DNA from: Traorella massiliensis
GTDB taxonomy: Bacteria; Bacillota_I; Bacilli_A; Erysipelotrichales; Erysipelotrichaceae
NCBI RefSeq assembly: GCF_900104665.1
Contig: NZ_LT629968.1
Span: 62,001 to 126,000 of the forward strand
Direction: 5' to 3'
Length of the DNA stretch: 64,000 nt
Below the pieces are notes generated by a model. That model was not told where the DNA came from and did not search any database. It saw only the letters and a list, made by a program, of their open reading frames with translations. Both the position numbers and the translations under genes were made by a program. This document shows, piece after piece, positions 1-64,000 of the stretch. Position 1 is the first letter of the stretch. Every line of letters starts with the position of its first letter.

Positions 1-513
1 GTTTTGTTAAGAATAATTTGTGGTTTTTCGGTGTGTGATTCTGGGAAAGTGGTGATTGATGGAAAACAGTTAGGAAAAGAATATGATTTTATTCAAAATG
101 CAGGTGTTTGTATCAATAGTCCAGATTTTGTTCCATATTTAAGTGGAATTAAAAATTTAGAAATGGTTGCAGCTATAAAGAAGATATGTAATAAGGATGA
201 TCTATATAAATGGGCGGATATCTTTGAAATGAAAGATGAAATTGATCGTACTTATCGGAAATATTCGATGGGAACGAAACAAAAGCTACGTCTAATACAG
301 GCGTTTATGGAAGACCCTGAGTATATAATTTTAGATGAACCATTTAATGGTTTGGATCAGAGTGTCAAGAAAAAATTAATTGTGCTTATTCAAGAGGAAC
401 AGAAAAAAGGGAAAACGATAATTCTTACCAGTCATTATTTAGAGGAAGTTTCGCAAATTAATTGTGAGATCTTAGAAATGACCAAAAATCATTTAGAGAA
501 AAAGATTGTATAA
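1..513 (+). CDS. ABC transporter ATP-binding protein, 5' end outside window
   Basis: ATPase subunit of an ABC transporter, most like the ABC-2/bacitracin-export class that works with a separate permease in the membrane. The frame is open from base 1, so the N-terminus and Walker A loop are off the window. Counting from the codon at base 4, one sees a degenerate signature motif (YSMGTKQK, from residue 87), Walker B with the catalytic Glu (ILDEPFNGLD, about 109-118) and the H-loop His (TSHYLEE, H144). Only about 25 residues follow the H-loop, so there is no accessory C-terminal domain. The next gene faces it, so any partner permease must lie upstream. Substrate is unknown. Confidence 0.85.
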   Translation, partial: VLLRIICGFSVCDSGKVVIDGKQLGKEYDFIQNAGVCINSPDFVPYLSGIKNLEMVAAIKKICNKDDLYKWADIFEMKDEIDRTYRKYSMGTKQKLRLIQAFMEDPEYIILDEPFNGLDQSVKKKLIVLIQEEQKKGKTIILTSHYLEEVSQINCEILEMTKNHLEKKIV

Positions 514-584
514 AGTTTAACATTTTATTATGATTTATATCGTATTATTTATATAGATCGAAACTTATCGAATTTATCTGTTGT

Positions 585-618
585 AAAAAAGCCTCCTGTT
601 TGTAAGTAAACAGGAGGC
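585..618 (-). terminator. Rho-independent terminator of the Fe-ADH/transaldolase operon
   Basis: Perfect 11-bp stem (591-601 with 608-618) with a 6-base loop; read on the minus strand it is followed by six T. It lies just past the stop of the minus-strand dehydrogenase gene. Confidence 0.88.
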
Positions 619-623
619 CTCTA

Positions 624-1775
624 TTATTTATAAATTTCTTTATATAAGCGAATCATATCGTTGACTTTAATTTCTTTTCTTGTGTTGCTTGGTGATCCGC
701 TGGCATAGGCATCATTTGCCATCTTATCGATACATCCATCAAATGTTTCCTTATCAATGCCATATTCACTCATCGTAGGAATATTCATCTTGGCAAGGAA
801 ATCTGTTAGATAGCTGATAAAGTCATTGGCAGCTTTTTTATCTGAAGTGCTGGTTGATACACCTGTATAGCGAGCAATGTCAGCAAAACGTTCATAAGCA
901 CCATCAACTACATATTTCATGCAGCCTTCTAATAACATGGCGTTGCTTAATCCGTGAGGTACATGGAAAAGGGCACCAATTGGACGGCTCATGCCATGAA
1001 CGATCGTTACAGATGAATTGTTGAAAGCAATACCTGCTTCCAGGGCAGCAAGTGACATCTGAATACGTGCTTCTTCGTTAGAAGGTTCGTTGTATGCAAT
1101 CAGAAGGTTGTTGAAGATTCTTTTGATCGCACTCAGTGCAAATGTGTCGGAAAGTGGCTGTGCCTTTTTTGAAGTATAAGCTTCAACGGCGTGGCAGAGA
1201 GCATCGATACCTGTAAAACTTGTTACTGATTTTGGGGCGCTCATTGAGAATGCTGGATCGATGAGAGCAATATCTGGAATGAGACATGCACCTTTTAGAA
1301 GCATTTTTACTTCTGATGCAGTATCGGTAATGATCGTAAACATCGTTGCTTCACTACCTGTACCAGCTGTTGTTGGAATTGCAACCATCTTTGGCAGATC
1401 CATTTCAATATTTTTACCCATGTAAGAGGCAATTGGTTCTTTTGATTGATTCATCATAGCAATTGCTTTCATGGAATCGATTGGAGAACCACCGCCAATG
1501 GCAATGAGGAAATCACATTCATTTTCCTGATAGACTTTAACGCCCTCTGATATCATAATATCATTCGGTTCACCGCTAATACCGGCATAGATAACAAATT
1601 TTTGATCATTAGCACTTAAAATATCAATGACTTTCTGAGCATTTCCCAGTTTGATCATCGTTTCATCTGTTACGATCAGCGCTTTTGTACCGCATGATGC
1701 AATCGTGGCTTGGGCATCATTTAATGCGTTGGAACCGCTGATGATCTTAGATGGAGTTAAAAATGTATGGGCCAT
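624..1775 (-). CDS. iron-containing alcohol dehydrogenase (group III)
   Basis: NAD(P)-dependent, metal-using alcohol dehydrogenase of the Fe-ADH family, 383 aa, the usual length. Visible are the GGGSPID dinucleotide-binding motif (94-100), TTAGTGSE (135-142) and the four metal ligands D191, H195 (GIDALCHAVEAY), H260 and H274 (HVPHG). It lies 2 bases downstream of the transaldolase gene, so the two are translated from one message, and both sit behind a divergent DeoR regulator. I infer that it reduces or oxidises a short aldehyde or ketone made or used by the aldolase-type partner. The exact substrate (1,3-propanediol, lactaldehyde or another) cannot be told from sequence. Confidence 0.88.
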   Translation of the reverse strand: MAHTFLTPSKIISGSNALNDAQATIASCGTKALIVTDETMIKLGNAQKVIDILSANDQKFVIYAGISGEPNDIMISEGVKVYQENECDFLIAIGGGSPIDSMKAIAMMNQSKEPIASYMGKNIEMDLPKMVAIPTTAGTGSEATMFTIITDTASEVKMLLKGACLIPDIALIDPAFSMSAPKSVTSFTGIDALCHAVEAYTSKKAQPLSDTFALSAIKRIFNNLLIAYNEPSNEEARIQMSLAALEAGIAFNNSSVTIVHGMSRPIGALFHVPHGLSNAMLLEGCMKYVVDGAYERFADIARYTGVSTSTSDKKAANDFISYLTDFLAKMNIPTMSEYGIDKETFDGCIDKMANDAYASGSPSNTRKEIKVNDMIRLYKEIYK

Positions 1776-1777
1776 AA

Positions 1778-2833
1778 TTATTTCACCATATAGCCACGAA
1801 TTAATTTACAGAGGTCATCATAGCCTCCTAAGAATGAAGTGATCGTTGCTTTAAAGGCTCCATAATGTTCGAAGTCTTCTGGCTTTAATCCATCTTCATC
1901 ATAAGCTTTACGGAATTCTTCAAGTTTCATCAGTTTAGAAAGATAATCTGGATTGACAGGCTGACTCATATAGTCTTTGATTTCATAATTTGATTCATTG
2001 TATTTTAGCTGCCATGCATAAGGTATTGTCAATACAATGTCACCGCCGACAAATGAAAGCCAGTGATAAGGATTTCTATAAGCTGCAACTAATAACTGTG
2101 TACGATAACCTCTTTCCTGATAGATCTGATAAGCGTGTTTTACAACCGCAACACCAGCCCATTCCAAAATTTCAGGTTCTACGAGCATACCTTTGGCTTT
2201 GATATCATTTTTCAGATAATCATCCACACGTCCAGCCATGATCGTACATACCGGGTGCATCGTATCAGTTGGCAGTCCTTCTGCTTCACGGCGTTTCAAT
2301 CCTCTCTCTACTGCTTCCGCTACGGCAATGGCCTGAGAAACAGTGAAGGAAACAGTGGCATTGATGCTGACACCACGATAGGTCATCTCTTCATAAGCTT
2401 CAATACCTGCCTTTGATGCTGGCGCTTTTACCTGTGAATTTTCAACAGTAGCGGCCAGATCACAAGCATGTTCAACCATCTTGGCAGCATTATTATAGAA
2501 TTTTGCGTTCGTTTGGAAAGAAATACGTCCTTTTTGTCCATTTGTTTCCTTAAATATAGGATATAGAAGCTTGCTTGCTTTGGCTCCCATTGATTTGATC
2601 ACTTCCCAAGCTACTTCGTCTTCACTAAAAGTCGGGTTATCAGCAATGATTTTTTCAATTGTTGGTTCCCATTCTTTTAATTCTTTTTTTAATACGTTTA
2701 GTACGATCACTGGATTTGTCGTTGCGCCTACGGCACCATTTTCGATTGCATAGCTTAGTTCGTTGCAGCTGCATGAATCATTCCAAACTTGCGTTTGTGG
2801 AAATTTTGTGACAGTCTCTAATAATTTTTTCAT
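1778..2833 (-). CDS. transaldolase-family protein
   Basis: Class I aldolase of the transaldolase family, 351 aa, longer than the 317-aa TalB type. The family motif GATTNP (36-41) and the Schiff-base lysine K136 in QVKAPAS are present, followed by the conserved SINATVSFT strand (157-165). Classical enzymes have VKIPAT at the lysine, so this one has a diverged active-site loop. The start is supported by an AAAGAGGT ribosome binding site on the minus strand. It is first in a two-gene unit with an Fe-ADH and is divergent from a DeoR-type sugar-phosphate regulator. This suggests an inducible catabolic role rather than the housekeeping pentose phosphate step. A specialised sugar-phosphate (for example a deoxy or sulfo sugar) is possible, but nothing in the sequence proves it. 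Confidence 0.8.
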   Translation of the reverse strand: MKKLLETVTKFPQTQVWNDSCSCNELSYAIENGAVGATTNPVIVLNVLKKELKEWEPTIEKIIADNPTFSEDEVAWEVIKSMGAKASKLLYPIFKETNGQKGRISFQTNAKFYNNAAKMVEHACDLAATVENSQVKAPASKAGIEAYEEMTYRGVSINATVSFTVSQAIAVAEAVERGLKRREAEGLPTDTMHPVCTIMAGRVDDYLKNDIKAKGMLVEPEILEWAGVAVVKHAYQIYQERGYRTQLLVAAYRNPYHWLSFVGGDIVLTIPYAWQLKYNESNYEIKDYMSQPVNPDYLSKLMKLEEFRKAYDEDGLKPEDFEHYGAFKATITSFLGGYDDLCKLIRGYMVK

Positions 2834-2862
2834 TTGCCTTTTACCTCTTTCCTTATTCTTTA

Positions 2863-2891
2863 TTGAAAAAATTAAAGTGAATCGCTATAAT
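2863..2891 (+). promoter_or_regulatory. promoter of the DeoR regulator gene
   Basis: TTGAAA (2863-2868), 17-base spacer, TATAAT (2886-2891), about 20 bases before the start codon. The same 78-base gap must carry the promoter and operator of the divergent transaldolase operon. Confidence 0.8.
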
Positions 2892-2911
2892 GTTGAGGGG
2901 ATGGTGATGAG

Positions 2912-3676
2912 ATGAAATATAATCGAATCAATGAAATAGAAGCTTATCTTCGTAAAGTAAAGTCATCAACAAATGAAGAACTGCTGGATATTTTTAAAGT
3001 TTCCATGCAGACGCTTCGCCGTGATTTAAAAGAGTTGGAAGATCGCAAGGTTGTCAGCAAGGTATATGGCGGTGTCGTTATCAATGAAGATGATTCCATG
3101 AAAGGGAAGACCCTTATTGATATAAAGCTACGTATGAGTTCTCATCTTGAAGAGAAAAAACGCATTGGCGAAGTAGCTGCAAAAGTTATCGAAGAAAACG
3201 ATGTTGTTTTTATCGATTCAGGTACGACAGCTTGTCATATCATTCCTTATCTAGATAAGACAAAGAATATTACCGTGGTGACAAATAGTATCCTAGCAAT
3301 GGAAGCTTTAAAAGATTGTGAGGATATGAAAGTGATTCTGCTCGGTGGTGAATACTGTCCTCGTATCCGTGGATTTAACTTTGATATAACCCATGCACAT
3401 TACTATTATTCAAAGGCTTTTCTGGCAACGGTTGGGCTTTCACTGACAAGAGGATTGACGAATATGGATCCACAAGATGGAATTTTAAAACGTCAGGTGA
3501 TAGAACGTTCGGATCAGGTCTATCTGATGTGTGACTCTAGTAAAGTTGGCTGTGTAGCTTTCAATCGCTTTGCAGAACTAGAAATGATTGACGCATTGGT
3601 TACGGACAAGCTTCCGGAAACTAAATACATGAACTATTTCAAAAAACATCAAATCAAAGTCATTACACCTCAATAA
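2912..3676 (+). CDS. DeoR/GlpR-family transcriptional regulator
   Basis: Sugar-phosphate-responsive repressor of the DeoR family, 254 aa. The N-terminal winged helix-turn-helix (about 17-55) has the usual SMQTLRRDLKELE recognition helix. The C-terminal isomerase-like sensor has the phosphate-binding loop DSGTTACHI (102-110) and the strand VVTNS. It is transcribed away from the transaldolase/Fe-ADH pair with only 78 bases between start codons, the usual layout for a regulator controlling its neighbours and itself. A GAGGGG ribosome binding site precedes the ATG. The inducer is unknown. Confidence 0.88.
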   Translation: MKYNRINEIEAYLRKVKSSTNEELLDIFKVSMQTLRRDLKELEDRKVVSKVYGGVVINEDDSMKGKTLIDIKLRMSSHLEEKKRIGEVAAKVIEENDVVFIDSGTTACHIIPYLDKTKNITVVTNSILAMEALKDCEDMKVILLGGEYCPRIRGFNFDITHAHYYYSKAFLATVGLSLTRGLTNMDPQDGILKRQVIERSDQVYLMCDSSKVGCVAFNRFAELEMIDALVTDKLPETKYMNYFKKHQIKVITPQ

Positions 3677-3703
3677 TCTTTGATTACAAGTACATTTTAG
3701 GTC

Positions 3704-3749
3704 AAGTTACTCATAATGTCAACAAGATATTATCAAAAGTTACTCATAA
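3704..3749. repeat. short direct repeat in the gap before the PTS regulator
   Basis: AAGTTACTCATAA occurs twice (3704-3716 and 3737-3749), 33 bases apart, in the 269-base gap between the DeoR gene and the PRD regulator. This may be a tandem operator or a chance repeat in AT-rich sequence. Confidence 0.4.
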
Positions 3750-3777
3750 AAAAGTAAAAAACCAAATAATTTTAATG

Positions 3778-3803
3778 AAGTGGAGTATTTCTCCACTTTT
3801 CTT
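3778..3803 (+). terminator. terminator after the DeoR gene
   Basis: Stem 3778-3785 with 3791-3798 (8 bp, AAGTGGAG arm), 5-base loop, then a T-rich tail. Confidence 0.8.
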
Positions 3804-3864
3804 GTAAGGTGAGAAAATTGAAAAAAATCAATATAATCGTTATAATAGGATCAATAAATAAAAA

Positions 3865-3920
3865 ATTACCACATTTGTTTCCATGTTTCTTTTAGTGAAA
3901 AAAGGAAATCTTGTGATAAA
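3865..3920 (+). promoter_or_regulatory. ATTACCAC box and extended -10 of the PRD regulator gene
   Basis: ATTACCAC (3865-3872) lies exactly 50 bases before a GATAAA -10 (3915-3920) inside the string GTGATAAATTA. The same box, the same -10 string and the same 50-base spacing recur before the EIIB gene. The -35 region is poor, which fits activator dependence. Likely an autoregulatory site of the encoded PRD protein; this is inference. Confidence 0.55.
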
Positions 3921-3945
3921 TTACACATGAAAGGAGTGAAAGAGC

Positions 3946-5916
3946 TTGAACGATAACAAATCGAATTACTACACTCAGCAAATATTGAAAGCCTTTTTAG
4001 AAAATGATATGGTGACAAACAATCAGTTGGCAAGTGAGATAGGTTTGTCAGAAAAAACGATTCGCACGAAGATCGATGCCATCAATACGATGCTGATGGA
4101 AAATGGTTTAGGCGAAATTTGCAAGAAGCCTCGAATCGGCATGTGGCTGAATGCTGATGAATATCAGCGCAGTAAGATTCTGATGAATATTACGAGTTCA
4201 AACAGAGATGTCATTCAGAATGATCAGACACGAATGATTGCGGCTTTGCGCAGAATTCTTAAAATGAATAGGACGACGAGTTTAACTACAAGACAGCTGG
4301 CAGATTCTCTCTATCTTAGTGTGCCGACCGCATTGAAAGTGATCAATGACTGTAAAGACTGGTTAAAGATTTTTTCTATTGATCTAAATATTATTCGTAA
4401 TAAAGGCTTAGAACTTGAGTGCAGTGAGGTTAGCTATCGCCTGGCTTTAAAGAATTTTATTATGAAAATGGAGAATACTTCGGATATTGATGCCAGTATT
4501 CTGTATTTTATGCCGGGATTAAATTTGAATCTGATTCGAAAAAGTATCATTTCTACAGAAAAGGAATGGGGCTTTAATCTGGCAGATGAATCATTTAATG
4601 AAATTCTGATTTACTCTTGTATGAGCGTTTTTGAATGTATGCAGGATAAGCGCAAGTCACTGCAGATTTCAAAAAGCGAACTAAAAACGCTGTCACAGTA
4701 CAGCGAATATCGTCTTGCGGAAATGGTATTCAAAAAGATTACTGAAACGATGGACCTGGAGATTCCGGTAGAAGATATTGCATTCTTATCTATTCAGATC
4801 TTATGTGCCAGGATGATCGATCAAGGTTATAACGGTACCGGTCTGCATTCGATTCTGGAAGAATATGACTCTAAGCTGGAAGCTTTTGTCAAAAAGGTCA
4901 TTGATGTGGTCAGCAATGTTACAAATGTTGATCTAACCAATGATGAAGAACTTTATCGTGGCTTATTGCTGCATTTGCGGCCAATGATTTTCAGAATGAA
5001 GTATGAGCGTACCTATACGAATGAACTTACAGGTTACATTAAAAGTGAATTAAAACAGACACTGCGTATTTCCTGGCTGATTTCTGTACTTTTTGAAGAA
5101 GATTTTGGCTTAAAGATCACGGAAGACGAATTAAGTTATATTGCGCTTTATATTCAGTCAGCACTGGATCGTAATTCAGCGCCAATTACTGCAGTTCTCG
5201 TATCAAATGCGAGCATGGGTATAAACCAAATGATCTGTGATAAGCTAAAGCGTTCCTGTGATGAGCTGAAAACGATTCGTGTCAGCAGCATGCATGATTT
5301 TAATATCCGTGACTGTGAAGATGTGAATCTGATCATTACGACCAAACATTTATATCTGGAAGATCCTCGTATCGTGGAAATCAGTGATTGGCTCAATGAT
5401 ACAGGTGTTAACAAGGTGAAGGAAAAAATTCGTCAGATTAATTATCAAAGTAATGAAAAAAAGGTACATTTTGATGCTGCCTGTCACCAGCTTTTTGAAC
5501 CGGATCTGATATTTGTTCACCAGAAAGTCAAGGATAAGGCAGAACTTTTGAATTTGATTGGCAAAAAACTAGTGAAAAAGGGATACGTTACAAATAAATA
5601 TATTCAAACGGTTTTTGATCGTGAAAATATTACACCGACCTCAATTGGTAATGGAGTAGCCATTCCTCATGGAGACCAGAATGAGATCAATGAGGCAAAA
5701 GTAGCTATTGCAACATTGCAGGAACCTATTTTATGGGATAGTGAAAAGGTGGATGTGGTCTTCCTGTTAGTTGTGAAAATGTCAAATGAATTTGAGGCTA
5801 ATCGAACGCAGATGTTTTATAAGCAATATATCAAGCTTGTAGATAGCGATGAGAAGGTCAACATTTTAAGAAGTATTGAATCAAATGTTGATTTCTATAC
5901 ATATTTGGTTCAATAA
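3946..5916 (+). CDS. PRD-domain transcriptional activator with EIIB/EIIA modules (MtlR/LicR/ManR type)
   Basis: PTS-controlled transcription factor, 656 aa. Order: N-terminal helix-turn-helix (about 15-60), second HTH (about 90-150), two PRD modules (about 180-285 and 295-400), an EIIB-like module (about 405-490) and a fructose/mannitol-type EIIA module (about 510-655). The EIIA phosphorylation His is kept (VAIPHG, H575). The EIIB-like loop reads SNASMGIN, so the usual phosphorylated Cys is missing there. The start is TTG, chosen because AAGGAG lies 9 bases upstream and homologues begin near here. It is directly followed by PTS genes whose promoter carries the same ATTACCAC box as its own, so it very probably activates that operon when its PTS is busy with substrate. 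Confidence 0.88.
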   Translation: MNDNKSNYYTQQILKAFLENDMVTNNQLASEIGLSEKTIRTKIDAINTMLMENGLGEICKKPRIGMWLNADEYQRSKILMNITSSNRDVIQNDQTRMIAALRRILKMNRTTSLTTRQLADSLYLSVPTALKVINDCKDWLKIFSIDLNIIRNKGLELECSEVSYRLALKNFIMKMENTSDIDASILYFMPGLNLNLIRKSIISTEKEWGFNLADESFNEILIYSCMSVFECMQDKRKSLQISKSELKTLSQYSEYRLAEMVFKKITETMDLEIPVEDIAFLSIQILCARMIDQGYNGTGLHSILEEYDSKLEAFVKKVIDVVSNVTNVDLTNDEELYRGLLLHLRPMIFRMKYERTYTNELTGYIKSELKQTLRISWLISVLFEEDFGLKITEDELSYIALYIQSALDRNSAPITAVLVSNASMGINQMICDKLKRSCDELKTIRVSSMHDFNIRDCEDVNLIITTKHLYLEDPRIVEISDWLNDTGVNKVKEKIRQINYQSNEKKVHFDAACHQLFEPDLIFVHQKVKDKAELLNLIGKKLVKKGYVTNKYIQTVFDRENITPTSIGNGVAIPHGDQNEINEAKVAIATLQEPILWDSEKVDVVFLLVVKMSNEFEANRTQMFYKQYIKLVDSDEKVNILRSIESNVDFYTYLVQ

Positions 5917-5939
5917 GCAAGCATTAGGAGGTAAAAAAT

Positions 5940-6473
5940 ATGGCACTTATAGATATTTTAGATGAGAAGATTATTGATCTTGAAGTTGAAGGAACAACAA
6001 AAGATGAGGTATTGAGAAATTTAAGTCAAAGACTATTAGAAAATGATTACATTACAAATGTGAATGATTTTGTATCAGACATTTACGTGCGTGAAGCAGA
6101 AGGGCCTACAGGTATGGGTAATCACATTTCAATTCCTCATGGAAAAAGTGATGCTGTGAAGAAGATCGGTATTGCCATTGGACGTACAAAAAATATGATC
6201 AAATGGGAAAGCAGCATGTCAAGTGATGGATTCCAGGATACAAATATCATTTTCTTGTTCTGCGTAAGTAATGATAATGATTTTGCAGCTAATCATATGA
6301 TGCTGTTGGCTGAATTGGCTGGAAAACTTGGAAATGATGCTCGTGTTGCGAAATTACAGGACGTTACAACTAAGAAAGAGCTGATCGATGTGATCTTGAA
6401 TGAGCCGGAAACTGGTAATTCAGGGGATAATCAGGAAGATGAAAATTTTGATGTTGATATCAATTTCTCTTAA
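5940..6473 (+). CDS. PTS EIIA component, fructose/mannitol type
   Basis: Cytoplasmic phosphocarrier that passes phosphate from HPr to the EIIB below. 177 aa; the active-site His is H67 in ISIPHGKS. The C-terminus has an acidic tail of about 25 residues (rich in Asp, Glu and Asn) beyond the normal EIIA fold. An AGGAGGT site precedes the ATG, 23 bases after the regulator, so it is probably co-transcribed with it. A gap of about 150 bases with its own promoter separates it from the EIIB and EIIC genes. Confidence 0.88.
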   Translation: MALIDILDEKIIDLEVEGTTKDEVLRNLSQRLLENDYITNVNDFVSDIYVREAEGPTGMGNHISIPHGKSDAVKKIGIAIGRTKNMIKWESSMSSDGFQDTNIIFLFCVSNDNDFAANHMMLLAELAGKLGNDARVAKLQDVTTKKELIDVILNEPETGNSGDNQEDENFDVDINFS

Positions 6474-6527
6474 TAAAATATTCAAAAAATGCTCATAAAC
6501 TAGACACAAAATAAAAATAAAGCAAAA

Positions 6528-6583
6528 ATTACCACATTAAAATTACCACTTAACTTTTACTGAAAGGGTTTACGAGTGATAAA
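6528..6583 (+). promoter_or_regulatory. promoter with two ATTACCAC boxes before the PTS operon
   Basis: ATTACCAC occurs at 6528-6535 and 6542-6549 (14-base period); GATAAA at 6578-6583 within GTGATAAATTA is the -10. The first box is 50 bases from the -10, as at the regulator promoter. A degenerate cre-like string TGAAAGGGTTTACG (6561-6574) lies between; it lacks the central CG, so CcpA binding is doubtful. Confidence 0.58.
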
Positions 6584-6630
6584 TTATGAGTGTAGTTAAG
6601 CAAGTCATTTAGAAAGTTGAGGTGAAAATA

Positions 6631-6948
6631 ATGAGAATCGTAGGTGTTACATGCTGTACTGCAGGTATTGCACACACTTACATCGTAGCTGAGAAGATCC
6701 AGGCTGCTGCAACTGAAGCAGGTCATCAGTGCAAGATCGAAACTCAGGGAACGATTGGTGCTCAAAGCCAGTTAACAGCTGAAGACATTGCTGCTGCTGA
6801 TGTTGTTATTTTAGCTCATGACATCGCAGTAGGAGGAGTTGAAAGATTTGCTGGAAAACCAGTAGTCGACATTCCTATTACTGTTGCAATGAAAAATCCA
6901 AAGAGTTTGATTGCAACTATTGAAAAAAAGTTAGCTAATAAAAAATAA
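6631..6948 (+). CDS. PTS EIIB component, fructose type
   Basis: Cytoplasmic EIIB phosphocarrier, 105 aa. The fructose-family signature reads VTCCTAGIAHT; by alignment with the usual VTACPTGIAHT, C9 is the phosphorylated Cys. I start at the ATG at 6631 because TGAGGTG sits at correct spacing; the upstream in-frame GTG overlaps that site. It lies 23 bases before the EIIC gene. Together with EIIA (5940) it completes a three-protein PTS instead of the fused EIIABC of ordinary fructose systems. Confidence 0.88.
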   Translation: MRIVGVTCCTAGIAHTYIVAEKIQAAATEAGHQCKIETQGTIGAQSQLTAEDIAAADVVILAHDIAVGGVERFAGKPVVDIPITVAMKNPKSLIATIEKKLANKK

Positions 6949-6971
6949 AAATTTTAAAGAGGGGTAAAATT

Positions 6972-8072
6972 ATGTCAATAAGTACTGTTAAAAAACACGT
7001 TATGACCGGTATTTCCTACATGATCCCAATGGTAGTTGCCGGAGGTATTCTTGGCGCACTAGCTAAAGGTCTTGGTGGATGGCAGGTAGGAGATCTGGCA
7101 CCTAATGCTGATGGAGCTGCAACAATTTTCTCTAACTTAAATATGTTAAATTGGGGACAGTTCTGGTGGTCAATTTCTAAATTATCTGATTATGCAATGA
7201 GCTTTGCTTGTGGTGTATTAGCTGCTGGTATCGCTTATTCAATGTCTGAACGTCCAGGTATCGTTCCAGGTTTCATCATTGGTTATACTGCTAACCAGGC
7301 TAAAGCTGGATTCTTAGGTGCTATGGTCATGGCATTCTTCATTGGATGGTTAGTAAATGTATTTAAGAAGATCAAACTTCCTAAAGCTATGATGGGCTTG
7401 ATGCCAGTATTGATCATTCCAGTTTGTGTAACATTTATTTCAGGTGTTGTTTTCTTCGGTGTAGCAATGGCTCCAATGACTTGGATTATGAATTTATTGT
7501 TAGACTGGATTACTTCACTGAACAGTGGATCTCAGTTTATTGTTGGTGCTGTTATCGGTGCTTGCATGGGCTTCGATATGGGTGGTCCTATCAACAAGAC
7601 TGCATCTATGGCTGCTAACGCATTGATGACTGATGGAATCTATGCACCAGAAACTGCAAAGATCATCGGTGGTATGACTCCACCTCTGGGAGTTGCTATC
7701 TCTACATTCTTACAACCAAAGAAATTTACTCAGGCTGAAAGAGACACAGGTATTTCTTGTATCTTTATGGGACTTTGCTTCATCACTGAAGGTGTTCTTC
7801 CATTCGCAGCTAATGACCCAGTTCGCTTCATTCCTTGCTCAATGATCGGTAGTGGTATTGCTGGCGGTTTAGCAATGATGTTAGCTATTGAGACACCTGC
7901 TGCTCATGGTGGTATCTTCGTTATGCCATTATCTTCTAATCCATTAATGTGGGTTGTATGCTTGCTGGTTGGTTCTGTTGTAACTGGTGTATTATATGCC
8001 ATCGTTAAGAAACCATTGGCTGAAGAAGATGTAGTCGAAGAAGAAATCGTAGACTTAGACATTAACCTATAA
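6972..8072 (+). CDS. PTS EIIC permease, fructose type
   Basis: Membrane permease subunit, 366 aa. It has the fructose-type EIIC start (SYMIPMVVAGGILGALA) and about nine hydrophobic segments. The conserved MGGPINKTA loop is at about 195-203, and an ITEGVLPFAANDP loop lies near 275. The C-terminus is charged and acidic. It follows EIIB and precedes an aldolase and sugar-acid enzymes, so the substrate is probably not plain fructose. I infer a substrate whose phosphorylated form feeds the downstream enzymes. Confidence 0.9.
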   Translation: MSISTVKKHVMTGISYMIPMVVAGGILGALAKGLGGWQVGDLAPNADGAATIFSNLNMLNWGQFWWSISKLSDYAMSFACGVLAAGIAYSMSERPGIVPGFIIGYTANQAKAGFLGAMVMAFFIGWLVNVFKKIKLPKAMMGLMPVLIIPVCVTFISGVVFFGVAMAPMTWIMNLLLDWITSLNSGSQFIVGAVIGACMGFDMGGPINKTASMAANALMTDGIYAPETAKIIGGMTPPLGVAISTFLQPKKFTQAERDTGISCIFMGLCFITEGVLPFAANDPVRFIPCSMIGSGIAGGLAMMLAIETPAAHGGIFVMPLSSNPLMWVVCLLVGSVVTGVLYAIVKKPLAEEDVVEEEIVDLDINL

Positions 8073-8114
8073 AATATTTAAATTAAAAGGAAGGAAAAGA
8101 GGTAGAAATTAGTT

Positions 8115-8999
8115 ATGTATGTATCAATGAAAGATATCTTAATGCATGCTCATAAACACAATTATGCAGTTATGGCAGTAAATAGTGTAAACATGGAAAT
8201 GGCTCGTGCAGTCATTGAAGCTGCTGAAGAAGAACATTCACCTATTATTATCAATATTGGAGTTGGCCAAATGGCAAAGCTGGCTCATCCAACTGAAATG
8301 GTTCCTATGATTAAAGCAATGGCAGAACGTGCAAACGTTCCAGTAGCGTTGAATCTTGATCATGGACAGAAATTCAGTGATATGGTAGATGCAATTCATT
8401 GGGGATTCTCAAGTGTAATGATTGATGCCTCTTCCTATCCTTATGAAGAAAACGTTAAGAGAACTTCAACTATCGTATCTTTAGCTCATCCTAAAAACAT
8501 CTGTGTTGAAGGTGAGTTAGGACACGTAGGACAGGCTGCTGATGGCGATAACTCTAGAGATGATCTATATACAAATGTTGAACAAGCTGTTCAGTTTGTA
8601 AAAGATACAGGTGTGGATGCTTTAGCAGTTGCTATCGGAACAGCTCATGGAAATTATCCGAAAGGTTATGTTCCAGTTCTTGATTTCGAAAGACTTGCTG
8701 AACTAAAGAAAGCTCTTGATATGCCGCTTGTATTACACGGTGGTTCAGGTTCAGGTGAAGAAAATATCCGTAAGGCTGTTGCTGGCGGTATTAACAAGAT
8801 CAATGTTTGTACTGATGCTTTCCATGCTGCAGAAGATGCTATGAAGGCTGCTTGGGAAGAAAAACCAGGACTGAACTATCTTGAAATCATGATGGTTGCA
8901 GAAGCTGCTATTAAAAAGTTTGTTAAAGATTATATTCGTGTTATTGGTTCAAATGACCAGTACATCTATGGTGAAACAGTTACTGTAGGTAACGAATAG
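8115..8999 (+). CDS. class II ketose-bisphosphate aldolase (FbaA/GatY/KbaY family)
   Basis: Zinc-dependent aldolase, 294 aa. Seen are LDHG (81-84) with a zinc His, GELGHVG, GTAHGNYPKG with another zinc His, and the phosphate-binding LHGGSGSGEE loop. The family cleaves fructose- or tagatose-1,6-bisphosphate, or related ketose phosphates, into two trioses. Position in a PTS operon with dehydrogenases and an acid-sugar kinase argues for a dedicated catabolic aldolase. Start supported by AAAAGAGGTAG upstream. It is followed by a hairpin with a U-rich tail that may lower transcription into the next gene. Confidence 0.86.
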   Translation: MYVSMKDILMHAHKHNYAVMAVNSVNMEMARAVIEAAEEEHSPIIINIGVGQMAKLAHPTEMVPMIKAMAERANVPVALNLDHGQKFSDMVDAIHWGFSSVMIDASSYPYEENVKRTSTIVSLAHPKNICVEGELGHVGQAADGDNSRDDLYTNVEQAVQFVKDTGVDALAVAIGTAHGNYPKGYVPVLDFERLAELKKALDMPLVLHGGSGSGEENIRKAVAGGINKINVCTDAFHAAEDAMKAAWEEKPGLNYLEIMMVAEAAIKKFVKDYIRVIGSNDQYIYGETVTVGNE

Positions 9000-9007
9000 T
9001 TTTAATA

Positions 9008-9036
9008 AAGGTGGCTGTTATAGCCACCTTCATTTT
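9008..9036 (+). terminator. intra-operon hairpin with U-rich tail
   Basis: 9-bp stem AAGGTGGCT (9008-9016) with 9022-9030, 5-base loop, then CATTTTT. It lies between aldolase and dehydrogenase on the same strand with no evident new promoter, so probably a partial terminator or processing and stability site. Confidence 0.65.
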
Positions 9037-9062
9037 TGAGAAAATAGGAAAGAGGTAGAAGG

Positions 9063-9818
9063 ATGTTTGAATTAAATGGAAAGGTTGCATTAGTAACCGG
9101 AGCCAACAGAGGACTTGGTTTTGCTATGTGTATGGCATTAGCAGAAGCGGGTGCGGATATATTTAATGTTGGTAATGATAATGATGATGAAATTAAAGCA
9201 GCTGTTGAAAAAACAGGACGCCAATATCGTTATTATTTCGCTGATCTGTCAAAACCTTCAAAGGCTTTATCTGATAAAATTGTAGAAGAAGTGGTTAAGG
9301 AATATGGCCACTTGGATATTCTATTAAATAATGCTGGTGCAAATCGTCGTACACCATTCTTAGATTATCCGGAAGAAGATTGGGACTTTTTGATCAATCT
9401 AAATTTGAAGAATGTATTCCACATGTCACAAAGTGCTGCTAACCAAATGGTGAAGCAGCAGACAAAAGGCAAGATCATCAACATTGCCAGTATGCTTTCA
9501 TTTACTGGTGGTATTTATGCACCGGCCTATGCTGCAAGTAAAAGCGGAGTCATGGGTTTAACAAAATCGATGGCCAATGAATTATCTAAACTTGGAATCA
9601 ATTGTAATGCTATCGCACCGGGGTATATGGATACACCGATGACAAAACCAATGCAGGAAGATCCTGTACGTAATAAAGAAGTATTGGACCGTATCCCTAT
9701 TGGATATTGGGGAAAACCAGAAGTTCTTAAAGGACCTGTTGTTTTCTTAGCTTCTAGTGCTTCTGATTATGTATGTGGAGCTACATTGCCTGTAGATGGC
9801 GGATGGCTGTCACGTTAA
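9063..9818 (+). CDS. kduD: SDR-family dehydrogenase, KduD/DhuD-like
   Basis: NAD(P)-dependent short-chain dehydrogenase, 251 aa. Cofactor motif TGANRGLG (12-19), NNAG (89-92), catalytic Ser near 143, Tyr156 and Lys160 (YAASK). The C-terminus (PIGYWGKPEVLKGPVVFLA, then PVDGGWL) is the pattern of 2-dehydro-3-deoxy-D-gluconate 5-dehydrogenase (KduD) and its streptococcal counterpart DhuD. In those pathways it interconverts 3-deoxy-2,5-diketogluconate and KDG after glycosaminoglycan or pectin breakdown. The next gene is DhuI-like, which supports the assignment. No KDG kinase of the PfkB type or KDPG aldolase of the Eda type is in the window. Symbol is by family resemblance. Confidence 0.8.
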   Translation: MFELNGKVALVTGANRGLGFAMCMALAEAGADIFNVGNDNDDEIKAAVEKTGRQYRYYFADLSKPSKALSDKIVEEVVKEYGHLDILLNNAGANRRTPFLDYPEEDWDFLINLNLKNVFHMSQSAANQMVKQQTKGKIINIASMLSFTGGIYAPAYAASKSGVMGLTKSMANELSKLGINCNAIAPGYMDTPMTKPMQEDPVRNKEVLDRIPIGYWGKPEVLKGPVVFLASSASDYVCGATLPVDGGWLSR

Positions 9819-9848
9819 TATAAATAAATGGGAAAAGGAGAAAAAAGT

Positions 9849-10493
9849 ATGAAAATTGCGTTAATGAATGAATTTAGTCAGGCTTCTAAAAATGCTCTTG
9901 TTTTAGAACAGTTAAAAGATGTCGTAGAACCAATGGGACATACTGTATATAATACAGGAATGTGTAAGGATGGCGATGATCCTTATTTGACATATTTGAA
10001 CTTAGGTGTTCAGGCTGCGTTATTATTAAACTCTAAGGCTGTTGACTTTGTAGTAACAGGATGTGGAACAGGTCAGGGTGCTTTGATGGCTTTAAATGCA
10101 TTCCCTGGTGTTGTTTGTGGTTACTGCATTGAACCAAGTGATGCTTATTTGTTCTTACAGATCAACAATGGTAATGCTCTTTCTATTCCTTATGCAAAAG
10201 GATTTGGCTGGGGTGCTGAATTAAATATTCATACAATATTTGAAAAAGCCTTTGGTTCTCCAAAAGGAATGGGTTATCCAAATGAACCAGGTAGAAAAGA
10301 ATCTCAGAATAGAAACGCAGCTAATCTGTTTAAGATGAAGGAAGCTATTGGCAAAGATTTAATCTCTGCATTAAAAGCTATCGATCAGGATATTGTAAAA
10401 CAGGCATTATCTCCAAGATTTTTGGAATGCTTCAATGAAGGCTGCCAGGTTCCTGAATTAAAAGCTTACGTTGATGAATTACTAGCAAAATAG
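9849..10493 (+). CDS. RpiB/LacAB-family isomerase, DhuI-like
   Basis: Sugar isomerase of the RpiB/LacA/LacB family, 214 aa, longer than the ~150-aa RpiB. Visible are the N-terminal MKIALMNEFSQASKNA strand, the family GTGQGA turn and a conserved EPSDAYLFLQINNGNA segment. This matches the family in streptococci named DhuI, an isomerase of 4-deoxy-5-hexosulose uronate. The start at 9849 is set by AAAAGGAG 8 bases upstream; a 7-codon longer frame exists but lacks this site. The pairing with the KduD/DhuD-like gene suggests unsaturated uronate or related deoxy sugar-acid metabolism. Confidence 0.75.
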   Translation: MKIALMNEFSQASKNALVLEQLKDVVEPMGHTVYNTGMCKDGDDPYLTYLNLGVQAALLLNSKAVDFVVTGCGTGQGALMALNAFPGVVCGYCIEPSDAYLFLQINNGNALSIPYAKGFGWGAELNIHTIFEKAFGSPKGMGYPNEPGRKESQNRNAANLFKMKEAIGKDLISALKAIDQDIVKQALSPRFLECFNEGCQVPELKAYVDELLAK

Positions 10494-10520
10494 GAACCAT
10501 GCTTTCGCATGGTTTCTTTT
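10493..10520 (+). terminator. second intra-operon hairpin
   Basis: 8-bp perfect stem AACCATGC (10495-10502) with GCATGGTT (10507-10514), 4-base loop, then TCTTTTA. It separates the dehydrogenase/isomerase pair from the GldA-like gene and may tune downstream expression. Confidence 0.65.
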
Positions 10521-10536
10521 ATAGAAAGGGAATTTT

Positions 10537-11607
10537 ATGAATAGTGTTTTTTTACCACGATTTACGATGGGCATTGGTGCCTGCAAATCAATCAGTGAAT
10601 TTTTAAAAGAAAATACAAAGGTTGCAGTACTATACGGCAATAAAGCTTATCAGGCTGCAAAACCATATTTAGATGAAGCTTTTTCAGAAGCAAAGCTAGA
10701 TATCGTTGTTTTAAAAAACTATGGTCATGAAGCAACTTATGAAAATGTAGAAATGATTCAAAATTTTGAAGGCATGGATCAGGTAGAAGCTTTAATTGGT
10801 GTCGGTGGCGGAAAATGTCTGGATACGATCAAATATGTCGGTGATAAGATGAATTTACCGGTTTATACGATTCCAACCATTGCTTCAACATGTGCAGCAG
10901 TAACTAAGATCAGTATCATGTATAATGCTGATGGTTCATTCAAAGATATTCCAAAGTTAAAACAGCCTCCGGTTCATTGCTTTATTGAACCACGTATCAT
11001 CTGTGATGCCCCAATCCAATATTTATGGGCAGGTATTGGTGATACGATGGCAAAGCATGTTGAGTCGGTATTTAGTGCTAGAAATGATGAATTGGATTAT
11101 GCCAGTGAATTAGGTATTAAGATCGGTGAAAACTGCTACTATCCAATGCTACGTGATGGAGCACAGGCTTTAGAAGATGCAAAGAATCATGCTGTAACAC
11201 CGGCTCTTGAAAGAGTTATTCAAAATATTTTAATTACAACAGGAAGTGTTTCTTTATCTGTTGATGCAGCTTATAACTCAGCACTTGCTCATGCACTTTT
11301 CTATGGATTAACAGTACGTAAGCATATCGAAAAGAATCATTTGCATGGTGAGGTCGTTTCTTATGGAACACTGGTTCAGTTAATGATGGATAAGCAGACA
11401 GACATGCTTGAAAAGACATATCAGTTTAATAAGCAGATTGGTTTGCCAACTTGTCTAAAAGATTTAGAATTAAATATTCATGATGATTTAGAAGATATAT
11501 TGGAAAAGGCTGAAAGTAATTCAGAACTTGAACATGTGCCATATCCGGTAACAAAAGATTTGATTTATCAGGCAATGAAAGATTTAGAAGAATATGGAGG
11601 TAAATAA
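10537..11607 (+). CDS. GldA-type (glycerol dehydrogenase family) dehydrogenase
   Basis: NAD-dependent, zinc-using dehydrogenase of the glycerol dehydrogenase branch of the Fe-ADH superfamily, 356 aa. The GVGGGKCLDTIKY cofactor motif is near 90 and PTIASTCAAVTKIS near 112. Metal ligands are visible as the Asp of AGIGDTMAKH (about 168), the His of ALAHALFYG (about 249) and the His of HLHGEVVSYG (about 268). The residues around the substrate differ from true GldA. The gene sits in a sugar-acid operon and overlaps the ribosome binding site of the racemase-like gene, so it likely acts on a polyol or hydroxy-ketone intermediate. Substrate unknown. Confidence 0.82.
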   Translation: MNSVFLPRFTMGIGACKSISEFLKENTKVAVLYGNKAYQAAKPYLDEAFSEAKLDIVVLKNYGHEATYENVEMIQNFEGMDQVEALIGVGGGKCLDTIKYVGDKMNLPVYTIPTIASTCAAVTKISIMYNADGSFKDIPKLKQPPVHCFIEPRIICDAPIQYLWAGIGDTMAKHVESVFSARNDELDYASELGIKIGENCYYPMLRDGAQALEDAKNHAVTPALERVIQNILITTGSVSLSVDAAYNSALAHALFYGLTVRKHIEKNHLHGEVVSYGTLVQLMMDKQTDMLEKTYQFNKQIGLPTCLKDLELNIHDDLEDILEKAESNSELEHVPYPVTKDLIYQAMKDLEEYGGK

Positions 11608-11608
11608 G

Positions 11609-12268
11609 ATGAAAAAAATAGTAATGATTCACACAAGTCCTGTTTCTTTAAATGATTTAAAAGAATTAGTAAAAGAAAAAATGCCAGATGTTGAATTGGT
11701 GAATATCATCGATGATTCACTGTTGGAAGAAGTAAAGGGCAATGGTGGTTTAACACCAGCGATTATTTCACGTATGATGACTTATGTTCAGACAGCTGCT
11801 TCTTTAAAACCTGATTTGATTTTCAATCAATGTTCAAGTGTTGGAGAAGCCTTTGATATCGCAAAGAAATGTACAGATATCCCAACGCTTAAGATTGATG
11901 AAGCAATGGCAGAAAGGGCTGTTTCTTTAGGTAAGAAAATTGCTGTGATCGCAACGGTTGCATCTACGATGAAACCTAGCTGTAATTTAGTGAGAACGAA
12001 AGCTAAAGAAGCTGGAAAAGAAGTTGAAGTAAAAGAATATCTTGTTAATGGCGCTTTAGATATCTTGATGAAAGAGAAAAATGTTGAAAAGCATAATCAG
12101 CTTGTTTTAAATGAAATCAACAAGGCATGTGAAGAATGTGATGTTGTTGTCTTAGCTCAAGGTTCTATGACAGCGATCCTTCCTTATTTGAAAGAAACTT
12201 CTAAGCCAGTGCTTACAAGTCCTGAAATGGCGATTGATCGTGCTAAGGAGATGCTTTATGGAAAATAG
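11609..12268 (+). CDS. Asp/Glu/hydantoin racemase-superfamily protein
   Basis: 219-aa protein of the Asp/Glu racemase fold. Two Cys-containing segments at the equivalent places (FNQCSSVGEA near 71, and KPSCNLVR near 128) could supply the paired Cys acid/base residues, but the spacing is not classical. An AQGSMTAILPYL segment is near 185. I start at ATG 11609 because GGAGG (11596-11600) is well spaced; the in-frame GTG upstream is inside the previous gene. It overlaps the kinase gene by 11 bases, so the two are translationally coupled. Racemase-fold proteins next to DUF1537 kinases suggest a sugar-acid isomerase role, which is inference. Confidence 0.7.
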   Translation: MKKIVMIHTSPVSLNDLKELVKEKMPDVELVNIIDDSLLEEVKGNGGLTPAIISRMMTYVQTAASLKPDLIFNQCSSVGEAFDIAKKCTDIPTLKIDEAMAERAVSLGKKIAVIATVASTMKPSCNLVRTKAKEAGKEVEVKEYLVNGALDILMKEKNVEKHNQLVLNEINKACEECDVVVLAQGSMTAILPYLKETSKPVLTSPEMAIDRAKEMLYGK

Positions 12269-13568
12269 AAAGATGATCGTACTTGATGATGATCCAACAG
12301 GTATTCAAAGTGTTCATGATGTATTGGTCATTACTCAGCCAACACTTGATAATCTAAAGGAAGCTATGACATCATCAGGATCTCTTTTCTATATTCTGAC
12401 AAATTCTCGCTCTTTTAGTGAAGAAAAAACAGCGGAATACCATAGAGAATTAACGCAATTGATTGTTGAAGCTGCTAATCAAAGCAAGACAGACTTTATG
12501 ATCTTATCAAGAGGTGATTCTACGCTTCGTGGTCACTATCCGTTAGAAACAGAAATTATTCGTCAGGTATTAGAAGAAAATGGACAACAAATTGACGGTG
12601 AAATCATCTGTCCTTATTTAGATGGTATTCGCAAAACAGAAAATGATATCCATTATGTGAAGACGGATGATGGCTGGCTGCCATGTGGTGAAAGTGAATT
12701 TGCAAAGGATAAATCTTTCGCATATCATGCTTCAGATTTGAAGGAATATGTGGAAGAAAAGACAAAAGGTGCTTATAAGGCAGCTGATTGTATCAGTATT
12801 TCATTAGAAGATTTAAATGATGAACATACAGTTATAGAAAAACTGAACAGTGTTTCAGATTTCAATAAAGTAATCATTAACTGTACATGTATGAATGATC
12901 TAAAAAAGTTTGTATGTGCTTTTGAGAAGTGTAGGAAACGCTATATGTTCCGTTGTGCTGCTAGTATTGTGAAAGAGCTGGCTCATATCGAAGATCGACC
13001 TTATCTAACCAAAGAAGATTGTGTTCAGGAAGGTACTGGAGGTCTGATCCTTGTGGGCAGTCATGTAAAGAAAACCGCTTCACAATTAGCTTATTTAAAA
13101 GAACATGCGAAAGATTTAGTATGGATCGAATTTAATCAGCATAAGGTATTAGACAATACCTTGCATGAAGAAAGCCTGCGTGTCAGTGGTGAACTTGAAA
13201 AAGTACTGAAAGAAGATAAGGTTGCGGTAGTTGCGACACGAAGAGAAAGGGTCGATTTCCCAGGTGATGATCCAGAAAAACAACTTGAAATGGCAACAGC
13301 GATTTCTAGTGAACTCATTGGTGTTCTTTCTCGTTTAACGATTCGTCCACGCTTTTTGATTACCAAAGGGGGTATTACTTCCAGTGATGCCTTAACAATA
13401 GGTTTAAAAGTATCAAAAGAATGGGTATTAGGCCAGATTCAGCAGAATGTTGGTGTAGTTCGCTGCTTAGAAGGCAGTAAATTTGAAAATTTGCCAGTTG
13501 TTGTTTTCCCAGGAAATGTTGGTGATGAAACAACGCTGTATAAGGTTGTTGAAACACTTCATAGTTAA
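12258..13568 (+). CDS. four-carbon acid sugar kinase family protein (DUF1537)
   Basis: ATP-dependent kinase of the DUF1537 family (OtnK, DtnK and LtnK are characterised members that phosphorylate tetronates), 436 aa. Visible: DDDPTGIQSVHDV (N-terminal acid-binding site), LSRGDSTLRGHYPLE (about 82-96), KGGITSSDA (about 370, ATP-binding domain) and PVVVFPGNVGDE near the C-terminus. Start is the ATG at 12258 with AAGGAG 7 bases upstream. It is the last gene of the operon. Its acceptor is not predictable; in the local context it could phosphorylate a sugar acid such as KDG or a tetronate. Confidence 0.82.
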   Translation: MENRKMIVLDDDPTGIQSVHDVLVITQPTLDNLKEAMTSSGSLFYILTNSRSFSEEKTAEYHRELTQLIVEAANQSKTDFMILSRGDSTLRGHYPLETEIIRQVLEENGQQIDGEIICPYLDGIRKTENDIHYVKTDDGWLPCGESEFAKDKSFAYHASDLKEYVEEKTKGAYKAADCISISLEDLNDEHTVIEKLNSVSDFNKVIINCTCMNDLKKFVCAFEKCRKRYMFRCAASIVKELAHIEDRPYLTKEDCVQEGTGGLILVGSHVKKTASQLAYLKEHAKDLVWIEFNQHKVLDNTLHEESLRVSGELEKVLKEDKVAVVATRRERVDFPGDDPEKQLEMATAISSELIGVLSRLTIRPRFLITKGGITSSDALTIGLKVSKEWVLGQIQQNVGVVRCLEGSKFENLPVVVFPGNVGDETTLYKVVETLHS

Positions 13569-13579
13569 AAATCATAAAG

Positions 13580-13613
13580 GCTCCAAAGACATTTTGTCTA
13601 AGGAGCTTTTTTT
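13580..13613 (+). terminator. terminator of the sugar-acid PTS operon
   Basis: GCTCC/GGAGC outer stem (13580-13584 with 13602-13606), inner AGACA/TGTCT pairs, then seven T. Confidence 0.9.
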
Positions 13614-13708
13614 ATATATTAGGAAATTTCATTTTTTGATTGATAGAAAGATGATGAAAGAAAATAAAAAAAGTTAAGTGTGATTTATGTTATGATAATA
13701 TATATCAT
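13614..13708 (+). repeat. 95-bp intergenic repeat, copy A
   Basis: Almost identical to 17412-17505 (one base change and one base in a T run). AT-rich, with a terminal palindromic ATGATA..TATCAT. Both copies directly follow a terminator. Copy A lies upstream of the EIICBA promoter. Confidence 0.85.
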
Positions 13709-13737
13709 CAATGGTAACTATAATTTTTATATTTTTG

Positions 13738-13769
13738 TTGGCAGAAAGCGCTTTCTGGGTTAATATAAT
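13738..13769 (+). promoter_or_regulatory. EIICBA promoter with cre site in the spacer
   Basis: TTGGCA (13738-13743), 17-base spacer, TAATAT (13761-13766). The spacer holds the perfect 14-base palindrome AGAAAGCGCTTTCT (13743-13756), matching the catabolite-responsive element core. CcpA bound here would block polymerase; this is inferred from the known consensus. Confidence 0.75.
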
Positions 13770-13776
13770 GGGCGTA

Positions 13777-13855
13777 GAGTGTTACTGGTGATGCAGGCAT
13801 TAACTATGAAATTGTCTTATAAGGATAGTTTTCTTTAGTTAATGCCTTTTTATTT
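13777..13855 (+). promoter_or_regulatory. RAT antiterminator overlapping a terminator
   Basis: GAGTGTTACTGG and GCAGGCATTAACT (about 13778-13805) match the ribonucleic antiterminator consensus bound by SacY/LicT/GlcT proteins. Its 3' half is the 5' arm of a 12-bp terminator (13795-13806 with 13836-13847, then TTTTATTTT). Binding of the antiterminator protein would exclude the terminator. The likely protein is encoded at 15979. Confidence 0.85.
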
Positions 13856-13884
13856 TCTAAAGAAAGCGGAAAGAGAGGAAAAAT

Positions 13885-15963
13885 ATGAAAGACAAGATTT
13901 TTGAAGTCCTGCAGCGTGTAGGACGTAGCTTTATGCTGCCGATAGCGATTCTTCCGGTAGCTGGATTATTTTTGGGAATTGGTGGATCATTTACGAATCC
14001 AACAATGGTGGAAGCCTATGGATTGACATCTATATTAGGTGAAGGAACTTTCATGTATGCGATTTTGACGGTTTTAAATAAGTGTGGCGATATTATCTTC
14101 GCCAATCTTCCAATTCTATTTGCGATGGGAGTAGCGATTGGAATGGCAAAGAAAGAGAAAGAAGTTGCGGCATTGGCAGGTGCTATTGCTTTCTTTGTCA
14201 TGCATACAGCAATCAGTGCAATGCTAAGTGTCACAGGCATTGCAGAAAGTCTTCCAGCCGGTTCGATTACAAATGTCGTAGGTATTCAGTCATTACAGAT
14301 GGGTGTCTTTGGCGGTATCATCGTTGGCCTTGGAGTTGCTTATTTACATAATAAATTTTATAAAATTGAATTGCCACAGGTTCTTTCCTTTTTTGGAGGA
14401 ACACGTTTTGTACCAATTATTTGTTCGATTGCTTATCTTATTGTAGGTATCATCATGTTTTATATTTGGCCTTCAATTCAAAATGGTATCTATGCAGTAG
14501 GTGAGCTGGTACGTAATTCAGGCTATGGCGGTACATTCTTATACGGGCTTATGGAAAGAGCCTTGATACCGTTTGGTTTACACCATGTATTCTATATGCC
14601 ATTCTGGCAGACTGCTGTAGGAGGCAGTGCTAATGTTTGTGGTACGATCGTAGAAGGTGCTCAGAATATTTTCTTTGCGGAATTGGGATGTCCAGCAACT
14701 ACAGTTTTCAATACAGAAGCAACACGTTTTATGGCTGGAAAATTTCCACTGATGATCTTTGGTCTTCCAGGTGCTGCTTTAGCAATGTATCGTTGTGCAA
14801 AACCTGAGAAAAGGAAAATTGCAGGAGGTCTCTTGATTTCAGCTGCCTTAACATCTATGCTGACAGGCATTACTGAACCTCTTGAGTTTACTTTCTTATT
14901 CGTAGCGCCGCTTCTATATGTCATTCATAGTATCTTTGCTGGGTTGGCTTACATGCTGATGCACATTTTTAAAGTGGGTGTCGGAATGACTTTCTCTGGA
15001 GGACTGATCGATCTTTCACTTTTTGGTATCCTGCAGGGAAATGCGAAAACCAATTGGTATTGGATCGTCATCATTGGTATCATTTACTTTATTGTCTATT
15101 ATTTCGTGTTTACTTTCTTTATAAAGAAAATGAATTTGAAAACACCGGGACGTGAAGATGATAGTGAAGAAACAAAGCTCTATACTCGTGCTGATGTGAA
15201 TGCGAAAAAGCAAGGGAATAGTGATACATCAGTGAGTGCCTTGATTGTAAAAGGTCTTGGTGGTGCTGATAATATTTCAGATGTAGACTGCTGTGCAACT
15301 CGTCTAAGAATAACTGTTTTTGATTCTTCTAAAGTGAGTGAAGATATCTTAAAACAAAGCGGTGCTGCAGGTGTGATCTTTAAAGGAAAAGGTGTTCAGA
15401 TTATTTATGGTCCAAAGGTAACGGTCATCAAATCAAATCTTGAAGATTATCTTCATAACCCAACAGCACATGAAAAGTTTGAGGTGATTGAAGAAACAAA
15501 GGTGAGTGATGTGAAAGATGTCTTTGTTTCTCCGCTTAGTGGTGAATTAAAGCTGATTACAGAAGCGCCTGATGAAACCTTTGCGACAAAAATGATGGGA
15601 GATGGTGTAGTGATTTTCCCAAATGATGGAAATGTTTATGCTCCTTGTGATGGTAAGATCAAGATGATTTTCCCAACGAAACATGCATTAGGCATTGAAA
15701 GCAAAGAAGGAGTAGAATTATTACTGCATATAGGAATTGATACTGTTCAGTTAAATGGAGAAGGCTTTGAATTACATTGTGAAGCTGAACAAGAAATCAA
15801 AAAGGGTGACAAACTGCTTTCTTTTGATTTAAAATATATACAGGAACATGCGAAAAGTAGCGCAACTGTTATTGTATTTACAAATCTCTCAGATCAGCAG
15901 CATCTTGAACTTTTAAAACTTGGAGATGTACAAGCAAAAGAAGAGATCATTCGCTTATCCTAG
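13885..15963 (+). CDS. ptsG: PTS EIICBA, glucose (PtsG) family
   Basis: Fused sugar permease and phosphotransferase, 692 aa. IIC spans about 1-410 with the glucose-type GLHHVFYMPFW loop (near 232) and TEPLEFTFLF (near 332). IIB is about 440-525 with DCCATRLR; by alignment C470 is the phosphorylated Cys. IIA is about 545-685 with LLLHIGIDTVQL, H615. The domain order and FGLHH..PFW resemble PtsG more than the GlcNAc NagE type, but glucosamine or another glucoside is possible. Regulation is unusually clear: promoter with a cre palindrome, then an RAT/terminator. The antiterminator gene follows 15 bases downstream. Confidence 0.88.
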   Translation: MKDKIFEVLQRVGRSFMLPIAILPVAGLFLGIGGSFTNPTMVEAYGLTSILGEGTFMYAILTVLNKCGDIIFANLPILFAMGVAIGMAKKEKEVAALAGAIAFFVMHTAISAMLSVTGIAESLPAGSITNVVGIQSLQMGVFGGIIVGLGVAYLHNKFYKIELPQVLSFFGGTRFVPIICSIAYLIVGIIMFYIWPSIQNGIYAVGELVRNSGYGGTFLYGLMERALIPFGLHHVFYMPFWQTAVGGSANVCGTIVEGAQNIFFAELGCPATTVFNTEATRFMAGKFPLMIFGLPGAALAMYRCAKPEKRKIAGGLLISAALTSMLTGITEPLEFTFLFVAPLLYVIHSIFAGLAYMLMHIFKVGVGMTFSGGLIDLSLFGILQGNAKTNWYWIVIIGIIYFIVYYFVFTFFIKKMNLKTPGREDDSEETKLYTRADVNAKKQGNSDTSVSALIVKGLGGADNISDVDCCATRLRITVFDSSKVSEDILKQSGAAGVIFKGKGVQIIYGPKVTVIKSNLEDYLHNPTAHEKFEVIEETKVSDVKDVFVSPLSGELKLITEAPDETFATKMMGDGVVIFPNDGNVYAPCDGKIKMIFPTKHALGIESKEGVELLLHIGIDTVQLNGEGFELHCEAEQEIKKGDKLLSFDLKYIQEHAKSSATVIVFTNLSDQQHLELLKLGDVQAKEEIIRLS

Positions 15964-15978
15964 TTTAGGAGGAATAGA

Positions 15979-16803
15979 ATGTTTGAAATTACTAAAATCT
16001 TAAATCATAATGCAATTCTTGTCATAAAAGATCAAAGGGAATATCTGATATTAGATAAAGGAATTGGTTTTGGAAAAAAAGTAAAAGATCAAATTAAAAA
16101 TGCTTCCTTTGAAGCTGTATATCAGCTTCAAAGTGAAACTAAAAGAGGTAATAAAGAAATCATTGAAAAAATCGATCCTATCTTTTTAGAAATTGCCCAT
16201 CAGATTCTTAAACATGCCAGTGAAAAGCTAGGAAATCTTGATCATAACATTCTATTGCCTTTAAGTGATCATATTGCTTTTGCCATTGAAAGAATAAAAA
16301 ATGGACTTATAATTTCTAATCCATTTACCAATGAAATAAGGATGCTGAACCCAGATGAATATAAGATAGCCAGTATCGCTAAATCAATTATTCAAAATAG
16401 ATTAGGTTATGAAATCAATGAAGATGAAATTGGCTATATTACTTTACATCTGCATAGTGCAGCGACCCATGAGAAAGTAGATGAAAGCATGAAAATTGCT
16501 ATGATCGTACAAGAAAGTATTAAAACGATTGAAGAAAAGTTAAATACTTCAATTAATATTCATTCATTGGCATATAGTCGGTTATTAACACATATGAAAT
16601 ATATGCTGGCACGAATAAAAACGAATGAAAAATTAAATTTGGATATGGATGAATATGTGCGAACTCACTTTCCATTAGCTTATGAAGCAGCTGAAGCAAT
16701 CATAATTCAAATTGGTAAAGAATTGCATCGTACGATACCTAGGATTGAGATTGGTTATCTAGGGTTGCATATCCAGCGTATTTGTGACATAACGAAAGAA
16801 TAA
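15979..16803 (+). CDS. BglG/LicT/GlcT-family transcription antiterminator
   Basis: RNA-binding antiterminator, 274 aa. The N-terminal CAT RNA-binding domain (1-55) starts MFEITKILNHNAILV; PRD1 is about 65-170 with conserved His in SDHIAFAIER and LHLHSAA, and PRD2 about 175-274 with His in YLGLHIQRI. PRD phosphorylation by the PTS controls such proteins. It almost certainly acts on the RAT/terminator before the EIICBA gene, as the two genes are 15 bases apart. GlcT-like by context, LicT-like by sequence; the two cannot be separated here. Confidence 0.88.
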   Translation: MFEITKILNHNAILVIKDQREYLILDKGIGFGKKVKDQIKNASFEAVYQLQSETKRGNKEIIEKIDPIFLEIAHQILKHASEKLGNLDHNILLPLSDHIAFAIERIKNGLIISNPFTNEIRMLNPDEYKIASIAKSIIQNRLGYEINEDEIGYITLHLHSAATHEKVDESMKIAMIVQESIKTIEEKLNTSINIHSLAYSRLLTHMKYMLARIKTNEKLNLDMDEYVRTHFPLAYEAAEAIIIQIGKELHRTIPRIEIGYLGLHIQRICDITKE

Positions 16804-16830
16804 GACGGGAAAACCTGTCTTTTCTTTTAT
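16803..16830 (+). terminator. terminator after the antiterminator gene
   Basis: 7-bp stem (16803-16809 with 16814-16820, one G-U pair), AAAA loop, T-rich tail; it overlaps the last base of the stop codon. Confidence 0.8.
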
Positions 16831-16924
16831 AGTTAATACTTTAAGGTAAATAATGAAAAACCAAATGGAACTTCTTCTATGATCAAAAAGGATTATAATA
16901 TGATTAAAAGAAAGAAGGAGTATC

Positions 16925-17371
16925 ATGAAAATATTATTTATAAATGGAAGTCCAAATCAAAATGGCAATACTTCGCATTTAGCTCAAACATTATTGAAAG
17001 ATCACGAATATGAAACACTGAATTTAGTGACATACAAAATTTATAGCTATGGGCATTCTTTTAATGATGACCAGCTTCAGGAAGTGTTATCTAAGATGGA
17101 AGAAGCAGATGTGATTGTTATTGGTTCACCATTATACTGGCACAATCTTTGTGGTTCTGTACGGAATTTGTTAGATCGTTTTTATGGGCTGGTAAGAGAT
17201 GAGCTTCAAGGGAAAACATTATATTTTCTTTTTCAAGGGGCAGCACCTGAAAAATGGATGCTGGAGGCTGGCGAATATACGATAAAACGTTTTGCAGGGT
17301 TGTATGGTATGAAATATGCCGGTATGGCTACAAATCTAAAAGAGGCCAGTAAACTATCCTCTACATTATAA
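16925..17371 (+). CDS. NAD(P)H-dependent FMN reductase / flavodoxin-fold protein
   Basis: 148-aa flavodoxin-like oxidoreductase. The phosphate-binding loop NGSPNQNGNTSHLA (8-21) and GSPLYWHNLCGSVRNLLDR (near 77) are typical of NADPH-dependent FMN reductases. It is shorter than the usual 170-180 aa but ends cleanly and is followed by a terminator, so probably complete. Start has AGAAGGAG upstream. Partner and substrate are unknown; redox housekeeping or quinone reduction is likely. Confidence 0.8.
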   Translation: MKILFINGSPNQNGNTSHLAQTLLKDHEYETLNLVTYKIYSYGHSFNDDQLQEVLSKMEEADVIVIGSPLYWHNLCGSVRNLLDRFYGLVRDELQGKTLYFLFQGAAPEKWMLEAGEYTIKRFAGLYGMKYAGMATNLKEASKLSSTL

Positions 17372-17386
17372 GATATGTACGAAAAA

Positions 17387-17410
17387 CGGGTCTTGACTAC
17401 CCGCTTTTTT
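17387..17410 (+). terminator. terminator after the FMN reductase gene
   Basis: CGGGT/ACCCG stem (17387-17391 with 17399-17403), then C and six T. Confidence 0.75.
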
Positions 17411-17411
17411 C

Positions 17412-17505
17412 ATATATTAGGAAATTTCATTTTTGATTGATAGAAAGATGATAAAAGAAAATAAAAAAAGTTAAGTGTGATTTATGTTATGATAATATAT
17501 ATCAT
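17412..17505 (+). repeat. 95-bp intergenic repeat, copy B
   Basis: Second copy of the 13614-13708 sequence, differing by one substitution and one T. It follows a terminator and ends where the TnpB-type element begins. Confidence 0.85.
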
Positions 17506-17588
17506 TATTATAAAATTATAGTATCATTATAGTTATTAATATGATATAATATCTGTACAAAACATCTCATTTCTGTCAAGGAGGCATC

Positions 17589-19031
17589 ATGAAAGTCTTT
17601 TCTCTTTCCAACCGTTTCTATTACCGCGAATTCCCTGATCTGAAGAACACCGTTCTTCATGATCTTGATGTCTACAACCGTGTCCTTCATAAGGCCTATA
17701 AATGTCTTTACGATCGTGCCTATAAGGGAGCCGCGTTTAAGGACAGCGAGCTTCATCAGCTTCTTAAAAAGCAGTTTCATCTTAATGACTATATCCCTCT
17801 GTCTGCTGTCCATGAAGCCAAGGCCCTGCTAAAGGCTAATGCTGCCTTGAATAAAAAACTGATCCGGAAAACAGATAAAAGAATGAATAGGATCAGAATG
17901 AAGATCAGAGAAAAGGAAACGGAACTGGAAAAGGTCATCTGTGAAAAGGAAAAGATGATCCGGAAAACGAAACTGCATGGAACTACAGAAAAGGACTATC
18001 TGTATGAAGCAACTGTGATCGATCCTAAAATAAAGAATCTGAAGAATCAGATCAAACTATTAAAGTACCGGTTAACAGGAGAAAAGCAGAAAAAGGAAAG
18101 ATTCATGGAAAAGCCGAAAAGCGTATGCTTCGGAGGAAGAAAGAATCTGAAGCATGATATGGATACCTACCGCTATAACCGCAGAAAAAGGATGCTGATC
18201 TGCGGAAGAAGGCAGGGAAAGTACGGCAATAATCTTTTCAAATATCATATCGATGAAGGGATTCTTGTCTACCGGGGAATCAGACAGGAAATAAGGATGC
18301 CGGTTGTTTTTCATCAGCACAGGGAGCATATAGAAAGAGCAGTAAGAATGAAGCACAATACTCCCGGGAAGGCCATTGCGTATGAGCTGTATGATCATGG
18401 AGAATATTTTATCATCAAAGCAATTGCTGAATATCCTGGCGAGCCGGTATTACCATCCGGCAGAGGAAGTATCGGAATGGATATCAACAGGGATCATATA
18501 GCGCTGGCAGAAACCGACAGAAAAGGGAATCTGGTAAAGGCATGGAGGATTCCGTTGAAAGAAAGAGGAACAAGGAACCAGAGGGAATATGAAAGGTATG
18601 TGGCAGTGAAACGGATCGTAGAGGAATGTGCGGGCAAGAAAAAGAATCTGATCATGGAAGATTTAGAATTCGAGAGGAAGAAAGAAGAGAGCCTGTACAG
18701 GGACAGGAACTATAACCGGATGCTGGGAACATTTGCATATAAGAGGCTGGAGGAGAAGATCGAAAGGAAATGCATGGAAAAAGGAGTATATTTAAGGAAG
18801 GTGGATCCAAGGCACACAACGCAGATCGGGAAGCTGAAATATGCGAAGCGGCTAGGGCTAAGCATCCACCACAGTGCAGCGTATGTGATTGCAAGGAGGG
18901 GAGAAGGGTACCGGGAAAGGATACCGAACGAATATCATGAATACAGGGAATGGAAAGAAGTGATCAGGGATCTGGGGAAAGCGACATTGGAGGAATGTCA
19001 GAGAACTCCCTATTTATGCCTGTTCAGATAG
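17589..19031 (+). CDS. TnpB-related RuvC-like nuclease of IS200/IS605 elements
   Basis: 480 aa, TnpB-related accessory protein. TnpB proteins are RNA-guided nucleases encoded by these transposons. A charged coiled N-terminal half is followed by RuvC-like motifs: GMDIN with D298, LIMEDLEFE with E357, then LSIHHSAAYVIARR near 424. In ordinary TnpB the third motif carries Asp and a four-Cys zinc ribbon lies before it. Here the third position reads His/Ser and there is no Cys pair, so it belongs to the zinc-less branch. GGAGG precedes the ATG. Activity cannot be judged from sequence alone. Confidence 0.8.
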   Translation: MKVFSLSNRFYYREFPDLKNTVLHDLDVYNRVLHKAYKCLYDRAYKGAAFKDSELHQLLKKQFHLNDYIPLSAVHEAKALLKANAALNKKLIRKTDKRMNRIRMKIREKETELEKVICEKEKMIRKTKLHGTTEKDYLYEATVIDPKIKNLKNQIKLLKYRLTGEKQKKERFMEKPKSVCFGGRKNLKHDMDTYRYNRRKRMLICGRRQGKYGNNLFKYHIDEGILVYRGIRQEIRMPVVFHQHREHIERAVRMKHNTPGKAIAYELYDHGEYFIIKAIAEYPGEPVLPSGRGSIGMDINRDHIALAETDRKGNLVKAWRIPLKERGTRNQREYERYVAVKRIVEECAGKKKNLIMEDLEFERKKEESLYRDRNYNRMLGTFAYKRLEEKIERKCMEKGVYLRKVDPRHTTQIGKLKYAKRLGLSIHHSAAYVIARRGEGYRERIPNEYHEYREWKEVIRDLGKATLEECQRTPYLCLFR

Positions 19032-19252
19032 AAAAGAAGCAGGACCCGGCAGTCATGCGATTCACTGGAAGATGGAAGCATGGCAAAGGGATGGAATCCT
19101 GCCAGAAAAAAATAATAAGCTGACACTGGAACATTTCGCCAATGCCTTACGCTTCAGAGAGGAGCAAAAGAAGGAGATGTGAAGGTGCCGGTGGAACCAC
19201 GCCGCTAGAAAGGCAGGTGGGTATGCAGATAGGGAGTCGCTTATTTGCATAT
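19032..19252 (+). ncRNA. GC-rich 3' flank of tnpB, candidate guide-RNA region
   Basis: About 220 bases after the tnpB stop keep the element's high GC, then composition drops sharply near 19245. In TnpB elements the guide RNA is made from the 3' end of the gene and this flank. One frame stays open to a TGA near 19180 and gives a protein-like stretch, so a frameshifted C-terminal extension is an alternative. Confidence 0.35.
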
Positions 19253-19278
19253 GATTTTGATTACAAAATCATTTTCTT
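19253..19278 (+). terminator. hairpin at the right edge of the TnpB element
   Basis: Perfect 7-bp stem GATTTTG (19253-19259) with CAAAATC (19264-19270), 4-base loop, then ATTTTCTT. Either a terminator or the right-end hairpin of the element. The rest of the gap up to 19426 shows nothing further. Confidence 0.55.
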
Positions 19279-19426
19279 GTTCTTTAACAATGTGTAAAAT
19301 AATAATTCTTTTTTTCAGCAGGTATCTGTAAAGTATCCATTGTTATATAAAGATACATCTCCCACTATTTTATATACATTCATTCTTCATTTTCACCAAT
19401 AAAGAATGTAAAAATTAATTTTCATT

Positions 19427-20353
19427 TCAAAATCTACATAAACCATTATAAATATATTGGCTGGCATAGTCACCATTGTGTGTGCCACCTTCTTGTACTT
19501 GGAAAAGAAGATTACCATTTTCACTATTGGCATCTATAAAATAACTATTCTCATGATTTAACATGTTTTCTATTTGGCTAGCAAATGAAGAATAGGCAAA
19601 ATCATCACTCCCTGACATAGCATAAATAAAGAAATCGTTTGAATTATATCCAGACTGTTCTACAATTTGATTCATAAATGTTCCATCATTGGTTAGACTT
19701 CCACTCATCGGCATAAAATAGTAAAAATAGTCAAGACAGTATTGAAAAGTACGCCATGTCGCAACAGATTCCATGGAAAAGCCACTAAAACCTCGATGAT
19801 TGCGTGATAAACGCAATTCTTCAGAACTGGTGTTTTTCGCATAAGTACGATACTTTCCTTCTACAGCAGGTATTAAATCATTGATCAGTTCATTATGATA
19901 ATTCTCAGTGAGACGTAATGCCAGGGAATAATCACTGCTGTCTTCAGAAGAAGTATTATTATAAGTTGGGCAGACGATGATCATAGGCTGCATTTCATTA
20001 TTAGCAATCGCATGATCAATAATATTTTTCAAGATGCTTGGCTGGGTATCAGTGCCTAACATTGTCGTTTCATTGCTCCAGCCGCCATGCATAAGATAAA
20101 AAACATTATATTGCTGATCTTGGGAATAACCATAAGGAAGATAGACATAAGCAGTTTTTATTAATTCCTGTGTTTTTTCATTATAATTCATCGATTCATA
20201 GGTCGTATAATTCAGACGTTCGATCGTACCTGCTTGCTGAGTAGGCTGGGTATATGCTGATGGAATTTGTTTAAGGGTAGAATCATTGTTTTGTGAGGCT
20301 TGACATCCTGATAATAAGGACAAAGACATCCATAAGGCTACTATTTTCTTCAT
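19427..20353 (-). CDS. esterase lipoprotein (feruloyl/acetyl-xylan esterase-like, CE1 fold)
   Basis: Surface-anchored alpha/beta hydrolase, 308 aa. The signal peptide ends in the lipobox LLSGC (C17). MHGG near 88-91 forms the oxyanion region, and the nucleophile is S193 in GFSMES (the usual GxSxG has its last Gly replaced by Glu). A late GGTHNGDYA supplies the His (about 292). The fold and motifs match secreted esterases that remove feruloyl or acetyl groups from plant polysaccharide, which fits a gut fermenter. Its gene stands alone on the minus strand, divergent from the TtcA-like gene. Confidence 0.8.
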   Translation of the reverse strand: MKKIVALWMSLSLLSGCQASQNNDSTLKQIPSAYTQPTQQAGTIERLNYTTYESMNYNEKTQELIKTAYVYLPYGYSQDQQYNVFYLMHGGWSNETTMLGTDTQPSILKNIIDHAIANNEMQPMIIVCPTYNNTSSEDSSDYSLALRLTENYHNELINDLIPAVEGKYRTYAKNTSSEELRLSRNHRGFSGFSMESVATWRTFQYCLDYFYYFMPMSGSLTNDGTFMNQIVEQSGYNSNDFFIYAMSGSDDFAYSSFASQIENMLNHENSYFIDANSENGNLLFQVQEGGTHNGDYASQYIYNGLCRF

Positions 20354-20493
20354 ACTTTCTTCACACTTTCCTCCTATTGATCTAATGTTATTTTAATCTC
20401 TAAGATAAATTTGTAGAAGTTTCCTTTTGTTGATGAGTTATAACTAGAAAGTATTTACTTATTTTTATAGTGGTAATTACTTGCAAAGTCTGA

Positions 20494-20509
20494 TAAAATA
20501 ACTTGCATG
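20494..20509 (+). promoter_or_regulatory. -10 box directly before a start codon (likely leaderless mRNA)
   Basis: TAAAAT (20494-20499) is 7 bases from the ATG at 20507, and no Shine-Dalgarno-like sequence lies between. Transcription should start at or next to the A of the ATG. The -35 region is weak. Confidence 0.5.
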
Positions 20510-21340
20510 AGAGCATGGAACGAAGCAGAAAGAAGTATTGTTAAAACATATCGTAAGGAGTTATGGGCACGTTTTGTACGGGCTATTAGTGAATATGATA
20601 TGATTCAGGAGAATGATGTTATTGCCTGTTGTATTAGCGGGGGTAAAGACAGCATGCTGATGGCCAAGCTGTTTCAGGAATTAAAACGTCACGGGAAAAT
20701 TAAGTTTGATGTGAAATATATCGTGATGGATCCTGGATATAATGAAACAAATCGCAATAAAATCATTGAAAATGCAGAAAAACTAGATATACCTATAGAA
20801 ATCTTCCCAGTAAAAATATTTAGTTATGTAACAACTTTAGAAAAAAATCCTTGTTTTATCTGTGCTAGGATGAGAAGAGGGCATCTTTACCGCATTGCTC
20901 AAGAAAATGGATGTAATAAAATTGCTCTTGGACATCATTTTGATGATGTGATAGAAACGATTTTAATGGGCATGTTTTATGCAGGACAGTATCAGACGAT
21001 GATGCCGAAGCTGCATTCAGATAATTATGAAGGAATGGAACTTATACGTCCGCTTTATTTAATACGTGAAGCAGATGTATTACGATGGTGCAGGCATAAT
21101 GACCTTTCATTTATCCGCTGTGCTTGTAAATTTACGGAAGATGATGAAGTAGAACATTTTTCTAAACGAAAGGAAATCAAAGATCTGATTGCTCAGTTAC
21201 ATCAAGTGAATCCTTATGTTGAAAAAAATATTTTTAAAAGTTCATCGAATGTAAATCTTGGGCAGATCATAGCTTATTTTGATAAAGAAAAGACTTATCA
21301 TTTTTTAGATACGTATGATGAGGAGAAAAAACATGAGTAA
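20507..21340 (+). CDS. TtcA-like PP-loop ATPase (tRNA 2-thiolation family)
   Basis: 277-aa PP-loop protein of the TtcA/TilS superfamily, which activates a tRNA base with ATP for sulfur insertion. Visible: SGGKDS (44-49), the CxxC pair C116/C119 (PCFICARMRRG), GHHFDDVIET (142-151) and a further C205/C207. TtcA enzymes use such Cys to hold an Fe-S cluster. It overlaps the next gene (DUF3783) by 8 bases, a pairing common in Firmicutes. The start has no ribosome binding site but a -10 box 7 bases upstream. Confidence 0.83.
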   Translation: MRAWNEAERSIVKTYRKELWARFVRAISEYDMIQENDVIACCISGGKDSMLMAKLFQELKRHGKIKFDVKYIVMDPGYNETNRNKIIENAEKLDIPIEIFPVKIFSYVTTLEKNPCFICARMRRGHLYRIAQENGCNKIALGHHFDDVIETILMGMFYAGQYQTMMPKLHSDNYEGMELIRPLYLIREADVLRWCRHNDLSFIRCACKFTEDDEVEHFSKRKEIKDLIAQLHQVNPYVEKNIFKSSSNVNLGQIIAYFDKEKTYHFLDTYDEEKKHE

Positions 21341-21821
21341 ATGTCTTATCGCAAATATTTCCAAGGAAATGATGAATGATTTAGAAATTGATTATTCTTA
21401 CCTTTCAGATCAAGATTTACAGACAAAAATGAACGATTTGGTGATTCAAAGTAATCAAGAAGAAACAAAAATGTCTCTTTCACTTTCTTTTGTATATATG
21501 TATGATTATGAAGAAGAGAAGATGAGCAAGATTACAAAACAATTGAAATCTAAAGGTATAAATGCAATTTTTGTAGCATCTACTCCATATAATCTATCAT
21601 GGTCATTAAAAGATCTACTTGATGAAGTTATGCAGGAGCATGAGCTGTTTCAAACAAAAGCTCGCTTAAAAGAAGTGATGATGCAGTTCTCTTTAGGTGA
21701 AAATAAAATGCAGGCAGAGATGGTTCTAATGGAAGCTTTTATAATTTTTCAAGGAAATGATGTAAAAGCAATGAATCAGATGATTGAAAAATTAGAAAGC
21801 TTACAAAAGGATTTGGGTTAA
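21333..21821 (+). CDS. DUF3783-like protein, partner of the TtcA-like enzyme
   Basis: 162 aa, no signal or membrane segment. Starts MSKCLIANISKEMMND at an ATG with AGGAG 8 bases upstream, inside the end of the previous gene, so the two are translationally coupled. The middle part (FVASTPYNLSWSLKDLLDEVMQEHE) resembles DUF3783 proteins, often encoded beside or fused to TtcA-like ATPases. Function unknown; a role in tRNA thiolation is inferred only from the pairing. Confidence 0.6.
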   Translation: MSKCLIANISKEMMNDLEIDYSYLSDQDLQTKMNDLVIQSNQEETKMSLSLSFVYMYDYEEEKMSKITKQLKSKGINAIFVASTPYNLSWSLKDLLDEVMQEHELFQTKARLKEVMMQFSLGENKMQAEMVLMEAFIIFQGNDVKAMNQMIEKLESLQKDLG

Positions 21822-21895
21822 AAAATATCTAATATGATAAAGATGCAGAGATAAAAATAAGTAAAGAAAAAAATACTGCATTTCGCTACATAAAA

Positions 21896-21949
21896 AAACC
21901 TTAAGTATTGCCTTAAATCTTGGCATTTTCTTGAGGTTTCTTATTTTTT
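21896..21949. terminator. bidirectional terminator in the 345-base gap
   Basis: Arms 21896-21905 and 21930-21939 pair over 10 bp (one G-U), with A7 before and T7 after. It serves the DUF3783 gene and probably the minus-strand gene at 22167. The rest of 21822-22166 is AT-rich without visible structure. Confidence 0.75.
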
Positions 21950-22166
21950 TGCTGTCAAAGATAGGATAATAGCAATTTTGTTTTATATTTTCAATAAAGC
22001 AAGTAATTGTAATATTATTCTATATAGTTTTTCCCATGATCATGAAGATAACAAAATATAGATAATTGATTCTATATTTCTTTGTAGCTAAAGCTATCAT
22101 TAAGGTATCCTCTAATCCACATATATGATACTTTCTCTGTATGATAGGATATAGTGTGTGCGTAAA

Positions 22167-22601
22167 TTATTCTGAATCTTTAAATAAATTCAGTCTTATC
22201 TTATCCTGTTTTTGATAAAAGCCCCAGCTAAACATATGTATTGTCCAGTATATTAGTAACATGTAATAAGATGTATAACCATAAAAGCTTTCTTGATCAT
22301 TAGGAAGTATGCGTATTGTATTGATAATTATAGCGCTGAATAGAGCCATATTTAGTATAATTAAGCCGATAAGAATTTTTTTATACTTCCTTTTATAATA
22401 TTTATATAAACTGAAAATAAGAATAAAGGAAAGAAGCAAAAAAATCAATTCTACAGCAATTAATTGATTTCTGTAGGAATATTCATGTTTTATGTCAAAA
22501 ACAATATCAGTAAATGTTGAATATAATAAATAAGATGGAATCATATTTATGCCATAAATTAAATGTATGCGATATTTTTTTAAAAAATTTTTAATATTCA
22601 T
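22167..22601 (-). CDS. small membrane protein, function unknown
   Basis: 144 aa with four predicted membrane helices (about 14-32, 47-67, 75-95 and 107-125) and short charged ends. No recognised family. A TATAAT lies about 16 bases before the ATG on the minus strand, and a strong hairpin separates it from the secreted-protein gene upstream, so it probably has its own promoter. A helper or immunity-like partner of that secreted protein is a guess from position. Confidence 0.65.
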   Translation of the reverse strand: MNIKNFLKKYRIHLIYGINMIPSYLLYSTFTDIVFDIKHEYSYRNQLIAVELIFLLLSFILIFSLYKYYKRKYKKILIGLIILNMALFSAIIINTIRILPNDQESFYGYTSYYMLLIYWTIHMFSWGFYQKQDKIRLNLFKDSE

Positions 22602-22687
22602 ATTATTACCTGTATATATTATAAAGAACTCATTTAATAGCGATTCATTATAATATATTTCCTTTCTTTTTACCTATTTAAATTTAC

Positions 22688-22718
22688 AATAAGAGAAAGG
22701 CAATACCTTTCTCTTATT
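22688..22718 (-). terminator. 13-bp perfect hairpin after the secreted-protein gene
   Basis: 22688-22700 pairs perfectly with 22706-22718 around a 5-base loop. Neither side has a long T run, so it may end transcription weakly or protect the mRNA 3' end. Confidence 0.6.
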
Positions 22719-22724
22719 TCCTGA

Positions 22725-23555
22725 TTAGGATAAAAAATTAACAGCAGATTTAAATATAGAACCGTTTAATGAACCATTTCTTGCATAGAACTTATTATCT
22801 GTCCATTCAACGATACTCTTATAAGAACCTGATATTGTTATTTTTCCTTTTTTTCCTGCATCACACATATTAGATACTTGGCTCATAAAGTATAATTCAC
22901 AAAAATCTTCATAAAGAGACAGGTATGTAAAAATACTGTTTAGAACTGTAGGAAGATATCCTAAAAGTTTTGATACAATTTGATCTAATGCATATCCTAT
23001 GACCATGTCTTTAAGATTGATTAAATCATCTCTATATACCTTCAGGTCACTATTGTTTAAATAAAACACTACTTCTGCCATATTTGATCCGTCTGAAAAT
23101 TGATATGTACTTGAAACAATTACTCCATTTGCCCAAGATGGCAAATTGCAATAACCATCATATCCACCAGTGCCAACTATATTTGGAAGCATTGCGTTTG
23201 GAGAAATAGTTGGATTCATATCTACTGGACCATTTATTTCAAAAGATGGTAATAATCCATTAGTAGCAAAATCATTAACTGTAATTTTATCGATATCTAA
23301 TTCTAAATTTTCATTAAGTAATTTTTTGGTTACTTTCACACCCTCAAATACAGCTATTACTTCGTCATCTCCTAAGTTTAAAAGCTCTTCTTCAGTTTGT
23401 GGAGTATAGATAAAATAAGCAGTTTCACCGATTTTTTCTTTCCATTCTTCCAAATACTCTTCTGTTACAGGAACTTCTTCAGCTTTAATATGTGTAGGAA
23501 GCCCACATATTATAAAACTAAAACAGATTGCAGATAATAATAATTTTTTAAACAT
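22725..23555 (-). CDS. secreted protein of unknown function (paralogous leader 1)
   Basis: 276 aa. A Sec signal peptide (MFKKLLLSAICFSFIICG, cleavage near KAEE at about 24-27) is followed by an acidic region and a hydrophobic patch near 185-220. No known domain. I start at the ATG at 23555, not the TTG at 23573, because the upstream DNA aligns with that of the plus-strand gene at 37949, whose start is at the matching ATG. Between gene and leader sits a complete IS110 element, which probably cuts the gene off from its natural promoter and leader. Confidence 0.7.
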   Translation of the reverse strand: MFKKLLLSAICFSFIICGLPTHIKAEEVPVTEEYLEEWKEKIGETAYFIYTPQTEEELLNLGDDEVIAVFEGVKVTKKLLNENLELDIDKITVNDFATNGLLPSFEINGPVDMNPTISPNAMLPNIVGTGGYDGYCNLPSWANGVIVSSTYQFSDGSNMAEVVFYLNNSDLKVYRDDLINLKDMVIGYALDQIVSKLLGYLPTVLNSIFTYLSLYEDFCELYFMSQVSNMCDAGKKGKITISGSYKSIVEWTDNKFYARNGSLNGSIFKSAVNFLS

Positions 23556-23609
23556 AATAACTGTTGCTTTCAACCCCTAAAATTAAGCATCTCCTGGTAT
23601 ATATAAATT

Positions 23610-23880
23610 AGCTCATTCAACTGAGTAATCTGCATATACCTTTTCCTTTCTACCTGATCTAGTATTCATCAGGATTTTGTTTATCTGTTAGAATTGAAAT
23701 TGTGGATGTGTACTTGAGTGATCTCCTAGAGGCTTTGACTTCATAAGAAAGAATCTTGCCACTTCCTAATATTCAGAACTGCGATCAGTTGGATGAGCCT
23801 TTGAGTTCGTATTACCAGGATCAGTCGAATACTTTGCAAGTGGTTCATCCATTCACGCATATATAGAAAGGACGGTGCTT
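23610..23880 (+). ncRNA. predicted bridge RNA of the IS110 element
   Basis: In IS110-group elements the non-coding left end gives a bridge RNA with a target loop and a donor loop. Here ATCTCCT (23721-23727) equals the left target plus core (23589-23595), and AAGAAAG (23745-23751) is the complement of core plus right target (25206-25212). Further on, AGTTG (23787-23791) equals part of the right element end (25200-25204), and TACCAG (23813-23818) is the complement of core plus left element end (CTGGTA, 23594-23599). Order and polarity are those expected for the four guides. Ends of the RNA are approximate. Confidence 0.62.
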
Positions 23881-23882
23881 CT

Positions 23883-25049
23883 ATGCGCTATTTTATCGGT
23901 ATCGATATCAGTAAATTCAAACATACGGCTGCTGTAATTGATCAGGATGGTGTCGTTCATATCGAACCTTTTGACTTTGACAATGACATCATCGGGTTCA
24001 ATTCTTTTTTTACTTCTGTTTCTTCCTTTATTCAGGATGATTTCATCATCGGCATGGAAGATACTGGGCACTATGCCGACAATCTTCAAAAGTTTCTCTT
24101 ATCCAAGAATCTTAAGGTTGCCATGTTCAATCCATTGGCTACCAATCACATCCGTTTAGCCTTCAATCTGGCTAAGAATGATAGGCTGGATTCTCTTACA
24201 ATTGCTTCGGCTTTAGCTATGCCTAGACTTTATAGAATCATCGAAGATGAGCATTTTACCTATCATGAGATCCGTGAACTGTCGCGTTATCATCAAAGCC
24301 TTTCGAAAACAATGAATCGCTATAAGAATCGTCTTCAGAAGTTTATTGATATCGCTTTCCCTGAATTCAATAAACTTTTTGATACAAAATACTCAAAAAC
24401 TTATTTAAAGATTCTTAAAGATTTCCAAAGTGCTCAGAATATTGCCAATACAGATATACGGACACTTAGAAAAGCTCTTTTATCAAAAGGAAGATGCGTT
24501 TCCATTACGGCTGAGGAACTGAAATCTGCTGCCAGGGATTCTATTGGTCATTCCCATATAGCACTTGATCTGGAGATACAGCAGACAGTTGAAATGATCG
24601 AAAAGATTGATTCCAATCTGAATATAGTGGATAAAAAAATAGAAGAATTCAGTCTGCAGCTAAACTCTCCTATCCTTGCCATCCCTGGTATCTCACACAT
24701 ATCAGCGATGTCCATCCTGTCCGAACTTGGTGACTTCACCCAGTATGAAAGTGCTAAGAAGATCATCAAGCTGTCAGGAACCAATCCATATATCTATGAA
24801 TCTGGTACCTATAGTATGCCACGAACAAGGCTAGAAAAAAAGGGATCAAAATACTTAAGATGCACTTTATACAACATCATCCAGACCGTCATCAACAACA
24901 ATCCAGTATTCAAGGATTATTATGACAGAAAGATATCTCAGGGAAAATCGCATCGATGTGCACAGGGGCATTGCGTGAGAAAACTACTCAGAGTCATCTA
25001 TCATATCCTGACAACTGGATGTGAATTTGATCCGTCTCTTTTACGATAA
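23883..25049 (+). CDS. IS110-family transposase (DEDD recombinase)
   Basis: 388 aa. N-terminal RuvC-like DEDD domain with D8 (GIDIS), E59 (GMEDTGH), D100 and D103 (KNDRLDS). A coiled middle region leads to the C-terminal Transposase_20 domain with AIPGIS (about 263) and the catalytic-serine region ESGTYSMPRTRLEKKGSKYLR (about 305-325). IS110 enzymes recombine donor and target through an RNA-bridged synapse and a Tyr/Ser-type reaction. The frame is intact, so the element may be active. GAAAGGACGG lies upstream of the ATG. Confidence 0.92.
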   Translation: MRYFIGIDISKFKHTAAVIDQDGVVHIEPFDFDNDIIGFNSFFTSVSSFIQDDFIIGMEDTGHYADNLQKFLLSKNLKVAMFNPLATNHIRLAFNLAKNDRLDSLTIASALAMPRLYRIIEDEHFTYHEIRELSRYHQSLSKTMNRYKNRLQKFIDIAFPEFNKLFDTKYSKTYLKILKDFQSAQNIANTDIRTLRKALLSKGRCVSITAEELKSAARDSIGHSHIALDLEIQQTVEMIEKIDSNLNIVDKKIEEFSLQLNSPILAIPGISHISAMSILSELGDFTQYESAKKIIKLSGTNPYIYESGTYSMPRTRLEKKGSKYLRCTLYNIIQTVINNNPVFKDYYDRKISQGKSHRCAQGHCVRKLLRVIYHILTTGCEFDPSLLR

Positions 25050-25285
25050 CCCGTCTATACAATCAATCGTATAAAAAGGCTATTTTCCGATAGTTCTTTT
25101 TAGTGTACACATATTTACAATTTCAAAGATCAATACAACCTTTAAAGTCTAGTTTTATATTTCATACTTTTTCATCGCTTAGTACTTGACTTTAAATATA
25201 GTTGTCTTTCTTTAAAATAATTTTAGGTTACATAAGTGTATTGTTCAATAATTCAGATTTTATATATTTAATAATTATAATATAT

Positions 25286-25484
25286 CCATTGGCCCTTCCT
25301 CTACTAGACTATCTTCCTTAAGATTTGTACTTCTATCGTACATTTGCTTTTAGTTTCCTCGTAATGGTGGTCGTCCTATACAGGAAACGACTTAAATAAA
25401 TTTTAACACCTCTTTCATAAGAATCCTCCTTTTCATTACTATCTTCACTTATATAATAACTTAAATATACCTAAAATAAAGTCT
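25286..25484 (-). ncRNA. conserved structured leader, copy 1 (minus strand)
   Basis: Begins with a promoter-like AGACTTTA region shared with the copy at 35926/37651. It then has GGAGG and a tiny ORF (MKEVLKFI, ATG at 25418, stop at 25392). Next come a hairpin with arms GTTTCCT/AGGAAAC, a hairpin TGTAC/GTACA, and a conserved TAGTAGAGG..CCAATGG end. It lies upstream of the secreted-protein gene at 22725 but is now separated from it by IS110. Homology with copy 3 continues beyond, to 25206. The remainder of the 25050-25731 gap holds the IS110 right end and IS200 left end. Confidence 0.65.
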
Positions 25485-25576
25485 TTCAATGATATTGTTT
25501 ATATGATAAAATCGAGTTATAAGGTGACATTTTGATTCTATTGTATTTACTGTGGAAAAACATTATTATTTTTTAG

Positions 25577-25604
25577 AAAAAGAATGATTTAGTTCATTCT
25601 TTTT
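25577..25604. terminator. bidirectional hairpin before IS200
   Basis: AAAAAGAATGA (25577-25587) pairs with 25594-25604; T-rich on one side and A-rich on the other. It shields tnpA from outside transcription, as known for IS200, or ends an older transcript. Confidence 0.65.
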
Positions 25605-25672
25605 ATTCTCTATAAAACCACTTGCTATGCAAGTGGAGACAAAGAAGCGATAGCGATAAACAAAACAAAAAG

Positions 25673-25724
25673 CTCCTTTGCTATAATGGAGTGGGTCTGA
25701 CAGCCACGACATTAAGCAAAGGAG
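25673..25724 (+). promoter_or_regulatory. inverted repeat sequestering the tnpA ribosome binding site
   Basis: CTCCTTTGCT (25673-25682) is the exact complement of AGCAAAGGAG (25715-25724), which contains most of the Shine-Dalgarno of tnpA. In a transcript the site would be hidden, limiting transposase translation, as in classical IS200. Confidence 0.75.
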
Positions 25725-25731
25725 GATGTCC

Positions 25732-26187
25732 ATGGACGAAAGTAGTTTATCACACACAAAATGGATTTGTAAATATCATATAATATTTATACCAAAATGC
25801 AGAAGGAAAGAAGTATATGGCAGATTGAGAAAAGACATAGGAGAAATATTACGACAGCTATGCCAGTATCAAAATGTTGAAATCATAGAAGCTCATGCAA
25901 TGAAAGATCATATACATATGCTTGTAAGCATACCGCCAAAATTGGCTGTTTCCAAATTTGTGGGATATCTAAAAGGGAAAAGCACGCTCATGATATATGA
26001 AAGACATGCAAATTTGAAATATAAGCATGGGAACAGACATTTTTGGGCCAGAGGATATTATGTATCTACAGTAGGCTTGAATCAAAAAGCAGTAGAGGAA
26101 TATATAAGAAATCAGGAAAAAGAAGATATGATGTATGATCAAATAAGCTTCAAAGAATTCGATGAACCATTTAAAAAAGTAAAATAG
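25732..26187 (+). CDS. tnpA: IS200-family Y1 transposase TnpA
   Basis: Single-strand DNA HUH transposase, 151 aa. The HUH motif is H60-I-H62 (KDHIHMLV), and the nucleophilic Tyr is Y124 in VEEYIRNQ. YLKGKST and FWARGYYVSTVG are family landmarks. I take the ATG at 25732, 6 bases from GGAGG; the in-frame ATG at 25726 touches that site. The gene is intact. Confidence 0.92.
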   Translation: MDESSLSHTKWICKYHIIFIPKCRRKEVYGRLRKDIGEILRQLCQYQNVEIIEAHAMKDHIHMLVSIPPKLAVSKFVGYLKGKSTLMIYERHANLKYKHGNRHFWARGYYVSTVGLNQKAVEEYIRNQEKEDMMYDQISFKEFDEPFKKVK

Positions 26188-26410
26188 GGATTGCGACTGT
26201 CAGAACCTTTCATGCGTCTTAAGACGCCGCAAAGCAAGAGGCCCTTATAGGGCAACGAAAAGCCACCAGCTTTGCTGATGGTAATTTACTATGTACTTCA
26301 TTTTTATAATTTATAAGATCCTGGTTCCAGTATTTAGATTCTGAAAAATTGAAAGTATACCTTTTAATTTGAGTAAAAAAGGTTAATATTTTTTTACGGA
26401 AAGATAAGGT

Positions 26411-26447
26411 AAAAAAATGAGCTATAAGCATCTTTTGCTTATAACTC
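26411..26447 (-). terminator. terminator of the AI-2E transporter gene
   Basis: 11-bp stem (26419-26429 with 26437-26447, one mismatch); seven T follow on the minus strand. Confidence 0.85.
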
Positions 26448-26449
26448 GT

Positions 26450-27538
26450 TTATTCAATCGATTTTGTTTTTTCATTTTTATTTTTTTCAGTTTTAAATAA
26501 AATAAATGAAAGCAGAATAGGGAAACCAAATAATCCAATAATGCCAAACAGTTGTCCGCCTACAAGCATAGCCATTAAAGTAGCTACTGGATGAATACCT
26601 AATTCAGCACCTACGATTTTCGGTTCAACAATATTTCGGATTACTGTTATGATGACATAAACAAGAATAAGTTCAATCCCTAAGATAAAATTTCCTTGAA
26701 TAAGACAAATCAGGCTCCAAGGTATCATGATACCACCAGTACCTAAAACCGGCAATATATCAAAGATACTAATAGCGAGTGCAATTAATACTGAATGATC
26801 AATCCCTATTAAACTTAAACCAATCGAAAGCTCTACAAATGTTAAGGTCATGATCTTAGCATAAGCTTTGATAATGACTCAAAGCTTATTTTTCAGGAAA
26901 TACTGTGTATCAGATAGAAATGATCGAGCAGACTGATTCATATGTGAAAGTAAATATTGAATGATTTTGTCATAATCAATAATGAAGAAAAAAGATGAGA
27001 TGATCGTCATGACAAAAGAGATAAAAAGTCCGGGAATTCCTTTTACGATATTCGCAACATAAGAAACAGCATAATTAGATATGCTTCCTAATAATTGTTT
27101 TGAACTATCTAGCATCATACTTGTAAATTCATCAAGAGCAGCTTTAAATTCAGGTTTCATATTTTCAGTTAAAGATAATATTTCACTGATCAGATTACTT
27201 ACTGTTGGCTGAATAACTTCCTGATAAAATTTAGGTGCTTCATTTGTTATGCCCATGATCCATGAGTAACCATTGATACATAACAGAAAAAGCAATAAAC
27301 TGATCAATACATAGAAAAGCAGCAAAAGAGTCATTGAAAGTATTTTTTTATTGATCTGAAATTTCCGATTTAGATAACGTACAGGACGCTGGATCAGATA
27401 TGAAATAATAAAACCAATCATAAAGGGAATCAAAATCGGAGCTATGTATTTAAAGCCAATATATAATAATCCCAAAAGGATGCCGTAAAATACAAAATTA
27501 ATAATAAAATCTTTCTTTTTAGACATATTCATTTTCAT
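26450..27538 (-). pseudogene. AI-2E/YtvI-family transporter split by an in-frame TGA
   Basis: Membrane protein of the AI-2E exporter family (YtvI/PerM/TqsA type), normally about 350-370 aa. The two open pieces (27538-26882 and 26878-26450) are in the same frame and separated only by one TGA at 26881-26879 (codon 220). Together they make 361 sense codons, the normal family length, with the usual KAY..IM..TFVELSIGL segment right after the stop. About eight membrane helices in all. Either a nonsense mutation, a sequencing error or a read-through stop. TGA ends other genes here, so the genetic code is not changed. Confidence 0.8.
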
Positions 27539-27606
27539 TTCCTCTTAATAATATTATTTTACACTAATCTTGTCATTATGAATAGTTTCTTTTTAAAATA
27601 TATCTA

Positions 27607-28968
27607 TTATTCGATATTCGTCAGATCTTTCGCCCATATACCACTGTGAATTCTTTTGATTCCCAAGATAAACCGTACAACTTGTTCACTTTGGGTAATC
27701 AGATATACAAGAGCTACATTTTCAATATGAAAAAGATATACGCTTGTAAAAGATAACGGGATAGCAATTAGATACATGATACCTGCATCTAGAAAAGAAA
27801 TGATTCTGGAATCACCGCCACTGCGTAAAATAGAAAAAATCGTAAAATTGAATAAACGAAAAGCGATTTTTAAACAAAATACGAGAAGAATGGCTTTTGT
27901 AGAAGCATAAATGATTTCATCTTGAATGTTATAGAAGGACATGATGAATGGGGAACATATCGCTAATAAAGAAGCGAGCACAATCGCAAGCATTAAAGCT
28001 AATCCCATAAAATGACGACTTTTTTCGATTGCCTGTTCTCGGTTTCCTTTTCCAAGATCATAAGAAAGCATCAGTTGAACACTACCGCCAAAACCCCAGA
28101 TGATGAAAGAAAAGAAGGCGGCAATTTGATCACCGATATAATAAGCTTCCAGACTTTCTCGGCTAAGACCGCCTAAAGCTTTAATGATCAATGAACTTCC
28201 AAATCCAAATAGAGCTTCATTGATGATCAATGGATAGACACGGCGGAGAACATGCCGAATAAAGTCAAAATGGAAAGAAAACATTTCATGAAAGCTGCCA
28301 AAAAAAGGCTGCTTTGTTTTGATTCCATAGATAAGATAAATTAGAATTGAAAAGAAATGTGAAAGCAGGGTAGCCAATGCAGCACCTGAAACATTCATTG
28401 ATGGGATAGGGCCCCATCCGAAAATAAAAATATAGTTTAAAACAACATTGCAAAGCATGGAAAAAATACTGACATATAAAGTAAGCGCAGCCTTATCTAC
28501 ACAGCGATAATGATAACTGAAAGTAAAGGAAACAGCTTCAAGAAGAATCGTAAAGCGTGCAATATTTAAATACTCTATAGAATGGATGATGATTTCATTA
28601 TCATTGATATAAAATCGAACGACAGCTTCCGGAAATAAAGAAATTAATGATATCCAAAATAAGGCATTGATAGATGTCAGGCACAGTGACAGACCAAATA
28701 CTTTTTTTAAATAGAGATGGTCTTTTTTACCATAAAACTGAGAAGCAAAAATATTGGTCCCGCTTAAAATTCCCCATGTAATGGTAGAAGCAATGATAAT
28801 GATTTGTGAAGCACTGCCGACAGCACTGATCATACCAATCCAGCTTACCATTAAAGAATCAATCATCTCCATAGCACTTCCTAATAACTGTTGAAGTGAT
28901 AGAGGAATGGCCAATGAAGCTACCTGTTTATAAAAAAATTTATCACCAATATAACTTTTAAGATTCAT
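27607..28968 (-). CDS. MATE-family efflux transporter
   Basis: Twelve-helix cation-coupled multidrug or metabolite exporter, 453 aa. It shows the typical MATE N-terminus (FYKQVASLAIPLSLQQLLGSAMEMID) and internal two-fold repetition. I start at the ATG at 28968. The longer frame to 29076 would run through the promoter and into the divergent gene. A TATAAT ends 7 bases before this ATG with no ribosome binding site between, so the mRNA is probably leaderless. Substrate unknown. Confidence 0.85.
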   Translation of the reverse strand: MNLKSYIGDKFFYKQVASLAIPLSLQQLLGSAMEMIDSLMVSWIGMISAVGSASQIIIIASTITWGILSGTNIFASQFYGKKDHLYLKKVFGLSLCLTSINALFWISLISLFPEAVVRFYINDNEIIIHSIEYLNIARFTILLEAVSFTFSYHYRCVDKAALTLYVSIFSMLCNVVLNYIFIFGWGPIPSMNVSGAALATLLSHFFSILIYLIYGIKTKQPFFGSFHEMFSFHFDFIRHVLRRVYPLIINEALFGFGSSLIIKALGGLSRESLEAYYIGDQIAAFFSFIIWGFGGSVQLMLSYDLGKGNREQAIEKSRHFMGLALMLAIVLASLLAICSPFIMSFYNIQDEIIYASTKAILLVFCLKIAFRLFNFTIFSILRSGGDSRIISFLDAGIMYLIAIPLSFTSVYLFHIENVALVYLITQSEQVVRFILGIKRIHSGIWAKDLTNIE

Positions 28969-28975
28969 GGTCAAT

Positions 28976-29020
28976 ATTATATCGAAAATCATCTTTATTT
29001 TCCATCTGAATTTTGATAAT
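28976..29020. promoter_or_regulatory. divergent promoters for the MATE and TrmN6-like genes
   Basis: Minus strand: TGGAAA (29004-28999), 17-base spacer, TATAAT (28981-28976), 7 bases from the MATE ATG. Plus strand: GATAAT (29015-29020), 8 bases from the ATG at 29029. Both transcripts would start at or beside their start codons. Confidence 0.6.
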
Positions 29021-29028
29021 ATGATGCT

Positions 29029-29688
29029 ATGAATATGACCTATGATTATCTTCCAGGAACCGATATTTATCTGCATCAGCGTAAAGATATGTTTCGTATG
29101 AATACAGATACTGCTCTATTAGGATATTTTATGAAAGTAAAGGAAAATGAGTGTGTGATGGATATTGGAACAAATAATGGCGCTCTTTTGCTTTATGCTT
29201 CAATGTATACTCAAGGGAAATTAATTGGTGTAGATGTTCAAAAAGAAGCTTGTGAACTGGCACAAATGAATTTGAATGAACATCATATTCGTGATTTTGA
29301 AATTATTCATGCAGATATTAAAGATGTTATTCATGACCCTGTAGATGTGATCGTCTGTAATCCGCCTTATTTTAGAGTTACAAATGACAAGCAATTAAAT
29401 GTGAGCGATTATAAAAGAATTGCCCGTCATGAATGTTATCTTACATTAGATATTTTATGTACGAGCGTAAATCGTTTATTAAAAGAAAAAGGGCGGTTCT
29501 ATTTAGTTCATCGTGCCGATCGTTTGGTAGATATCTGTGTTGAAATGCGAAAAAATGAGCTGGAAATCAAAACTTTACAGTTTATTCGTGACTGTGAAAA
29601 TGATAGGGCTCATGGAGTATTGATTGAAGCTGTTAAACAAGGAAATAGCCATTGTAAAGTGATGGAAGAAAAAATTGTTCAAAGATAA
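29029..29688 (+). CDS. tRNA1(Val) A37 N6-methyltransferase family (TrmN6/YfiC-like)
   Basis: SAM-dependent methyltransferase, 219 aa. Motif I DIGTNNGALLL (about 44-54), acidic GVDVQKEACELA, and the adenine-N6 signature NPPYF (near 109). The family methylates A37 of tRNA1(Val) in E. coli; Firmicutes homologues are named by similarity. Divergent from the MATE gene, single-gene unit ending in a bidirectional terminator. No Shine-Dalgarno before the ATG. Confidence 0.83.
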   Translation: MNMTYDYLPGTDIYLHQRKDMFRMNTDTALLGYFMKVKENECVMDIGTNNGALLLYASMYTQGKLIGVDVQKEACELAQMNLNEHHIRDFEIIHADIKDVIHDPVDVIVCNPPYFRVTNDKQLNVSDYKRIARHECYLTLDILCTSVNRLLKEKGRFYLVHRADRLVDICVEMRKNELEIKTLQFIRDCENDRAHGVLIEAVKQGNSHCKVMEEKIVQR

Positions 29689-29690
29689 TA

Positions 29691-29713
29691 AAAAAGCACG
29701 TTATGTGCTTTTT
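29691..29713. terminator. bidirectional terminator
   Basis: AAAAAGCAC (29691-29699) pairs with GTGCTTTTT (29705-29713), 5-base loop, between convergent genes. Confidence 0.9.
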
Positions 29714-29715
29714 AA

Positions 29716-30189
29716 CTAGCGTTTAAGGTTTAAAATAAATCTGGTAATTTGGGCAATGACAGGAACATTGATATCTCGATATTCATAAGCTCTGATAATG
29801 GAAAATATTTTGCTTACTCCTAGATAGATCTCAACGATTGCGAAGATAATTCCTAATATGATAAAAATGATTCCCCGTACTCCCATATAGAAAATGCCCA
29901 ATATAAACATATTATCTAGCCAGGAAGTTAAAATAGCAGTAATGCCAAAGATAACTGTAATATAATAAATAATAGCAGCGATAACAAAAAAAGCGAGGGC
30001 ATTTGCAGCATGAAAATTAACAAAATCGCTCTTCTTTTCTAAAATGAGTGCAAGCAAAGGAATCAGCCACGCAATACCGCTCAAAGAAGAAGAGATAATG
30101 CTGACTATCCATGGAAGAAGATAAACTAGAATTGCCACTACATTAGCATCTAAATCAAATAAAGATGATTTATGCGGATCATATTTCAT
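29716..30189 (-). CDS. DUF4870/Tic20-like membrane protein
   Basis: 157 aa, four hydrophobic helices (about 18-50, 63-85, 92-107 and 108-128). The motif DFVNFHAANALAFFVIAAI in the middle is typical of DUF4870 small membrane proteins. N-terminus DPHKSSLFDLDANVVAILVYL is cytoplasmic. No function is known; it stands alone. Confidence 0.72.
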   Translation of the reverse strand: MKYDPHKSSLFDLDANVVAILVYLLPWIVSIISSSLSGIAWLIPLLALILEKKSDFVNFHAANALAFFVIAAIIYYITVIFGITAILTSWLDNMFILGIFYMGVRGIIFIILGIIFAIVEIYLGVSKIFSIIRAYEYRDINVPVIAQITRFILNLKR

Positions 30190-30281
30190 AGAAAATGCCT
30201 CCTTGTATGTATAGTTTAATCGATATTCATAAGATTTGCAAGTGTCTTTGAATCGTGCTATGCTTTCTACAGAGGTGGATT

Positions 30282-30458
30282 ATGGCAACTGTAATTGTAT
30301 TAGTAATCTTGTTGATATGTGTATATTTCGCAATAAGGTCAATCAGAAAACAAAAGGGATGTGGCAGCGGCTGTAGCAGTTGTGCCCATGCTGAGGGATG
30401 TCCGGCCAAAGCTATCCAGCAATTAGTAGATGAAAGTAAAAGGCGTAAGATCCAGTGA
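30282..30458 (+). CDS. FeoB-associated Cys-rich membrane protein
   Basis: 58 aa: one N-terminal membrane helix (3-20), a basic stretch, then the Cys cluster GCGSGCSSCAHAEGC, the hallmark of FeoB-associated Cys-rich proteins linked with ferrous iron uptake. No feoAB lies in the window. Start chosen at 30282 because AGAGGTGG precedes it; a 9-codon longer frame has no such site. It ends inside a terminator stem shared with the convergent telA gene. Confidence 0.8.
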   Translation: MATVIVLVILLICVYFAIRSIRKQKGCGSGCSSCAHAEGCPAKAIQQLVDESKRRKIQ

Positions 30459-30469
30459 TCTACGCCTTT
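30439..30469. terminator. bidirectional terminator overlapping two stop codons
   Basis: AAGGCGTA/TACGCCTT outer stem (30440-30447 with 30461-30468) plus GATC/GATC inner pairs. The two convergent genes end inside it, one base apart (30458 and 30460). Confidence 0.75.
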
Positions 30470-31554
30470 ACTGTCTGTGTCAGTTTTTCTTTTAATTCGT
30501 TTTCGATTCTTCTTAACTCTGCTTCTGCCTGCTGACGTTTTTGTTGTCCCTCGCTTTGAATCTTTAAGACTTCATCCAATGTTTCAATCAAGTCTTTATT
30601 TGTAGACTGCAATGTTTCAATATCAACAATACCTCTTTCACTTTCTTTGGCCGTTTCGATCGTACCTTGTTTCAGCATTGCTGAATTACGTTTTAAAAGT
30701 TCATTTGTCATATCTGTAACCGTTCGTTGAGCTTCCATGGCCTGACGGGAATTTTCGATTCCTAATGCTAACACCATCTGACTTTTCCAAAGAGGGATCG
30801 TATTGATCAGTGAAGACTGAATTTTTTCAGCCATCAAAGTATCATTATTTTGTACTAAACGAATCTGTGGTGCCATTTGAATGCTGATCGTTCGTGTCAA
30901 TTCTAAATCATGCAGCTTTTTTTCAAAACGATTACAGAATTCAGCATAGTCGTTGGCTGCCTGCGCATCCTGAGGTAAACGTGATTGACTGGCTTTTGCT
31001 ACGAGTCTTGGCAATTCCTGCTGACGGGCAGTTTCCAGTTTACGTTTACCAGCTAAAATATATAGTGTCAGCTCTTTATAATTTTCAAGATTCATTTCAT
31101 AGAGATGATCAAGCATTGTAATATCTTTCATCAATGCAATTTGATGTTTCTCTAAAACAGCTACCACTTTATCAATGTTTGTCTGTGTAGAAGCATAATT
31201 TGCTTTTAATTGTTCGATACGTGATTTATTGAATAATCCAAACAATCCTTTTTTTGCAGGCTTTTCGTTTGTTTTTAATTGAGCGACCAGCTCACTTAGA
31301 GAATCACCGATTTCACCTAAATCTTTAGTACGGACTTTTTCAAGAGTGCTTTCTGAAAATGAACTTATTTTTGATTGAGCACTGGCACCGTACTGAAGTA
31401 CCATATTGGCATCACTGATATCGATCTTTTCAGAAAATTCTTGAACCAACTTTTCCTCTTCACTAGATAAAACAATTTCATCAGGCTGACTGACTGTTTC
31501 TTGAGTTTCTTCAATTTCTGGTTCTAATGTTAATACGGGTAATTTATCTTTCAT
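30460..31554 (-). CDS. telA: TelA-family (toxic anion resistance) protein
   Basis: 364 aa, soluble and strongly helical, the usual length of TelA/KlaA-family proteins. N-terminus MKDKLPVLTLEPEIEETQE is acidic. A KKGLFGLFNKSRIEQLKA segment is near 100, and long coiled-coil helices follow to the end. Named for tellurite resistance in plasmids; in Firmicutes genomes it is linked to envelope stress and its mechanism is unclear. Single gene. Confidence 0.85.
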   Translation of the reverse strand: MKDKLPVLTLEPEIEETQETVSQPDEIVLSSEEEKLVQEFSEKIDISDANMVLQYGASAQSKISSFSESTLEKVRTKDLGEIGDSLSELVAQLKTNEKPAKKGLFGLFNKSRIEQLKANYASTQTNIDKVVAVLEKHQIALMKDITMLDHLYEMNLENYKELTLYILAGKRKLETARQQELPRLVAKASQSRLPQDAQAANDYAEFCNRFEKKLHDLELTRTISIQMAPQIRLVQNNDTLMAEKIQSSLINTIPLWKSQMVLALGIENSRQAMEAQRTVTDMTNELLKRNSAMLKQGTIETAKESERGIVDIETLQSTNKDLIETLDEVLKIQSEGQQKRQQAEAELRRIENELKEKLTQTVKA

Positions 31555-31683
31555 AGCATATCTCCTAATTATCTTTATTTTATCACGTTATTTTTTGTGT
31601 GGATAGCTTTATTGAAAAAAAATAAGAGAAACATTTGTATAATTTATAAGAATCAACTATAATCTTATTGCTGGAGAAAAATG

Positions 31684-32025
31684 ATGAATAAAAAAGATTT
31701 AAAACTGATTGTATGTTTATTTGTGGTGGCTGTTGCAGGTTTGATTGTTTATCAGCTGATCAGCAGTACCCACCATGGCAATATAGGAGTTGTAGAATAT
31801 CAAGATGAAATTATCTTGGAGTTTGATTTAGATATTGATCGGACTTATGAGTTTTCAGGATCTTATGGTGTGATGCATTTGGAGGTCAAGGATTCTAAAT
31901 TCCGGGTCGTTGATGTTGAATGTCCAAACCATAATTGTGAACAGATGGGATGGCATGATAGCGACTCGCTCTCTCCAATTGTATGTATGCCAAATGAAGT
32001 TATGATCTATACCCAAAGCAGATAA
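31684..32025 (+). CDS. NusG domain II-containing protein, membrane-anchored
   Basis: 113 aa. One N-terminal membrane helix (about 8-26), then a beta-rich domain ending CPNHNCEQMGW and SPIVCMPNEVMI, the pattern of NusG domain II proteins. This domain is found in Firmicutes beside quinone or thiamine membrane genes. GGAG is 7 bases before ATG 31684; an ATG 3 bases earlier is possible. No such partner is nearby, so its role is unknown. Confidence 0.72.
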   Translation: MNKKDLKLIVCLFVVAVAGLIVYQLISSTHHGNIGVVEYQDEIILEFDLDIDRTYEFSGSYGVMHLEVKDSKFRVVDVECPNHNCEQMGWHDSDSLSPIVCMPNEVMIYTQSR

Positions 32026-32119
32026 TTCTGCTTCTTTTTATATTGATGAGATGAATTTGAAAAAAAGTAAGTATTTTAATAAAAATATAGTATAATGTAT
32101 TCGAGATAAAGGAGGATTC

Positions 32120-33604
32120 ATGAAAGCAATTCAACTAAAAATATCTTTAACAGGAATGAAAAAAACAGTAATGCGTCGTATATTAGTTTCTAAGAAAACA
32201 ACTTTTGAAGAATTACATTCCATGATTCAGCTTCTTTTTAATTTGGATGGTGTAGAAGCCTATACATTTCATATTGAAGATAAATGGATACAAAAAAATG
32301 CTCATAACGATGTTGATAAAACATTGATTCGCATAAAAGAGAAGGATCGCTTTGATTACTATTATGATAAGATAGATCAGCTTCATTTCAAAATTACTGC
32401 TGAAAAGGACATGCAGGCAGATGTCGTCCCATTATGTTTAAAGGCAATTGGCAAAAATCTTTATGAAGGAGCAGGCAGTGAAATTGAAGAAGAGCTGCAA
32501 AGTGAGGCTGATTTAGAATGGATCAATAAAATGTTAGCTGCATTTCGTGAAGAACATAAAAACAGTTTTGTTACAGATATTCAAAAAGAAATCAGTAAAC
32601 TGATAAAAATACGTTATTTTCAGGATTATATGCATAATCAAATCGTTAAGCTTCATCTGCCATGTAATAGAATCGTATATATGGGATGTGATGCAAGTGA
32701 AGATGTCGTATTGAATTTTCATATTAGTGCTGACAAGCTTGCTCAATATATGAGCATTAATCAGCAGGCACCCTCACAAAGCATCATTAAATATCATGAT
32801 TGCATAGAGTTAGCCCTGCTGAAGCGAATGAGCGGTGATCAGCCGGATGACTTTGATTTGAATGTAGGCATTTATGGCGGATTTTTATGCTATGCTAACG
32901 TAAATAGTAATCAGGAAATACCTTACGAATATCGAACGATTTATCTGGAAGCGTTACGTCGTTATGTGAAAGTCATTACTTACTGTGCTGAAAATCAGAT
33001 CAAATATCAAAGTGGCAGGATGATTGAATATAAATCGGATGAATGTATTCAGGTTTGTGAAGGTAAGATGAATATATTGCGTATTGATTATTTGAATGAA
33101 CCAAAAATCAGTCAAATTAAAAAACAGTATACCAAAGGTCAGGGCGAGGCAATGATAGAAGTCATTACTTTACCTCAGAAAGATGAACTGCAGACATTAT
33201 GCATTGTTGGTAATGCAGAAGACGGTTTTAGAGATACCAGGATCTACTGTACTTCTTTAAAAACAATGATATATGAAATATATCACTTATTGCTTGAAAG
33301 ATGGCAAAAATATGGTATAGACCGGAAGCTTTTTCTGCGTGATCCTTTGCTTAAGAAAGAATTAGATGACTTTGCGGAAGCATTAGATATAGAATGTATC
33401 TTAAGTAATGATATGGAAGATTTAGATCAGGCTTATTATACAGAAAATGATGCTCTGTATAGAGATATAGATCCTCGTGAAGTTATTGAAATGTTATTAA
33501 AGGAACTTGGCTTTGATATCCACAGTTTAGATCAGGCAGATGTATCAAAAGAAAATATTTTAGAAAAGCTGAAGCGTGCTAAGGATCATAAGAAATATAG
33601 TTAG
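32120..33604 (+). CDS. protein with N-terminal pRiA4b ORF-3-like domain
   Basis: 494 aa, soluble. The first 60 residues (IQLKISLTGMKKTVMRRILV, then TFEELHSMIQLLFNL) are a clear pRiA4b ORF-3 (IS1096 passenger) domain. The remaining 430 residues are of no known family, charged, with no signal or membrane segment. AAAGGAGG precedes the ATG. It is 11 bases before the YitT gene and probably in an operon with it and the aminotransferase. Function unknown. Confidence 0.7.
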   Translation: MKAIQLKISLTGMKKTVMRRILVSKKTTFEELHSMIQLLFNLDGVEAYTFHIEDKWIQKNAHNDVDKTLIRIKEKDRFDYYYDKIDQLHFKITAEKDMQADVVPLCLKAIGKNLYEGAGSEIEEELQSEADLEWINKMLAAFREEHKNSFVTDIQKEISKLIKIRYFQDYMHNQIVKLHLPCNRIVYMGCDASEDVVLNFHISADKLAQYMSINQQAPSQSIIKYHDCIELALLKRMSGDQPDDFDLNVGIYGGFLCYANVNSNQEIPYEYRTIYLEALRRYVKVITYCAENQIKYQSGRMIEYKSDECIQVCEGKMNILRIDYLNEPKISQIKKQYTKGQGEAMIEVITLPQKDELQTLCIVGNAEDGFRDTRIYCTSLKTMIYEIYHLLLERWQKYGIDRKLFLRDPLLKKELDDFAEALDIECILSNDMEDLDQAYYTENDALYRDIDPREVIEMLLKELGFDIHSLDQADVSKENILEKLKRAKDHKKYS

Positions 33605-33615
33605 AGGGTGAAAAA

Positions 33616-34488
33616 ATGAATTGGAAGCAGCTTAAGCCCTATGGAATAGTTATTTTAGGGTCAAGTTTGTTTGCTTTAGGGGTCAATTTATTAGTTGTTC
33701 CGCTAAATCTTTACAGCAGTGGTTTGTTAGGAGTATCGCAGGTATTGCGATCTATCGTTAATTTGATCATTCCTAGCCAGTCTCAGTATGACTGGTCGGG
33801 ATATGTTTATTTTGCATTGAATATACCTTTATATATCATGGCTTATCGCAGTTTATCACATCGTTTCTTTTATCTTTCGATTCTTTCAACGATCGTTCAG
33901 TCTGTTGTATTGGTATTAGTTCCGATACCTCAGACACCGCTTTTAGAAGATGCATTGACAAGTGTTTTGGTAGGCGGGCTGATTGGCGGTATCGGTATTG
34001 GATTATGCTTACGAGAAGGAGGCAGCGGTGGCGGCTTTGATATTTTAGGTATGTATTATGCCTTAAAGACAAAAGGTGGTTCTGTTGGACGCCTTTCGCT
34101 GATCTTAAATGCAATCGTTTATCTGATATGTGCTGTTTTATTTGATGTTGAAACAGCGATTTATTCAATTCTTTATGTGGCTGTTTTTACATTGGCGCTT
34201 GATCGCTTTCATACACAAAATATTGCGACCCATGTCATGATTTTTTCACAGAACAAGGAAATCAAGAAAAAGATCATTTCTCAGCTTCGTAGAGGGGTAA
34301 CTTATTGGCACGGATATGGAGCATATACAGATCATGATATGGATATCATTGTGACGATCATTTCAAAATATGAAATATCAGCTTTGAAAAAGCTTGTCTT
34401 AGATTTGGATGAACATGCTTTTATAGTTATTTCTGAAGGTCTGCATGTTATTGGAAATTATGAAAAACGTTTATTGAATGAGGAGTAG
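33616..34488 (+). CDS. YitT-family membrane protein (DUF161/DUF2179)
   Basis: 290 aa: five to six membrane helices in the first 200 residues, with the conserved LREGGSGGGFDILGMYYA loop near 134, then a cytoplasmic DUF2179 domain (about 210-285). YitT proteins are widespread in Firmicutes; their transport role is unproven. 3 bases separate it from the aminotransferase gene, so the two are co-translated. Confidence 0.85.
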   Translation: MNWKQLKPYGIVILGSSLFALGVNLLVVPLNLYSSGLLGVSQVLRSIVNLIIPSQSQYDWSGYVYFALNIPLYIMAYRSLSHRFFYLSILSTIVQSVVLVLVPIPQTPLLEDALTSVLVGGLIGGIGIGLCLREGGSGGGFDILGMYYALKTKGGSVGRLSLILNAIVYLICAVLFDVETAIYSILYVAVFTLALDRFHTQNIATHVMIFSQNKEIKKKIISQLRRGVTYWHGYGAYTDHDMDIIVTIISKYEISALKKLVLDLDEHAFIVISEGLHVIGNYEKRLLNEE

Positions 34489-34490
34489 AT

Positions 34491-35663
34491 ATGTACGATT
34501 TTGAATCTAAATTAAACCGCAAGAAAACATATGCATCAAAATGGATGGTACGCAACACTAAAAATGAAGAATACTCTGAAGATATTATTCCTCTTAGTGT
34601 TGCTGATATGGAATTCAAAGTCATGGATGAAATTAAAGATGCATTGCATAAAGCAGTAGATGAAATGAATCCCTATGGCTATCAGGCTATGAGTGACTCA
34701 TATCTGCAGAGCATCATTTCATGGATGCAGCGGCATCATCATGTCAAAGTAGATAAAGACTGGATCGTGCTTAGCCATGGAGTTGTAGAAGCACTTGTAC
34801 GCAGTGTAAAAGCCTATACGAAAGAAAATGACGGAGTCATTATCTTTACTCCTGTTTATCCGCCTTTTTTTAAGGCAGCACGATCGAATAAAACAAGAAT
34901 CGTAGAATGTCCTCTTATTTTAAAAGGTCAGCGTTATGAAATTGATTTTACGTTATTTGAAAAGCAAGCAAAACAAAGTGATAATAAAATACTTATCTTA
35001 TGCTCTCCACATAATCCCATTGGAAAAGTATTTACCAGAGAGGAACTAGCAAGAATTGTTTCAATATGTAAAGAAAATGATTTGATTTTAGTAGTAGATG
35101 AAATTCATCATGACTGCATCATGGAAGGTTATGTACATACAAATATTTTAAGCTTTTTAAATGTTTATGATCAAATCATTTTATGTACAGCAGCTAGCAA
35201 ATCATTCAATTTAGCAGGACTTCAGACAAGCAATATCATCATTCCTGATGAAAAACTTCGAACTTCTTATATTGGTGAAGATCATGTTTCAATCAACCCT
35301 CTTTCCATGGCAGCAACTGAATGTGCATATCGATGTGGAGACCAATGGATCAGAGAAATGATGCATGTCGTAGGTATCAATTATAAAACAGCAGCAGATT
35401 TCTTTGCTTCGTATTTTCCTAAAGCATGGCATAGTGAATTACAAGGAACTTATTTAATGTGGGTAGATATGAATGCTTATTTTGAAAATGAAGATGATAT
35501 GTTTGCTTTTCTATATGATGAGGCCTGTTTTATCGTAAATAAAGGCAGTACTTTTGGAAAGAATGGCGAAGGCTTTATGCGTATTAATTTGGCTTTACCT
35601 ACAGATCAATTAAAGATTGCTTTAAAACGTCTTTATGATGCCTATGAAAAAAGATCAAAATAA
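34491..35663 (+). CDS. PLP-dependent aminotransferase, MalY/PatB (C-S lyase) type
   Basis: 390 aa, fold-type I PLP enzyme. Landmarks: PLSVADMEF (about 32-40), SHGVVEA near 94, CSPHNPIGKVF near 170, VVDEIHHDC near 202, and the PLP lysine in TAASKSFNLAGLQ (K about 234). MalY/PatB members cleave cystathionine or cysteine conjugates to thiol, pyruvate and ammonia. Last gene of a three-gene run; no terminator is obvious. Confidence 0.88.
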   Translation: MYDFESKLNRKKTYASKWMVRNTKNEEYSEDIIPLSVADMEFKVMDEIKDALHKAVDEMNPYGYQAMSDSYLQSIISWMQRHHHVKVDKDWIVLSHGVVEALVRSVKAYTKENDGVIIFTPVYPPFFKAARSNKTRIVECPLILKGQRYEIDFTLFEKQAKQSDNKILILCSPHNPIGKVFTREELARIVSICKENDLILVVDEIHHDCIMEGYVHTNILSFLNVYDQIILCTAASKSFNLAGLQTSNIIIPDEKLRTSYIGEDHVSINPLSMAATECAYRCGDQWIREMMHVVGINYKTAADFFASYFPKAWHSELQGTYLMWVDMNAYFENEDDMFAFLYDEACFIVNKGSTFGKNGEGFMRINLALPTDQLKIALKRLYDAYEKRSK

Positions 35664-35925
35664 ATATGTTTAATTACTAAAAAAATATCAGATATCATAC
35701 AATCTATGCTTTCTGATATTGAAGAAATGTTAGGATAAATGCTGTAGAAATGATAAAAAGCATTAAGTAATGCTTGAATTGACTAGACAATAATAGACGA
35801 TCCTATCTTGAACAAACATTTAATGATATGCACATGATGGATGTAAAGTTTGATGGATAAATATTTTTTAGAAAGTTAAATGCTCTCTCATAATCTAATT
35901 TTATCATATCAATATTAGTAATAAT
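35664..35925. other. intergenic, no gene seen
   Basis: AT-rich spacer of 262 bases. It holds an AATATCAG/CTGATATT inverted repeat with a 21-base loop (35694-35730) and several broken frames, perhaps gene remains. No convincing gene. Confidence 0.4.
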
Positions 35926-35953
35926 AGACTTTAGTTAAATAAAATTTAAGGTA
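35926..35953 (+). other. upstream half of leader copy 3, cut off by IS30
   Basis: AGACTTTAGTTAAA followed by TAAAATTTAAGGTA aligns with the promoter region of leader copy 1 (25484 downward, minus). The alignment resumes on the far side of IS30 at 37665, so IS30 sits inside this promoter. Confidence 0.65.
35940..35953. repeat. 14-bp target duplication of IS30, left copy
   Basis: TAAAATTTAAGGTA, repeated exactly at 37651-37664 on the other side of the element. Confidence 0.8.
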
Positions 35954-37650
35954 GTAAAGTGAAAAGTTAAATTCTACTTTAATATAGGAAGAGATGAATT
36001 TAATCTTTCACAAAATTCATGTTGAATTTACTCTTTCAATATGTCATATTGAAAATGACCGGAAGCAGCCAGAATCACAAAGAAAGGAGGCCCTTATGGC
36101 TGCCACAAATAAAAATAAACATATGACCGAAAATGAAAGAAAAATTATTGAATCAAGTATTCGTAATGGTGCCACCCATACGGCCATTGCACAAGTCATC
36201 GGTAAAGACAAGTCTACCATAGGAAAGGAAATCAGGCTTCATCGGGTCCTGACTTATAAATGCAATCTTCCTCTGGAATGTGTGAACCGATCCAAATGCT
36301 CTCATAATCACAGCTGTAAATTGGAATGCCCTGATTATATCCGGTTTAAATGCTCACGAAGAGACAGAAGTCCCGGGGCCTGCAATGGCTGTTCAAAATT
36401 TCATTCCTGCAGATTCAATAAATATGTCTATCAGCCCGAAACAGCTCACAGAGAGTACAGGAATACGCTTGTCGATTCAAGAGTGGGCGTGAACCTGACA
36501 ACAGAGGAGGCAAAAAAGATGGGCGGAATTGTCAAACCGCTTCTTGATCAGGGCCAGTCCCCTTATCAAATCATTCAGGCTCATCCGGAATTAGGAATTA
36601 CTGAAAGAACCCTCTATACTTATATCGAAACAGGCGTATTCAGTATTGTCGGAATCAGTGTTATGGACCTAAGACGCCAGGTATCCAGAAAAAAATTCAA
36701 GTCTAAGAAAGCCGCTTTAAAAAAGCGTGAAGACAGAAGATTCCTGAAAGGGAGAACCTATAAGGATTACTGTAACTATCTCTCCGAGAATGAGGACGCC
36801 AGAATCGTACAGATGGATACGGTATACAACGATATATCAAATGGTCCATTTATTCAGACATTCAAATTTGTGAAATACGGCTTCCTGTTCGGCATCCTTC
36901 ACGAAGAGAAAACAGAGGAAGCGATGGTTTCAGGCGTGAATGCTTTAGAAAATCTTTTAGGCAGCGAACTTTTCCATGAAGAAGTTGAAATTCTTCTGAC
37001 AGACCGCGGAAGCGAAATGGCCGATGCAGAAGGAATTGAAAAAAAAGAAAACGGAGCAAGAAGAACCCGTGTCTATTACTGTGATCCGATGCAGTCCACA
37101 CAAAAGGCAACCCTGGAAAACAATCATATTGAACTGCGCTACATTTTTCCAAAAGAAACAGATTTAAGAGCTCTGGGGCTAACATCTCAGAAAGCCTTGA
37201 ATACTGCACTGTCGCATATTAACTCGATGTCAAAAGAAAAGCTCAACGGAAAGTCACCCATTGAGCTGATGGAATTTCTTCATCCTGAACTCATGAAGAA
37301 ATTCAACGATTTTGGAATTACCAGAATCGAAAAAGATAACATTATTCTAAAGCCCTACTTATTGAAAAAATAATGAATTAAAAACCAGCTGCTTCACGGT
37401 CTTTCAAACAAAACATAGTAGAATTTAGTCTTTCCAGCCAAAAAAATTTCTAAATTCTCCTATCCTTTATTGCGGCCTTTTTATGTTATCGTCAATAATA
37501 TTATATACCTGAAACAGTAATTCCTACAATAACAAAAAGCAAATAACTATCCGTCTGTCCTGATAACTATTTCATTTTAGAAATGATGAACGACTAATTT
37601 CCACATTTTTTTGTCGCTTTTTAAAGTAGAATTTAACTTTTCACTTCACG
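35954..37650 (+). mobile_element. IS30-family insertion sequence
   Basis: 1697 bp, with 29-bp terminal inverted repeats (35954-35982 and 37621-37649, one mismatch) sharing the core AAGTGAAAAGTTAAATTC. Flanked by an exact 14-bp direct repeat, long for this family. The transposase gene is intact. The last 240 bases before the right repeat carry no gene. Confidence 0.88.
36096..37373 (+). CDS. IS30-family transposase
   Basis: 425 aa DDE transposase. N-terminal helix-turn-helix (ATHTAIAQVIGKDKSTIGKEI, about 24-44), a Cys/His-rich zinc-binding stretch (about 50-110), then the catalytic core with the Asp of VQMDTVYND, the Asp of LLTDRGSEM and the Glu of TLENNHIELRY. AGAAAGGAGG lies 5 bases before this ATG; a 34-codon upstream extension lacks a site and overlaps the end region. 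It ends TAA with no terminator visible. Confidence 0.9.
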   Translation: MAATNKNKHMTENERKIIESSIRNGATHTAIAQVIGKDKSTIGKEIRLHRVLTYKCNLPLECVNRSKCSHNHSCKLECPDYIRFKCSRRDRSPGACNGCSKFHSCRFNKYVYQPETAHREYRNTLVDSRVGVNLTTEEAKKMGGIVKPLLDQGQSPYQIIQAHPELGITERTLYTYIETGVFSIVGISVMDLRRQVSRKKFKSKKAALKKREDRRFLKGRTYKDYCNYLSENEDARIVQMDTVYNDISNGPFIQTFKFVKYGFLFGILHEEKTEEAMVSGVNALENLLGSELFHEEVEILLTDRGSEMADAEGIEKKENGARRTRVYYCDPMQSTQKATLENNHIELRYIFPKETDLRALGLTSQKALNTALSHINSMSKEKLNGKSPIELMEFLHPELMKKFNDFGITRIEKDNIILKPYLLKK

Positions 37651-37833
37651 TAAAATTTAAGGTATTATTAAAGTGAAGATAAAAAGGGAGAGGGTCTTAT
37701 GAAAAAGGTATTAAAATTTATCAAAATCGTTTCCTGTAGTGGATGACTACCATTATGAGGAAACTAAAAGCAGATGTACAGAAATAAGTACAAATTTAAA
37801 AGGAAGATCGTCTAGTAGAGGTAAAACCAATGG
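37651..37833 (+). ncRNA. conserved structured leader, copy 3 (plus strand)
   Basis: After the IS30 target repeat: TATTAT -10-like box, GTGAAGATA, GGGAGAGGG, tiny ORF at 37699, hairpin with arms GTTTCCT (37730-37736) and AGGAAAC plus inner GTAGT/ACTAC, hairpin TGTAC/GTACA, then TAGTAGAGG and CCAATGG. It precedes the secreted-protein gene at 37949 by about 115 bases. Confidence 0.65.
37699..37746 (+). CDS. 15-codon leader ORF
   Basis: MKKVLKFIKIVSCSG after a GGGAGAGGG site. The first eight codons are kept in all three leader copies (MKEVLKFI in the other two, which stop there). The 3' half overlaps the first hairpin. Possible leader peptide; no known family. Confidence 0.45.
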   Translation: MKKVLKFIKIVSCSG

Positions 37834-37948
37834 GTAATTAAAATAATTATATAAATATTCTAATAGATTACGATACAAATATGAAACCTAAAATTGTTTT
37901 AAAGAAAGGAGTGGCTTAATTTTAGGGGCTGGTTAGCAAAAAAATATT

Positions 37949-38434
37949 ATGTTGAAAAAAATTTTTAAAATATTTTTAAGTATATCAATGGTTTTATTAA
38001 TTGTTCCGATGAAGGTTTCTGCGGAAGAGTCCGAGAGAAGGGTACAGGTAGTTCCATGTAGTGGATCTGATGTAGACTTAACATATACTGGCAGTCATTT
38101 AGAAATCGTTAGATTATTTAGTATTGGATGCTTCCCTGGAAGTTCTTACACAGTTTCAGCGGAAATGATTCAAACTATAAGTACTAATGCAGGTGTTTCT
38201 ATATTAGAGGGACTAATAGATTTAGGAGTTGAAACCTCAATTTCAACATCATCTAGTGTAGGACTTACTGTAACAAATACCAGTAATGTACATAGTCAAG
38301 CTGCATTATGGGTATCCTATGATGATTATAGTGCAGTAGAGTTAGATTACTTAGGAAATGGAACCTGTGCTGTTTACAGAAGTACTGTAGAAGTGCCAGA
38401 TTATTATCTTTATGGATTTGAAAACAGTCATTAA
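37949..38434 (+). CDS. secreted protein of unknown function (paralogous leader 3)
   Basis: 161 aa with a Sec signal peptide (MLKKIFKIFLSISMVLLIVP, cleavage near VSAEE at about 24-28). The mature part has two Cys (about 37 and 60) that could form a disulfide, and a Ser/Thr-rich, beta-type composition. No known domain. Upstream DNA from CTTAATTTTAGGGG through the first codons matches that of the gene at 22725, but the mature proteins do not clearly align. It overlaps the lipoprotein gene by 23 bases. Confidence 0.65.
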   Translation: MLKKIFKIFLSISMVLLIVPMKVSAEESERRVQVVPCSGSDVDLTYTGSHLEIVRLFSIGCFPGSSYTVSAEMIQTISTNAGVSILEGLIDLGVETSISTSSSVGLTVTNTSNVHSQAALWVSYDDYSAVELDYLGNGTCAVYRSTVEVPDYYLYGFENSH

Positions 38435-39071
38435 GAAATGCAGTATTGTATTGATATGTTCCATTTTCCTTTGTTCCTGTATGACAAATACGGATATGAA
38501 AAGTCCTGATGATTTTATTGTTATTGATAATGGCGATGAAAATTATCAATTAATTATGTATAAGGAGTATAGCAGATCAGATGCCGCATTTACAGTTGAA
38601 AATGATAAAGTTATTTTCACTGATGCAGATGTCAGTATAAATAAAAATGACTGTTATAGTTATAAAGATATTGATCTCATAGATTTTTGGGAATATTATA
38701 CATCTTCGAAAGAGCTTGATTTAGAGGATAATGATTTGCTTTTGATCGGTTATCAGTATCATACTTATAGTGAAAATCCATCTGGAACTTTGCCGGGTGC
38801 TGATCTTATTTATGTACTGGATAATGGTGATTCCTCATGGCTGGTTTATTCTTTTAGAGGGGTTTTGAAAAATAATGATGAATATTATTGTTTTGAACTT
38901 CTGGATGCTGTATATCCTTATGGTGTTTATGATTATGCTATCAATCAGGAATTTAATCCATTCCATCCAGCCTTTGCATCAAGAACCGGTTATGAATATC
39001 CTCAATGGTACTATGATAAATTTATCGAATGGTTTGAGTTAAATAATTTTGAGTATCAAAAAATTCAATAA
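38412..39071 (+). CDS. lipoprotein of unknown function
   Basis: 219 aa. Signal peptide with lipobox FLCSC (lipidated Cys about 23). The mature protein is acidic, rich in Asp and Tyr. The start is inside the previous gene and has no good ribosome binding site, so translation is probably coupled. An operon partner of the secreted protein before it; function unknown. Confidence 0.65.
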   Translation: MDLKTVIKKCSIVLICSIFLCSCMTNTDMKSPDDFIVIDNGDENYQLIMYKEYSRSDAAFTVENDKVIFTDADVSINKNDCYSYKDIDLIDFWEYYTSSKELDLEDNDLLLIGYQYHTYSENPSGTLPGADLIYVLDNGDSSWLVYSFRGVLKNNDEYYCFELLDAVYPYGVYDYAINQEFNPFHPAFASRTGYEYPQWYYDKFIEWFELNNFEYQKIQ

Positions 39072-39181
39072 GACATATAAAACTATGAAATAGATGTTTA
39101 AAATATGTTTTAAAAAAATAGATGAGTAAGGAAAAAAATGAAAAATTTTAGTTAATTTTTAACCATTCTGTAGATTTTATG

Positions 39182-39300
39182 GTATAATACTTGTGATAGA
39201 GTTATTAAATAAAGGTTGGTACTAAATTTCCCTTTTCATTCATTTCTCATACCAGCTGGTAGCTCTATCTTCCCTTATTCATAGAACTACATTGTAGTCA
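39182..39300 (+). promoter_or_regulatory. promoter and structured 5' leader of the MFS gene
   Basis: TATAAT (39183-39188) starts a leader of about 130 bases. GATAGAG (39195-39201) pairs with CTCTATC (39263-39269), enclosing TGGTA/TACCA pairs; a second small hairpin ACTACA/TGTAGT follows (39287-39298). It is not a riboswitch class I can name. AAAGGTTGGTACT recalls a T-box end but the rest of a T-box is absent. Confidence 0.45.
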
Positions 39301-39322
39301 TATACTAAAAGCAGGTGAAAAC

Positions 39323-40468
39323 ATGAAAAATGTTCGACTTGCTTTTTTTCTTTATTTTTCATATGTATCAGTAGGGTGTATTGTTTCTCAGTTAATTCCT
39401 TTGATCAATGATGTAGGATATTCTGCTTTTGAGAAAAGTTTGATTCTTGGGAGTGGAGCTTTATTTTCATTTTTAATGTCTTTGTGGCTAGGAAAAATGA
39501 GTGATACCCAAGGAAGAATCAAACCTTCTTTTTATATCAGTACGTTTCTTTATATCATTTTTATGCTTCTTTTTTATTTTCTGAATTCAATGTTTTTTAA
39601 AGCAGTGGCATTAGCAGGATTGATTGGTGTTTCACGAACATTGATGAGTAGCTGTGAAACGATTGTTTTATTGGCAAAGCCAGAAACATTTGGAAAATAT
39701 CAGAGCATGGGAGCCTTAGGTCTTATCAGCGGATCTTTGCTCTCAGCACAGCTGATGCCGATAGGTAAGGGAAGTTTATGTCTTTTTTCAACATTGGCTA
39801 GCATTTGTTTGATTTATAAGTGGCCGGAAGAGCAAAAAGAGAAGAAAGAAATTAAGATGCAGGATTTTTTACTTTTATTGAAAAACAAAGAATATGTGGG
39901 TTATTTAATGATTTTTTTCTTTTTGATGCTGATGGGGTTTGCTGATCAGTATATTGTTGTTGATAAGATGGTGAAGCTGAAAGCTTCTGCAGGAATGATT
40001 TCTTTGAAATATGCTTTACAGGCTTTGATGGAAATACCGGTGTATTTAAGTATAAAAAAGATCTTTCAGAAATTTTCGGTTTCAACATTGTTAATTTTTT
40101 GTACATTGATGAGTGCCATAAAATTTACTCTTTATGGTTTTGTATCTGTCAGTTATATGATCGTTGCTGTATCCCTGCTTCAGATCTTTACGCATCCGAT
40201 CATCGTAGTGCTTTCTAAAAAGCTGATTGCTAGCTGTACGCCCTCTCATCTGATTGCTTCTTCACAGATTATCGGGTTTGCGGTGTATTTTGGTATGAGC
40301 GGATTTATTGCTTCTCTATTGGGACAAGGACTTATAACGTGGTTTTCATTTGATATTGCCTTGTATATTTTCGCATCACTAGCGCTTTTTCCTTTTCTTA
40401 TTTGGTATTTTATGAGAAAATATGGTAAAGTAGGTGCGGTGATGAAAAATGAAAACATATCTGATTGA
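39323..40468 (+). CDS. MFS transporter
   Basis: 381 aa, about twelve membrane helices. The loop GKMSDTQGRIKPS between helices 2 and 3 is the MFS motif A (G-x3-D-x-x-G-R). AGCAGGTG lies before the ATG. It overlaps the HAD phosphatase gene by 20 bases. Substrate unknown; a structured leader precedes it, hinting at regulated uptake or export. Confidence 0.83.
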   Translation: MKNVRLAFFLYFSYVSVGCIVSQLIPLINDVGYSAFEKSLILGSGALFSFLMSLWLGKMSDTQGRIKPSFYISTFLYIIFMLLFYFLNSMFFKAVALAGLIGVSRTLMSSCETIVLLAKPETFGKYQSMGALGLISGSLLSAQLMPIGKGSLCLFSTLASICLIYKWPEEQKEKKEIKMQDFLLLLKNKEYVGYLMIFFFLMLMGFADQYIVVDKMVKLKASAGMISLKYALQALMEIPVYLSIKKIFQKFSVSTLLIFCTLMSAIKFTLYGFVSVSYMIVAVSLLQIFTHPIIVVLSKKLIASCTPSHLIASSQIIGFAVYFGMSGFIASLLGQGLITWFSFDIALYIFASLALFPFLIWYFMRKYGKVGAVMKNENISD

Positions 40469-41201
40469 TTTAGATGGTACGATGTATCGTGGAAACAGCA
40501 ATATTGCTGGTGCAAAAGAGTTTATCGATAACTGTTTAGAAAAAAAAGTTCCTTTCTTTTTTTTGACAAATAATGCTACACGAACACTACGTCAAAATGT
40601 GGAACATATGGAGAAGCTAGGTTTTAAAGGAATTGAGGAGAAACATTTTTTTACCAGTTCGATGGCGGCAGCACGAATCATGCGTAAAAAAGGTTATGAT
40701 AAGGCACAGATGATTGGCATGGATGGTCTGGCAGAAGCTTTACAAAACAGTGGTTTTAAAATCAGTGAAGAACCACAATGTTTATTTGTAGGGCTTGATC
40801 GCCAAGGAAACTATGAAAAATATTCCCAGGCATTACAGTATTTATTAAAAGGAGCTATTTTAGTTGGTACGAATGATGATCGTCTTTTAGCTCATGGAGA
40901 TACGTTTCATATTGGAAATGGTTCTATTGTAAGGATGTTTGAATATGCCAGTGGACAGACATCGATGAAAATTGGAAAACCACATAGTGCTTTTCTTCAT
41001 GAAGCTTTAGATTATTATCATCTTTCTAAAGAAGAATGTATCATCATTGGTGATAATCTGGAAACAGATATTGCTTTGGGAGCGAATGAACAGGTGGAAA
41101 CGATTTTAGTCCTAAGCGGTGTTCATCATGAAGAAGACATTGAACGTTTAAAGATCTATCCGGATCGTATCATTTCACGACTCGATGAATTAAATCAATA
41201 A
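40449..41201 (+). CDS. HAD-IIA family phosphatase (NagD-like)
   Basis: 250 aa. HAD motif I DLDGTMYRG (7-15), motif II LTNNATR (39-45), motif III Lys in MKIGKPHS (about 176) and motif IV GDNLETDIALG (about 200-210), with the NagD-type cap between motifs II and III. Acts on small phosphate esters such as nucleotides or sugar phosphates. Starts inside the MFS gene end. Confidence 0.87.
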   Translation: MKTYLIDLDGTMYRGNSNIAGAKEFIDNCLEKKVPFFFLTNNATRTLRQNVEHMEKLGFKGIEEKHFFTSSMAAARIMRKKGYDKAQMIGMDGLAEALQNSGFKISEEPQCLFVGLDRQGNYEKYSQALQYLLKGAILVGTNDDRLLAHGDTFHIGNGSIVRMFEYASGQTSMKIGKPHSAFLHEALDYYHLSKEECIIIGDNLETDIALGANEQVETILVLSGVHHEEDIERLKIYPDRIISRLDELNQ

Positions 41202-41229
41202 AAGACACATAAAATGAAACAGGTGAGAT

Positions 41230-41745
41230 ATGAAATCGGGCTTGTTTCTTTTTATTTATTCAATTTTGAAAGCTTTTTTACCGCTGCCTTCATTAGAAGC
41301 ACTCTTATTGCCTCTTTGTCTTTTATATCCGGATAAAGCTTTTTTTTATTCTATGCTTAGCGGACTAGGAACTTGTATTGGTGGACATATCGGTTATGAG
41401 ATCAGTGATCATTATGGAAGGAAGGCTGCTTTAAAATTTGTTAGTGAGGAAATGATGGCATCTGCTGTTGAGAAATTTAAGAAAATGGGTTATTTATATA
41501 TCATTATCGGTTCCCTTTCTCCTTTTCCTGATTTTATACTTTCTTATGCAGCAGGCATTTTGAAAATGAATCGCTGGATTTTTATGCTTTTAGATGGTGG
41601 CTGCCGGTGGATACGTTCTTTACTTCTCATTTATTTTTCGGCTGCTTTGAATGAATATTTTCAATTTGATCGTTATATAAGCATTTTATCGATTTTGATG
41701 CTTTGTTACTTTATGGGCCGCTACTTCTTGAAAAAAAGAAGTTAA
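41230..41745 (+). CDS. YqaA/DedA-like VTT-domain membrane protein
   Basis: 171 aa with about four hydrophobic segments. SGLGTCIGGHIGYEISDHYGR near 44-64 and GSLSPFPDFILSYAAGILKMN near 94-115 are the VTT/SNARE-associated motifs of YqaA/DedA proteins, now linked to lipid transfer between membrane leaflets. CAGGTGAG precedes the ATG. Its last 60 bases overlap the convergent amidotransferase gene. Confidence 0.75.
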   Translation: MKSGLFLFIYSILKAFLPLPSLEALLLPLCLLYPDKAFFYSMLSGLGTCIGGHIGYEISDHYGRKAALKFVSEEMMASAVEKFKKMGYLYIIIGSLSPFPDFILSYAAGILKMNRWIFMLLDGGCRWIRSLLLIYFSAALNEYFQFDRYISILSILMLCYFMGRYFLKKRS

Positions 41746-42303
41746 TAATGATGATTCTGTTTCTACTTCAGGATGCCACTGTACACCTAGTATTTGTTTA
41801 TTTCGAATAGCTTCAATGATCTGATCATGATCAAAAGCTTGAACTTCAAAACCTGAAGCAAGCTTATCAATACACTGATGATGATCACTATAAACAAGTA
41901 CTTCTCTTCCATCAGATAAGATGACAGGATGAGTGATATTCTGATGGTGAGAAATATGTTGATGGAGAGTCCCGCCAAAATACACATTGATGACTTGCAT
42001 TCCTTTACAGATGCCAAGGAGTGGAAGCTGATGTTTTTGGGCATAGTTCACTACTGCAAATTCCATCTTTTCAAGTTTGAAATCATCGAGTTTTGTTTTA
42101 GGATGTTTTTCTTGATGATATCGCTGAGGATCGATGTCACCGCCTCCAGCAAGAATAAAACCATCGCATTCAGGAAATTGGCTTTCATCAAATAAAAATA
42201 AGGGTAAGATCGTGTAAGTTCTCATCTTATCGATCAAATAAGAGGAAAAGACATAGCGGTGCAATTCTTCGTTGAGACGGGGAAGGATACCAATTTTTAT
42301 CAT
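41686..42303 (-). CDS. class I glutamine amidotransferase-like hydrolase (PuuD-like)
   Basis: 205 aa. Nucleophile Cys in LLGICKGMQ (about 98), His/Glu pair in GVQWHPEVE (about 175-183). These match gamma-glutamyl-gamma-aminobutyrate hydrolases, which lack an attached synthetase. It is shorter than the usual 230-250 aa. Its 3' end overlaps the VTT-protein gene by 60 bases. No polyamine genes are nearby, so the substrate is open. Confidence 0.78.
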   Translation of the reverse strand: MIKIGILPRLNEELHRYVFSSYLIDKMRTYTILPLFLFDESQFPECDGFILAGGGDIDPQRYHQEKHPKTKLDDFKLEKMEFAVVNYAQKHQLPLLGICKGMQVINVYFGGTLHQHISHHQNITHPVILSDGREVLVYSDHHQCIDKLASGFEVQAFDHDQIIEAIRNKQILGVQWHPEVETESSLLTSFFQEVAAHKVTKHQNR

Positions 42304-42329
42304 ACTCTAGCTTATGCGCAATTTTTGTT

Positions 42330-42367
42330 TTGACAACAGCTTTCTATTGGTCTATCATAGAAATATG
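42330..42367 (+). promoter_or_regulatory. consensus promoter 6 bases before a start codon
   Basis: TTGACA (42330-42335), 17-base spacer, TATCAT (42353-42358), then 6 bases to the ATG at 42365. Transcription should start at the ATG, giving a leaderless mRNA. Confidence 0.7.
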
Positions 42368-42880
42368 GAAACGAAAAGATTATTATTAAGAAAATTGAGT
42401 AAAAGTAATGCTTATGATGTTTATCAGAATATCTTTCATGATGAAAAGGTCTTCGAGACCTTTTTAGGGCGTTATGCGGCAACATTTGATGATTTTGATT
42501 TTGATGGGTTATTAACTTTTTTTGAGAAAAAGTTGTTTAGTTATGGAATCGAATTGAAAGGAAATCATGAATGTATCGGTATTATTTTTGAAAATCAGCG
42601 TCATGAGGATAATATTGAGATCGGATATGCATTATCTTCTAAATATTGGAATCTAGGGTATATGAGTGAAGCTTTAAAAGCTGTTTTATACGAGCTGATG
42701 GAAAGAAATGAGGGGAATGTTTTTTCAGCTGCTGCTTTTAAAGAAAATATTGGATCATGGCGAGTAATGGAAAAATGTGGCATGAAATATTCCCATACAA
42801 TAAAAAATGAAATTGAATGGAAAGGCAAATCACATGATGTTGTATATTATGAAATGAAAAAGGAGATAAGCAATGTTTGA
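42365..42880 (+). CDS. GNAT-family N-acetyltransferase (RimJ/RimL type)
   Basis: 171 aa. METKRLLLRKLSKSNAYDVY start, GYALSSKYWNLGYMSEALKA (acetyl-CoA binding, about 89-108) and NIGSWRVMEKCGM (about 129-141) are the RimJ/RimL acetyltransferase pattern. The start is placed at 42365; a 17-codon longer frame runs into the -35 box. Substrate unknown. It overlaps the CPBP gene by 8 bases. Confidence 0.82.
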   Translation: METKRLLLRKLSKSNAYDVYQNIFHDEKVFETFLGRYAATFDDFDFDGLLTFFEKKLFSYGIELKGNHECIGIIFENQRHEDNIEIGYALSSKYWNLGYMSEALKAVLYELMERNEGNVFSAAAFKENIGSWRVMEKCGMKYSHTIKNEIEWKGKSHDVVYYEMKKEISNV

Positions 42881-43775
42881 ACTGTTTAAAAAAGAAAGTA
42901 AATATAAGGATGGGATTACAAAAATAAAAACACCTGCTACTTACTGTCTGATCGTAGCGGCTGTAATGTTAATTGGCAGTGTTGTACAGTCGATTCTTGT
43001 TCTTCCATTAGTAATTGGGGATCTTGATTCAGTGGAGGCGATTGATACAGTATTGGCTTCACAGACCATGACACTTTATAATCTGTATTTGACGATCGTT
43101 ATTTCACTGATGATTCTTTATGTCGGTATTAAGATGCATGGACGTAGTTTTGAATCGATGGGTTTGAGTGCTCATCATGCTTTGAAGCATTATTTAATTG
43201 GATTAGCAGTAGGCTTTTTGACGCTTTCAGGAGCCATGCTGATTACGTATGTATTTGGTGGAGCACGTTTTGCAGGTATTGATTTAAGTAATATCGGTTT
43301 ACTTCTTTTATATTTTGTTGGCTTTTTGTTTCAAGGATTTGAAGAAGAATTGCTGTGTCGTGGCTTTATGATGTTTGGGTTAAGTAAAAATCATTCAGTA
43401 TTTTTTAGTATGATGTTTAACTCATTGCTTTTTGCGGCTCTTCATATAGGCAATCCAGGAGTTTCGCCATTAGCTCTTGCTAATTTGTTTCTGGCAGGTC
43501 TTTCTTTTAGCTGTATGGCTGTTTATTTTGATAATATATGGGCGGCTAGCGGTGCTCATTCAATGTGGAATTTTGCACAGGGAAATTTCTATGGTATTCT
43601 GGTTTCTGGCATGAGCATGGGACCCTCAGTATTTAAGTTTGAGCTAGTGGGAAATGCTTTGATCAGTGGTGGCAGTTTTGGACTTGAGGGTGGTATCGGT
43701 GTCTTTTTAGTTGAGATCATAACGATTCTGATCTTCTGTCTTTTATACAAATATAAAAAAGAAAAAGTAATGTAG
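42873..43775 (+). CDS. CPBP-family intramembrane metalloprotease
   Basis: 300 aa, about eight membrane helices. Motif 1 FEEELLCRGF (about 154-163), motif 2 His in LLFAALHIGNPG (about 196) and motif 3 GAHSMWNF (about 229-236) are complete. Members process membrane-bound peptides or prenylated proteins (Rce1/CAAX fold), often linked to bacteriocin or self-immunity. AAAGGAG precedes the ATG. No peptide gene is seen nearby. Confidence 0.87.
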   Translation: MFELFKKESKYKDGITKIKTPATYCLIVAAVMLIGSVVQSILVLPLVIGDLDSVEAIDTVLASQTMTLYNLYLTIVISLMILYVGIKMHGRSFESMGLSAHHALKHYLIGLAVGFLTLSGAMLITYVFGGARFAGIDLSNIGLLLLYFVGFLFQGFEEELLCRGFMMFGLSKNHSVFFSMMFNSLLFAALHIGNPGVSPLALANLFLAGLSFSCMAVYFDNIWAASGAHSMWNFAQGNFYGILVSGMSMGPSVFKFELVGNALISGGSFGLEGGIGVFLVEIITILIFCLLYKYKKEKVM

Positions 43776-43849
43776 GTGTCCGAAGGATTTCGGGCATTTT
43801 ACTTTATACTAGGGCCAATTTCAATATAATAGGAGTACGAGGTGCTAGT

Positions 43850-46372
43850 ATGAAAATTATAAAACGTGATCAGCGACTTGAAGAATTTGATGCATCAAAA
43901 ATCAGAAATGCCGTTCAAAAAGCCTTTCATAGTACGCAAAACAATATATTAGAAGAACATATGGAAGAGATTTGTCATGCTGTAAGAAAAAGAGTTGAAG
44001 AGGAAGAAAAAGCTGGCAGATCATGCAGTGTTGAAGATATTCAAGATCAGGTAGAAGAAATACTGATGAAACTTCAATATTTTAAAGATGCGAAAAGTTA
44101 TATTCTTTATCGCCAAAAACGTCAAAAGATTCGAGAAGAGAAGAAATTGATTCAAACTCTTATACAAGATAAACGATTATATGAGTTATTAGAAAAAATT
44201 GAAAAAGAATTTGAAGAGATATCCCTACAGCCATTGTTTTTAAAATATCAGTCATATTATGATGAAGGTATGGGAATCATCAAATGCCTGGATATTTTAA
44301 TGCGTTCAAGTGTTGAGCTGATCAGTGTCGAACAGCCACAGTGGGAAATGATCGCTGCTCGTTTTTTAAATATGAAGCTTCATCTTTTAGTAGATGAACA
44401 GTGTAAGCTACATCATCTTGATAGCTTTTATGATAAGCTTTGTTATTTGGAAAAGGAAGGTTATTACGGAAGCTATATTTTAGAAAATTATTCAAAAGCG
44501 GATGTGGATGAACTACAAACCTGTCTGAAAGAAGAAAATGATGATTTATTTACCTATAGTGGCTTAGATCTGCTTTATAAACGTTATCTGATCAGTTCAC
44601 ATCAGCATGAACTTTTAGAAACGCCTCAGGAAATGTTTATGGGAATTGCGATGCATTTAGCCATTCCTGAAAAAAATAACCGTCTTTTTTGGGTAAAAAA
44701 GTTTTATGAATTATTAAGTAGTTTGAAGGTAACGGTTGCGACACCGACGATGGCTAATGCACGCAAGCCTTATCATCAGCTTTCAAGCTGTTTTATTGAT
44801 ACGGTGGATGATTCATTAGATGGTATTTATAAGAGCCTGGATAATTTTGCGAAGGTATCGAAGCATGGTGGCGGTATGGGACTTTATTTTGGAAAGGTGC
44901 GTGCTAATGGTTCAGATATTCGTGGTTTTAAAGGAGCAGCCGGAGGGGTGATTCGCTGGATCAAATTAGTGAATGATACAGCTACGGCTGTCGATCAGTT
45001 AGGTGTACGTTCAGGAGCGGTGGCCGTTTATTTGGATGCCTGGCATAAAGATTTACCGGAGTTTTTAGCTTTACGTACCAATAATGGTGATGATCGTCAA
45101 AAGGCGCATGATGTTTTTCCGGCTGTCTGCTATCCGGATCTATTTTGGAAAAGGGTCGAAGAGGATATCACACAGACATGGTATTTGATGGATCCTCATG
45201 AAATTGAAAAAGTTAAAGGATACTGTCTGGAAGATTTTTATGGAGCTGAATGGGAAAAACGTTATGAAAGCTGTGTTTCTGACAGCCGTATTTCAAAAAG
45301 AGAAATTATCTTAAAAGATCTTGTACGGCTGATCATCAAGTCAGCAGTTGAAACGGGAACTCCTTTTGCTTTTAATCGTGATATCGTTAATGAGGCGAAT
45401 CCAAATGCTCATAAAGGTATGATCTATTGCAGCAATCTTTGTACAGAGATTGCTCAGAATATGAGTGCACTCACCCATCGTTCACAAAAAATTGTAGAAG
45501 TGAATGGTGAAAAAGTGATCGTTGATGAATATGTCCCTGGTGATTTTGTAGTCTGCAATCTTGCATCCCTAACACTTGGGAAAATTAATGTAAATGATGA
45601 GAAAGAACTGAAAGAGATCATTCATGTCGTGATACGTGCCTTAGATAATGTCATTGATCTTAATTATTATCCATTGCCTTTTGCCCAGATTACGAATCAG
45701 CGATACCGTTCTATCGGACTTGGAACGAGCGGTTATCATCATATGCTAGCCCTTCAGGGAATTGCTTTTGAAAGTGAAGCCCATCTTCAATTTGTTGATC
45801 AGTTGTATGAAAGAATCAATTATTATGCGATTGAAGCCAGCTGTGAATTAGCAAAAGAAAAAGGAAGTTATGAGTTTTTTAAAGGCAGTGATTGGGATAC
45901 GGGCCTCTATTTTGAAAAAAGAGGTTATGAAGATGAAAAATGGCAAAGATTAAAAGAAAAAGTACATCAGAATGGATTGCGTAATGCCTATCTTTTAGCG
46001 ATTGCACCTACTTCTTCAACTTCGATCATTTCCGCAACGACAGCAGCCGTCGATCCAATCATGAATCGCTATTTCTTAGAAGAGAAAAAGGGAAGCATCA
46101 TTACACGTATTGCTCCGGATCTAAGTCCAAAAACCTTTTGGTTATATAAACAGGCACATCAGATCGAGCAATCCTGGATCATAAAAGCTGCAGGTATCCG
46201 TCAGCGTCATATCGATCAGGCACAATCTGTGAATCTGTATATTACAAATGAATTTACGATGCGGCAGGTATTAAATCTGTATCTGTCGGCTTATCATGAA
46301 AAAGTAAAAACACTGTATTATGTTCGCTCCCGCTCACTGGAAGTGGAAGAATGTGAATCATGTGCATCTTAG
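43850..46372 (+). CDS. nrdA: class I ribonucleotide reductase, alpha subunit
   Basis: 840 aa catalytic subunit making dNDPs. An N-terminal ATP-cone (1-90) gives allosteric control. Active-site Cys are in SSCFID and the radical-site region; FGKVRANGSDIRGFKGAAGG, NLCTEI and the finger-loop region are recognisable. The C-terminus CESCAS has the redox Cys pair (C835, C838) renewed by thioredoxin or glutaredoxin. GAGGTG precedes the ATG. Forms an operon with the beta subunit 9 bases downstream; no nrdI is seen. Confidence 0.92.
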   Translation: MKIIKRDQRLEEFDASKIRNAVQKAFHSTQNNILEEHMEEICHAVRKRVEEEEKAGRSCSVEDIQDQVEEILMKLQYFKDAKSYILYRQKRQKIREEKKLIQTLIQDKRLYELLEKIEKEFEEISLQPLFLKYQSYYDEGMGIIKCLDILMRSSVELISVEQPQWEMIAARFLNMKLHLLVDEQCKLHHLDSFYDKLCYLEKEGYYGSYILENYSKADVDELQTCLKEENDDLFTYSGLDLLYKRYLISSHQHELLETPQEMFMGIAMHLAIPEKNNRLFWVKKFYELLSSLKVTVATPTMANARKPYHQLSSCFIDTVDDSLDGIYKSLDNFAKVSKHGGGMGLYFGKVRANGSDIRGFKGAAGGVIRWIKLVNDTATAVDQLGVRSGAVAVYLDAWHKDLPEFLALRTNNGDDRQKAHDVFPAVCYPDLFWKRVEEDITQTWYLMDPHEIEKVKGYCLEDFYGAEWEKRYESCVSDSRISKREIILKDLVRLIIKSAVETGTPFAFNRDIVNEANPNAHKGMIYCSNLCTEIAQNMSALTHRSQKIVEVNGEKVIVDEYVPGDFVVCNLASLTLGKINVNDEKELKEIIHVVIRALDNVIDLNYYPLPFAQITNQRYRSIGLGTSGYHHMLALQGIAFESEAHLQFVDQLYERINYYAIEASCELAKEKGSYEFFKGSDWDTGLYFEKRGYEDEKWQRLKEKVHQNGLRNAYLLAIAPTSSTSIISATTAAVDPIMNRYFLEEKKGSIITRIAPDLSPKTFWLYKQAHQIEQSWIIKAAGIRQRHIDQAQSVNLYITNEFTMRQVLNLYLSAYHEKVKTLYYVRSRSLEVEECESCAS

Positions 46373-46381
46373 GAGGAAATC

Positions 46382-47422
46382 ATGGAACTAAAGAAAAAAG
46401 CCTTGTTTAATGAAAATGGTGATATAGAAGTAAATAAAAGAAGAATGATCAATGGAAATACGACCAATCTTAATGATTTCAATAATATGAAATATAAGTG
46501 GGTAAGTGACTGGTATCGTCAGGCGATGAATAATTTTTGGATTCCAGAAGAAATCAATATGAATCAGGATATCAAAGATTATCGTCTTTTAAGTAAAGCT
46601 GAAAGGACAGCTTATGATAAAATCCTCTCTTTTCTTATTTTTCTTGACTCCCTGCAGACAGCAAATCTTCCTAATGTTGGTGAATATATTACTGCCAATG
46701 AAGTCAATCTTTGTTTAACGATTCAGGCTTTTCAGGAAGCTCTACATTCACAAAGTTACAGCTATATGTTAGATACGATCTGTGCTCCACAGGAAAGAGA
46801 AGACATTCTCTATCAATGGAAAAATGATGAGAAACTATTGAATCGTAATAAATTTATTGGTGATCTTTATAATGATTTTCAAGAACATAAAGATGCGGCA
46901 ACACTTGTCAGGATGATGATTGCTAACTATATATTAGAAGGAATTTACTTTTATTCGGGATTTATGTTTTTCTACAATCTTGGAAGGAATGGAAAAATGC
47001 CAGGTTCGGTACAAGAGATCCGATATATCAATCGTGATGAAAATACTCATCTTTGGCTGTTTAGAAATATTCTTTTGGAATTACAGAAAGAAGAACCTGA
47101 GCTTTTTGATGAAGAGAAAAAGGAAATATATCGGGATATGATCCGTCAGGGTGTTGAAGAAGAAATCAAATGGGGCGAATATGCCATTGGAAATGAAATC
47201 GAAGGATTAACACCAAAGATGATTCATGATTATGTCAAGTATTTAGGTAATTTAAGAAGTCAGGGTATTGGTTTAGGTATTTTATATGAGGGTTATGAGG
47301 AAGAACCTAAATCTATGGAATGGGTTTTGCGTTATGCCAATGCCAATATGATCAAAACAGATTTCTTTGAAGCACGTTCGAGTGCTTATGCGAAATCAAG
47401 CGCCTTGGTGGATGATCTATAA
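46382..47422 (+). CDS. nrdB: class I ribonucleotide reductase, beta subunit
   Basis: 346 aa radical-generating subunit. Iron ligands are in FQEALHSQSYSYML (Glu and His, with the likely radical Tyr near 119-123), and further Glu/His in RYINRDENTHLWLF. AGGAGG precedes the start. The oxygen-using class I enzyme in an anaerobe suggests tolerance of some oxygen, or backup for a class III enzyme elsewhere. Ends in a shared terminator. Confidence 0.92.
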   Translation: MELKKKALFNENGDIEVNKRRMINGNTTNLNDFNNMKYKWVSDWYRQAMNNFWIPEEINMNQDIKDYRLLSKAERTAYDKILSFLIFLDSLQTANLPNVGEYITANEVNLCLTIQAFQEALHSQSYSYMLDTICAPQEREDILYQWKNDEKLLNRNKFIGDLYNDFQEHKDAATLVRMMIANYILEGIYFYSGFMFFYNLGRNGKMPGSVQEIRYINRDENTHLWLFRNILLELQKEEPELFDEEKKEIYRDMIRQGVEEEIKWGEYAIGNEIEGLTPKMIHDYVKYLGNLRSQGIGLGILYEGYEEEPKSMEWVLRYANANMIKTDFFEARSSAYAKSSALVDDL

Positions 47423-47424
47423 TA

Positions 47425-47446
47425 AAAAGGAGCATAAGCTCCTTTT
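47425..47446. terminator. bidirectional terminator between nrdB and the HIT gene
   Basis: AAAAGGAGC (47425-47433) pairs with GCTCCTTTT (47438-47446), ATAA loop. It touches the stop of the convergent HIT gene. Confidence 0.88.
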
Positions 47447-47840
47447 ACTTTAATAATGCACAAAGTTCTTCAAGGTTTTGTTTTTCAGATTCATGAAATT
47501 CAATTTGAATTGCATCCTTTTCATCATAACGTGGAATGATATGAAAATGTAAATGCATGACAGTCTGTCCAGCAGCTTCATGGGTGTTATTTAAAATATT
47601 AACACCGTTTGCATGTGTACGTTCCATGATTCTTTTCGCAAGCATTTGGGTTACTTGAATCAGATGAGCTAGGGTATCTGGATCACATTCCAGAATATTG
47701 GCAAAATGTTTTTTAGGAACAACTAAGGTATGACCTTTTGTTACTTGAGATAAGTCTAAAAAAGCAATGACACTTTCATCTTCATAAATAACAGATGAAG
47801 GAATTTCATGATCAATGATCTTACAGAATATACATGACAT
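47445..47840 (-). CDS. HIT-family nucleotide hydrolase (HINT type)
   Basis: 131 aa. CIFCKIIDHEIPSSVIYEDE start with zinc-type Cys and the catalytic His triad HLHFHIIPRYD (about 106-116). HINT proteins hydrolyse adenosine phosphoramidates. AAGGAGAG precedes the ATG. Single gene. Confidence 0.9.
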   Translation of the reverse strand: MSCIFCKIIDHEIPSSVIYEDESVIAFLDLSQVTKGHTLVVPKKHFANILECDPDTLAHLIQVTQMLAKRIMERTHANGVNILNNTHEAAGQTVMHLHFHIIPRYDEKDAIQIEFHESEKQNLEELCALLK

Positions 47841-47924
47841 AGTTTTTCTCTCCTTTTTTTATTATCATAATCCAACTTGCGAGAAGTTTCAAGAATCTAT
47901 GGTATAATAATCATAGGTGATGCT

Positions 47925-49148
47925 ATGAATTTAAAAATTGTATGTGCAGGATTGTATTTAGAAAATGATAAAGATGTAAAGAGCCAGTTTGAAGAAACGA
48001 AAGGTCTGGCAAGAGCCTGTGACTATGAGATCGTGGGTGAGATCATTCAAAAAAGAAGGACACCTCATCCTGCCACATATTTTGGTGAGGGGAAAGTTAG
48101 CGAAATCAAGGCGTTGATTGAGGAAACCAAGGCGAGTGCCTGCATGATTGCAGCTCCGATTACACCGAGTCAGATGCGTACGCTTAAAGAGATGTTAGGT
48201 GTGCGGGTATTTGATCGTAATGACTGTATTTTAGAAATTTTTGGCAAACGGGCACATACAAAGCAGGCTAAGCTGCAAGTTGAATTAGCTACGTTGAAAC
48301 ATGAACTTCCTTTTGTTATCCATACACAGCAGAATTTCTCTAGAATGCGTGGTGGCAGCAAGAATAAAGGTGAGGGAGAAAAACAGTATCAGTTGGATCG
48401 AAGAAAATATGAAATTCGTATTCAAAAAGTAGAAAAAGAACTGAAGGAAGTAAAAAAATCTTTGGCATCTATGAAAAGAAAGCGTCATCGCTCAGATTTG
48501 AAGATGGTGTCTTTGGTGGGTTATACGAATGCTGGGAAAAGCAGCTGCATGAATGAAATATTGCGTTATTGTGATAAAGACGAAGATAAGCAGGTTTTTG
48601 TAAAGGATATGTTGTTTGCAACCCTGGATGCTTCTATTCGTCATGTTTCTTATAAAGGAGTTGAATTCTTATTGTCAGATACGGTGGGTTTTGTTTCCCA
48701 TCTTCCTCATGAATTGATGGATGCTTTTCATTCAACATTAGAAAGTGTCAGTGATGCCGATCTCATTTTACAGGTAGTGGATGAAAGTAATGAAAATGTA
48801 CTTGAACATATGGAAGTGACTCAGAAAACCTTAAAGAAGCTATCCGTAGAAAATACGCCGATGTGGGTCCTTCATAACAAATGTGATTTATGTGAATACA
48901 AGAAAAATGAGAAAGGACATTTTTATATTAGCGCTGAAAAGGGTGTAGGAATCAGTGAAGTTTTAGAGGCCGTTGTAGAGATGATACGTAAAGAGAGAAT
49001 GACTCTGGAAGTCTGTGTTGACTATGAAAATATTGATTTGAATGCCAAGATCCATCGCTTTGCGAATATTCTTTCTTGTGTAGAAAAACAGGATCATTGG
49101 GAGTATCAGATTGAAGTAGATCGACGTTATGCTTCATTATTTCAATAG
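47925..49148 (+). CDS. hflX: ribosome-associated GTPase HflX
   Basis: 407 aa. The N-terminal HflX domain has RRTPHPATYFGEGKVSEI and MRGGSKNKGEGEKQ, followed by a coiled linker and the GTPase domain: G1 GYTNAGKSS (about 199), G3 DTVGFVSHLP, G4 HNKCDL. HflX splits stalled ribosomes after heat or antibiotic stress. Start at ATG 47925 with ATAGGTGA upstream and a TATAAT at 47903-47908; the longer frame covers that promoter. Confidence 0.9.
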   Translation: MNLKIVCAGLYLENDKDVKSQFEETKGLARACDYEIVGEIIQKRRTPHPATYFGEGKVSEIKALIEETKASACMIAAPITPSQMRTLKEMLGVRVFDRNDCILEIFGKRAHTKQAKLQVELATLKHELPFVIHTQQNFSRMRGGSKNKGEGEKQYQLDRRKYEIRIQKVEKELKEVKKSLASMKRKRHRSDLKMVSLVGYTNAGKSSCMNEILRYCDKDEDKQVFVKDMLFATLDASIRHVSYKGVEFLLSDTVGFVSHLPHELMDAFHSTLESVSDADLILQVVDESNENVLEHMEVTQKTLKKLSVENTPMWVLHNKCDLCEYKKNEKGHFYISAEKGVGISEVLEAVVEMIRKERMTLEVCVDYENIDLNAKIHRFANILSCVEKQDHWEYQIEVDRRYASLFQ

Positions 49149-49149
49149 G

Positions 49150-49431
49150 TTGTGAATTAACTTTGAAATTCACAAAAAAATCATAAAGAAAATAATACTT
49201 GTGAAATCATAATCAAAAGAAAAAGCCTTTAAATAGGGCTTTTTTAAATGCTTGTGAACTGAAAGTGTTTTCATTTCACAAGTGCTAAAAAAATAAAGAT
49301 GTAAATTTTCACAAGTAATAAAAAAGAGGGTTCATCTAGTGATGAAAAAAGAGGGGTAAACGGTTTCATTTTGGGTTATGTGAAAAAAATAACAAATAAT
49401 ACTTTACAAGTTCATTCACAAATGGTATCTT
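49150..49431 (+). promoter_or_regulatory. adhE promoter region with many Rex-like half-sites
   Basis: TTCACAA/TTGTGAA occurs at 49150, 49169, 49199, 49252, 49275, 49308 and 49415. The first two are arms of an inverted repeat (49150-49158 with 49167-49175). The last lies in the 17-base spacer between TTTACA (49403-49408) and TATCTT (49426-49431). Rex, the NADH-sensing repressor, binds TTGTGA-type palindromes before adhE genes. Apart from a terminator the 311-base gap carries nothing else. Confidence 0.6.
49221..49246 (+). terminator. terminator after hflX
   Basis: AAAAGCC paired with GGGCTTTT (one bulge), loop TTTAAATA, followed by T6, within the adhE upstream gap. Confidence 0.7.
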
Positions 49432-49459
49432 TTGTGTGTGAAAAAAAAGGAGAAGAAAA

Positions 49460-52099
49460 ATGACTGAAAAAACTGAAAAGAAAGAAGAATTAAAAGAAGA
49501 AGTGAGTCCTGCTGTTCAAGAAGTGAATCGGCTTGTTGCTAACGCAGTGGAAGCTTTAGATGAATTCATGAAGCTTGATCAGGAACAGGTAGATTATATC
49601 GTTGCGAAAGCCTCTGTTGCGGCATTGGATCAGCACGGAACATTGGCAATGGCAGCTGTTGAAGAAACAGGACGTGGTGTCTTTGAAGATAAGGCAACTA
49701 AGAACCTGTTTGCGTGTGAACATGTTGTAAACAATATGCGTCATACACGTACGGTAGGTGTTATCAAAGAAGATGATGTTGAAGGTATCGTTGAAATTGC
49801 AGAACCAGTAGGTGTTGTCTGTGGTATCGTACCAACAACAAATCCAACATCAACAGCTATTTTTAAATCACTGATTTGTTTGAAGACAAGAAATCCAATT
49901 GTTTTCTCATTCCATCCAAGTGCAGTTGAATGTTCAATCATGGCAGCTCAGATCGTTTATAAGGCTGCAGTTGCTGCTGGTGCACCTAAGAACTGTATCC
50001 AGTGGATCGAGCATCCAACGATGGAAGGAACCAATGCATTGATGAACCACCCGGATGTATCAACCATTCTGGCTACTGGTGGAAATGCCATGGTACGTGC
50101 CGCTTATTCATGTGGTAAACCAGCTTTAGGTGTAGGTGCCGGAAACGTTCCTGCATATGTTGAAAAGACTTGTAATTTAAGACAGGCTGTAAATGATATC
50201 GTTTTATCAAAGGCATTTGATAATGGTATGATTTGTGCCAGTGAGCAGGCAGCTATCGTAGATAAAGAAATTTATAACGATTTCGTTAAGGAAATCAAAA
50301 CATATGGCGTTTACTTTGTTAATAAAAAAGAAAAGGAAATGCTTGAAAAATATATGTTTGGAGTTACTGCCTATTCAAAAGATGTTGACAGTGCTAAGCT
50401 GAACAGTGTCATGGTAGGTAAGGATGCTACATGGATTGCTAAACAGGCTGGATTCGAAGTACCGGAAAATACAGTTATTCTATGTGCAGAATGTAAAGAA
50501 GTTGGACCAAAAGAACCTCTGACACGTGAAAAATTATCTCCGGTATTGGCTGTATTAAAAGCAAATACAACAGAAGAAGGTATGACATTAGCTGAACAGA
50601 TGGTTGAATTTAACGGTTTAGGTCACTCAGCTGCTATTCATACAAAAGATGAAGCACTTGCGAAAGAATTTGGATTACGTGTAAAAGCGATCCGTGTTAT
50701 CTGGAATTCACCATCAACTTTTGGTGGAATTGGAAACGTATATAATGCCTTCCTTCCTTCATTAACATTGGGATGTGGTTCTTATGGACACAACTCTGTA
50801 GGCAACAATGTTAGTGCTATTAACTTGCTGAATATCAAACGACTAGGGAGAAGAAATAACAATATGCAATGGTTCAAGGTTCCGTCAAAGATTTATTTTG
50901 AAAGAGATTCAATCAAATACTTACAGGATATGCGTGAAATGAACCGTGTATTCATCGTAACAGACCGTTCAATGGTTGATTTAGGATTCGTAAATAAAGT
51001 TACAGATCAGCTTAACCTGAGAAGAAACAAAGTTCAGTATCAGCTTTTCTGTGATGTAGAACCAGATCCTTCAATTGCAACTGTACAGCGTGGTGTAGAA
51101 GTTATGAGAAGCTTCCAGCCAGATACGATCATCGCTTTAGGTGGTGGATCAAGCATGGATGCTGCTAAGGGAATGTGGCTATTCTATGAACATCCAGAAG
51201 TTAACTTCGATGATTTGAAACAGAAATTTATCGATATCCGTAAACGTGCTTTCCGTTATCCGGAATTAGGAAAGAAAGCCAATCTGGTATGTATCCCAAC
51301 AACAAGCGGTACAGGTTCAGAAGTAACACCATTCGCTGTTATTTCAGATAAGATTGCTAATAAGAAATATCCATTGGCTGACTATTCTTTAACACCAACG
51401 ATTGCAATCGTAGACCCTGCATTTACAACAAACCTTCCAGCTTCTATTACAGCTGATACAGGTATGGACGTATTGACACATGCTACTGAGGCTTATGTTG
51501 CAACATTGGCAAACGACTTCACTGATGGATTATGCTTACAGGCTATTAAGATGGTATTTGAATACTTGCCAAGAGCTGTGAAGAATGGTAAGAATGATCC
51601 AGAAGCTAGAGAAAAGATGCACAATGCAAGCTGTATTGCCGGTATGGCATTCGCTAATGCATTCTTGGGTGTTAACCACTCATTAGCTCATAAGATTGGT
51701 GCTGAATTCCATGTTCCTCATGGACGTGCAAATGCAATTCTATTACCACACGTAATTCGTTATAATGGTGTAAAACCTCAGAAGAACTCTGTATGGCCAA
51801 AATATAACTACTACAAAGCTGATGAAAAATATCAGGATATTGCGAAGTTATTAGGTCTTCCAGCATCAACTCCTGCTGAAGCAGTTGAATCTTATGCTAA
51901 GGCATGTGCTGATTTAGGTGCTGAAGTAGGTATTAAGATGAACTTTGCTGATCAGAATATTGATGAAGCTACATGGAAAGCTGCTGAAAGAAAAATTGCT
52001 CTTCTGGCTTATGAAGATCAGTGTTCACCAGCTAACCCTAAACTTCCAATGATCGATGATATGATCGATATTCTTGAAAAAGCATATAAGGGTAACTAA
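49460..52099 (+). CDS. adhE: bifunctional acetaldehyde/alcohol dehydrogenase AdhE
   Basis: 879 aa, forming filaments (spirosomes) in the cytoplasm. The N-terminal CoA-acylating aldehyde dehydrogenase domain (about 10-440) has its catalytic Cys at C259 (GMICASEQ). The C-terminal Fe-ADH domain (about 460-879) has GGGSSMDAAKGMW, TTSGTGSEVTPF and iron ligands in GMDVLTHATEAY and later His. It converts acetyl-CoA to ethanol and re-oxidises two NADH, the main redox valve of fermentation. The Rex-like upstream region fits control by the NADH/NAD ratio. Confidence 0.95.
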   Translation: MTEKTEKKEELKEEVSPAVQEVNRLVANAVEALDEFMKLDQEQVDYIVAKASVAALDQHGTLAMAAVEETGRGVFEDKATKNLFACEHVVNNMRHTRTVGVIKEDDVEGIVEIAEPVGVVCGIVPTTNPTSTAIFKSLICLKTRNPIVFSFHPSAVECSIMAAQIVYKAAVAAGAPKNCIQWIEHPTMEGTNALMNHPDVSTILATGGNAMVRAAYSCGKPALGVGAGNVPAYVEKTCNLRQAVNDIVLSKAFDNGMICASEQAAIVDKEIYNDFVKEIKTYGVYFVNKKEKEMLEKYMFGVTAYSKDVDSAKLNSVMVGKDATWIAKQAGFEVPENTVILCAECKEVGPKEPLTREKLSPVLAVLKANTTEEGMTLAEQMVEFNGLGHSAAIHTKDEALAKEFGLRVKAIRVIWNSPSTFGGIGNVYNAFLPSLTLGCGSYGHNSVGNNVSAINLLNIKRLGRRNNNMQWFKVPSKIYFERDSIKYLQDMREMNRVFIVTDRSMVDLGFVNKVTDQLNLRRNKVQYQLFCDVEPDPSIATVQRGVEVMRSFQPDTIIALGGGSSMDAAKGMWLFYEHPEVNFDDLKQKFIDIRKRAFRYPELGKKANLVCIPTTSGTGSEVTPFAVISDKIANKKYPLADYSLTPTIAIVDPAFTTNLPASITADTGMDVLTHATEAYVATLANDFTDGLCLQAIKMVFEYLPRAVKNGKNDPEAREKMHNASCIAGMAFANAFLGVNHSLAHKIGAEFHVPHGRANAILLPHVIRYNGVKPQKNSVWPKYNYYKADEKYQDIAKLLGLPASTPAEAVESYAKACADLGAEVGIKMNFADQNIDEATWKAAERKIALLAYEDQCSPANPKLPMIDDMIDILEKAYKGN

Positions 52100-52106
52100 T
52101 CAAATA

Positions 52107-52143
52107 AAACCATCCGTTCACTATGAACAGATGGTTTTTTTAT
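52107..52143 (+). terminator. terminator after adhE
   Basis: AAACCATC/GATGGTTT outer stem with GTTC/GAAC inner pairs (52107-52137), then a run of T. Confidence 0.9.
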
Positions 52144-52240
52144 GTTTTTCTTCCTCGTATTTTGATTATTAAAATCAGAAAATATAATTAAATCGTTGTA
52201 TCATGTTGTTACTATGATATATTTGAAATATTAGGTTAAT

Positions 52241-52438
52241 CTAATTTTTTGTGTTTTTAATTAGATATATACAAATGGCGATCATATTAATTATAATTCC
52301 AGAATAAATGGTCAGAAGAGCAAATATAAAAAAGTTTTCAGTTGTAATAAATCTTTGGAATATAAATATGATGAATCCTACTGTTAGTATATAAAATGCA
52401 GTAGTTTTAAAGATAATATTGAATAAAGCGGTTTTCAT
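52241..52438 (-). CDS. small two-helix membrane protein
   Basis: 65 aa, two hydrophobic helices (about 10-29 and 36-58), basic ends. GAAGGAG sits 6 bases before the ATG, so it is likely translated. No family recognised. Confidence 0.6.
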   Translation of the reverse strand: MKTALFNIIFKTTAFYILTVGFIIFIFQRFITTENFFIFALLTIYSGIIINMIAICIYLIKNTKN

Positions 52439-52696
52439 AATAACTCCTTCTCTTGCATAACAGTTTCACTTGTGTAGCAGCATGATCGGAAAAGATTAAA
52501 CAGTTTCATAATGAGTCATGCCGTATTTAATTTGATAATAGGATTGAACATAGGTGTATCCTGTATACCACGATCTAAAACTATTCTCTTATGATCTGAA
52601 TCCTGATGCTGTATTTATCTGTGATATCATTGGTATAAAATCAAGAAATAATATAACATATATATTCATCGACATCTGTACTGTTGATTCTAGATT

Positions 52697-52910
52697 CTAC
52701 TTTCCATAGCAATATTTATTGAATCGCCATACAAATTCAGCTAGATAGACAATCATAGAGCTGATAAAGTGCTAGTTATCTTTTTCTGGTCATAAGTCTG
52801 CACAAATCGTTTTATAAAGCTTTTATTTTTATCTATTATATAGGAACAAGGATTCATCAAATTGCACAGGAATGAACCCTTTTTGCTTTATATCATATGA
52901 GAAATGTTCC
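52697..52910 (-). pseudogene. possible transposase remnant
   Basis: Within the 490-base gap 52439-52928, minus-strand frames contain FIPVQFDESLFLYNR and, about 120 bases on, SSMIVYLAEFVWRFNKYC, both ended by stops. These resemble the first-Asp and C-terminal segments of IS1595-like DDE transposases. The middle is missing. The rest of the gap shows nothing clear. Confidence 0.3.
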
Positions 52911-52928
52911 AATGTTTTCTTCTCTAAA

Positions 52929-53846
52929 CTATCTAGTTTTTCTGATCCAATCAGAATCCCATATTGGATCATATTCTAGATCGATTGTTAAAGATAATCC
53001 AGTACCACCAGCACCAATTGAAATTCCAATAGAATCATCTAGCTGAAAAGTTTGACGCAAATATAATCCTCTTCCAGTCATTACTCGAATATTTCCAGAT
53101 ACTTCAGCAGAATAATATAATTCCGCTTTTGATAAAGTACCGGTTTTTTGCTGAGCACTGCTATATCTTTCAGAAGGCAAATCACAAACTAATAAAGAGG
53201 TGTTATCCATTCTTGTTGGTAATGTAATAGAGAACTCATTTCCACTACTTGGCTGATATTTTCCATAACATATTTTTGACAATGGAATATTATTTCCATC
53301 TCCAAAGACTATAGCTACTGCGATTTTATCTTTTAAATTAAACATGGGTCTTCCTATCCAAGTTGCAGTAGCCTTAGCATGTATGGACGTAGTATTTCGA
53401 CTGCTATTATAATTAAAACTGGTAAGACTTAAATTGCCAATTACATAAGATGCGGCTTGAATTGTCATCTCTTCTGAACCATCATAGTTCTTAATTGCAT
53501 ATATTTGTGAATCTGTATAATTATAGGCTTTGAAAAAACTATCATCTTTTAGTTTTAAATCATATATTTTTTCTTTATACTTAGCGATAGAAGCAGTTAA
53601 ATCATGATATTTTTCTAAAGTTTCTACATTCAAAACAGAATGTGTTTGAACAAGATCTTGTTCTAGTTCGAAATGTGCTTTTTTAAGTGCTAAATATTCG
53701 TTTTGCATATAATCATAGTAAATCACTGAATTATCAGAATTATTTGATTTATAAGTCGCATTTATGTTTAAATTTGGGAAAAAACATGATGAAAACGTAA
53801 TAAAAGATACTAATGATAGATTAAATAATTTATTCTTAATAGACAT
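52929..53846 (-). CDS. secreted protein of unknown function (leader 2)
   Basis: 305 aa. Signal peptide MSIKNKLFNLSLVSFITFSS with cleavage near NINATYK (about 30). A coiled region (about 45-95) is followed by a beta-rich domain rich in Ser and Tyr to the end. CTGGAGGAAA precedes the ATG. No domain recognised. About 285 bases upstream is the third copy of the structured leader, as for the secreted proteins at 22725 and 37949. Confidence 0.65.
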   Translation of the reverse strand: MSIKNKLFNLSLVSFITFSSCFFPNLNINATYKSNNSDNSVIYYDYMQNEYLALKKAHFELEQDLVQTHSVLNVETLEKYHDLTASIAKYKEKIYDLKLKDDSFFKAYNYTDSQIYAIKNYDGSEEMTIQAASYVIGNLSLTSFNYNSSRNTTSIHAKATATWIGRPMFNLKDKIAVAIVFGDGNNIPLSKICYGKYQPSSGNEFSITLPTRMDNTSLLVCDLPSERYSSAQQKTGTLSKAELYYSAEVSGNIRVMTGRGLYLRQTFQLDDSIGISIGAGGTGLSLTIDLEYDPIWDSDWIRKTR

Positions 53847-54131
53847 TTTAATTTCCTCCAGATTAAAAATAATAGAATAAAATTCAAATTATAATAAGTA
53901 AAATTAAGTCCTGTTTTAATTGGCTTTTATTTGATTAGCCATCATTAAATGAATTTAAATGTGCTTTTCCGTATACAATTTTTAGTTTTTTATCGTTTAT
54001 TACAAATTGATAACAGTCAAATATTATACTTTATCTGACCGATAAGCAAACATTGTTTTTCAAATCCATTATATTTTGACTCCTGATCTGATTACAGGTA
54101 AATAATTATTTTAGTGTATGATTTTATATGT

Positions 54132-54290
54132 CCATGAGTCGTCCCTCTACTAAGCTCTCTTTCTTTAGATTTGTACTATGAATGTACATTTATTTTTAGT
54201 TTCCTCATAACAGTAGCTGTCTGTTATAGGAAACGTTCTAAATAAATTTCAATACCTCTTTCATAAGTTTATCCCCTTTCTTGAAATCTG
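54132..54290 (-). ncRNA. conserved structured leader, copy 2 (minus strand)
   Basis: GGGGATAAACTT before a tiny ORF (MKEVLKFI, ATG at 54264). The main hairpin has arms GTTTCCT/AGGAAAC with inner arms ATAACAG/CTGTTAT that differ in sequence from the other copies but still pair. TGTAC/GTACA follows, then TAGTAGAGG..CATGG. The rest of the 609-base gap 53847-54455 is AT-rich with no gene besides the PadR promoter. Confidence 0.62.
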
Positions 54291-54390
54291 CTCTACCTTC
54301 CCATATAGTAATATTATCAGATATTACTCTTTTTGGTGTAAAGATCTTTTACAATTACATAATAATTTATAAAGTTTTATATGTCAATAG

Positions 54391-54438
54391 TACATATAAA
54401 AAATATGTATTGAATATAATAAAATATTATTGTATTAT
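54391..54438 (+). promoter_or_regulatory. padR promoter with inverted-repeat operator
   Basis: TACATA (54391-54396), 7 bases, TATGTA (54404-54409) directly abuts TTGAAT (54410-54415), then a 17-base spacer and TATTAT (54433-54438). PadR proteins bind ATGT/ACAT-type palindromes, so this is the likely autoregulatory site. A near copy lies at 56234-56254. Confidence 0.65.
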
Positions 54439-54455
54439 TCTTGTAGAGGTGGAAT

Positions 54456-54773
54456 ATGTCCAAAAGAAATAATCTATTTAAAATTGAAATGCTTCTTTTA
54501 GGTGTTTTAAAACATAGAGATTATTATGGTTATGAGCTTGCTTCTACGATAAGAGAGGTAACTGATGACGTTTTTGATGTAAAAGAAGGAGTCATGTATC
54601 CAATACTTTATCGTATGTTAGAAGAAGGATATGTATCTACCAGAGAAGAAGTTGTAAATCGCAAGGTCAGAGTTTATTATCATCTTGAAGAAAAGGGCAT
54701 TCAGTATTTTGATGAGATGGTTGAAGATTATCGAAAGATGTGTGAACAGATTGAAAAGATCATTAAGTTTTAG
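54456..54773 (+). CDS. PadR-family transcriptional regulator
   Basis: 105 aa winged-helix repressor. EMLLLGVLKHRDYYGYELAS (helix 1-2), KEGVMYPILYRMLEEGYVS (recognition helix and wing) and VYYHLEEKG are the PadR core. The short C-terminal helix gives the dimer of subfamily 2. GAGGTGG precedes the ATG. It leads a four-gene cassette (PadR, two DUF6120/DUF1700-like proteins, secreted protein), a common Firmicutes arrangement for envelope-stress responses. Confidence 0.88.
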   Translation: MSKRNNLFKIEMLLLGVLKHRDYYGYELASTIREVTDDVFDVKEGVMYPILYRMLEEGYVSTREEVVNRKVRVYYHLEEKGIQYFDEMVEDYRKMCEQIEKIIKF

Positions 54774-54784
54774 AGGTGTATAGG

Positions 54785-55153
54785 ATGAGTGGCAAAGAGC
54801 AATATATTCATGATATCAAGTACATTTTTCCTTTGAGGGATAAAAAGGTAAAAAAATTCATTCGTCAATTTTCAGAAAGCATCGAAGAATCAGCAAACGA
54901 AACAATGAGTTATGAAGATTATGTAGAACAGTTTGGTTCGCCTAACGAAGTAGTCGCTTCCTTTTACCATGAAAGTGATAGTGATTATTTATATCATCAG
55001 ATGAATCGAAAAATAGTAGTATACTTATTATTAGGTGTGCTGGCTATATCCTTGATTTTAATAGGTGCTCAATTTCAGAATATGAAATGGGATTATCAGG
55101 TATATTATAACGATAATATCATACCTCATATTTATGTTGATCGAGAGGATTAA
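54785..55153 (+). CDS. DUF6120/HAAS-like membrane protein 1
   Basis: 122 aa: a helical cytoplasmic domain (about 1-70; KKVKKFIRQFSESIEESANE, YEDYVEQFGSPNEVVASFY) of the DUF1700/DUF6120 kind, one membrane helix (about 77-95) and a short outside tail. Start at ATG 54785; an in-frame GTG 9 bases earlier is inside the likely ribosome binding site. These proteins regularly follow padR genes and are thought to act with them. Same fold as the next gene. Confidence 0.72.
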   Translation: MSGKEQYIHDIKYIFPLRDKKVKKFIRQFSESIEESANETMSYEDYVEQFGSPNEVVASFYHESDSDYLYHQMNRKIVVYLLLGVLAISLILIGAQFQNMKWDYQVYYNDNIIPHIYVDRED

Positions 55154-55155
55154 TT

Positions 55156-55542
55156 ATGACATACGGAAAAAAAGACTATATTAGGAAGATTAGAAAACTC
55201 TTTCCGGTATATGGAAAGAAAGAGAGACAGTTCTTAAGACAGCTGATTGATGCGATGAACAATGAAATGGATGAAACAGCTTCATATTATGATTGTAGAG
55301 ATCGTTTTGGCGAACCACAGGAAATTATTGCCAATTATTATGAATCGGTGAGCTTTGATTACATAAAACAGCAGATTTGTAAACGTAATATTGTACGTAA
55401 TACTTTTATTGGCATCATATCTGTAGCGGTTATTAGTTTTACAGCATGGAGAGCTTATGACTATATGGAGTTTGTGAAGAATTATCAGCCACCATGCCCA
55501 GACTGTTACTATGAAATTGAAACTTATGAAATTATCGAGTAA
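55156..55542 (+). CDS. DUF6120/HAAS-like membrane protein 2
   Basis: 128 aa paralogue of the gene before it: cytoplasmic helical domain (KKERQFLRQLIDAMNNEMDE, RDRFGEPQEIIANYY), one membrane helix (about 84-102), then an outside tail CPDCYYEIETYEIIE with a CxxC. The tail motif IETYEI recurs in the secreted protein encoded next. 2 bases separate it from the preceding gene. Confidence 0.72.
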   Translation: MTYGKKDYIRKIRKLFPVYGKKERQFLRQLIDAMNNEMDETASYYDCRDRFGEPQEIIANYYESVSFDYIKQQICKRNIVRNTFIGIISVAVISFTAWRAYDYMEFVKNYQPPCPDCYYEIETYEIIE

Positions 55543-55565
55543 ATAGAGATGAGAAAGGATTAAGA

Positions 55566-56027
55566 ATGAAAAAAATAGTTTTAGGTATTTTATGTTGTTT
55601 GATGTTTGGTTTACAGATTGATACAGTTTTGGCAAACGAAGATGAAAAAATCATAATCGATTATGAAACAATCGAAGAAGGTGAATATACCATTGAAATT
55701 GAAACTTATGAGATAGAAATTGTACAAACAAGGAGTTCATCTATAAAAAAAGGTGGAAGGGATTATCATTATAAAGATAAAAATGGCAAAATTGTATGGA
55801 CAGCAACACTTACAGGAACATTTGAGTATAATGGCACTACATCAAAATGTATTTCTGCTTCTGTATCAGTATCCAATGTTTCCAGTGGCTGGCAGTTATT
55901 CACAAAAAAAGCATCTACAAGCGGTAATCAAGCAAAAGCGTCTATTATAATGAGAGAAACATCTACAATGGCATTGCATCCAGTTAATTTTACTTTATCA
56001 TGTTCCCCAACGGGTTCACTATATTGA
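55566..56027 (+). CDS. secreted protein of the PadR cassette
   Basis: 153 aa. Signal peptide MKKIVLGILCCLMFGLQIDT, cleavage near VLANE (about 20-24). A repetitive acidic stretch (EYTIEIETYEIEI, about 40-52) is followed by a Ser/Thr-rich beta domain with two Cys (about 96 and 148). No known domain. AGAAAGGATTAAGA precedes the ATG. Likely the effector regulated by the PadR system. Confidence 0.68.
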   Translation: MKKIVLGILCCLMFGLQIDTVLANEDEKIIIDYETIEEGEYTIEIETYEIEIVQTRSSSIKKGGRDYHYKDKNGKIVWTATLTGTFEYNGTTSKCISASVSVSNVSSGWQLFTKKASTSGNQAKASIIMRETSTMALHPVNFTLSCSPTGSLY

Positions 56028-56034
56028 TAATAAT

Positions 56035-56066
56035 AAAGGCATCTTGAACAAACAAGATGCCTTTTG
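56035..56066 (+). terminator. terminator of the PadR cassette
   Basis: 12-bp perfect stem AAAGGCATCTTG (56035-56046) with 56053-56064, 6-base loop, short T tail. Confidence 0.88.
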
Positions 56067-56233
56067 TAGTATTCTAACATATAAACTCATATGGAACATG
56101 AAAAAGCAAGTATGATAGCCTGAGTTTTATATCGTTACAACGCATAGCATTATATGTATTTTCTCTATCTTCCCCTGTGAATAACTGCCTATGTTAGTAT
56201 TTTCACAAAAATATAGTATCAGAAGGATATATC

Positions 56234-56254
56234 ATTGTCAATAATACATAGAAA
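56234..56254. repeat. second copy of the PadR-type palindrome
   Basis: ATACATA, 7 bases, TATGTAT, inside a string of about 29 bases (from TGTCAATA at 56227) that repeats 54382-54410 with two changes. No gene starts nearby. It marks the far side of the cassette. Confidence 0.6.
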
Positions 56255-56296
56255 AAATATGTATATATTTTAATCATTAAAAAGGAAATATAGAAT

Positions 56297-57382
56297 TTAT
56301 TCTAAAGTAATTAGATAATACTCAGCAGTATTAATATCATCTGTGATACAAGCAATTAACTGATGATCATTGATTTTAAAGAAATATGCGAATTCCTGAA
56401 AAGGAAGAAGGGTCTTAGTGATAAGAAAATCATTGATTTCAATGATGCTATAAGAATATTCATCATAAGTGATAGCTTCTTTGTTTAAAAAAGTATTATC
56501 ACCAAGAAAAATTTCAGCGTAAATTCTTTCACTGATATCAATATCATATTCTTTTTCATCATCGATTGTAATGATTTTAGTCAACATACGTTCACTTGTT
56601 TGCTTCTGAGTGATGATGTAGTCTTGAAGTGGTTGAAAAAAGAGTGTTGGTTCGATATAAAATGTAGAATGATTGCTTGTAAGTACCTCAAAGCCATCTT
56701 TACCTAGTATCATTTCATAAGTAGCAAAGAATGGCTGGTTTAAATGAAATTCTTTTAGATAAGAGAGAACTTCACTTTCTTTTATGTCATTGTCAATTGT
56801 ATTTAATTGTATTTGATTACCTTGAGTAACCTCTGATAAGGTATAAGAGCTTTGATTATACTTCTGATATTCTAGATAAATATGACCATCCTGATGGTAA
56901 AAATCATGATATGAAAAAAAATCTATCACTTTTTTTACTTCATTTCCTGTCTCATAGTATAGAATATAACGTTCATCTTCCTTAATGATATAATAAAGAC
57001 CATTTTCTGTTTTGATATATTCAATGAGCTGTGGATGGGTTATTAGAAGATTTTCAGCTTCTGTAAGTGAAAAAGAAGATAAATTAAATTCATAAAAATT
57101 TTTGAAATTCGTATAGGCAATATCTGAAGTATAATGCACATGATTTGCTTGAGCTGCTGTCAATGGAAGATGGACATAGGAGTGATTGATATAATCAATA
57201 TTTAAGGTATTTTCTGATTGCACAGAAAAAAGCAGATGATTGACCGTATCGTTGTTTAGCTTATTTAAAGCATCTAAAGAAGTAATCGTGTAACCTGTTT
57301 CTTTTGTTTCGATTTCCCATGAATCTTGATGACAGCTAGTAAGTAATAAGGTTATCAGAATAATAATTATTGTTTTTTTCAT
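56297..57382 (-). CDS. lipoprotein of unknown function
   Basis: 361 aa. Signal peptide MKKTIIIILITLLLTSC with lipobox LLTSC (C17). The mature part is acidic and mixed alpha/beta, with no recognised domain. Start at 57382 with AAAGGGAAC upstream; a 15-codon extension has no site and would break the signal peptide. Single gene on the minus strand. Confidence 0.68.
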   Translation of the reverse strand: MKKTIIIILITLLLTSCHQDSWEIETKETGYTITSLDALNKLNNDTVNHLLFSVQSENTLNIDYINHSYVHLPLTAAQANHVHYTSDIAYTNFKNFYEFNLSSFSLTEAENLLITHPQLIEYIKTENGLYYIIKEDERYILYYETGNEVKKVIDFFSYHDFYHQDGHIYLEYQKYNQSSYTLSEVTQGNQIQLNTIDNDIKESEVLSYLKEFHLNQPFFATYEMILGKDGFEVLTSNHSTFYIEPTLFFQPLQDYIITQKQTSERMLTKIITIDDEKEYDIDISERIYAEIFLGDNTFLNKEAITYDEYSYSIIEINDFLITKTLLPFQEFAYFFKINDHQLIACITDDINTAEYYLITLE

Positions 57383-57528
57383 ATATGTTCCCTTTCCTAA
57401 ATAGCTTCTACAAGTACTATATATCATATTATGCTATGATTTTCAATAGAATGGTGATTTATGTATTTGTGATAAACTGCATAGAAATCTTTACTTATAT
57501 TTAGTATAATAGAGGTCGAGGTGGTTTT

Positions 57529-58302
57529 ATGGAAAAGTTTTGTTTTTGTTTTGATATTGATGGTACTTTATATCCAAGTAACCATGTTATTTCAAAAAGA
57601 ACGCTGGAAACAATTGAAAAATTGAGAGAAAAGGGTCATAAAATCGTGGTAGCTACTGGCCGTAATTTAAGTTCAGTAGAAAAGAGCGGATTGCTGGAGC
57701 AGGTTCAATTTGATGCTTTGGTACTAAATAATGGGCAGTGTGTATTAAATGATAAAGGTGAAGTAATTTATGCAAAATATATGCCTACAGATTTAGTTTG
57801 GGAAATTATTGATGTTTGTGGTACAAATGGAATCGTGTGCTCATTAGAAACGGTTAATGACTGGTTTTGTGTACAGCAGCCAAATGAGTATGTGAAAATT
57901 ACTCATGATTTTTTTCGTGAAACAGCCCCTCATCAAGGAGAATATAATCCGTCTATGAAAATTATAATGGCGATGGCTTATGCTCCTAAGGGTTATGATT
58001 ATACACCTTTAAAGGAAATAGAAGGTTTAAATGTTGATATTGGTAATAGCTGTTATGCTGATTTAGGACTTAAAGGATTTCATAAATATAAAGGGATTGA
58101 AAAATGTCTGGAATACTTTGATCTTACTAAGACAGTTTGTTTTGGTGATGGCAGCAATGATGTAGAGATGATTCGTCATGCGACGATTGGGATAGCGATG
58201 GGACAAAGCATAGAACAGGTGAAAGAAGTCAGTGATTTTGTGACTAAAAACTGTGATGATGATGGCATTGTTTATGCGTGTGAACATTATAAATTTATAT
58301 AA
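57529..58302 (+). CDS. Cof-type HAD-IIB phosphatase
   Basis: 257 aa. DIDGTLYPS (9-17), ATGRNLSSV (about 42-50), Lys in FHKYKGIEKC (about 188) and GDGSNDVEMIRHATIGIAMG (about 204-223) are the HAD-IIB motifs. Acts on sugar phosphates or nucleotides with broad specificity. GAGGTGG precedes the ATG, and a TATAAT lies at about 57505. Confidence 0.9.
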   Translation: MEKFCFCFDIDGTLYPSNHVISKRTLETIEKLREKGHKIVVATGRNLSSVEKSGLLEQVQFDALVLNNGQCVLNDKGEVIYAKYMPTDLVWEIIDVCGTNGIVCSLETVNDWFCVQQPNEYVKITHDFFRETAPHQGEYNPSMKIIMAMAYAPKGYDYTPLKEIEGLNVDIGNSCYADLGLKGFHKYKGIEKCLEYFDLTKTVCFGDGSNDVEMIRHATIGIAMGQSIEQVKEVSDFVTKNCDDDGIVYACEHYKFI

Positions 58303-58334
58303 AAAATGGTTTGAGTTAAATCAAACCATTTTTT
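58301..58334. terminator. bidirectional terminator
   Basis: 14-bp perfect stem (58301-58314 with 58321-58334), A6 and T6 at its ends, between the convergent HAD and glnN genes. Confidence 0.92.
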
Positions 58335-58338
58335 AAGA

Positions 58339-60429
58339 TTACTCTGTAAATAATAAATCAGTGTAATTTGGCATAGGCCAATTTTCTTTTGGTGTCAATG
58401 TTTCGAGTGTATCAGCGGCTTTTCTTAGATCAGCCATGCATTCTAAGATCAGTGTTGCATAAACTTTTCCTTGAGCTTCGTGTGTTGGTAATGCATCTAC
58501 TTTCACATTTTCTTCTTCTAGACGTGTCATAGCTGCTACCATTTCTTTTGTTAAAGCATCCATCTTCTTTAATGTTTCAATTTCAATTGAACAATCGAAG
58601 CAGTCACATACAGCTTTTTTATTTAATATAAGATCTGTCATTTCTTTTTGTGTCTTTAAGACAGCAGGAAGAATTTGTTTTTTAGCCATATCTATCATCG
58701 TTAATGCTTCGATATGAATGATCTTGCAGTAGTTTTCAAGAAGGATTTCTTTTCTTGAGTACATTTCATCGACTGTAAAGATCTTGTGTTTTGTGAAAAG
58801 ACGGATATTCTTTTCACTTGTATAATAAGGAAGAGCATCAATGGTAGTTTTTAAGTTTAATAAACCACGTTTTTCAGCTTCTTTTACCCATTCATCGGTA
58901 TAACCGTTTCCAGAGAAGATGATACGTTTATGCTCTTTGATCGTTTTACGAATCAATTCATTCAGTGTTTTATTAAAGTCAGGAGCTGTTTCCAGGATAT
59001 CAGCGAACTGTTGAAGTTCTTCTGCAACGATCGTATTCAACATTAAATTCGGACAGGCAATCGATAATGCCGATCCCAACATTCTAAATTCAAACTTATT
59101 ACCTGTAAAAGCAAATGGTGAAGTACGGTTACGATCGGTGGTATCCTTTGGGAAGGAAGGAAGAATATCTACACCGATTTCCATGACTTTATTGAAAGTC
59201 TTGTTGTATGGAACTCCTTTTTCAATGGCTTCTAATATCGCATTGAGCTCATCTCCTAGATGGATAGAAAGGATAGCTGGCGGAGCTTCATTGGCTCCAA
59301 GACGATGATCGTTGCTTGCTGTTGCAACAGAGATCCTTAACAGATCCTGGTACTCATCAACACCTTTGATAAGGGCCGTAAGGATGAGTAAAAACTGAGC
59401 GTTTTCAGCAGGTGAATCACCGGGTTCAAGCAGATTGACACCGGTATTTGTTGACATTGACCAGTTGTTGTGCTTTCCGCTGCCATTGATACCATCAAAT
59501 GGTTTTTCATGGAGCAGACAAGTAAAGTTATGCTTTTTCGCAATCTTTTTCATAAATTCCATGGTCAGCTGATTGTGATCCGTAGCAATATTGCTGGAAG
59601 TGAAAACAGGTGCTAATTCAAATTGTCTTGGTGCAACTTCTTTATGTTCTGTTTTAGCTAAAACTCCTAATTTCCATAATTCTTCATCCAGATCACGCAT
59701 ATAATCACTGGCTTTTTTATCCAGCATACCAAAATAATGATCATCTAATTCTTGACCTTTAGGAGGCAGGGCACCATATAATGTACGACCACAGAGCTTA
59801 AGATCTTCTCTTTGTTCATATAAGTCTTTATCTATTAAAAAGTATTCCTGTTCACAACCGACAGTTGTTGTAACACGGGTAACATCATTATGACCAAACA
59901 GTTTTAAGATACGTAATGCCTGATCATTCAATGCCTGCATAGAACGTAAGAGTGGTGTCTTCTTATCCAATGAACTTCCATCAAAAGAACAGAAAGCTGT
60001 TGGAATACAGAGTGTGTTGTCTTTGATAAAAGCATAAGAAGAAGGATCCCAGGTTGTATATCCTCTTGCTTCAAAAGTAGCTCTTAATCCGCCATTAGGA
60101 AAACTAGAAGCATCCGGTTCACCTTTGATCAGTTCTTTACCACTGAACTCGAGAATGATACCGCCATTACTATCAGGGGTAATGAAACTATCATGTTTTT
60201 CAGCAGTGATGCCCGTCATTGGCTGAAACCAGTGAGTATAATGAGTAGCTCCCTTTTCAATAGCCCAGTCTTTCATAGCATTAGCTACTGTGTTTGCGAC
60301 ATTTACATCTAATGTCTTACCTTCATTGATCGTAGCTTTCAGCTTTTTGTAGACATCCTTAGGCAGCTTTGAACGCATTACAGTATCGTTGAATACTAAA
60401 CTGCCAAACGTTTCTTGAATTTTGGTCAT
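58339..60429 (-). CDS. glnN: type III glutamine synthetase GlnN
   Basis: 696 aa, the large dodecameric GSIII of anaerobes, making glutamine from glutamate, ammonia and ATP. The N-terminal beta-grasp part and the catalytic region with [30 protein letters not shown] and [11 protein letters not shown] are visible. GAGGGAGGG precedes the ATG. The 5' leader holds a terminator and a possible leader peptide, so synthesis is probably attenuated. Confidence 0.93.
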
Positions 60430-60450
60430 AATTACCCTCCCTCTTAAATG

Positions 60451-60533
60451 AAAAAGGCGCTAAAATACTCCATCATATTTAGCGTCTTTGCATTTCATAT
60501 GCGTATTATAGAACTATGAAAAAACATTGTCAA
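60451..60533 (-). promoter_or_regulatory. glnN promoter, leader terminator and possible leader peptide
   Basis: On the minus strand: TTGACA (60533-60528), 17-base spacer, TATAAT (60510-60505), 6 bases, then ATG (60498) of a 12-codon ORF MKCKDAKYDGVF ending at 60460. Its end lies in a terminator with arms 60485-60476 and 60467-60457, followed by five T. This comes before the glnN ribosome binding site. It implies premature termination relieved by a signal such as an antiterminator or translation of the short ORF. Confidence 0.7.
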
Positions 60534-60557
60534 CTATTTTTTTACTAAAATTTCCTA

Positions 60558-61154
60558 TTAAAAGCGAACCTTATTATATAGAACTCGACCAATGATACGA
60601 ACAGGCAGTTCTTCAATATCCTTTTCATTGAAATAACGATTTTCAACATTCGGATTTGCAGCTTCTAAAATAAGTAAATGATCTTTTTTAATCACTCGTT
60701 TGACAGTAGCTTCATTATCACCAATCAAAACAATGGCAATCTGACCGCTATCAACATCGCTACATGATTTTACATATAACAGATCGCCATCGCAGATACG
60801 GGCATTAACCATTGAATCTCCGCTTACTCGCAAATAAAAGTCACCTTGTCTGCTTTCATCATCACTGACTTCTTCATATCCCATGATGTTTTCTTCAGCA
60901 TACATATCATACCCTGCTTTAACAATACCTAGAATAGGCTTCATCGTACTTATATTGTCTTTCCCTAAAAGATGATCAGGAGTTGTTTGCAGGATATCGG
61001 CTAGTTTTTGCAGTTTTTCAGGTGAAATTCTTTTGGTATCCCCAGCTAGCCAGCGGCATACGCTAGGACGGGAAGCTCCTGTGGCTTCCATGATATCATC
61101 TATTTTTAATTTTAACTGTTTTTTTCTTTGTTTGATAATTTGATTTTGCAGCAT
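60558..61154 (-). CDS. XRE/S24 self-cleaving-type repressor (LexA/HdiR-like)
   Basis: 198 aa. N-terminal XRE helix-turn-helix (about 12-60; IDDIMEATGASRPSVCRWLAG). A C-terminal S24 peptidase domain has the nucleophile Ser in SGDSMVNARICDGD (about 112) and the Lys of ATVKRV (about 149). An Ala-Gly at IVKAGYD (about 78) is the likely self-cleavage site. Such repressors are cut after RecA activation. It is divergent from a Y-family polymerase cassette. The start at 61154 has AGAGGTGA upstream. Confidence 0.87.
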   Translation of the reverse strand: MLQNQIIKQRKKQLKLKIDDIMEATGASRPSVCRWLAGDTKRISPEKLQKLADILQTTPDHLLGKDNISTMKPILGIVKAGYDMYAEENIMGYEEVSDDESRQGDFYLRVSGDSMVNARICDGDLLYVKSCSDVDSGQIAIVLIGDNEATVKRVIKKDHLLILEAANPNVENRYFNEKDIEELPVRIIGRVLYNKVRF

Positions 61155-61297
61155 TTTATCACCTCTATTATATAATATCAAAAAAAAATCAAAGATGCAA
61201 TACAATAATTATGAAGTAAAAAATTACCAGATAAAACATATCAAAATATATTGTAAAATGATATTGAAGATGAAATAATGAAAGCGGAGGCGGAAAG

Positions 61298-62542
61298 ATG
61301 AAAGAGAGAGTAATTCTGCATTGTGACATTAATCATTGCTATGCCCAGATTGAAGAAATGATGGTACCAGAGCTGCGTCATGTACCAATGGCTGTAGGCG
61401 GCAGATCTGAATCCCGCCATGGAATCATCTTGGCGAAAAATGACCATGCAAAAAAATATCAGATTCAGACAGGAGAATCTTTATATGAGGCCTATCAGAA
61501 ATGTAAAGATCTAGTAGTCATTCATCCTCATTATGAAGAATATCTTTATTATACTCAAAAAGTAAAAGATATTTATCATGAATATAGTGATCGAGTGGAA
61601 AGCTTTGGGTTAGATGAGGCATGGATTGATGTGAGTGAGAGCATGGCTTTATTTGGTAATGGTTTAGAAATTGCCCGTGAAATTCAACAACGGGTATGGG
61701 AAGAAATAGGTTTAAGTGTATCGATTGGTGTCAGTTTCAACAAGATTTTCGCAAAATTAGGAAGTGACATGATCAAACCTATGGGATTAGTAGAAATCAG
61801 CAGGGATGATTTTAAAGAGAAAGCATGGCAGTTGCCGGTAGGGGATCTTTTATATGTAGGCAGAGCTACTTTAAAAAAATTATCTCTTTTCGGTATTTAT
61901 ACGATTGGTGATTTAGCCAGGTTTGATTTAGATATATTAAAACGTCATTTAGGAAAAATGGGTGAAATTATTTATTGGTTTGCAAATGGCTATGATCAAA
62001 GTGAAGTGGCCTATATAGATACTTGTGAAGAGGTGAAATCAGTTGGCAATGGAATTACTACACCAAAAGATATGAACCATTTGCGAGAAGCTCAGAGCGT
62101 GTTTTATGTTCTTTGTGAATCAATAGCTTCACGTGCTAAAGAAATCGGTATGGCCGGCAGATGTATCAGCATTCAGCTTAGAGATACTGATTTAAAAAGC
62201 TTTACCCGTCAGAAAACATTATCTAGGGCAACGAATTTAAGTGATGAAATGATGATTGTAGTGATGGAACTATTGAGAAAAAATTATGATTTCTCTAAAC
62301 CGTTAAGAAGTGTCAGTGTTTCTCTTTCCCATTTACAGCCAGAAAATGAAAAAGTACAGCTATCTTTATTTGAGGATGAAATACATCTTCAAAAACAATA
62401 TCATCTTGAAAAAACGATCGATCAGATTCGTTTGCGATATGGTTTTAAAAGTATAAAGCGCTGCAGTATGCTTTTAGATAAAGAATTGAGTGATTTTGAT
62501 CCAAAAAATGATCATATTATTTTTCCTGTAGGGTATTTTTAA
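61298..62542 (+). CDS. Y-family DNA polymerase (DinB/UvrX/ImuB-like)
   Basis: 414 aa error-prone translesion polymerase. Catalytic acids in HCDINHCYAQ (D10) and SFGLDEAWIDVS (DE near 107). Helix-hairpin-helix (KKLSLFGIYTIGDLA), little-finger domain, and a beta-clamp-binding motif VQLSLF (about 363-368). GGAGGCGG precedes the ATG. Divergent from the S24 repressor and overlapping the next gene by one base, a typical inducible mutagenesis cassette. Confidence 0.9.
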   Translation: MKERVILHCDINHCYAQIEEMMVPELRHVPMAVGGRSESRHGIILAKNDHAKKYQIQTGESLYEAYQKCKDLVVIHPHYEEYLYYTQKVKDIYHEYSDRVESFGLDEAWIDVSESMALFGNGLEIAREIQQRVWEEIGLSVSIGVSFNKIFAKLGSDMIKPMGLVEISRDDFKEKAWQLPVGDLLYVGRATLKKLSLFGIYTIGDLARFDLDILKRHLGKMGEIIYWFANGYDQSEVAYIDTCEEVKSVGNGITTPKDMNHLREAQSVFYVLCESIASRAKEIGMAGRCISIQLRDTDLKSFTRQKTLSRATNLSDEMMIVVMELLRKNYDFSKPLRSVSVSLSHLQPENEKVQLSLFEDEIHLQKQYHLEKTIDQIRLRYGFKSIKRCSMLLDKELSDFDPKNDHIIFPVGYF

Positions 62543-62781
62543 TGTTGTATAAAAGATATGTCGATGTAGTTGCGTTGATAGATAAACAGGGTAAGTTAAC
62601 CCCTTTGATTTTAAGATGGGATAATGGGGTTCAATATCCGATCGATCGGATATTAGAAGTTCGTAAAGCTGTAAGTGAAGTAGGAGGTAGTGGTATATTA
62701 TACCGCTGTCGTATTCAAAATCAGGAAAGAAAACTGTTTTATGAAAAAAATCGCTGGTTTATTGAGAGTACAAAACCTTAG
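62542..62781 (+). CDS. small protein of the Y-polymerase cassette
   Basis: 79 aa. Begins at the ATG of TAATG, one base overlap with the polymerase gene. Basic, beta-rich (PLILRWDNGVQYPIDRILEV and GILYRCRI). Small proteins of this kind often follow UvrX-like polymerases in Firmicutes. Function unknown; a polymerase cofactor is inferred from position. Confidence 0.75.
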   Translation: MLYKRYVDVVALIDKQGKLTPLILRWDNGVQYPIDRILEVRKAVSEVGGSGILYRCRIQNQERKLFYEKNRWFIESTKP

Positions 62782-62823
62782 ATATGTAAATAAAACAAGG
62801 ACAAATCTTTAGTAGCGTTTACA

Positions 62824-62851
62824 TTGACAATATTTGGAAACGAGTTATACT
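62824..62851 (+). promoter_or_regulatory. ferritin promoter
   Basis: TTGACA (62824-62829), 16-base spacer, TATACT (62846-62851), then AAGGAGG and the ATG at 62875. Confidence 0.75.
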
Positions 62852-62874
62852 AAAGGTAATAAGGAGGTAAAACG

Positions 62875-63390
62875 ATGTTAAATGAAAAAGTAAGTTCTTT
62901 ATTGAATGATCAGATCAATAAAGAAATGTATTCTGCCTATCTGTATCTTGATTTTGCCAACTATTATAAGAATAAAGGATTAGATGGCTATGCGAACTGG
63001 TATGAAATTCAGGCAAAAGAGGAAATGGATCATGCCATGTTATTTATGAAGTATCTACAAAATAATGACTATGAAGTGACTTTAGAAGCAATTGCTAAAC
63101 CGGATAAGGTGTTAAATGATTTTGGAGATGCTTTACATGCAAGTCTTGAACATGAACGTTATGTAACTTCATTGATTTATCGTATTTATGAAGCAGCCTC
63201 TGAGGCGAAAGATTATCGGACGATGCAGTTTCTAGACTGGTTCATTGATGAGCAAGGTGAAGAAGAAAAGAATGCTACAGATATGATTACGAAATATGAA
63301 TTGTTTGGAAAAGATCCAAAAAGCCTGTATATGCTTGATAATGAATACAAGTCACGTACTTATTCAGCACCTTCTTTAACGCTGGATTAA
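62875..63390 (+). CDS. ftnA: non-heme ferritin
   Basis: 171 aa iron-storage protein forming a 24-mer shell. Ferroxidase ligands appear as Glu in NKEMYSAYLYLDFANYY (about E17) and QAKEEMDHAMLFMKYL (E50, H53), with later Glu in EHERYVTSL and DEQGEEEKNA. The length is normal. It stores iron and limits oxidative damage, fitting the FeoB-associated protein and oxygen-using RNR in this genome. Confidence 0.92.
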   Translation: MLNEKVSSLLNDQINKEMYSAYLYLDFANYYKNKGLDGYANWYEIQAKEEMDHAMLFMKYLQNNDYEVTLEAIAKPDKVLNDFGDALHASLEHERYVTSLIYRIYEAASEAKDYRTMQFLDWFIDEQGEEEKNATDMITKYELFGKDPKSLYMLDNEYKSRTYSAPSLTLD

Positions 63391-63403
63391 TAAAAAAAAG
63401 AAA

Positions 63404-63438
63404 GTGAATGATTCGAAAATGATCATTCACATTTTTTT
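63404..63438. terminator. bidirectional terminator after ferritin
   Basis: GTGAATGAT (63404-63412) pairs with ATCATTCAC (63422-63430); A-rich before, seven T after; it also serves the convergent gene at 63442. Confidence 0.88.
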
Positions 63439-63441
63439 ATT

Positions 63442-64000
63442 TTAATTGAAGTTATAGCTTGTTACAATGGGGATTCTATTTAATGTCTTATCGTTAAAAT
63501 ATTCATAGAGACAAACACCTAGAAAACTACCTGAAATATTATAAACATTTGTATAGCCAGCGCCTTGTAATGCCATTACTGCATTATAGCTTCTTTGACC
63601 GCTTCGACAATGCAGATAGACAGGACGATCTTTTGGAATTTCATTCATACGTTTTCTTAACTGACTAAGAGGGATATTGATAGCTGTGATAAGATGGCCA
63701 TTGGCAAATTCCTGTTCTTCACGAACATCGATAATATATGCTTTAGATTCTACCAGTTCTCTTACTTTGTCCACATGTACCTGATGAAAAGCTTTTTCTA
63801 ATAGATTGCCTGCGACAAGTCCTGCATAATTGACAGGATCTTTGGCTGTTGAGAAAGGTGGTGCATAACAAAGCTCAAGGTCTTTTAAATCATCGATGGT
63901 TCCATTGAATTTGATAAGTGTTGCGATCACATCAATTCTTTTTACAGCCTCACCTTTAGATATTGCTTGAGCTCCCAGCACTCTTCCGGTAGGTATTTCA
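63442..64000 (-). CDS. CoA-disulfide reductase/NADH oxidase with rhodanese domain, C-terminal part
   Basis: Open to the window end, so the FAD/NAD-binding part is missing. Seen is the dimerisation domain of pyridine nucleotide-disulfide oxidoreductases (LGAQAISKGEAVKRIDV, then YAPPFSTAKDPVNYAG), followed by a rhodanese domain (about 75-165 of the visible part) with active Cys in YLHCRSGQRSYNA. This fusion (CoADR-RHD) uses CoA persulfide and helps sulfur and peroxide handling. The C-terminal tail of about 15 residues is hydrophobic. Confidence 0.88.
   Translation of the reverse strand, partial: EIPTGRVLGAQAISKGEAVKRIDVIATLIKFNGTIDDLKDLELCYAPPFSTAKDPVNYAGLVAGNLLEKAFHQVHVDKVRELVESKAYIIDVREEQEFANGHLITAINIPLSQLRKRMNEIPKDRPVYLHCRSGQRSYNAVMALQGAGYTNVYNISGSFLGVCLYEYFNDKTLNRIPIVTSYNFN

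Follow-up and report, generated by a model that had tools for sequence, protein, structure and literature searches.

Which substrate is broken down by a nine-gene operon of Traorella massiliensis that joins a phosphotransferase system (PTS) to enzymes of acid-sugar metabolism, and does its route pass through KDG? The operon lies on the + strand (5940-13568) of a 64,000-nucleotide stretch of contig NZ_LT629968.1, here called the window. It is conserved and uncharacterised, and probably serves the uptake of a sugar acid by the phosphotransferase and its splitting by an aldolase. The reading that we prefer, tentatively and at somewhat less than an even chance, is that the operon would catabolise a hexuronate- or keto-hexonate-type acid by isomerisation, phosphorylation and retro-aldol cleavage to DHAP and a three-carbon semialdehyde, not via KDG.

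Organization and conservation of the operon

All nine genes proved to be real, and the preliminary description of a same-strand series with short gaps or overlaps holds. The first three encode a fructose-type PTS, with EIIA (5940..6473; TIGR00848 111.9, cut-off 103.5), EIIB (6622..6948; TIGR00829 93.8, cut-off 76.85) and EIIC (6972..8072; TIGR01427 278.8, cut-off 157.55). They are followed by a class II FBA-family aldolase (8115..8999; Pfam F_bP_aldolase 318 bits, no equivalog cut-off reached), a KduD-like SDR (9063..9818; TIGR01832 kduD 333.0, just under the cut-off of 338.85), a DhuI-like isomerase of the RpiB/LacAB family (9849..10493; PDB 4u8e, gbs1892, E 5e-64, 51% identity), a GldA-like dehydrogenase of the Fe-ADH type (10537..11607; structure match 1kq3, E 3e-44), a protein with the Asp/Glu-racemase fold, termed RACE (11609..12268), and a DUF1537 acid-sugar kinase (12258..13568; Pfam SBD_N and NBD_C). 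Intergenic gaps measure 23-148 bases, and the last three genes are separated by 1 base or overlap by 11 bases. Upstream on the same strand are genes for a DeoR-family regulator (2912..3676) and a PTS-controlled transcription regulator with HTH_11, Mga, two PRD and EIIA2 domains (3946..5916). Rfam and tRNA scans across the window gave no matches.

A second Traorella genome carries the same gene set, with protein identities of 94-99%, and other Erysipelotrichaceae carry the set minus the SDR. Because the set recurs in this way, the operon is not a chance association. The core conserved in 20 relatives comprises the fructose-type PTS, the FBA-family aldolase, the DhuI-like isomerase, the GldA-like dehydrogenase, RACE and usually DUF1537. 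The preferred reading is favoured by the linkage of this aldolase clade with a PTS in 19 of the 20 loci, and by UxuA/UxuB flanking the operon in five of them. Counting against it, RACE and DUF1537 at L046 and L049 form a module of just these two genes, with neither PTS nor FBA.

Relation to the KDG pathway

The preliminary description saw none of the usual partners and, as one option, raised a non-orthologous KDG route in which DUF1537 would phosphorylate KDG and the class II aldolase would cleave KDPG. The absence of these partners is correct for the operon but not for the genome: 19 kb upstream of the operon, the same contig carries genes for a KdgK-like kinase and for Eda (TIGR01182 259.5 bits, cut-off 156; both genes at G000:C8:46831-48818). 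They are part of a block, G000:C8:46040-53584, that lies 8-16 kb ahead of the window start and also holds an IolB-like gene, an Fe-ADH gene and UxaA/UxaB-like genes; this nearby UxaA/UxaB/Eda/KdgK block supports the preferred reading. UxaC is encoded at another place in the genome. In a related locus (L033), DUF1537, Eda and KdgK occur within one operon. Moreover, FBA-family aldolases form DHAP, whereas KDPG cleavage gives pyruvate. In favour of the KDG bypass, the operon combines both enzyme classes with a KduD-like SDR; that SDR, however, is confined to the Traorella copies. We rejected the bypass, which we regard as highly improbable, because Eda and KdgK are present in the genome and share an operon with DUF1537 in L033. 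The ordinary KDG pathway is encoded close by in this genome, and the operon does not stand in for it.

The DhuI-like isomerase and the DHU route

An SDR of the KduD/DhuD family next to a DhuI-family isomerase is also the arrangement of the dhuD-dhuI cluster for DHU in GAG-degrading Bacillota, where the SDR is likewise followed by the isomerase; in contrast to that cluster, the window operon has no kdgK/kdgA (PMC12838403). The two enzymes might thus turn imported DHU to KDG, with KdgK and Eda, both encoded in the genome, completing the route and the other genes serving a second substrate. The SDR score, close to the KduD cut-off, is compatible with this, as are the nearest DhuI relatives outside the family, which adjoin kduD, oligogalacturonate lyase or GH88 genes in Rahnella and Vibrio. 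However, neither GH88/105 (UGL; PF07470) nor oligogalacturonate lyase (OGL; PF14583), as a source of DHU, was found in the 99% complete genome, and operons outside Traorella lack the SDR. The operon-type DhuI proteins form a clade of their own (support 100/98), apart from the characterised DhuI (4u8e), and have Phe9 in 19 of 19 sequences, against Asn in 13 of 14 others. In LacB the aligned residue, His9, contacts O6 of the substrate (PMC3755991), which together with the Phe9 clade favours the preferred reading by suggesting that the DhuI-like isomerase acts on a substrate other than DHU. Locus L171 also has a DHU-type dhuI with UGL, SDR, kdgK and eda adjoining a second, operon-type DhuI. We judge the DHU route quite improbable, and rejected GAG- or pectin-derived DHU as the main function because UGL and OGL are absent and the SDR is not conserved. 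Separately, the DhuI-like or IolB-like protein as sole hexuronate isomerase of the genome was rejected because UxaC was found in all nine genomes tested.

The DUF1537 kinase and tetronate pathways

The statement that the gene set is not a described pathway stands for the whole set in the literature searched, but not for the pairing of DUF1537 with an FBA-family partner. That pairing is on record for 2-oxo-tetronate: as cited in PMC12540250, Guo et al. (2024) described a three-step L-threonate pathway of LtnD, 2-OtnK and the F_bP_aldolase-family 2-OtnC. In the main rival to the preferred reading, GldA would oxidise a C4 acid to 2-oxo-tetronate, RACE would epimerise or isomerise it, DUF1537 would phosphorylate it as a 2-OtnK-type kinase and the FBA-family protein would decarboxylate the product to DHAP. 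The operon DUF1537 groups (100/100) with an enzyme of Arthrobacter StoSoilB13, in a tree without the characterised ZBG10 2-OtnK. The Arthrobacter gene adjoins genes for HIBDH, GntP and an FBA-family protein, and its product is a probable 2-oxo-tetronate kinase; the clade also holds Rhodococcus and Deinococcus enzymes from RACE-DUF1537-FBA operons. This placement favours the tetronate pathway, as does the parallel between operons of type B and the E. coli tetronate operon ygbIJKLMN (LtnD, 3-OtnK, OtnC, OtnI). The window operon shares with the latter the DUF1537 family, a DeoR regulator and an aldolase partner; however, in E. coli the positions of FBA and RACE are taken by an AraD-type aldolase and a Hyi-type isomerase, and YgbK is only 16% identical and falls in another clade. 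We rejected 3-OtnK or DtnK as the identity of DUF1537, given 54 bits against a DtnK cut-off of 450 and a clade other than that of YgbK. A search of DUF1537 against solved structures gave no match at E 0.001.

Compared with the LtnD/2-OtnK/2-OtnC pathway, the operon has no LtnD-type (HIBDH) dehydrogenase, only the GldA-like enzyme and the SDR, and it has RACE, PTS and DhuI in addition. Its aldolase shares only 25% identity with the FBA of Arthrobacter StoSoilB13 and forms a clade of its own rather than joining that of 2-OtnC. Furthermore, Holdemania and Dielma have PTS-FBA-RACE operons without DUF1537 or DhuI, and a tetronate pathway does not account for the PTS and DhuI. We consider it unlikely.

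The aldolase and the PTS

The metal ligands of the aldolase are intact (LDHG, TAHG, LHGGSG). It is 37% identical to YdjI of E. coli K-12, an FBA-family aldolase annotated as a ketose-1-phosphate uronate aldolase, which favours the preferred reading; the YdjI cluster, however, has the YdjH kinase and no PTS, RACE or DUF1537. Specificity within the FBA fold cannot be read from sequence, a point that we count against the preferred reading. Alternatively, the PTS could deliver a neutral ketose as its 1-phosphate, which the aldolase would cleave to DHAP and glyceraldehyde or glycolaldehyde, with the acid genes as side modules. The fructose-type EII is in line with such a ketose, as is L118, a locus of this genome where a minimal operon joins PTS and FBA but lacks RACE. 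The DUF1537, DhuI-like and RACE families, however, indicate acids, and uronate and inositol genes are close by, making this alternative rather improbable. Another PTS-imported sugar acid, the second option of the preliminary description, is supported as a class.

A racemase-fold family with one catalytic cysteine

The most distinctive part of the operon is RACE, from a widespread racemase-fold family that lacks one catalytic cysteine. The fold is that of the Asp/Glu racemase superfamily (PF01177 49 bits, cut-off 31): the predicted model (pLDDT 93) best matches aspartate racemase 1jfl (Z 20.9, 212 residues, rmsd 2.6), while the single sequence gave no match to solved structures at E 0.001. Of the two catalytic cysteines of two-base Asp/Glu racemases, the first is retained (C75) and the second is replaced by AQGSM. 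Both features are invariant in the family alignment, with C75 and AQxSM each in 82 of 82 sequences, and the family spans Bacillota, Deinococcota, Actinomycetota, Pseudomonadota and haloarchaea.

Proposed route

We hypothesize that the PTS imports a ketose-type acid, phosphorylating its primary hydroxyl, and that the DhuI-like isomerase would convert an intracellular aldehyde acid to a 5-keto acid, which DUF1537 may phosphorylate. Cleavage of the 5-keto-6-phosphate by the aldolase would then yield DHAP together with a C3 semialdehyde acid, either tartronate semialdehyde or malonate semialdehyde. RACE might carry out a 2-oxo/3-oxo isomerisation, for example of tartronate semialdehyde to hydroxypyruvate, and together with GldA as redox enzyme could hand the C3 acid on to central metabolism. 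The analysis establishes which genes are present and how far they are conserved, the families and clades of their products and the differences in active sites; every substrate and the order of the steps are our inference. DUF1537 looks redundant if the PTS already phosphorylates, which counts against this reading. Neither 5-ketogluconate-6-phosphate nor keto-hexuronate-1-phosphates, in the spellings tried, are named in any paper of the literature searched. The more specific version, in which an isomerase, a kinase or the PTS, and the FBA-family aldolase take hexuronate-type acids to DHAP while bypassing KDG, and RACE is a new type of single-cysteine 2-oxo/3-oxo acid isomerase, is possible but doubtful. 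Should the preferred reading be correct, gut Erysipelotrichaceae break down a uronate-related acid to DHAP outside the KDG pathway, the RACE family, with its range from Bacillota to haloarchaea, can be given a function in acid-sugar breakdown that is open to testing, and caution is due in annotating all DhuI-family proteins as DHU isomerase.

The proposed logic of isomerase, kinase, FBA-family aldolase and aldehyde dehydrogenase resembles the lower myo-inositol pathway (IolB-IolC-IolJ-IolA), in which the FBA-type aldolase IolJ yields DHAP and malonate semialdehyde (PMC9430895, PMC9007349). Relatives of IolB and IolC occur in related loci: IolC exceeds its cut-off of 300 in L021 (379) and L027 (329), and L171 encodes IolB (272, cut-off 205) and an aldehyde dehydrogenase that scores best with TIGR01722 (IolA/MMSDH family; 380, under the cut-off of 448.5), all in favour of the preferred reading. 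Against it, two IolB-like proteins of related loci are divergent (90-93 versus 205), and no IolC above the cut-off was found in the Traorella genome itself (best 105 versus 300), for which reason a true inositol operon was rejected. The window operon lacks IolB, IolC and IolA, which the DhuI-like isomerase and PTS/DUF1537 would replace. Further support comes from a type-B operon of Youngiibacter (L073), with a tartronate-semialdehyde reductase (413.8, cut-off 397) beside RACE, DUF1537 and FBA, and from eight of nine operon genomes, in which no GarK-type glycerate kinase was found.

A divergent gene pair (within 624-2833, - strand) precedes the regulators. It encodes an iron-containing alcohol dehydrogenase of the ErcA/lactaldehyde-reductase family (627..1775), under every equivalog cut-off, and a transaldolase-family protein (1778..2833; Pfam TAL_FSA 142 bits). 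The dehydrogenase is kept next to the operon in 9, and the transaldolase-family protein in 11, of the 20 related loci.

Organization of the operon

The operon comprises nine genes on the forward strand (window 5940-13568) in the order EIIA, EIIB, EIIC, FBA, SDR, DhuI, GldA, RACE and DUF1537. Their positions and single orientation agree with the preliminary description, and its domain assignments were borne out by NCBIfam cut-offs, domain scans and a match to PDB 4u8e. Intergenic gaps are 23-148 bases long; GldA and RACE are spaced by 1 base, and RACE and DUF1537 overlap by 11 bases. The fructose-type EIIA, EIIB and EIIC each score above their NCBIfam cut-offs, the aldolase is a class II, FBA-family protein by domain assignment, and the RpiB-family protein is close to DhuI (PDB 4u8e, E 5e-64). 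The KduD-like SDR falls slightly below the KduD cut-off (333.0 versus 338.85). The remaining genes encode a GldA-like dehydrogenase, a protein with an Asp/Glu-racemase fold (RACE) and a DUF1537 protein with both domains present. The operon is preceded by genes for a PRD regulator and a DeoR-family regulator, and a transaldolase-family gene and an Fe-ADH gene are divergent.

FBA and the SDR gene specific to Traorella are separated by an interval that holds a strong 10-pair hairpin (window 9008-9030), which could be an insertion point or an attenuator. Directly 3' of the operon (window 13885-16803) are a glucose-type PTS IICBA gene and a GlcT/LicT-like antiterminator gene. Farther along the window are genes for the alpha and beta subunits of ribonucleotide reductase (43850-47422) and an AdhE-type dehydrogenase (49460-52099).

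The DUF1537 kinase accompanies the KDG enzymes

A non-orthologous KDG route, with the DUF1537 protein acting as the kinase, had been proposed as one option for the operon. This proposal is not supported: the DUF1537 protein is a companion of the KDG enzymes and not their replacement, because Eda and a KdgK-like kinase are encoded on the same contig of the host genome (G000:C8:46831-48818), ~19 kb upstream of the operon, and because in a related locus, L033, DUF1537 shares an operon with both Eda and KdgK. The single operon of L033 runs UxaC, Eda, KdgK, SDR, GldA, RACE, DUF1537, UxuA, UxuB, transketolase halves and IolB-like; these names were mostly given by sequence inspection and similarity to profile-scanned proteins, and the SDR, itself scanned, is of the gluconate 5-dehydrogenase type. 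In the host, the Eda and KdgK-like genes are accompanied by an IolB-like gene, an Fe-ADH gene and divergent UxaA-like and UxaB-like genes, and UxaC is also encoded. No GH88/105 or oligogalacturonate lyase gene was found in this genome (2.6 Mb, 99% complete).

Conservation among related loci

Eighty loci were fetched by RACE alignment. The window-type FBA is carried by 20 loci, counting the window. RACE is present in all 20, EIIC in 19, DhuI and GldA in 18 each and DUF1537 in 15, with part of the absences in these loci due to contig ends (L054, for example, ends within DUF1537). Transaldolase (11/20), Fe-ADH (9/20), IolB-like (8/20), transketolase halves (7/20), UxuA/UxuB (5/20) and IolC (2/20) also occur. 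An uncultured Traorella MAG, assigned to the same genus, has a near-identical operon.

Other RACE loci are arranged as PTS-FBA-RACE-transaldolase in Holdemania and Dielma, as DeoR-GntP-cupin-RACE-TSA reductase-DUF1537-FBA in Youngiibacter and relatives (type B; TSA, tartronate semialdehyde), or as ABC-linked forms. Plasmids carry oxidoreductase-RACE-DUF1537-FBA in Deinococcus and RACE-DUF1537-FBA in Rhodococcus. Two loci (L014 and L015, also labelled L046 and L049) contain a two-gene RACE and DUF1537 module without PTS or aldolase, next to HAD, NagB-like or GntR genes.

The DhuI-like and racemase-fold proteins

The operon-type DhuI proteins form a supported clade (100/98) and have Phe at position 9 in 19 of 19 sequences. 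Of 14 other DhuI-family proteins, 13 have Asn there; the one that differs, from Saccharobesus, is sister to the operon type. In our own alignment, with a gapless N-terminus, this position corresponds to His9 of LacB, which contacts O6 of the substrate and whose mutation inactivates LacAB (PMC3755991). Because Phe9 aligns with a substrate-contact residue, the replacement suggests that the substrate of the operon-type DhuI may have changed. L171 encodes two DhuI paralogues at a distance of ~5 kb: the first adjoins SDR, KdgK and Eda, with a GH88 gene nearby, and the second lies within a PTS-FBA-transaldolase operon.

The structural model of RACE (pLDDT 93) has its closest fold matches among aspartate and glutamate racemases, with Z about 20. 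All 82 aligned sequences retain the first catalytic Cys, and in all 82 the second is replaced, which makes two-base racemization unlikely. We infer that RACE may catalyze a one-base isomerization or epimerization.

A putative aldol cleavage route

We favor a route, predicted from gene content, in which the FBA-family aldolase would split a 5-keto acid phosphate into DHAP and a C3 semialdehyde. This route is favored because the aldolase takes the position held by IolJ in the inositol pathway, relatives of IolB, IolC and the IolA family are present in related loci, type B encodes a TSA reductase scoring above its cut-off, and uronate genes lie near the operon.

The phylogeny of the kinase bears on an alternative, in which the operon would serve tetronate use. 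A long branch (4.6 to 5.9) divides the DUF1537 family into one side with YgbK and the ABC-linked forms and another with the window protein, types B and D, Arthrobacter, Rhodococcus and Deinococcus. PMC12540250, citing Guo et al. 2024, states that Arthrobacter ZBG10 uses LtnD, the DUF1537 protein 2-OtnK and the FBA-family 2-OtnC; the Arthrobacter StoSoilB13 locus shares this gene set, a likeness at the level of gene content. We retain the tetronate reading because of the clade of the window DUF1537, and consider it less probable than cleavage to DHAP and a C3 semialdehyde.

Split transketolase genes share a locus with the operon in L026, L029, L036, L042 and others, and hydroxypyruvate is conceivable as the ketol donor for these enzymes.

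The host genome encodes two additional fructose-type PTS operons on another contig, G000:C7. One (L118:7979-12253) combines PTS IIABC with FBA, has a regulator of its own and lacks RACE, resembling the Holdemania/Dielma type; in the other (L108:7139-11548), a KDPG/KHG-aldolase-family gene (PF01081) replaces FBA.
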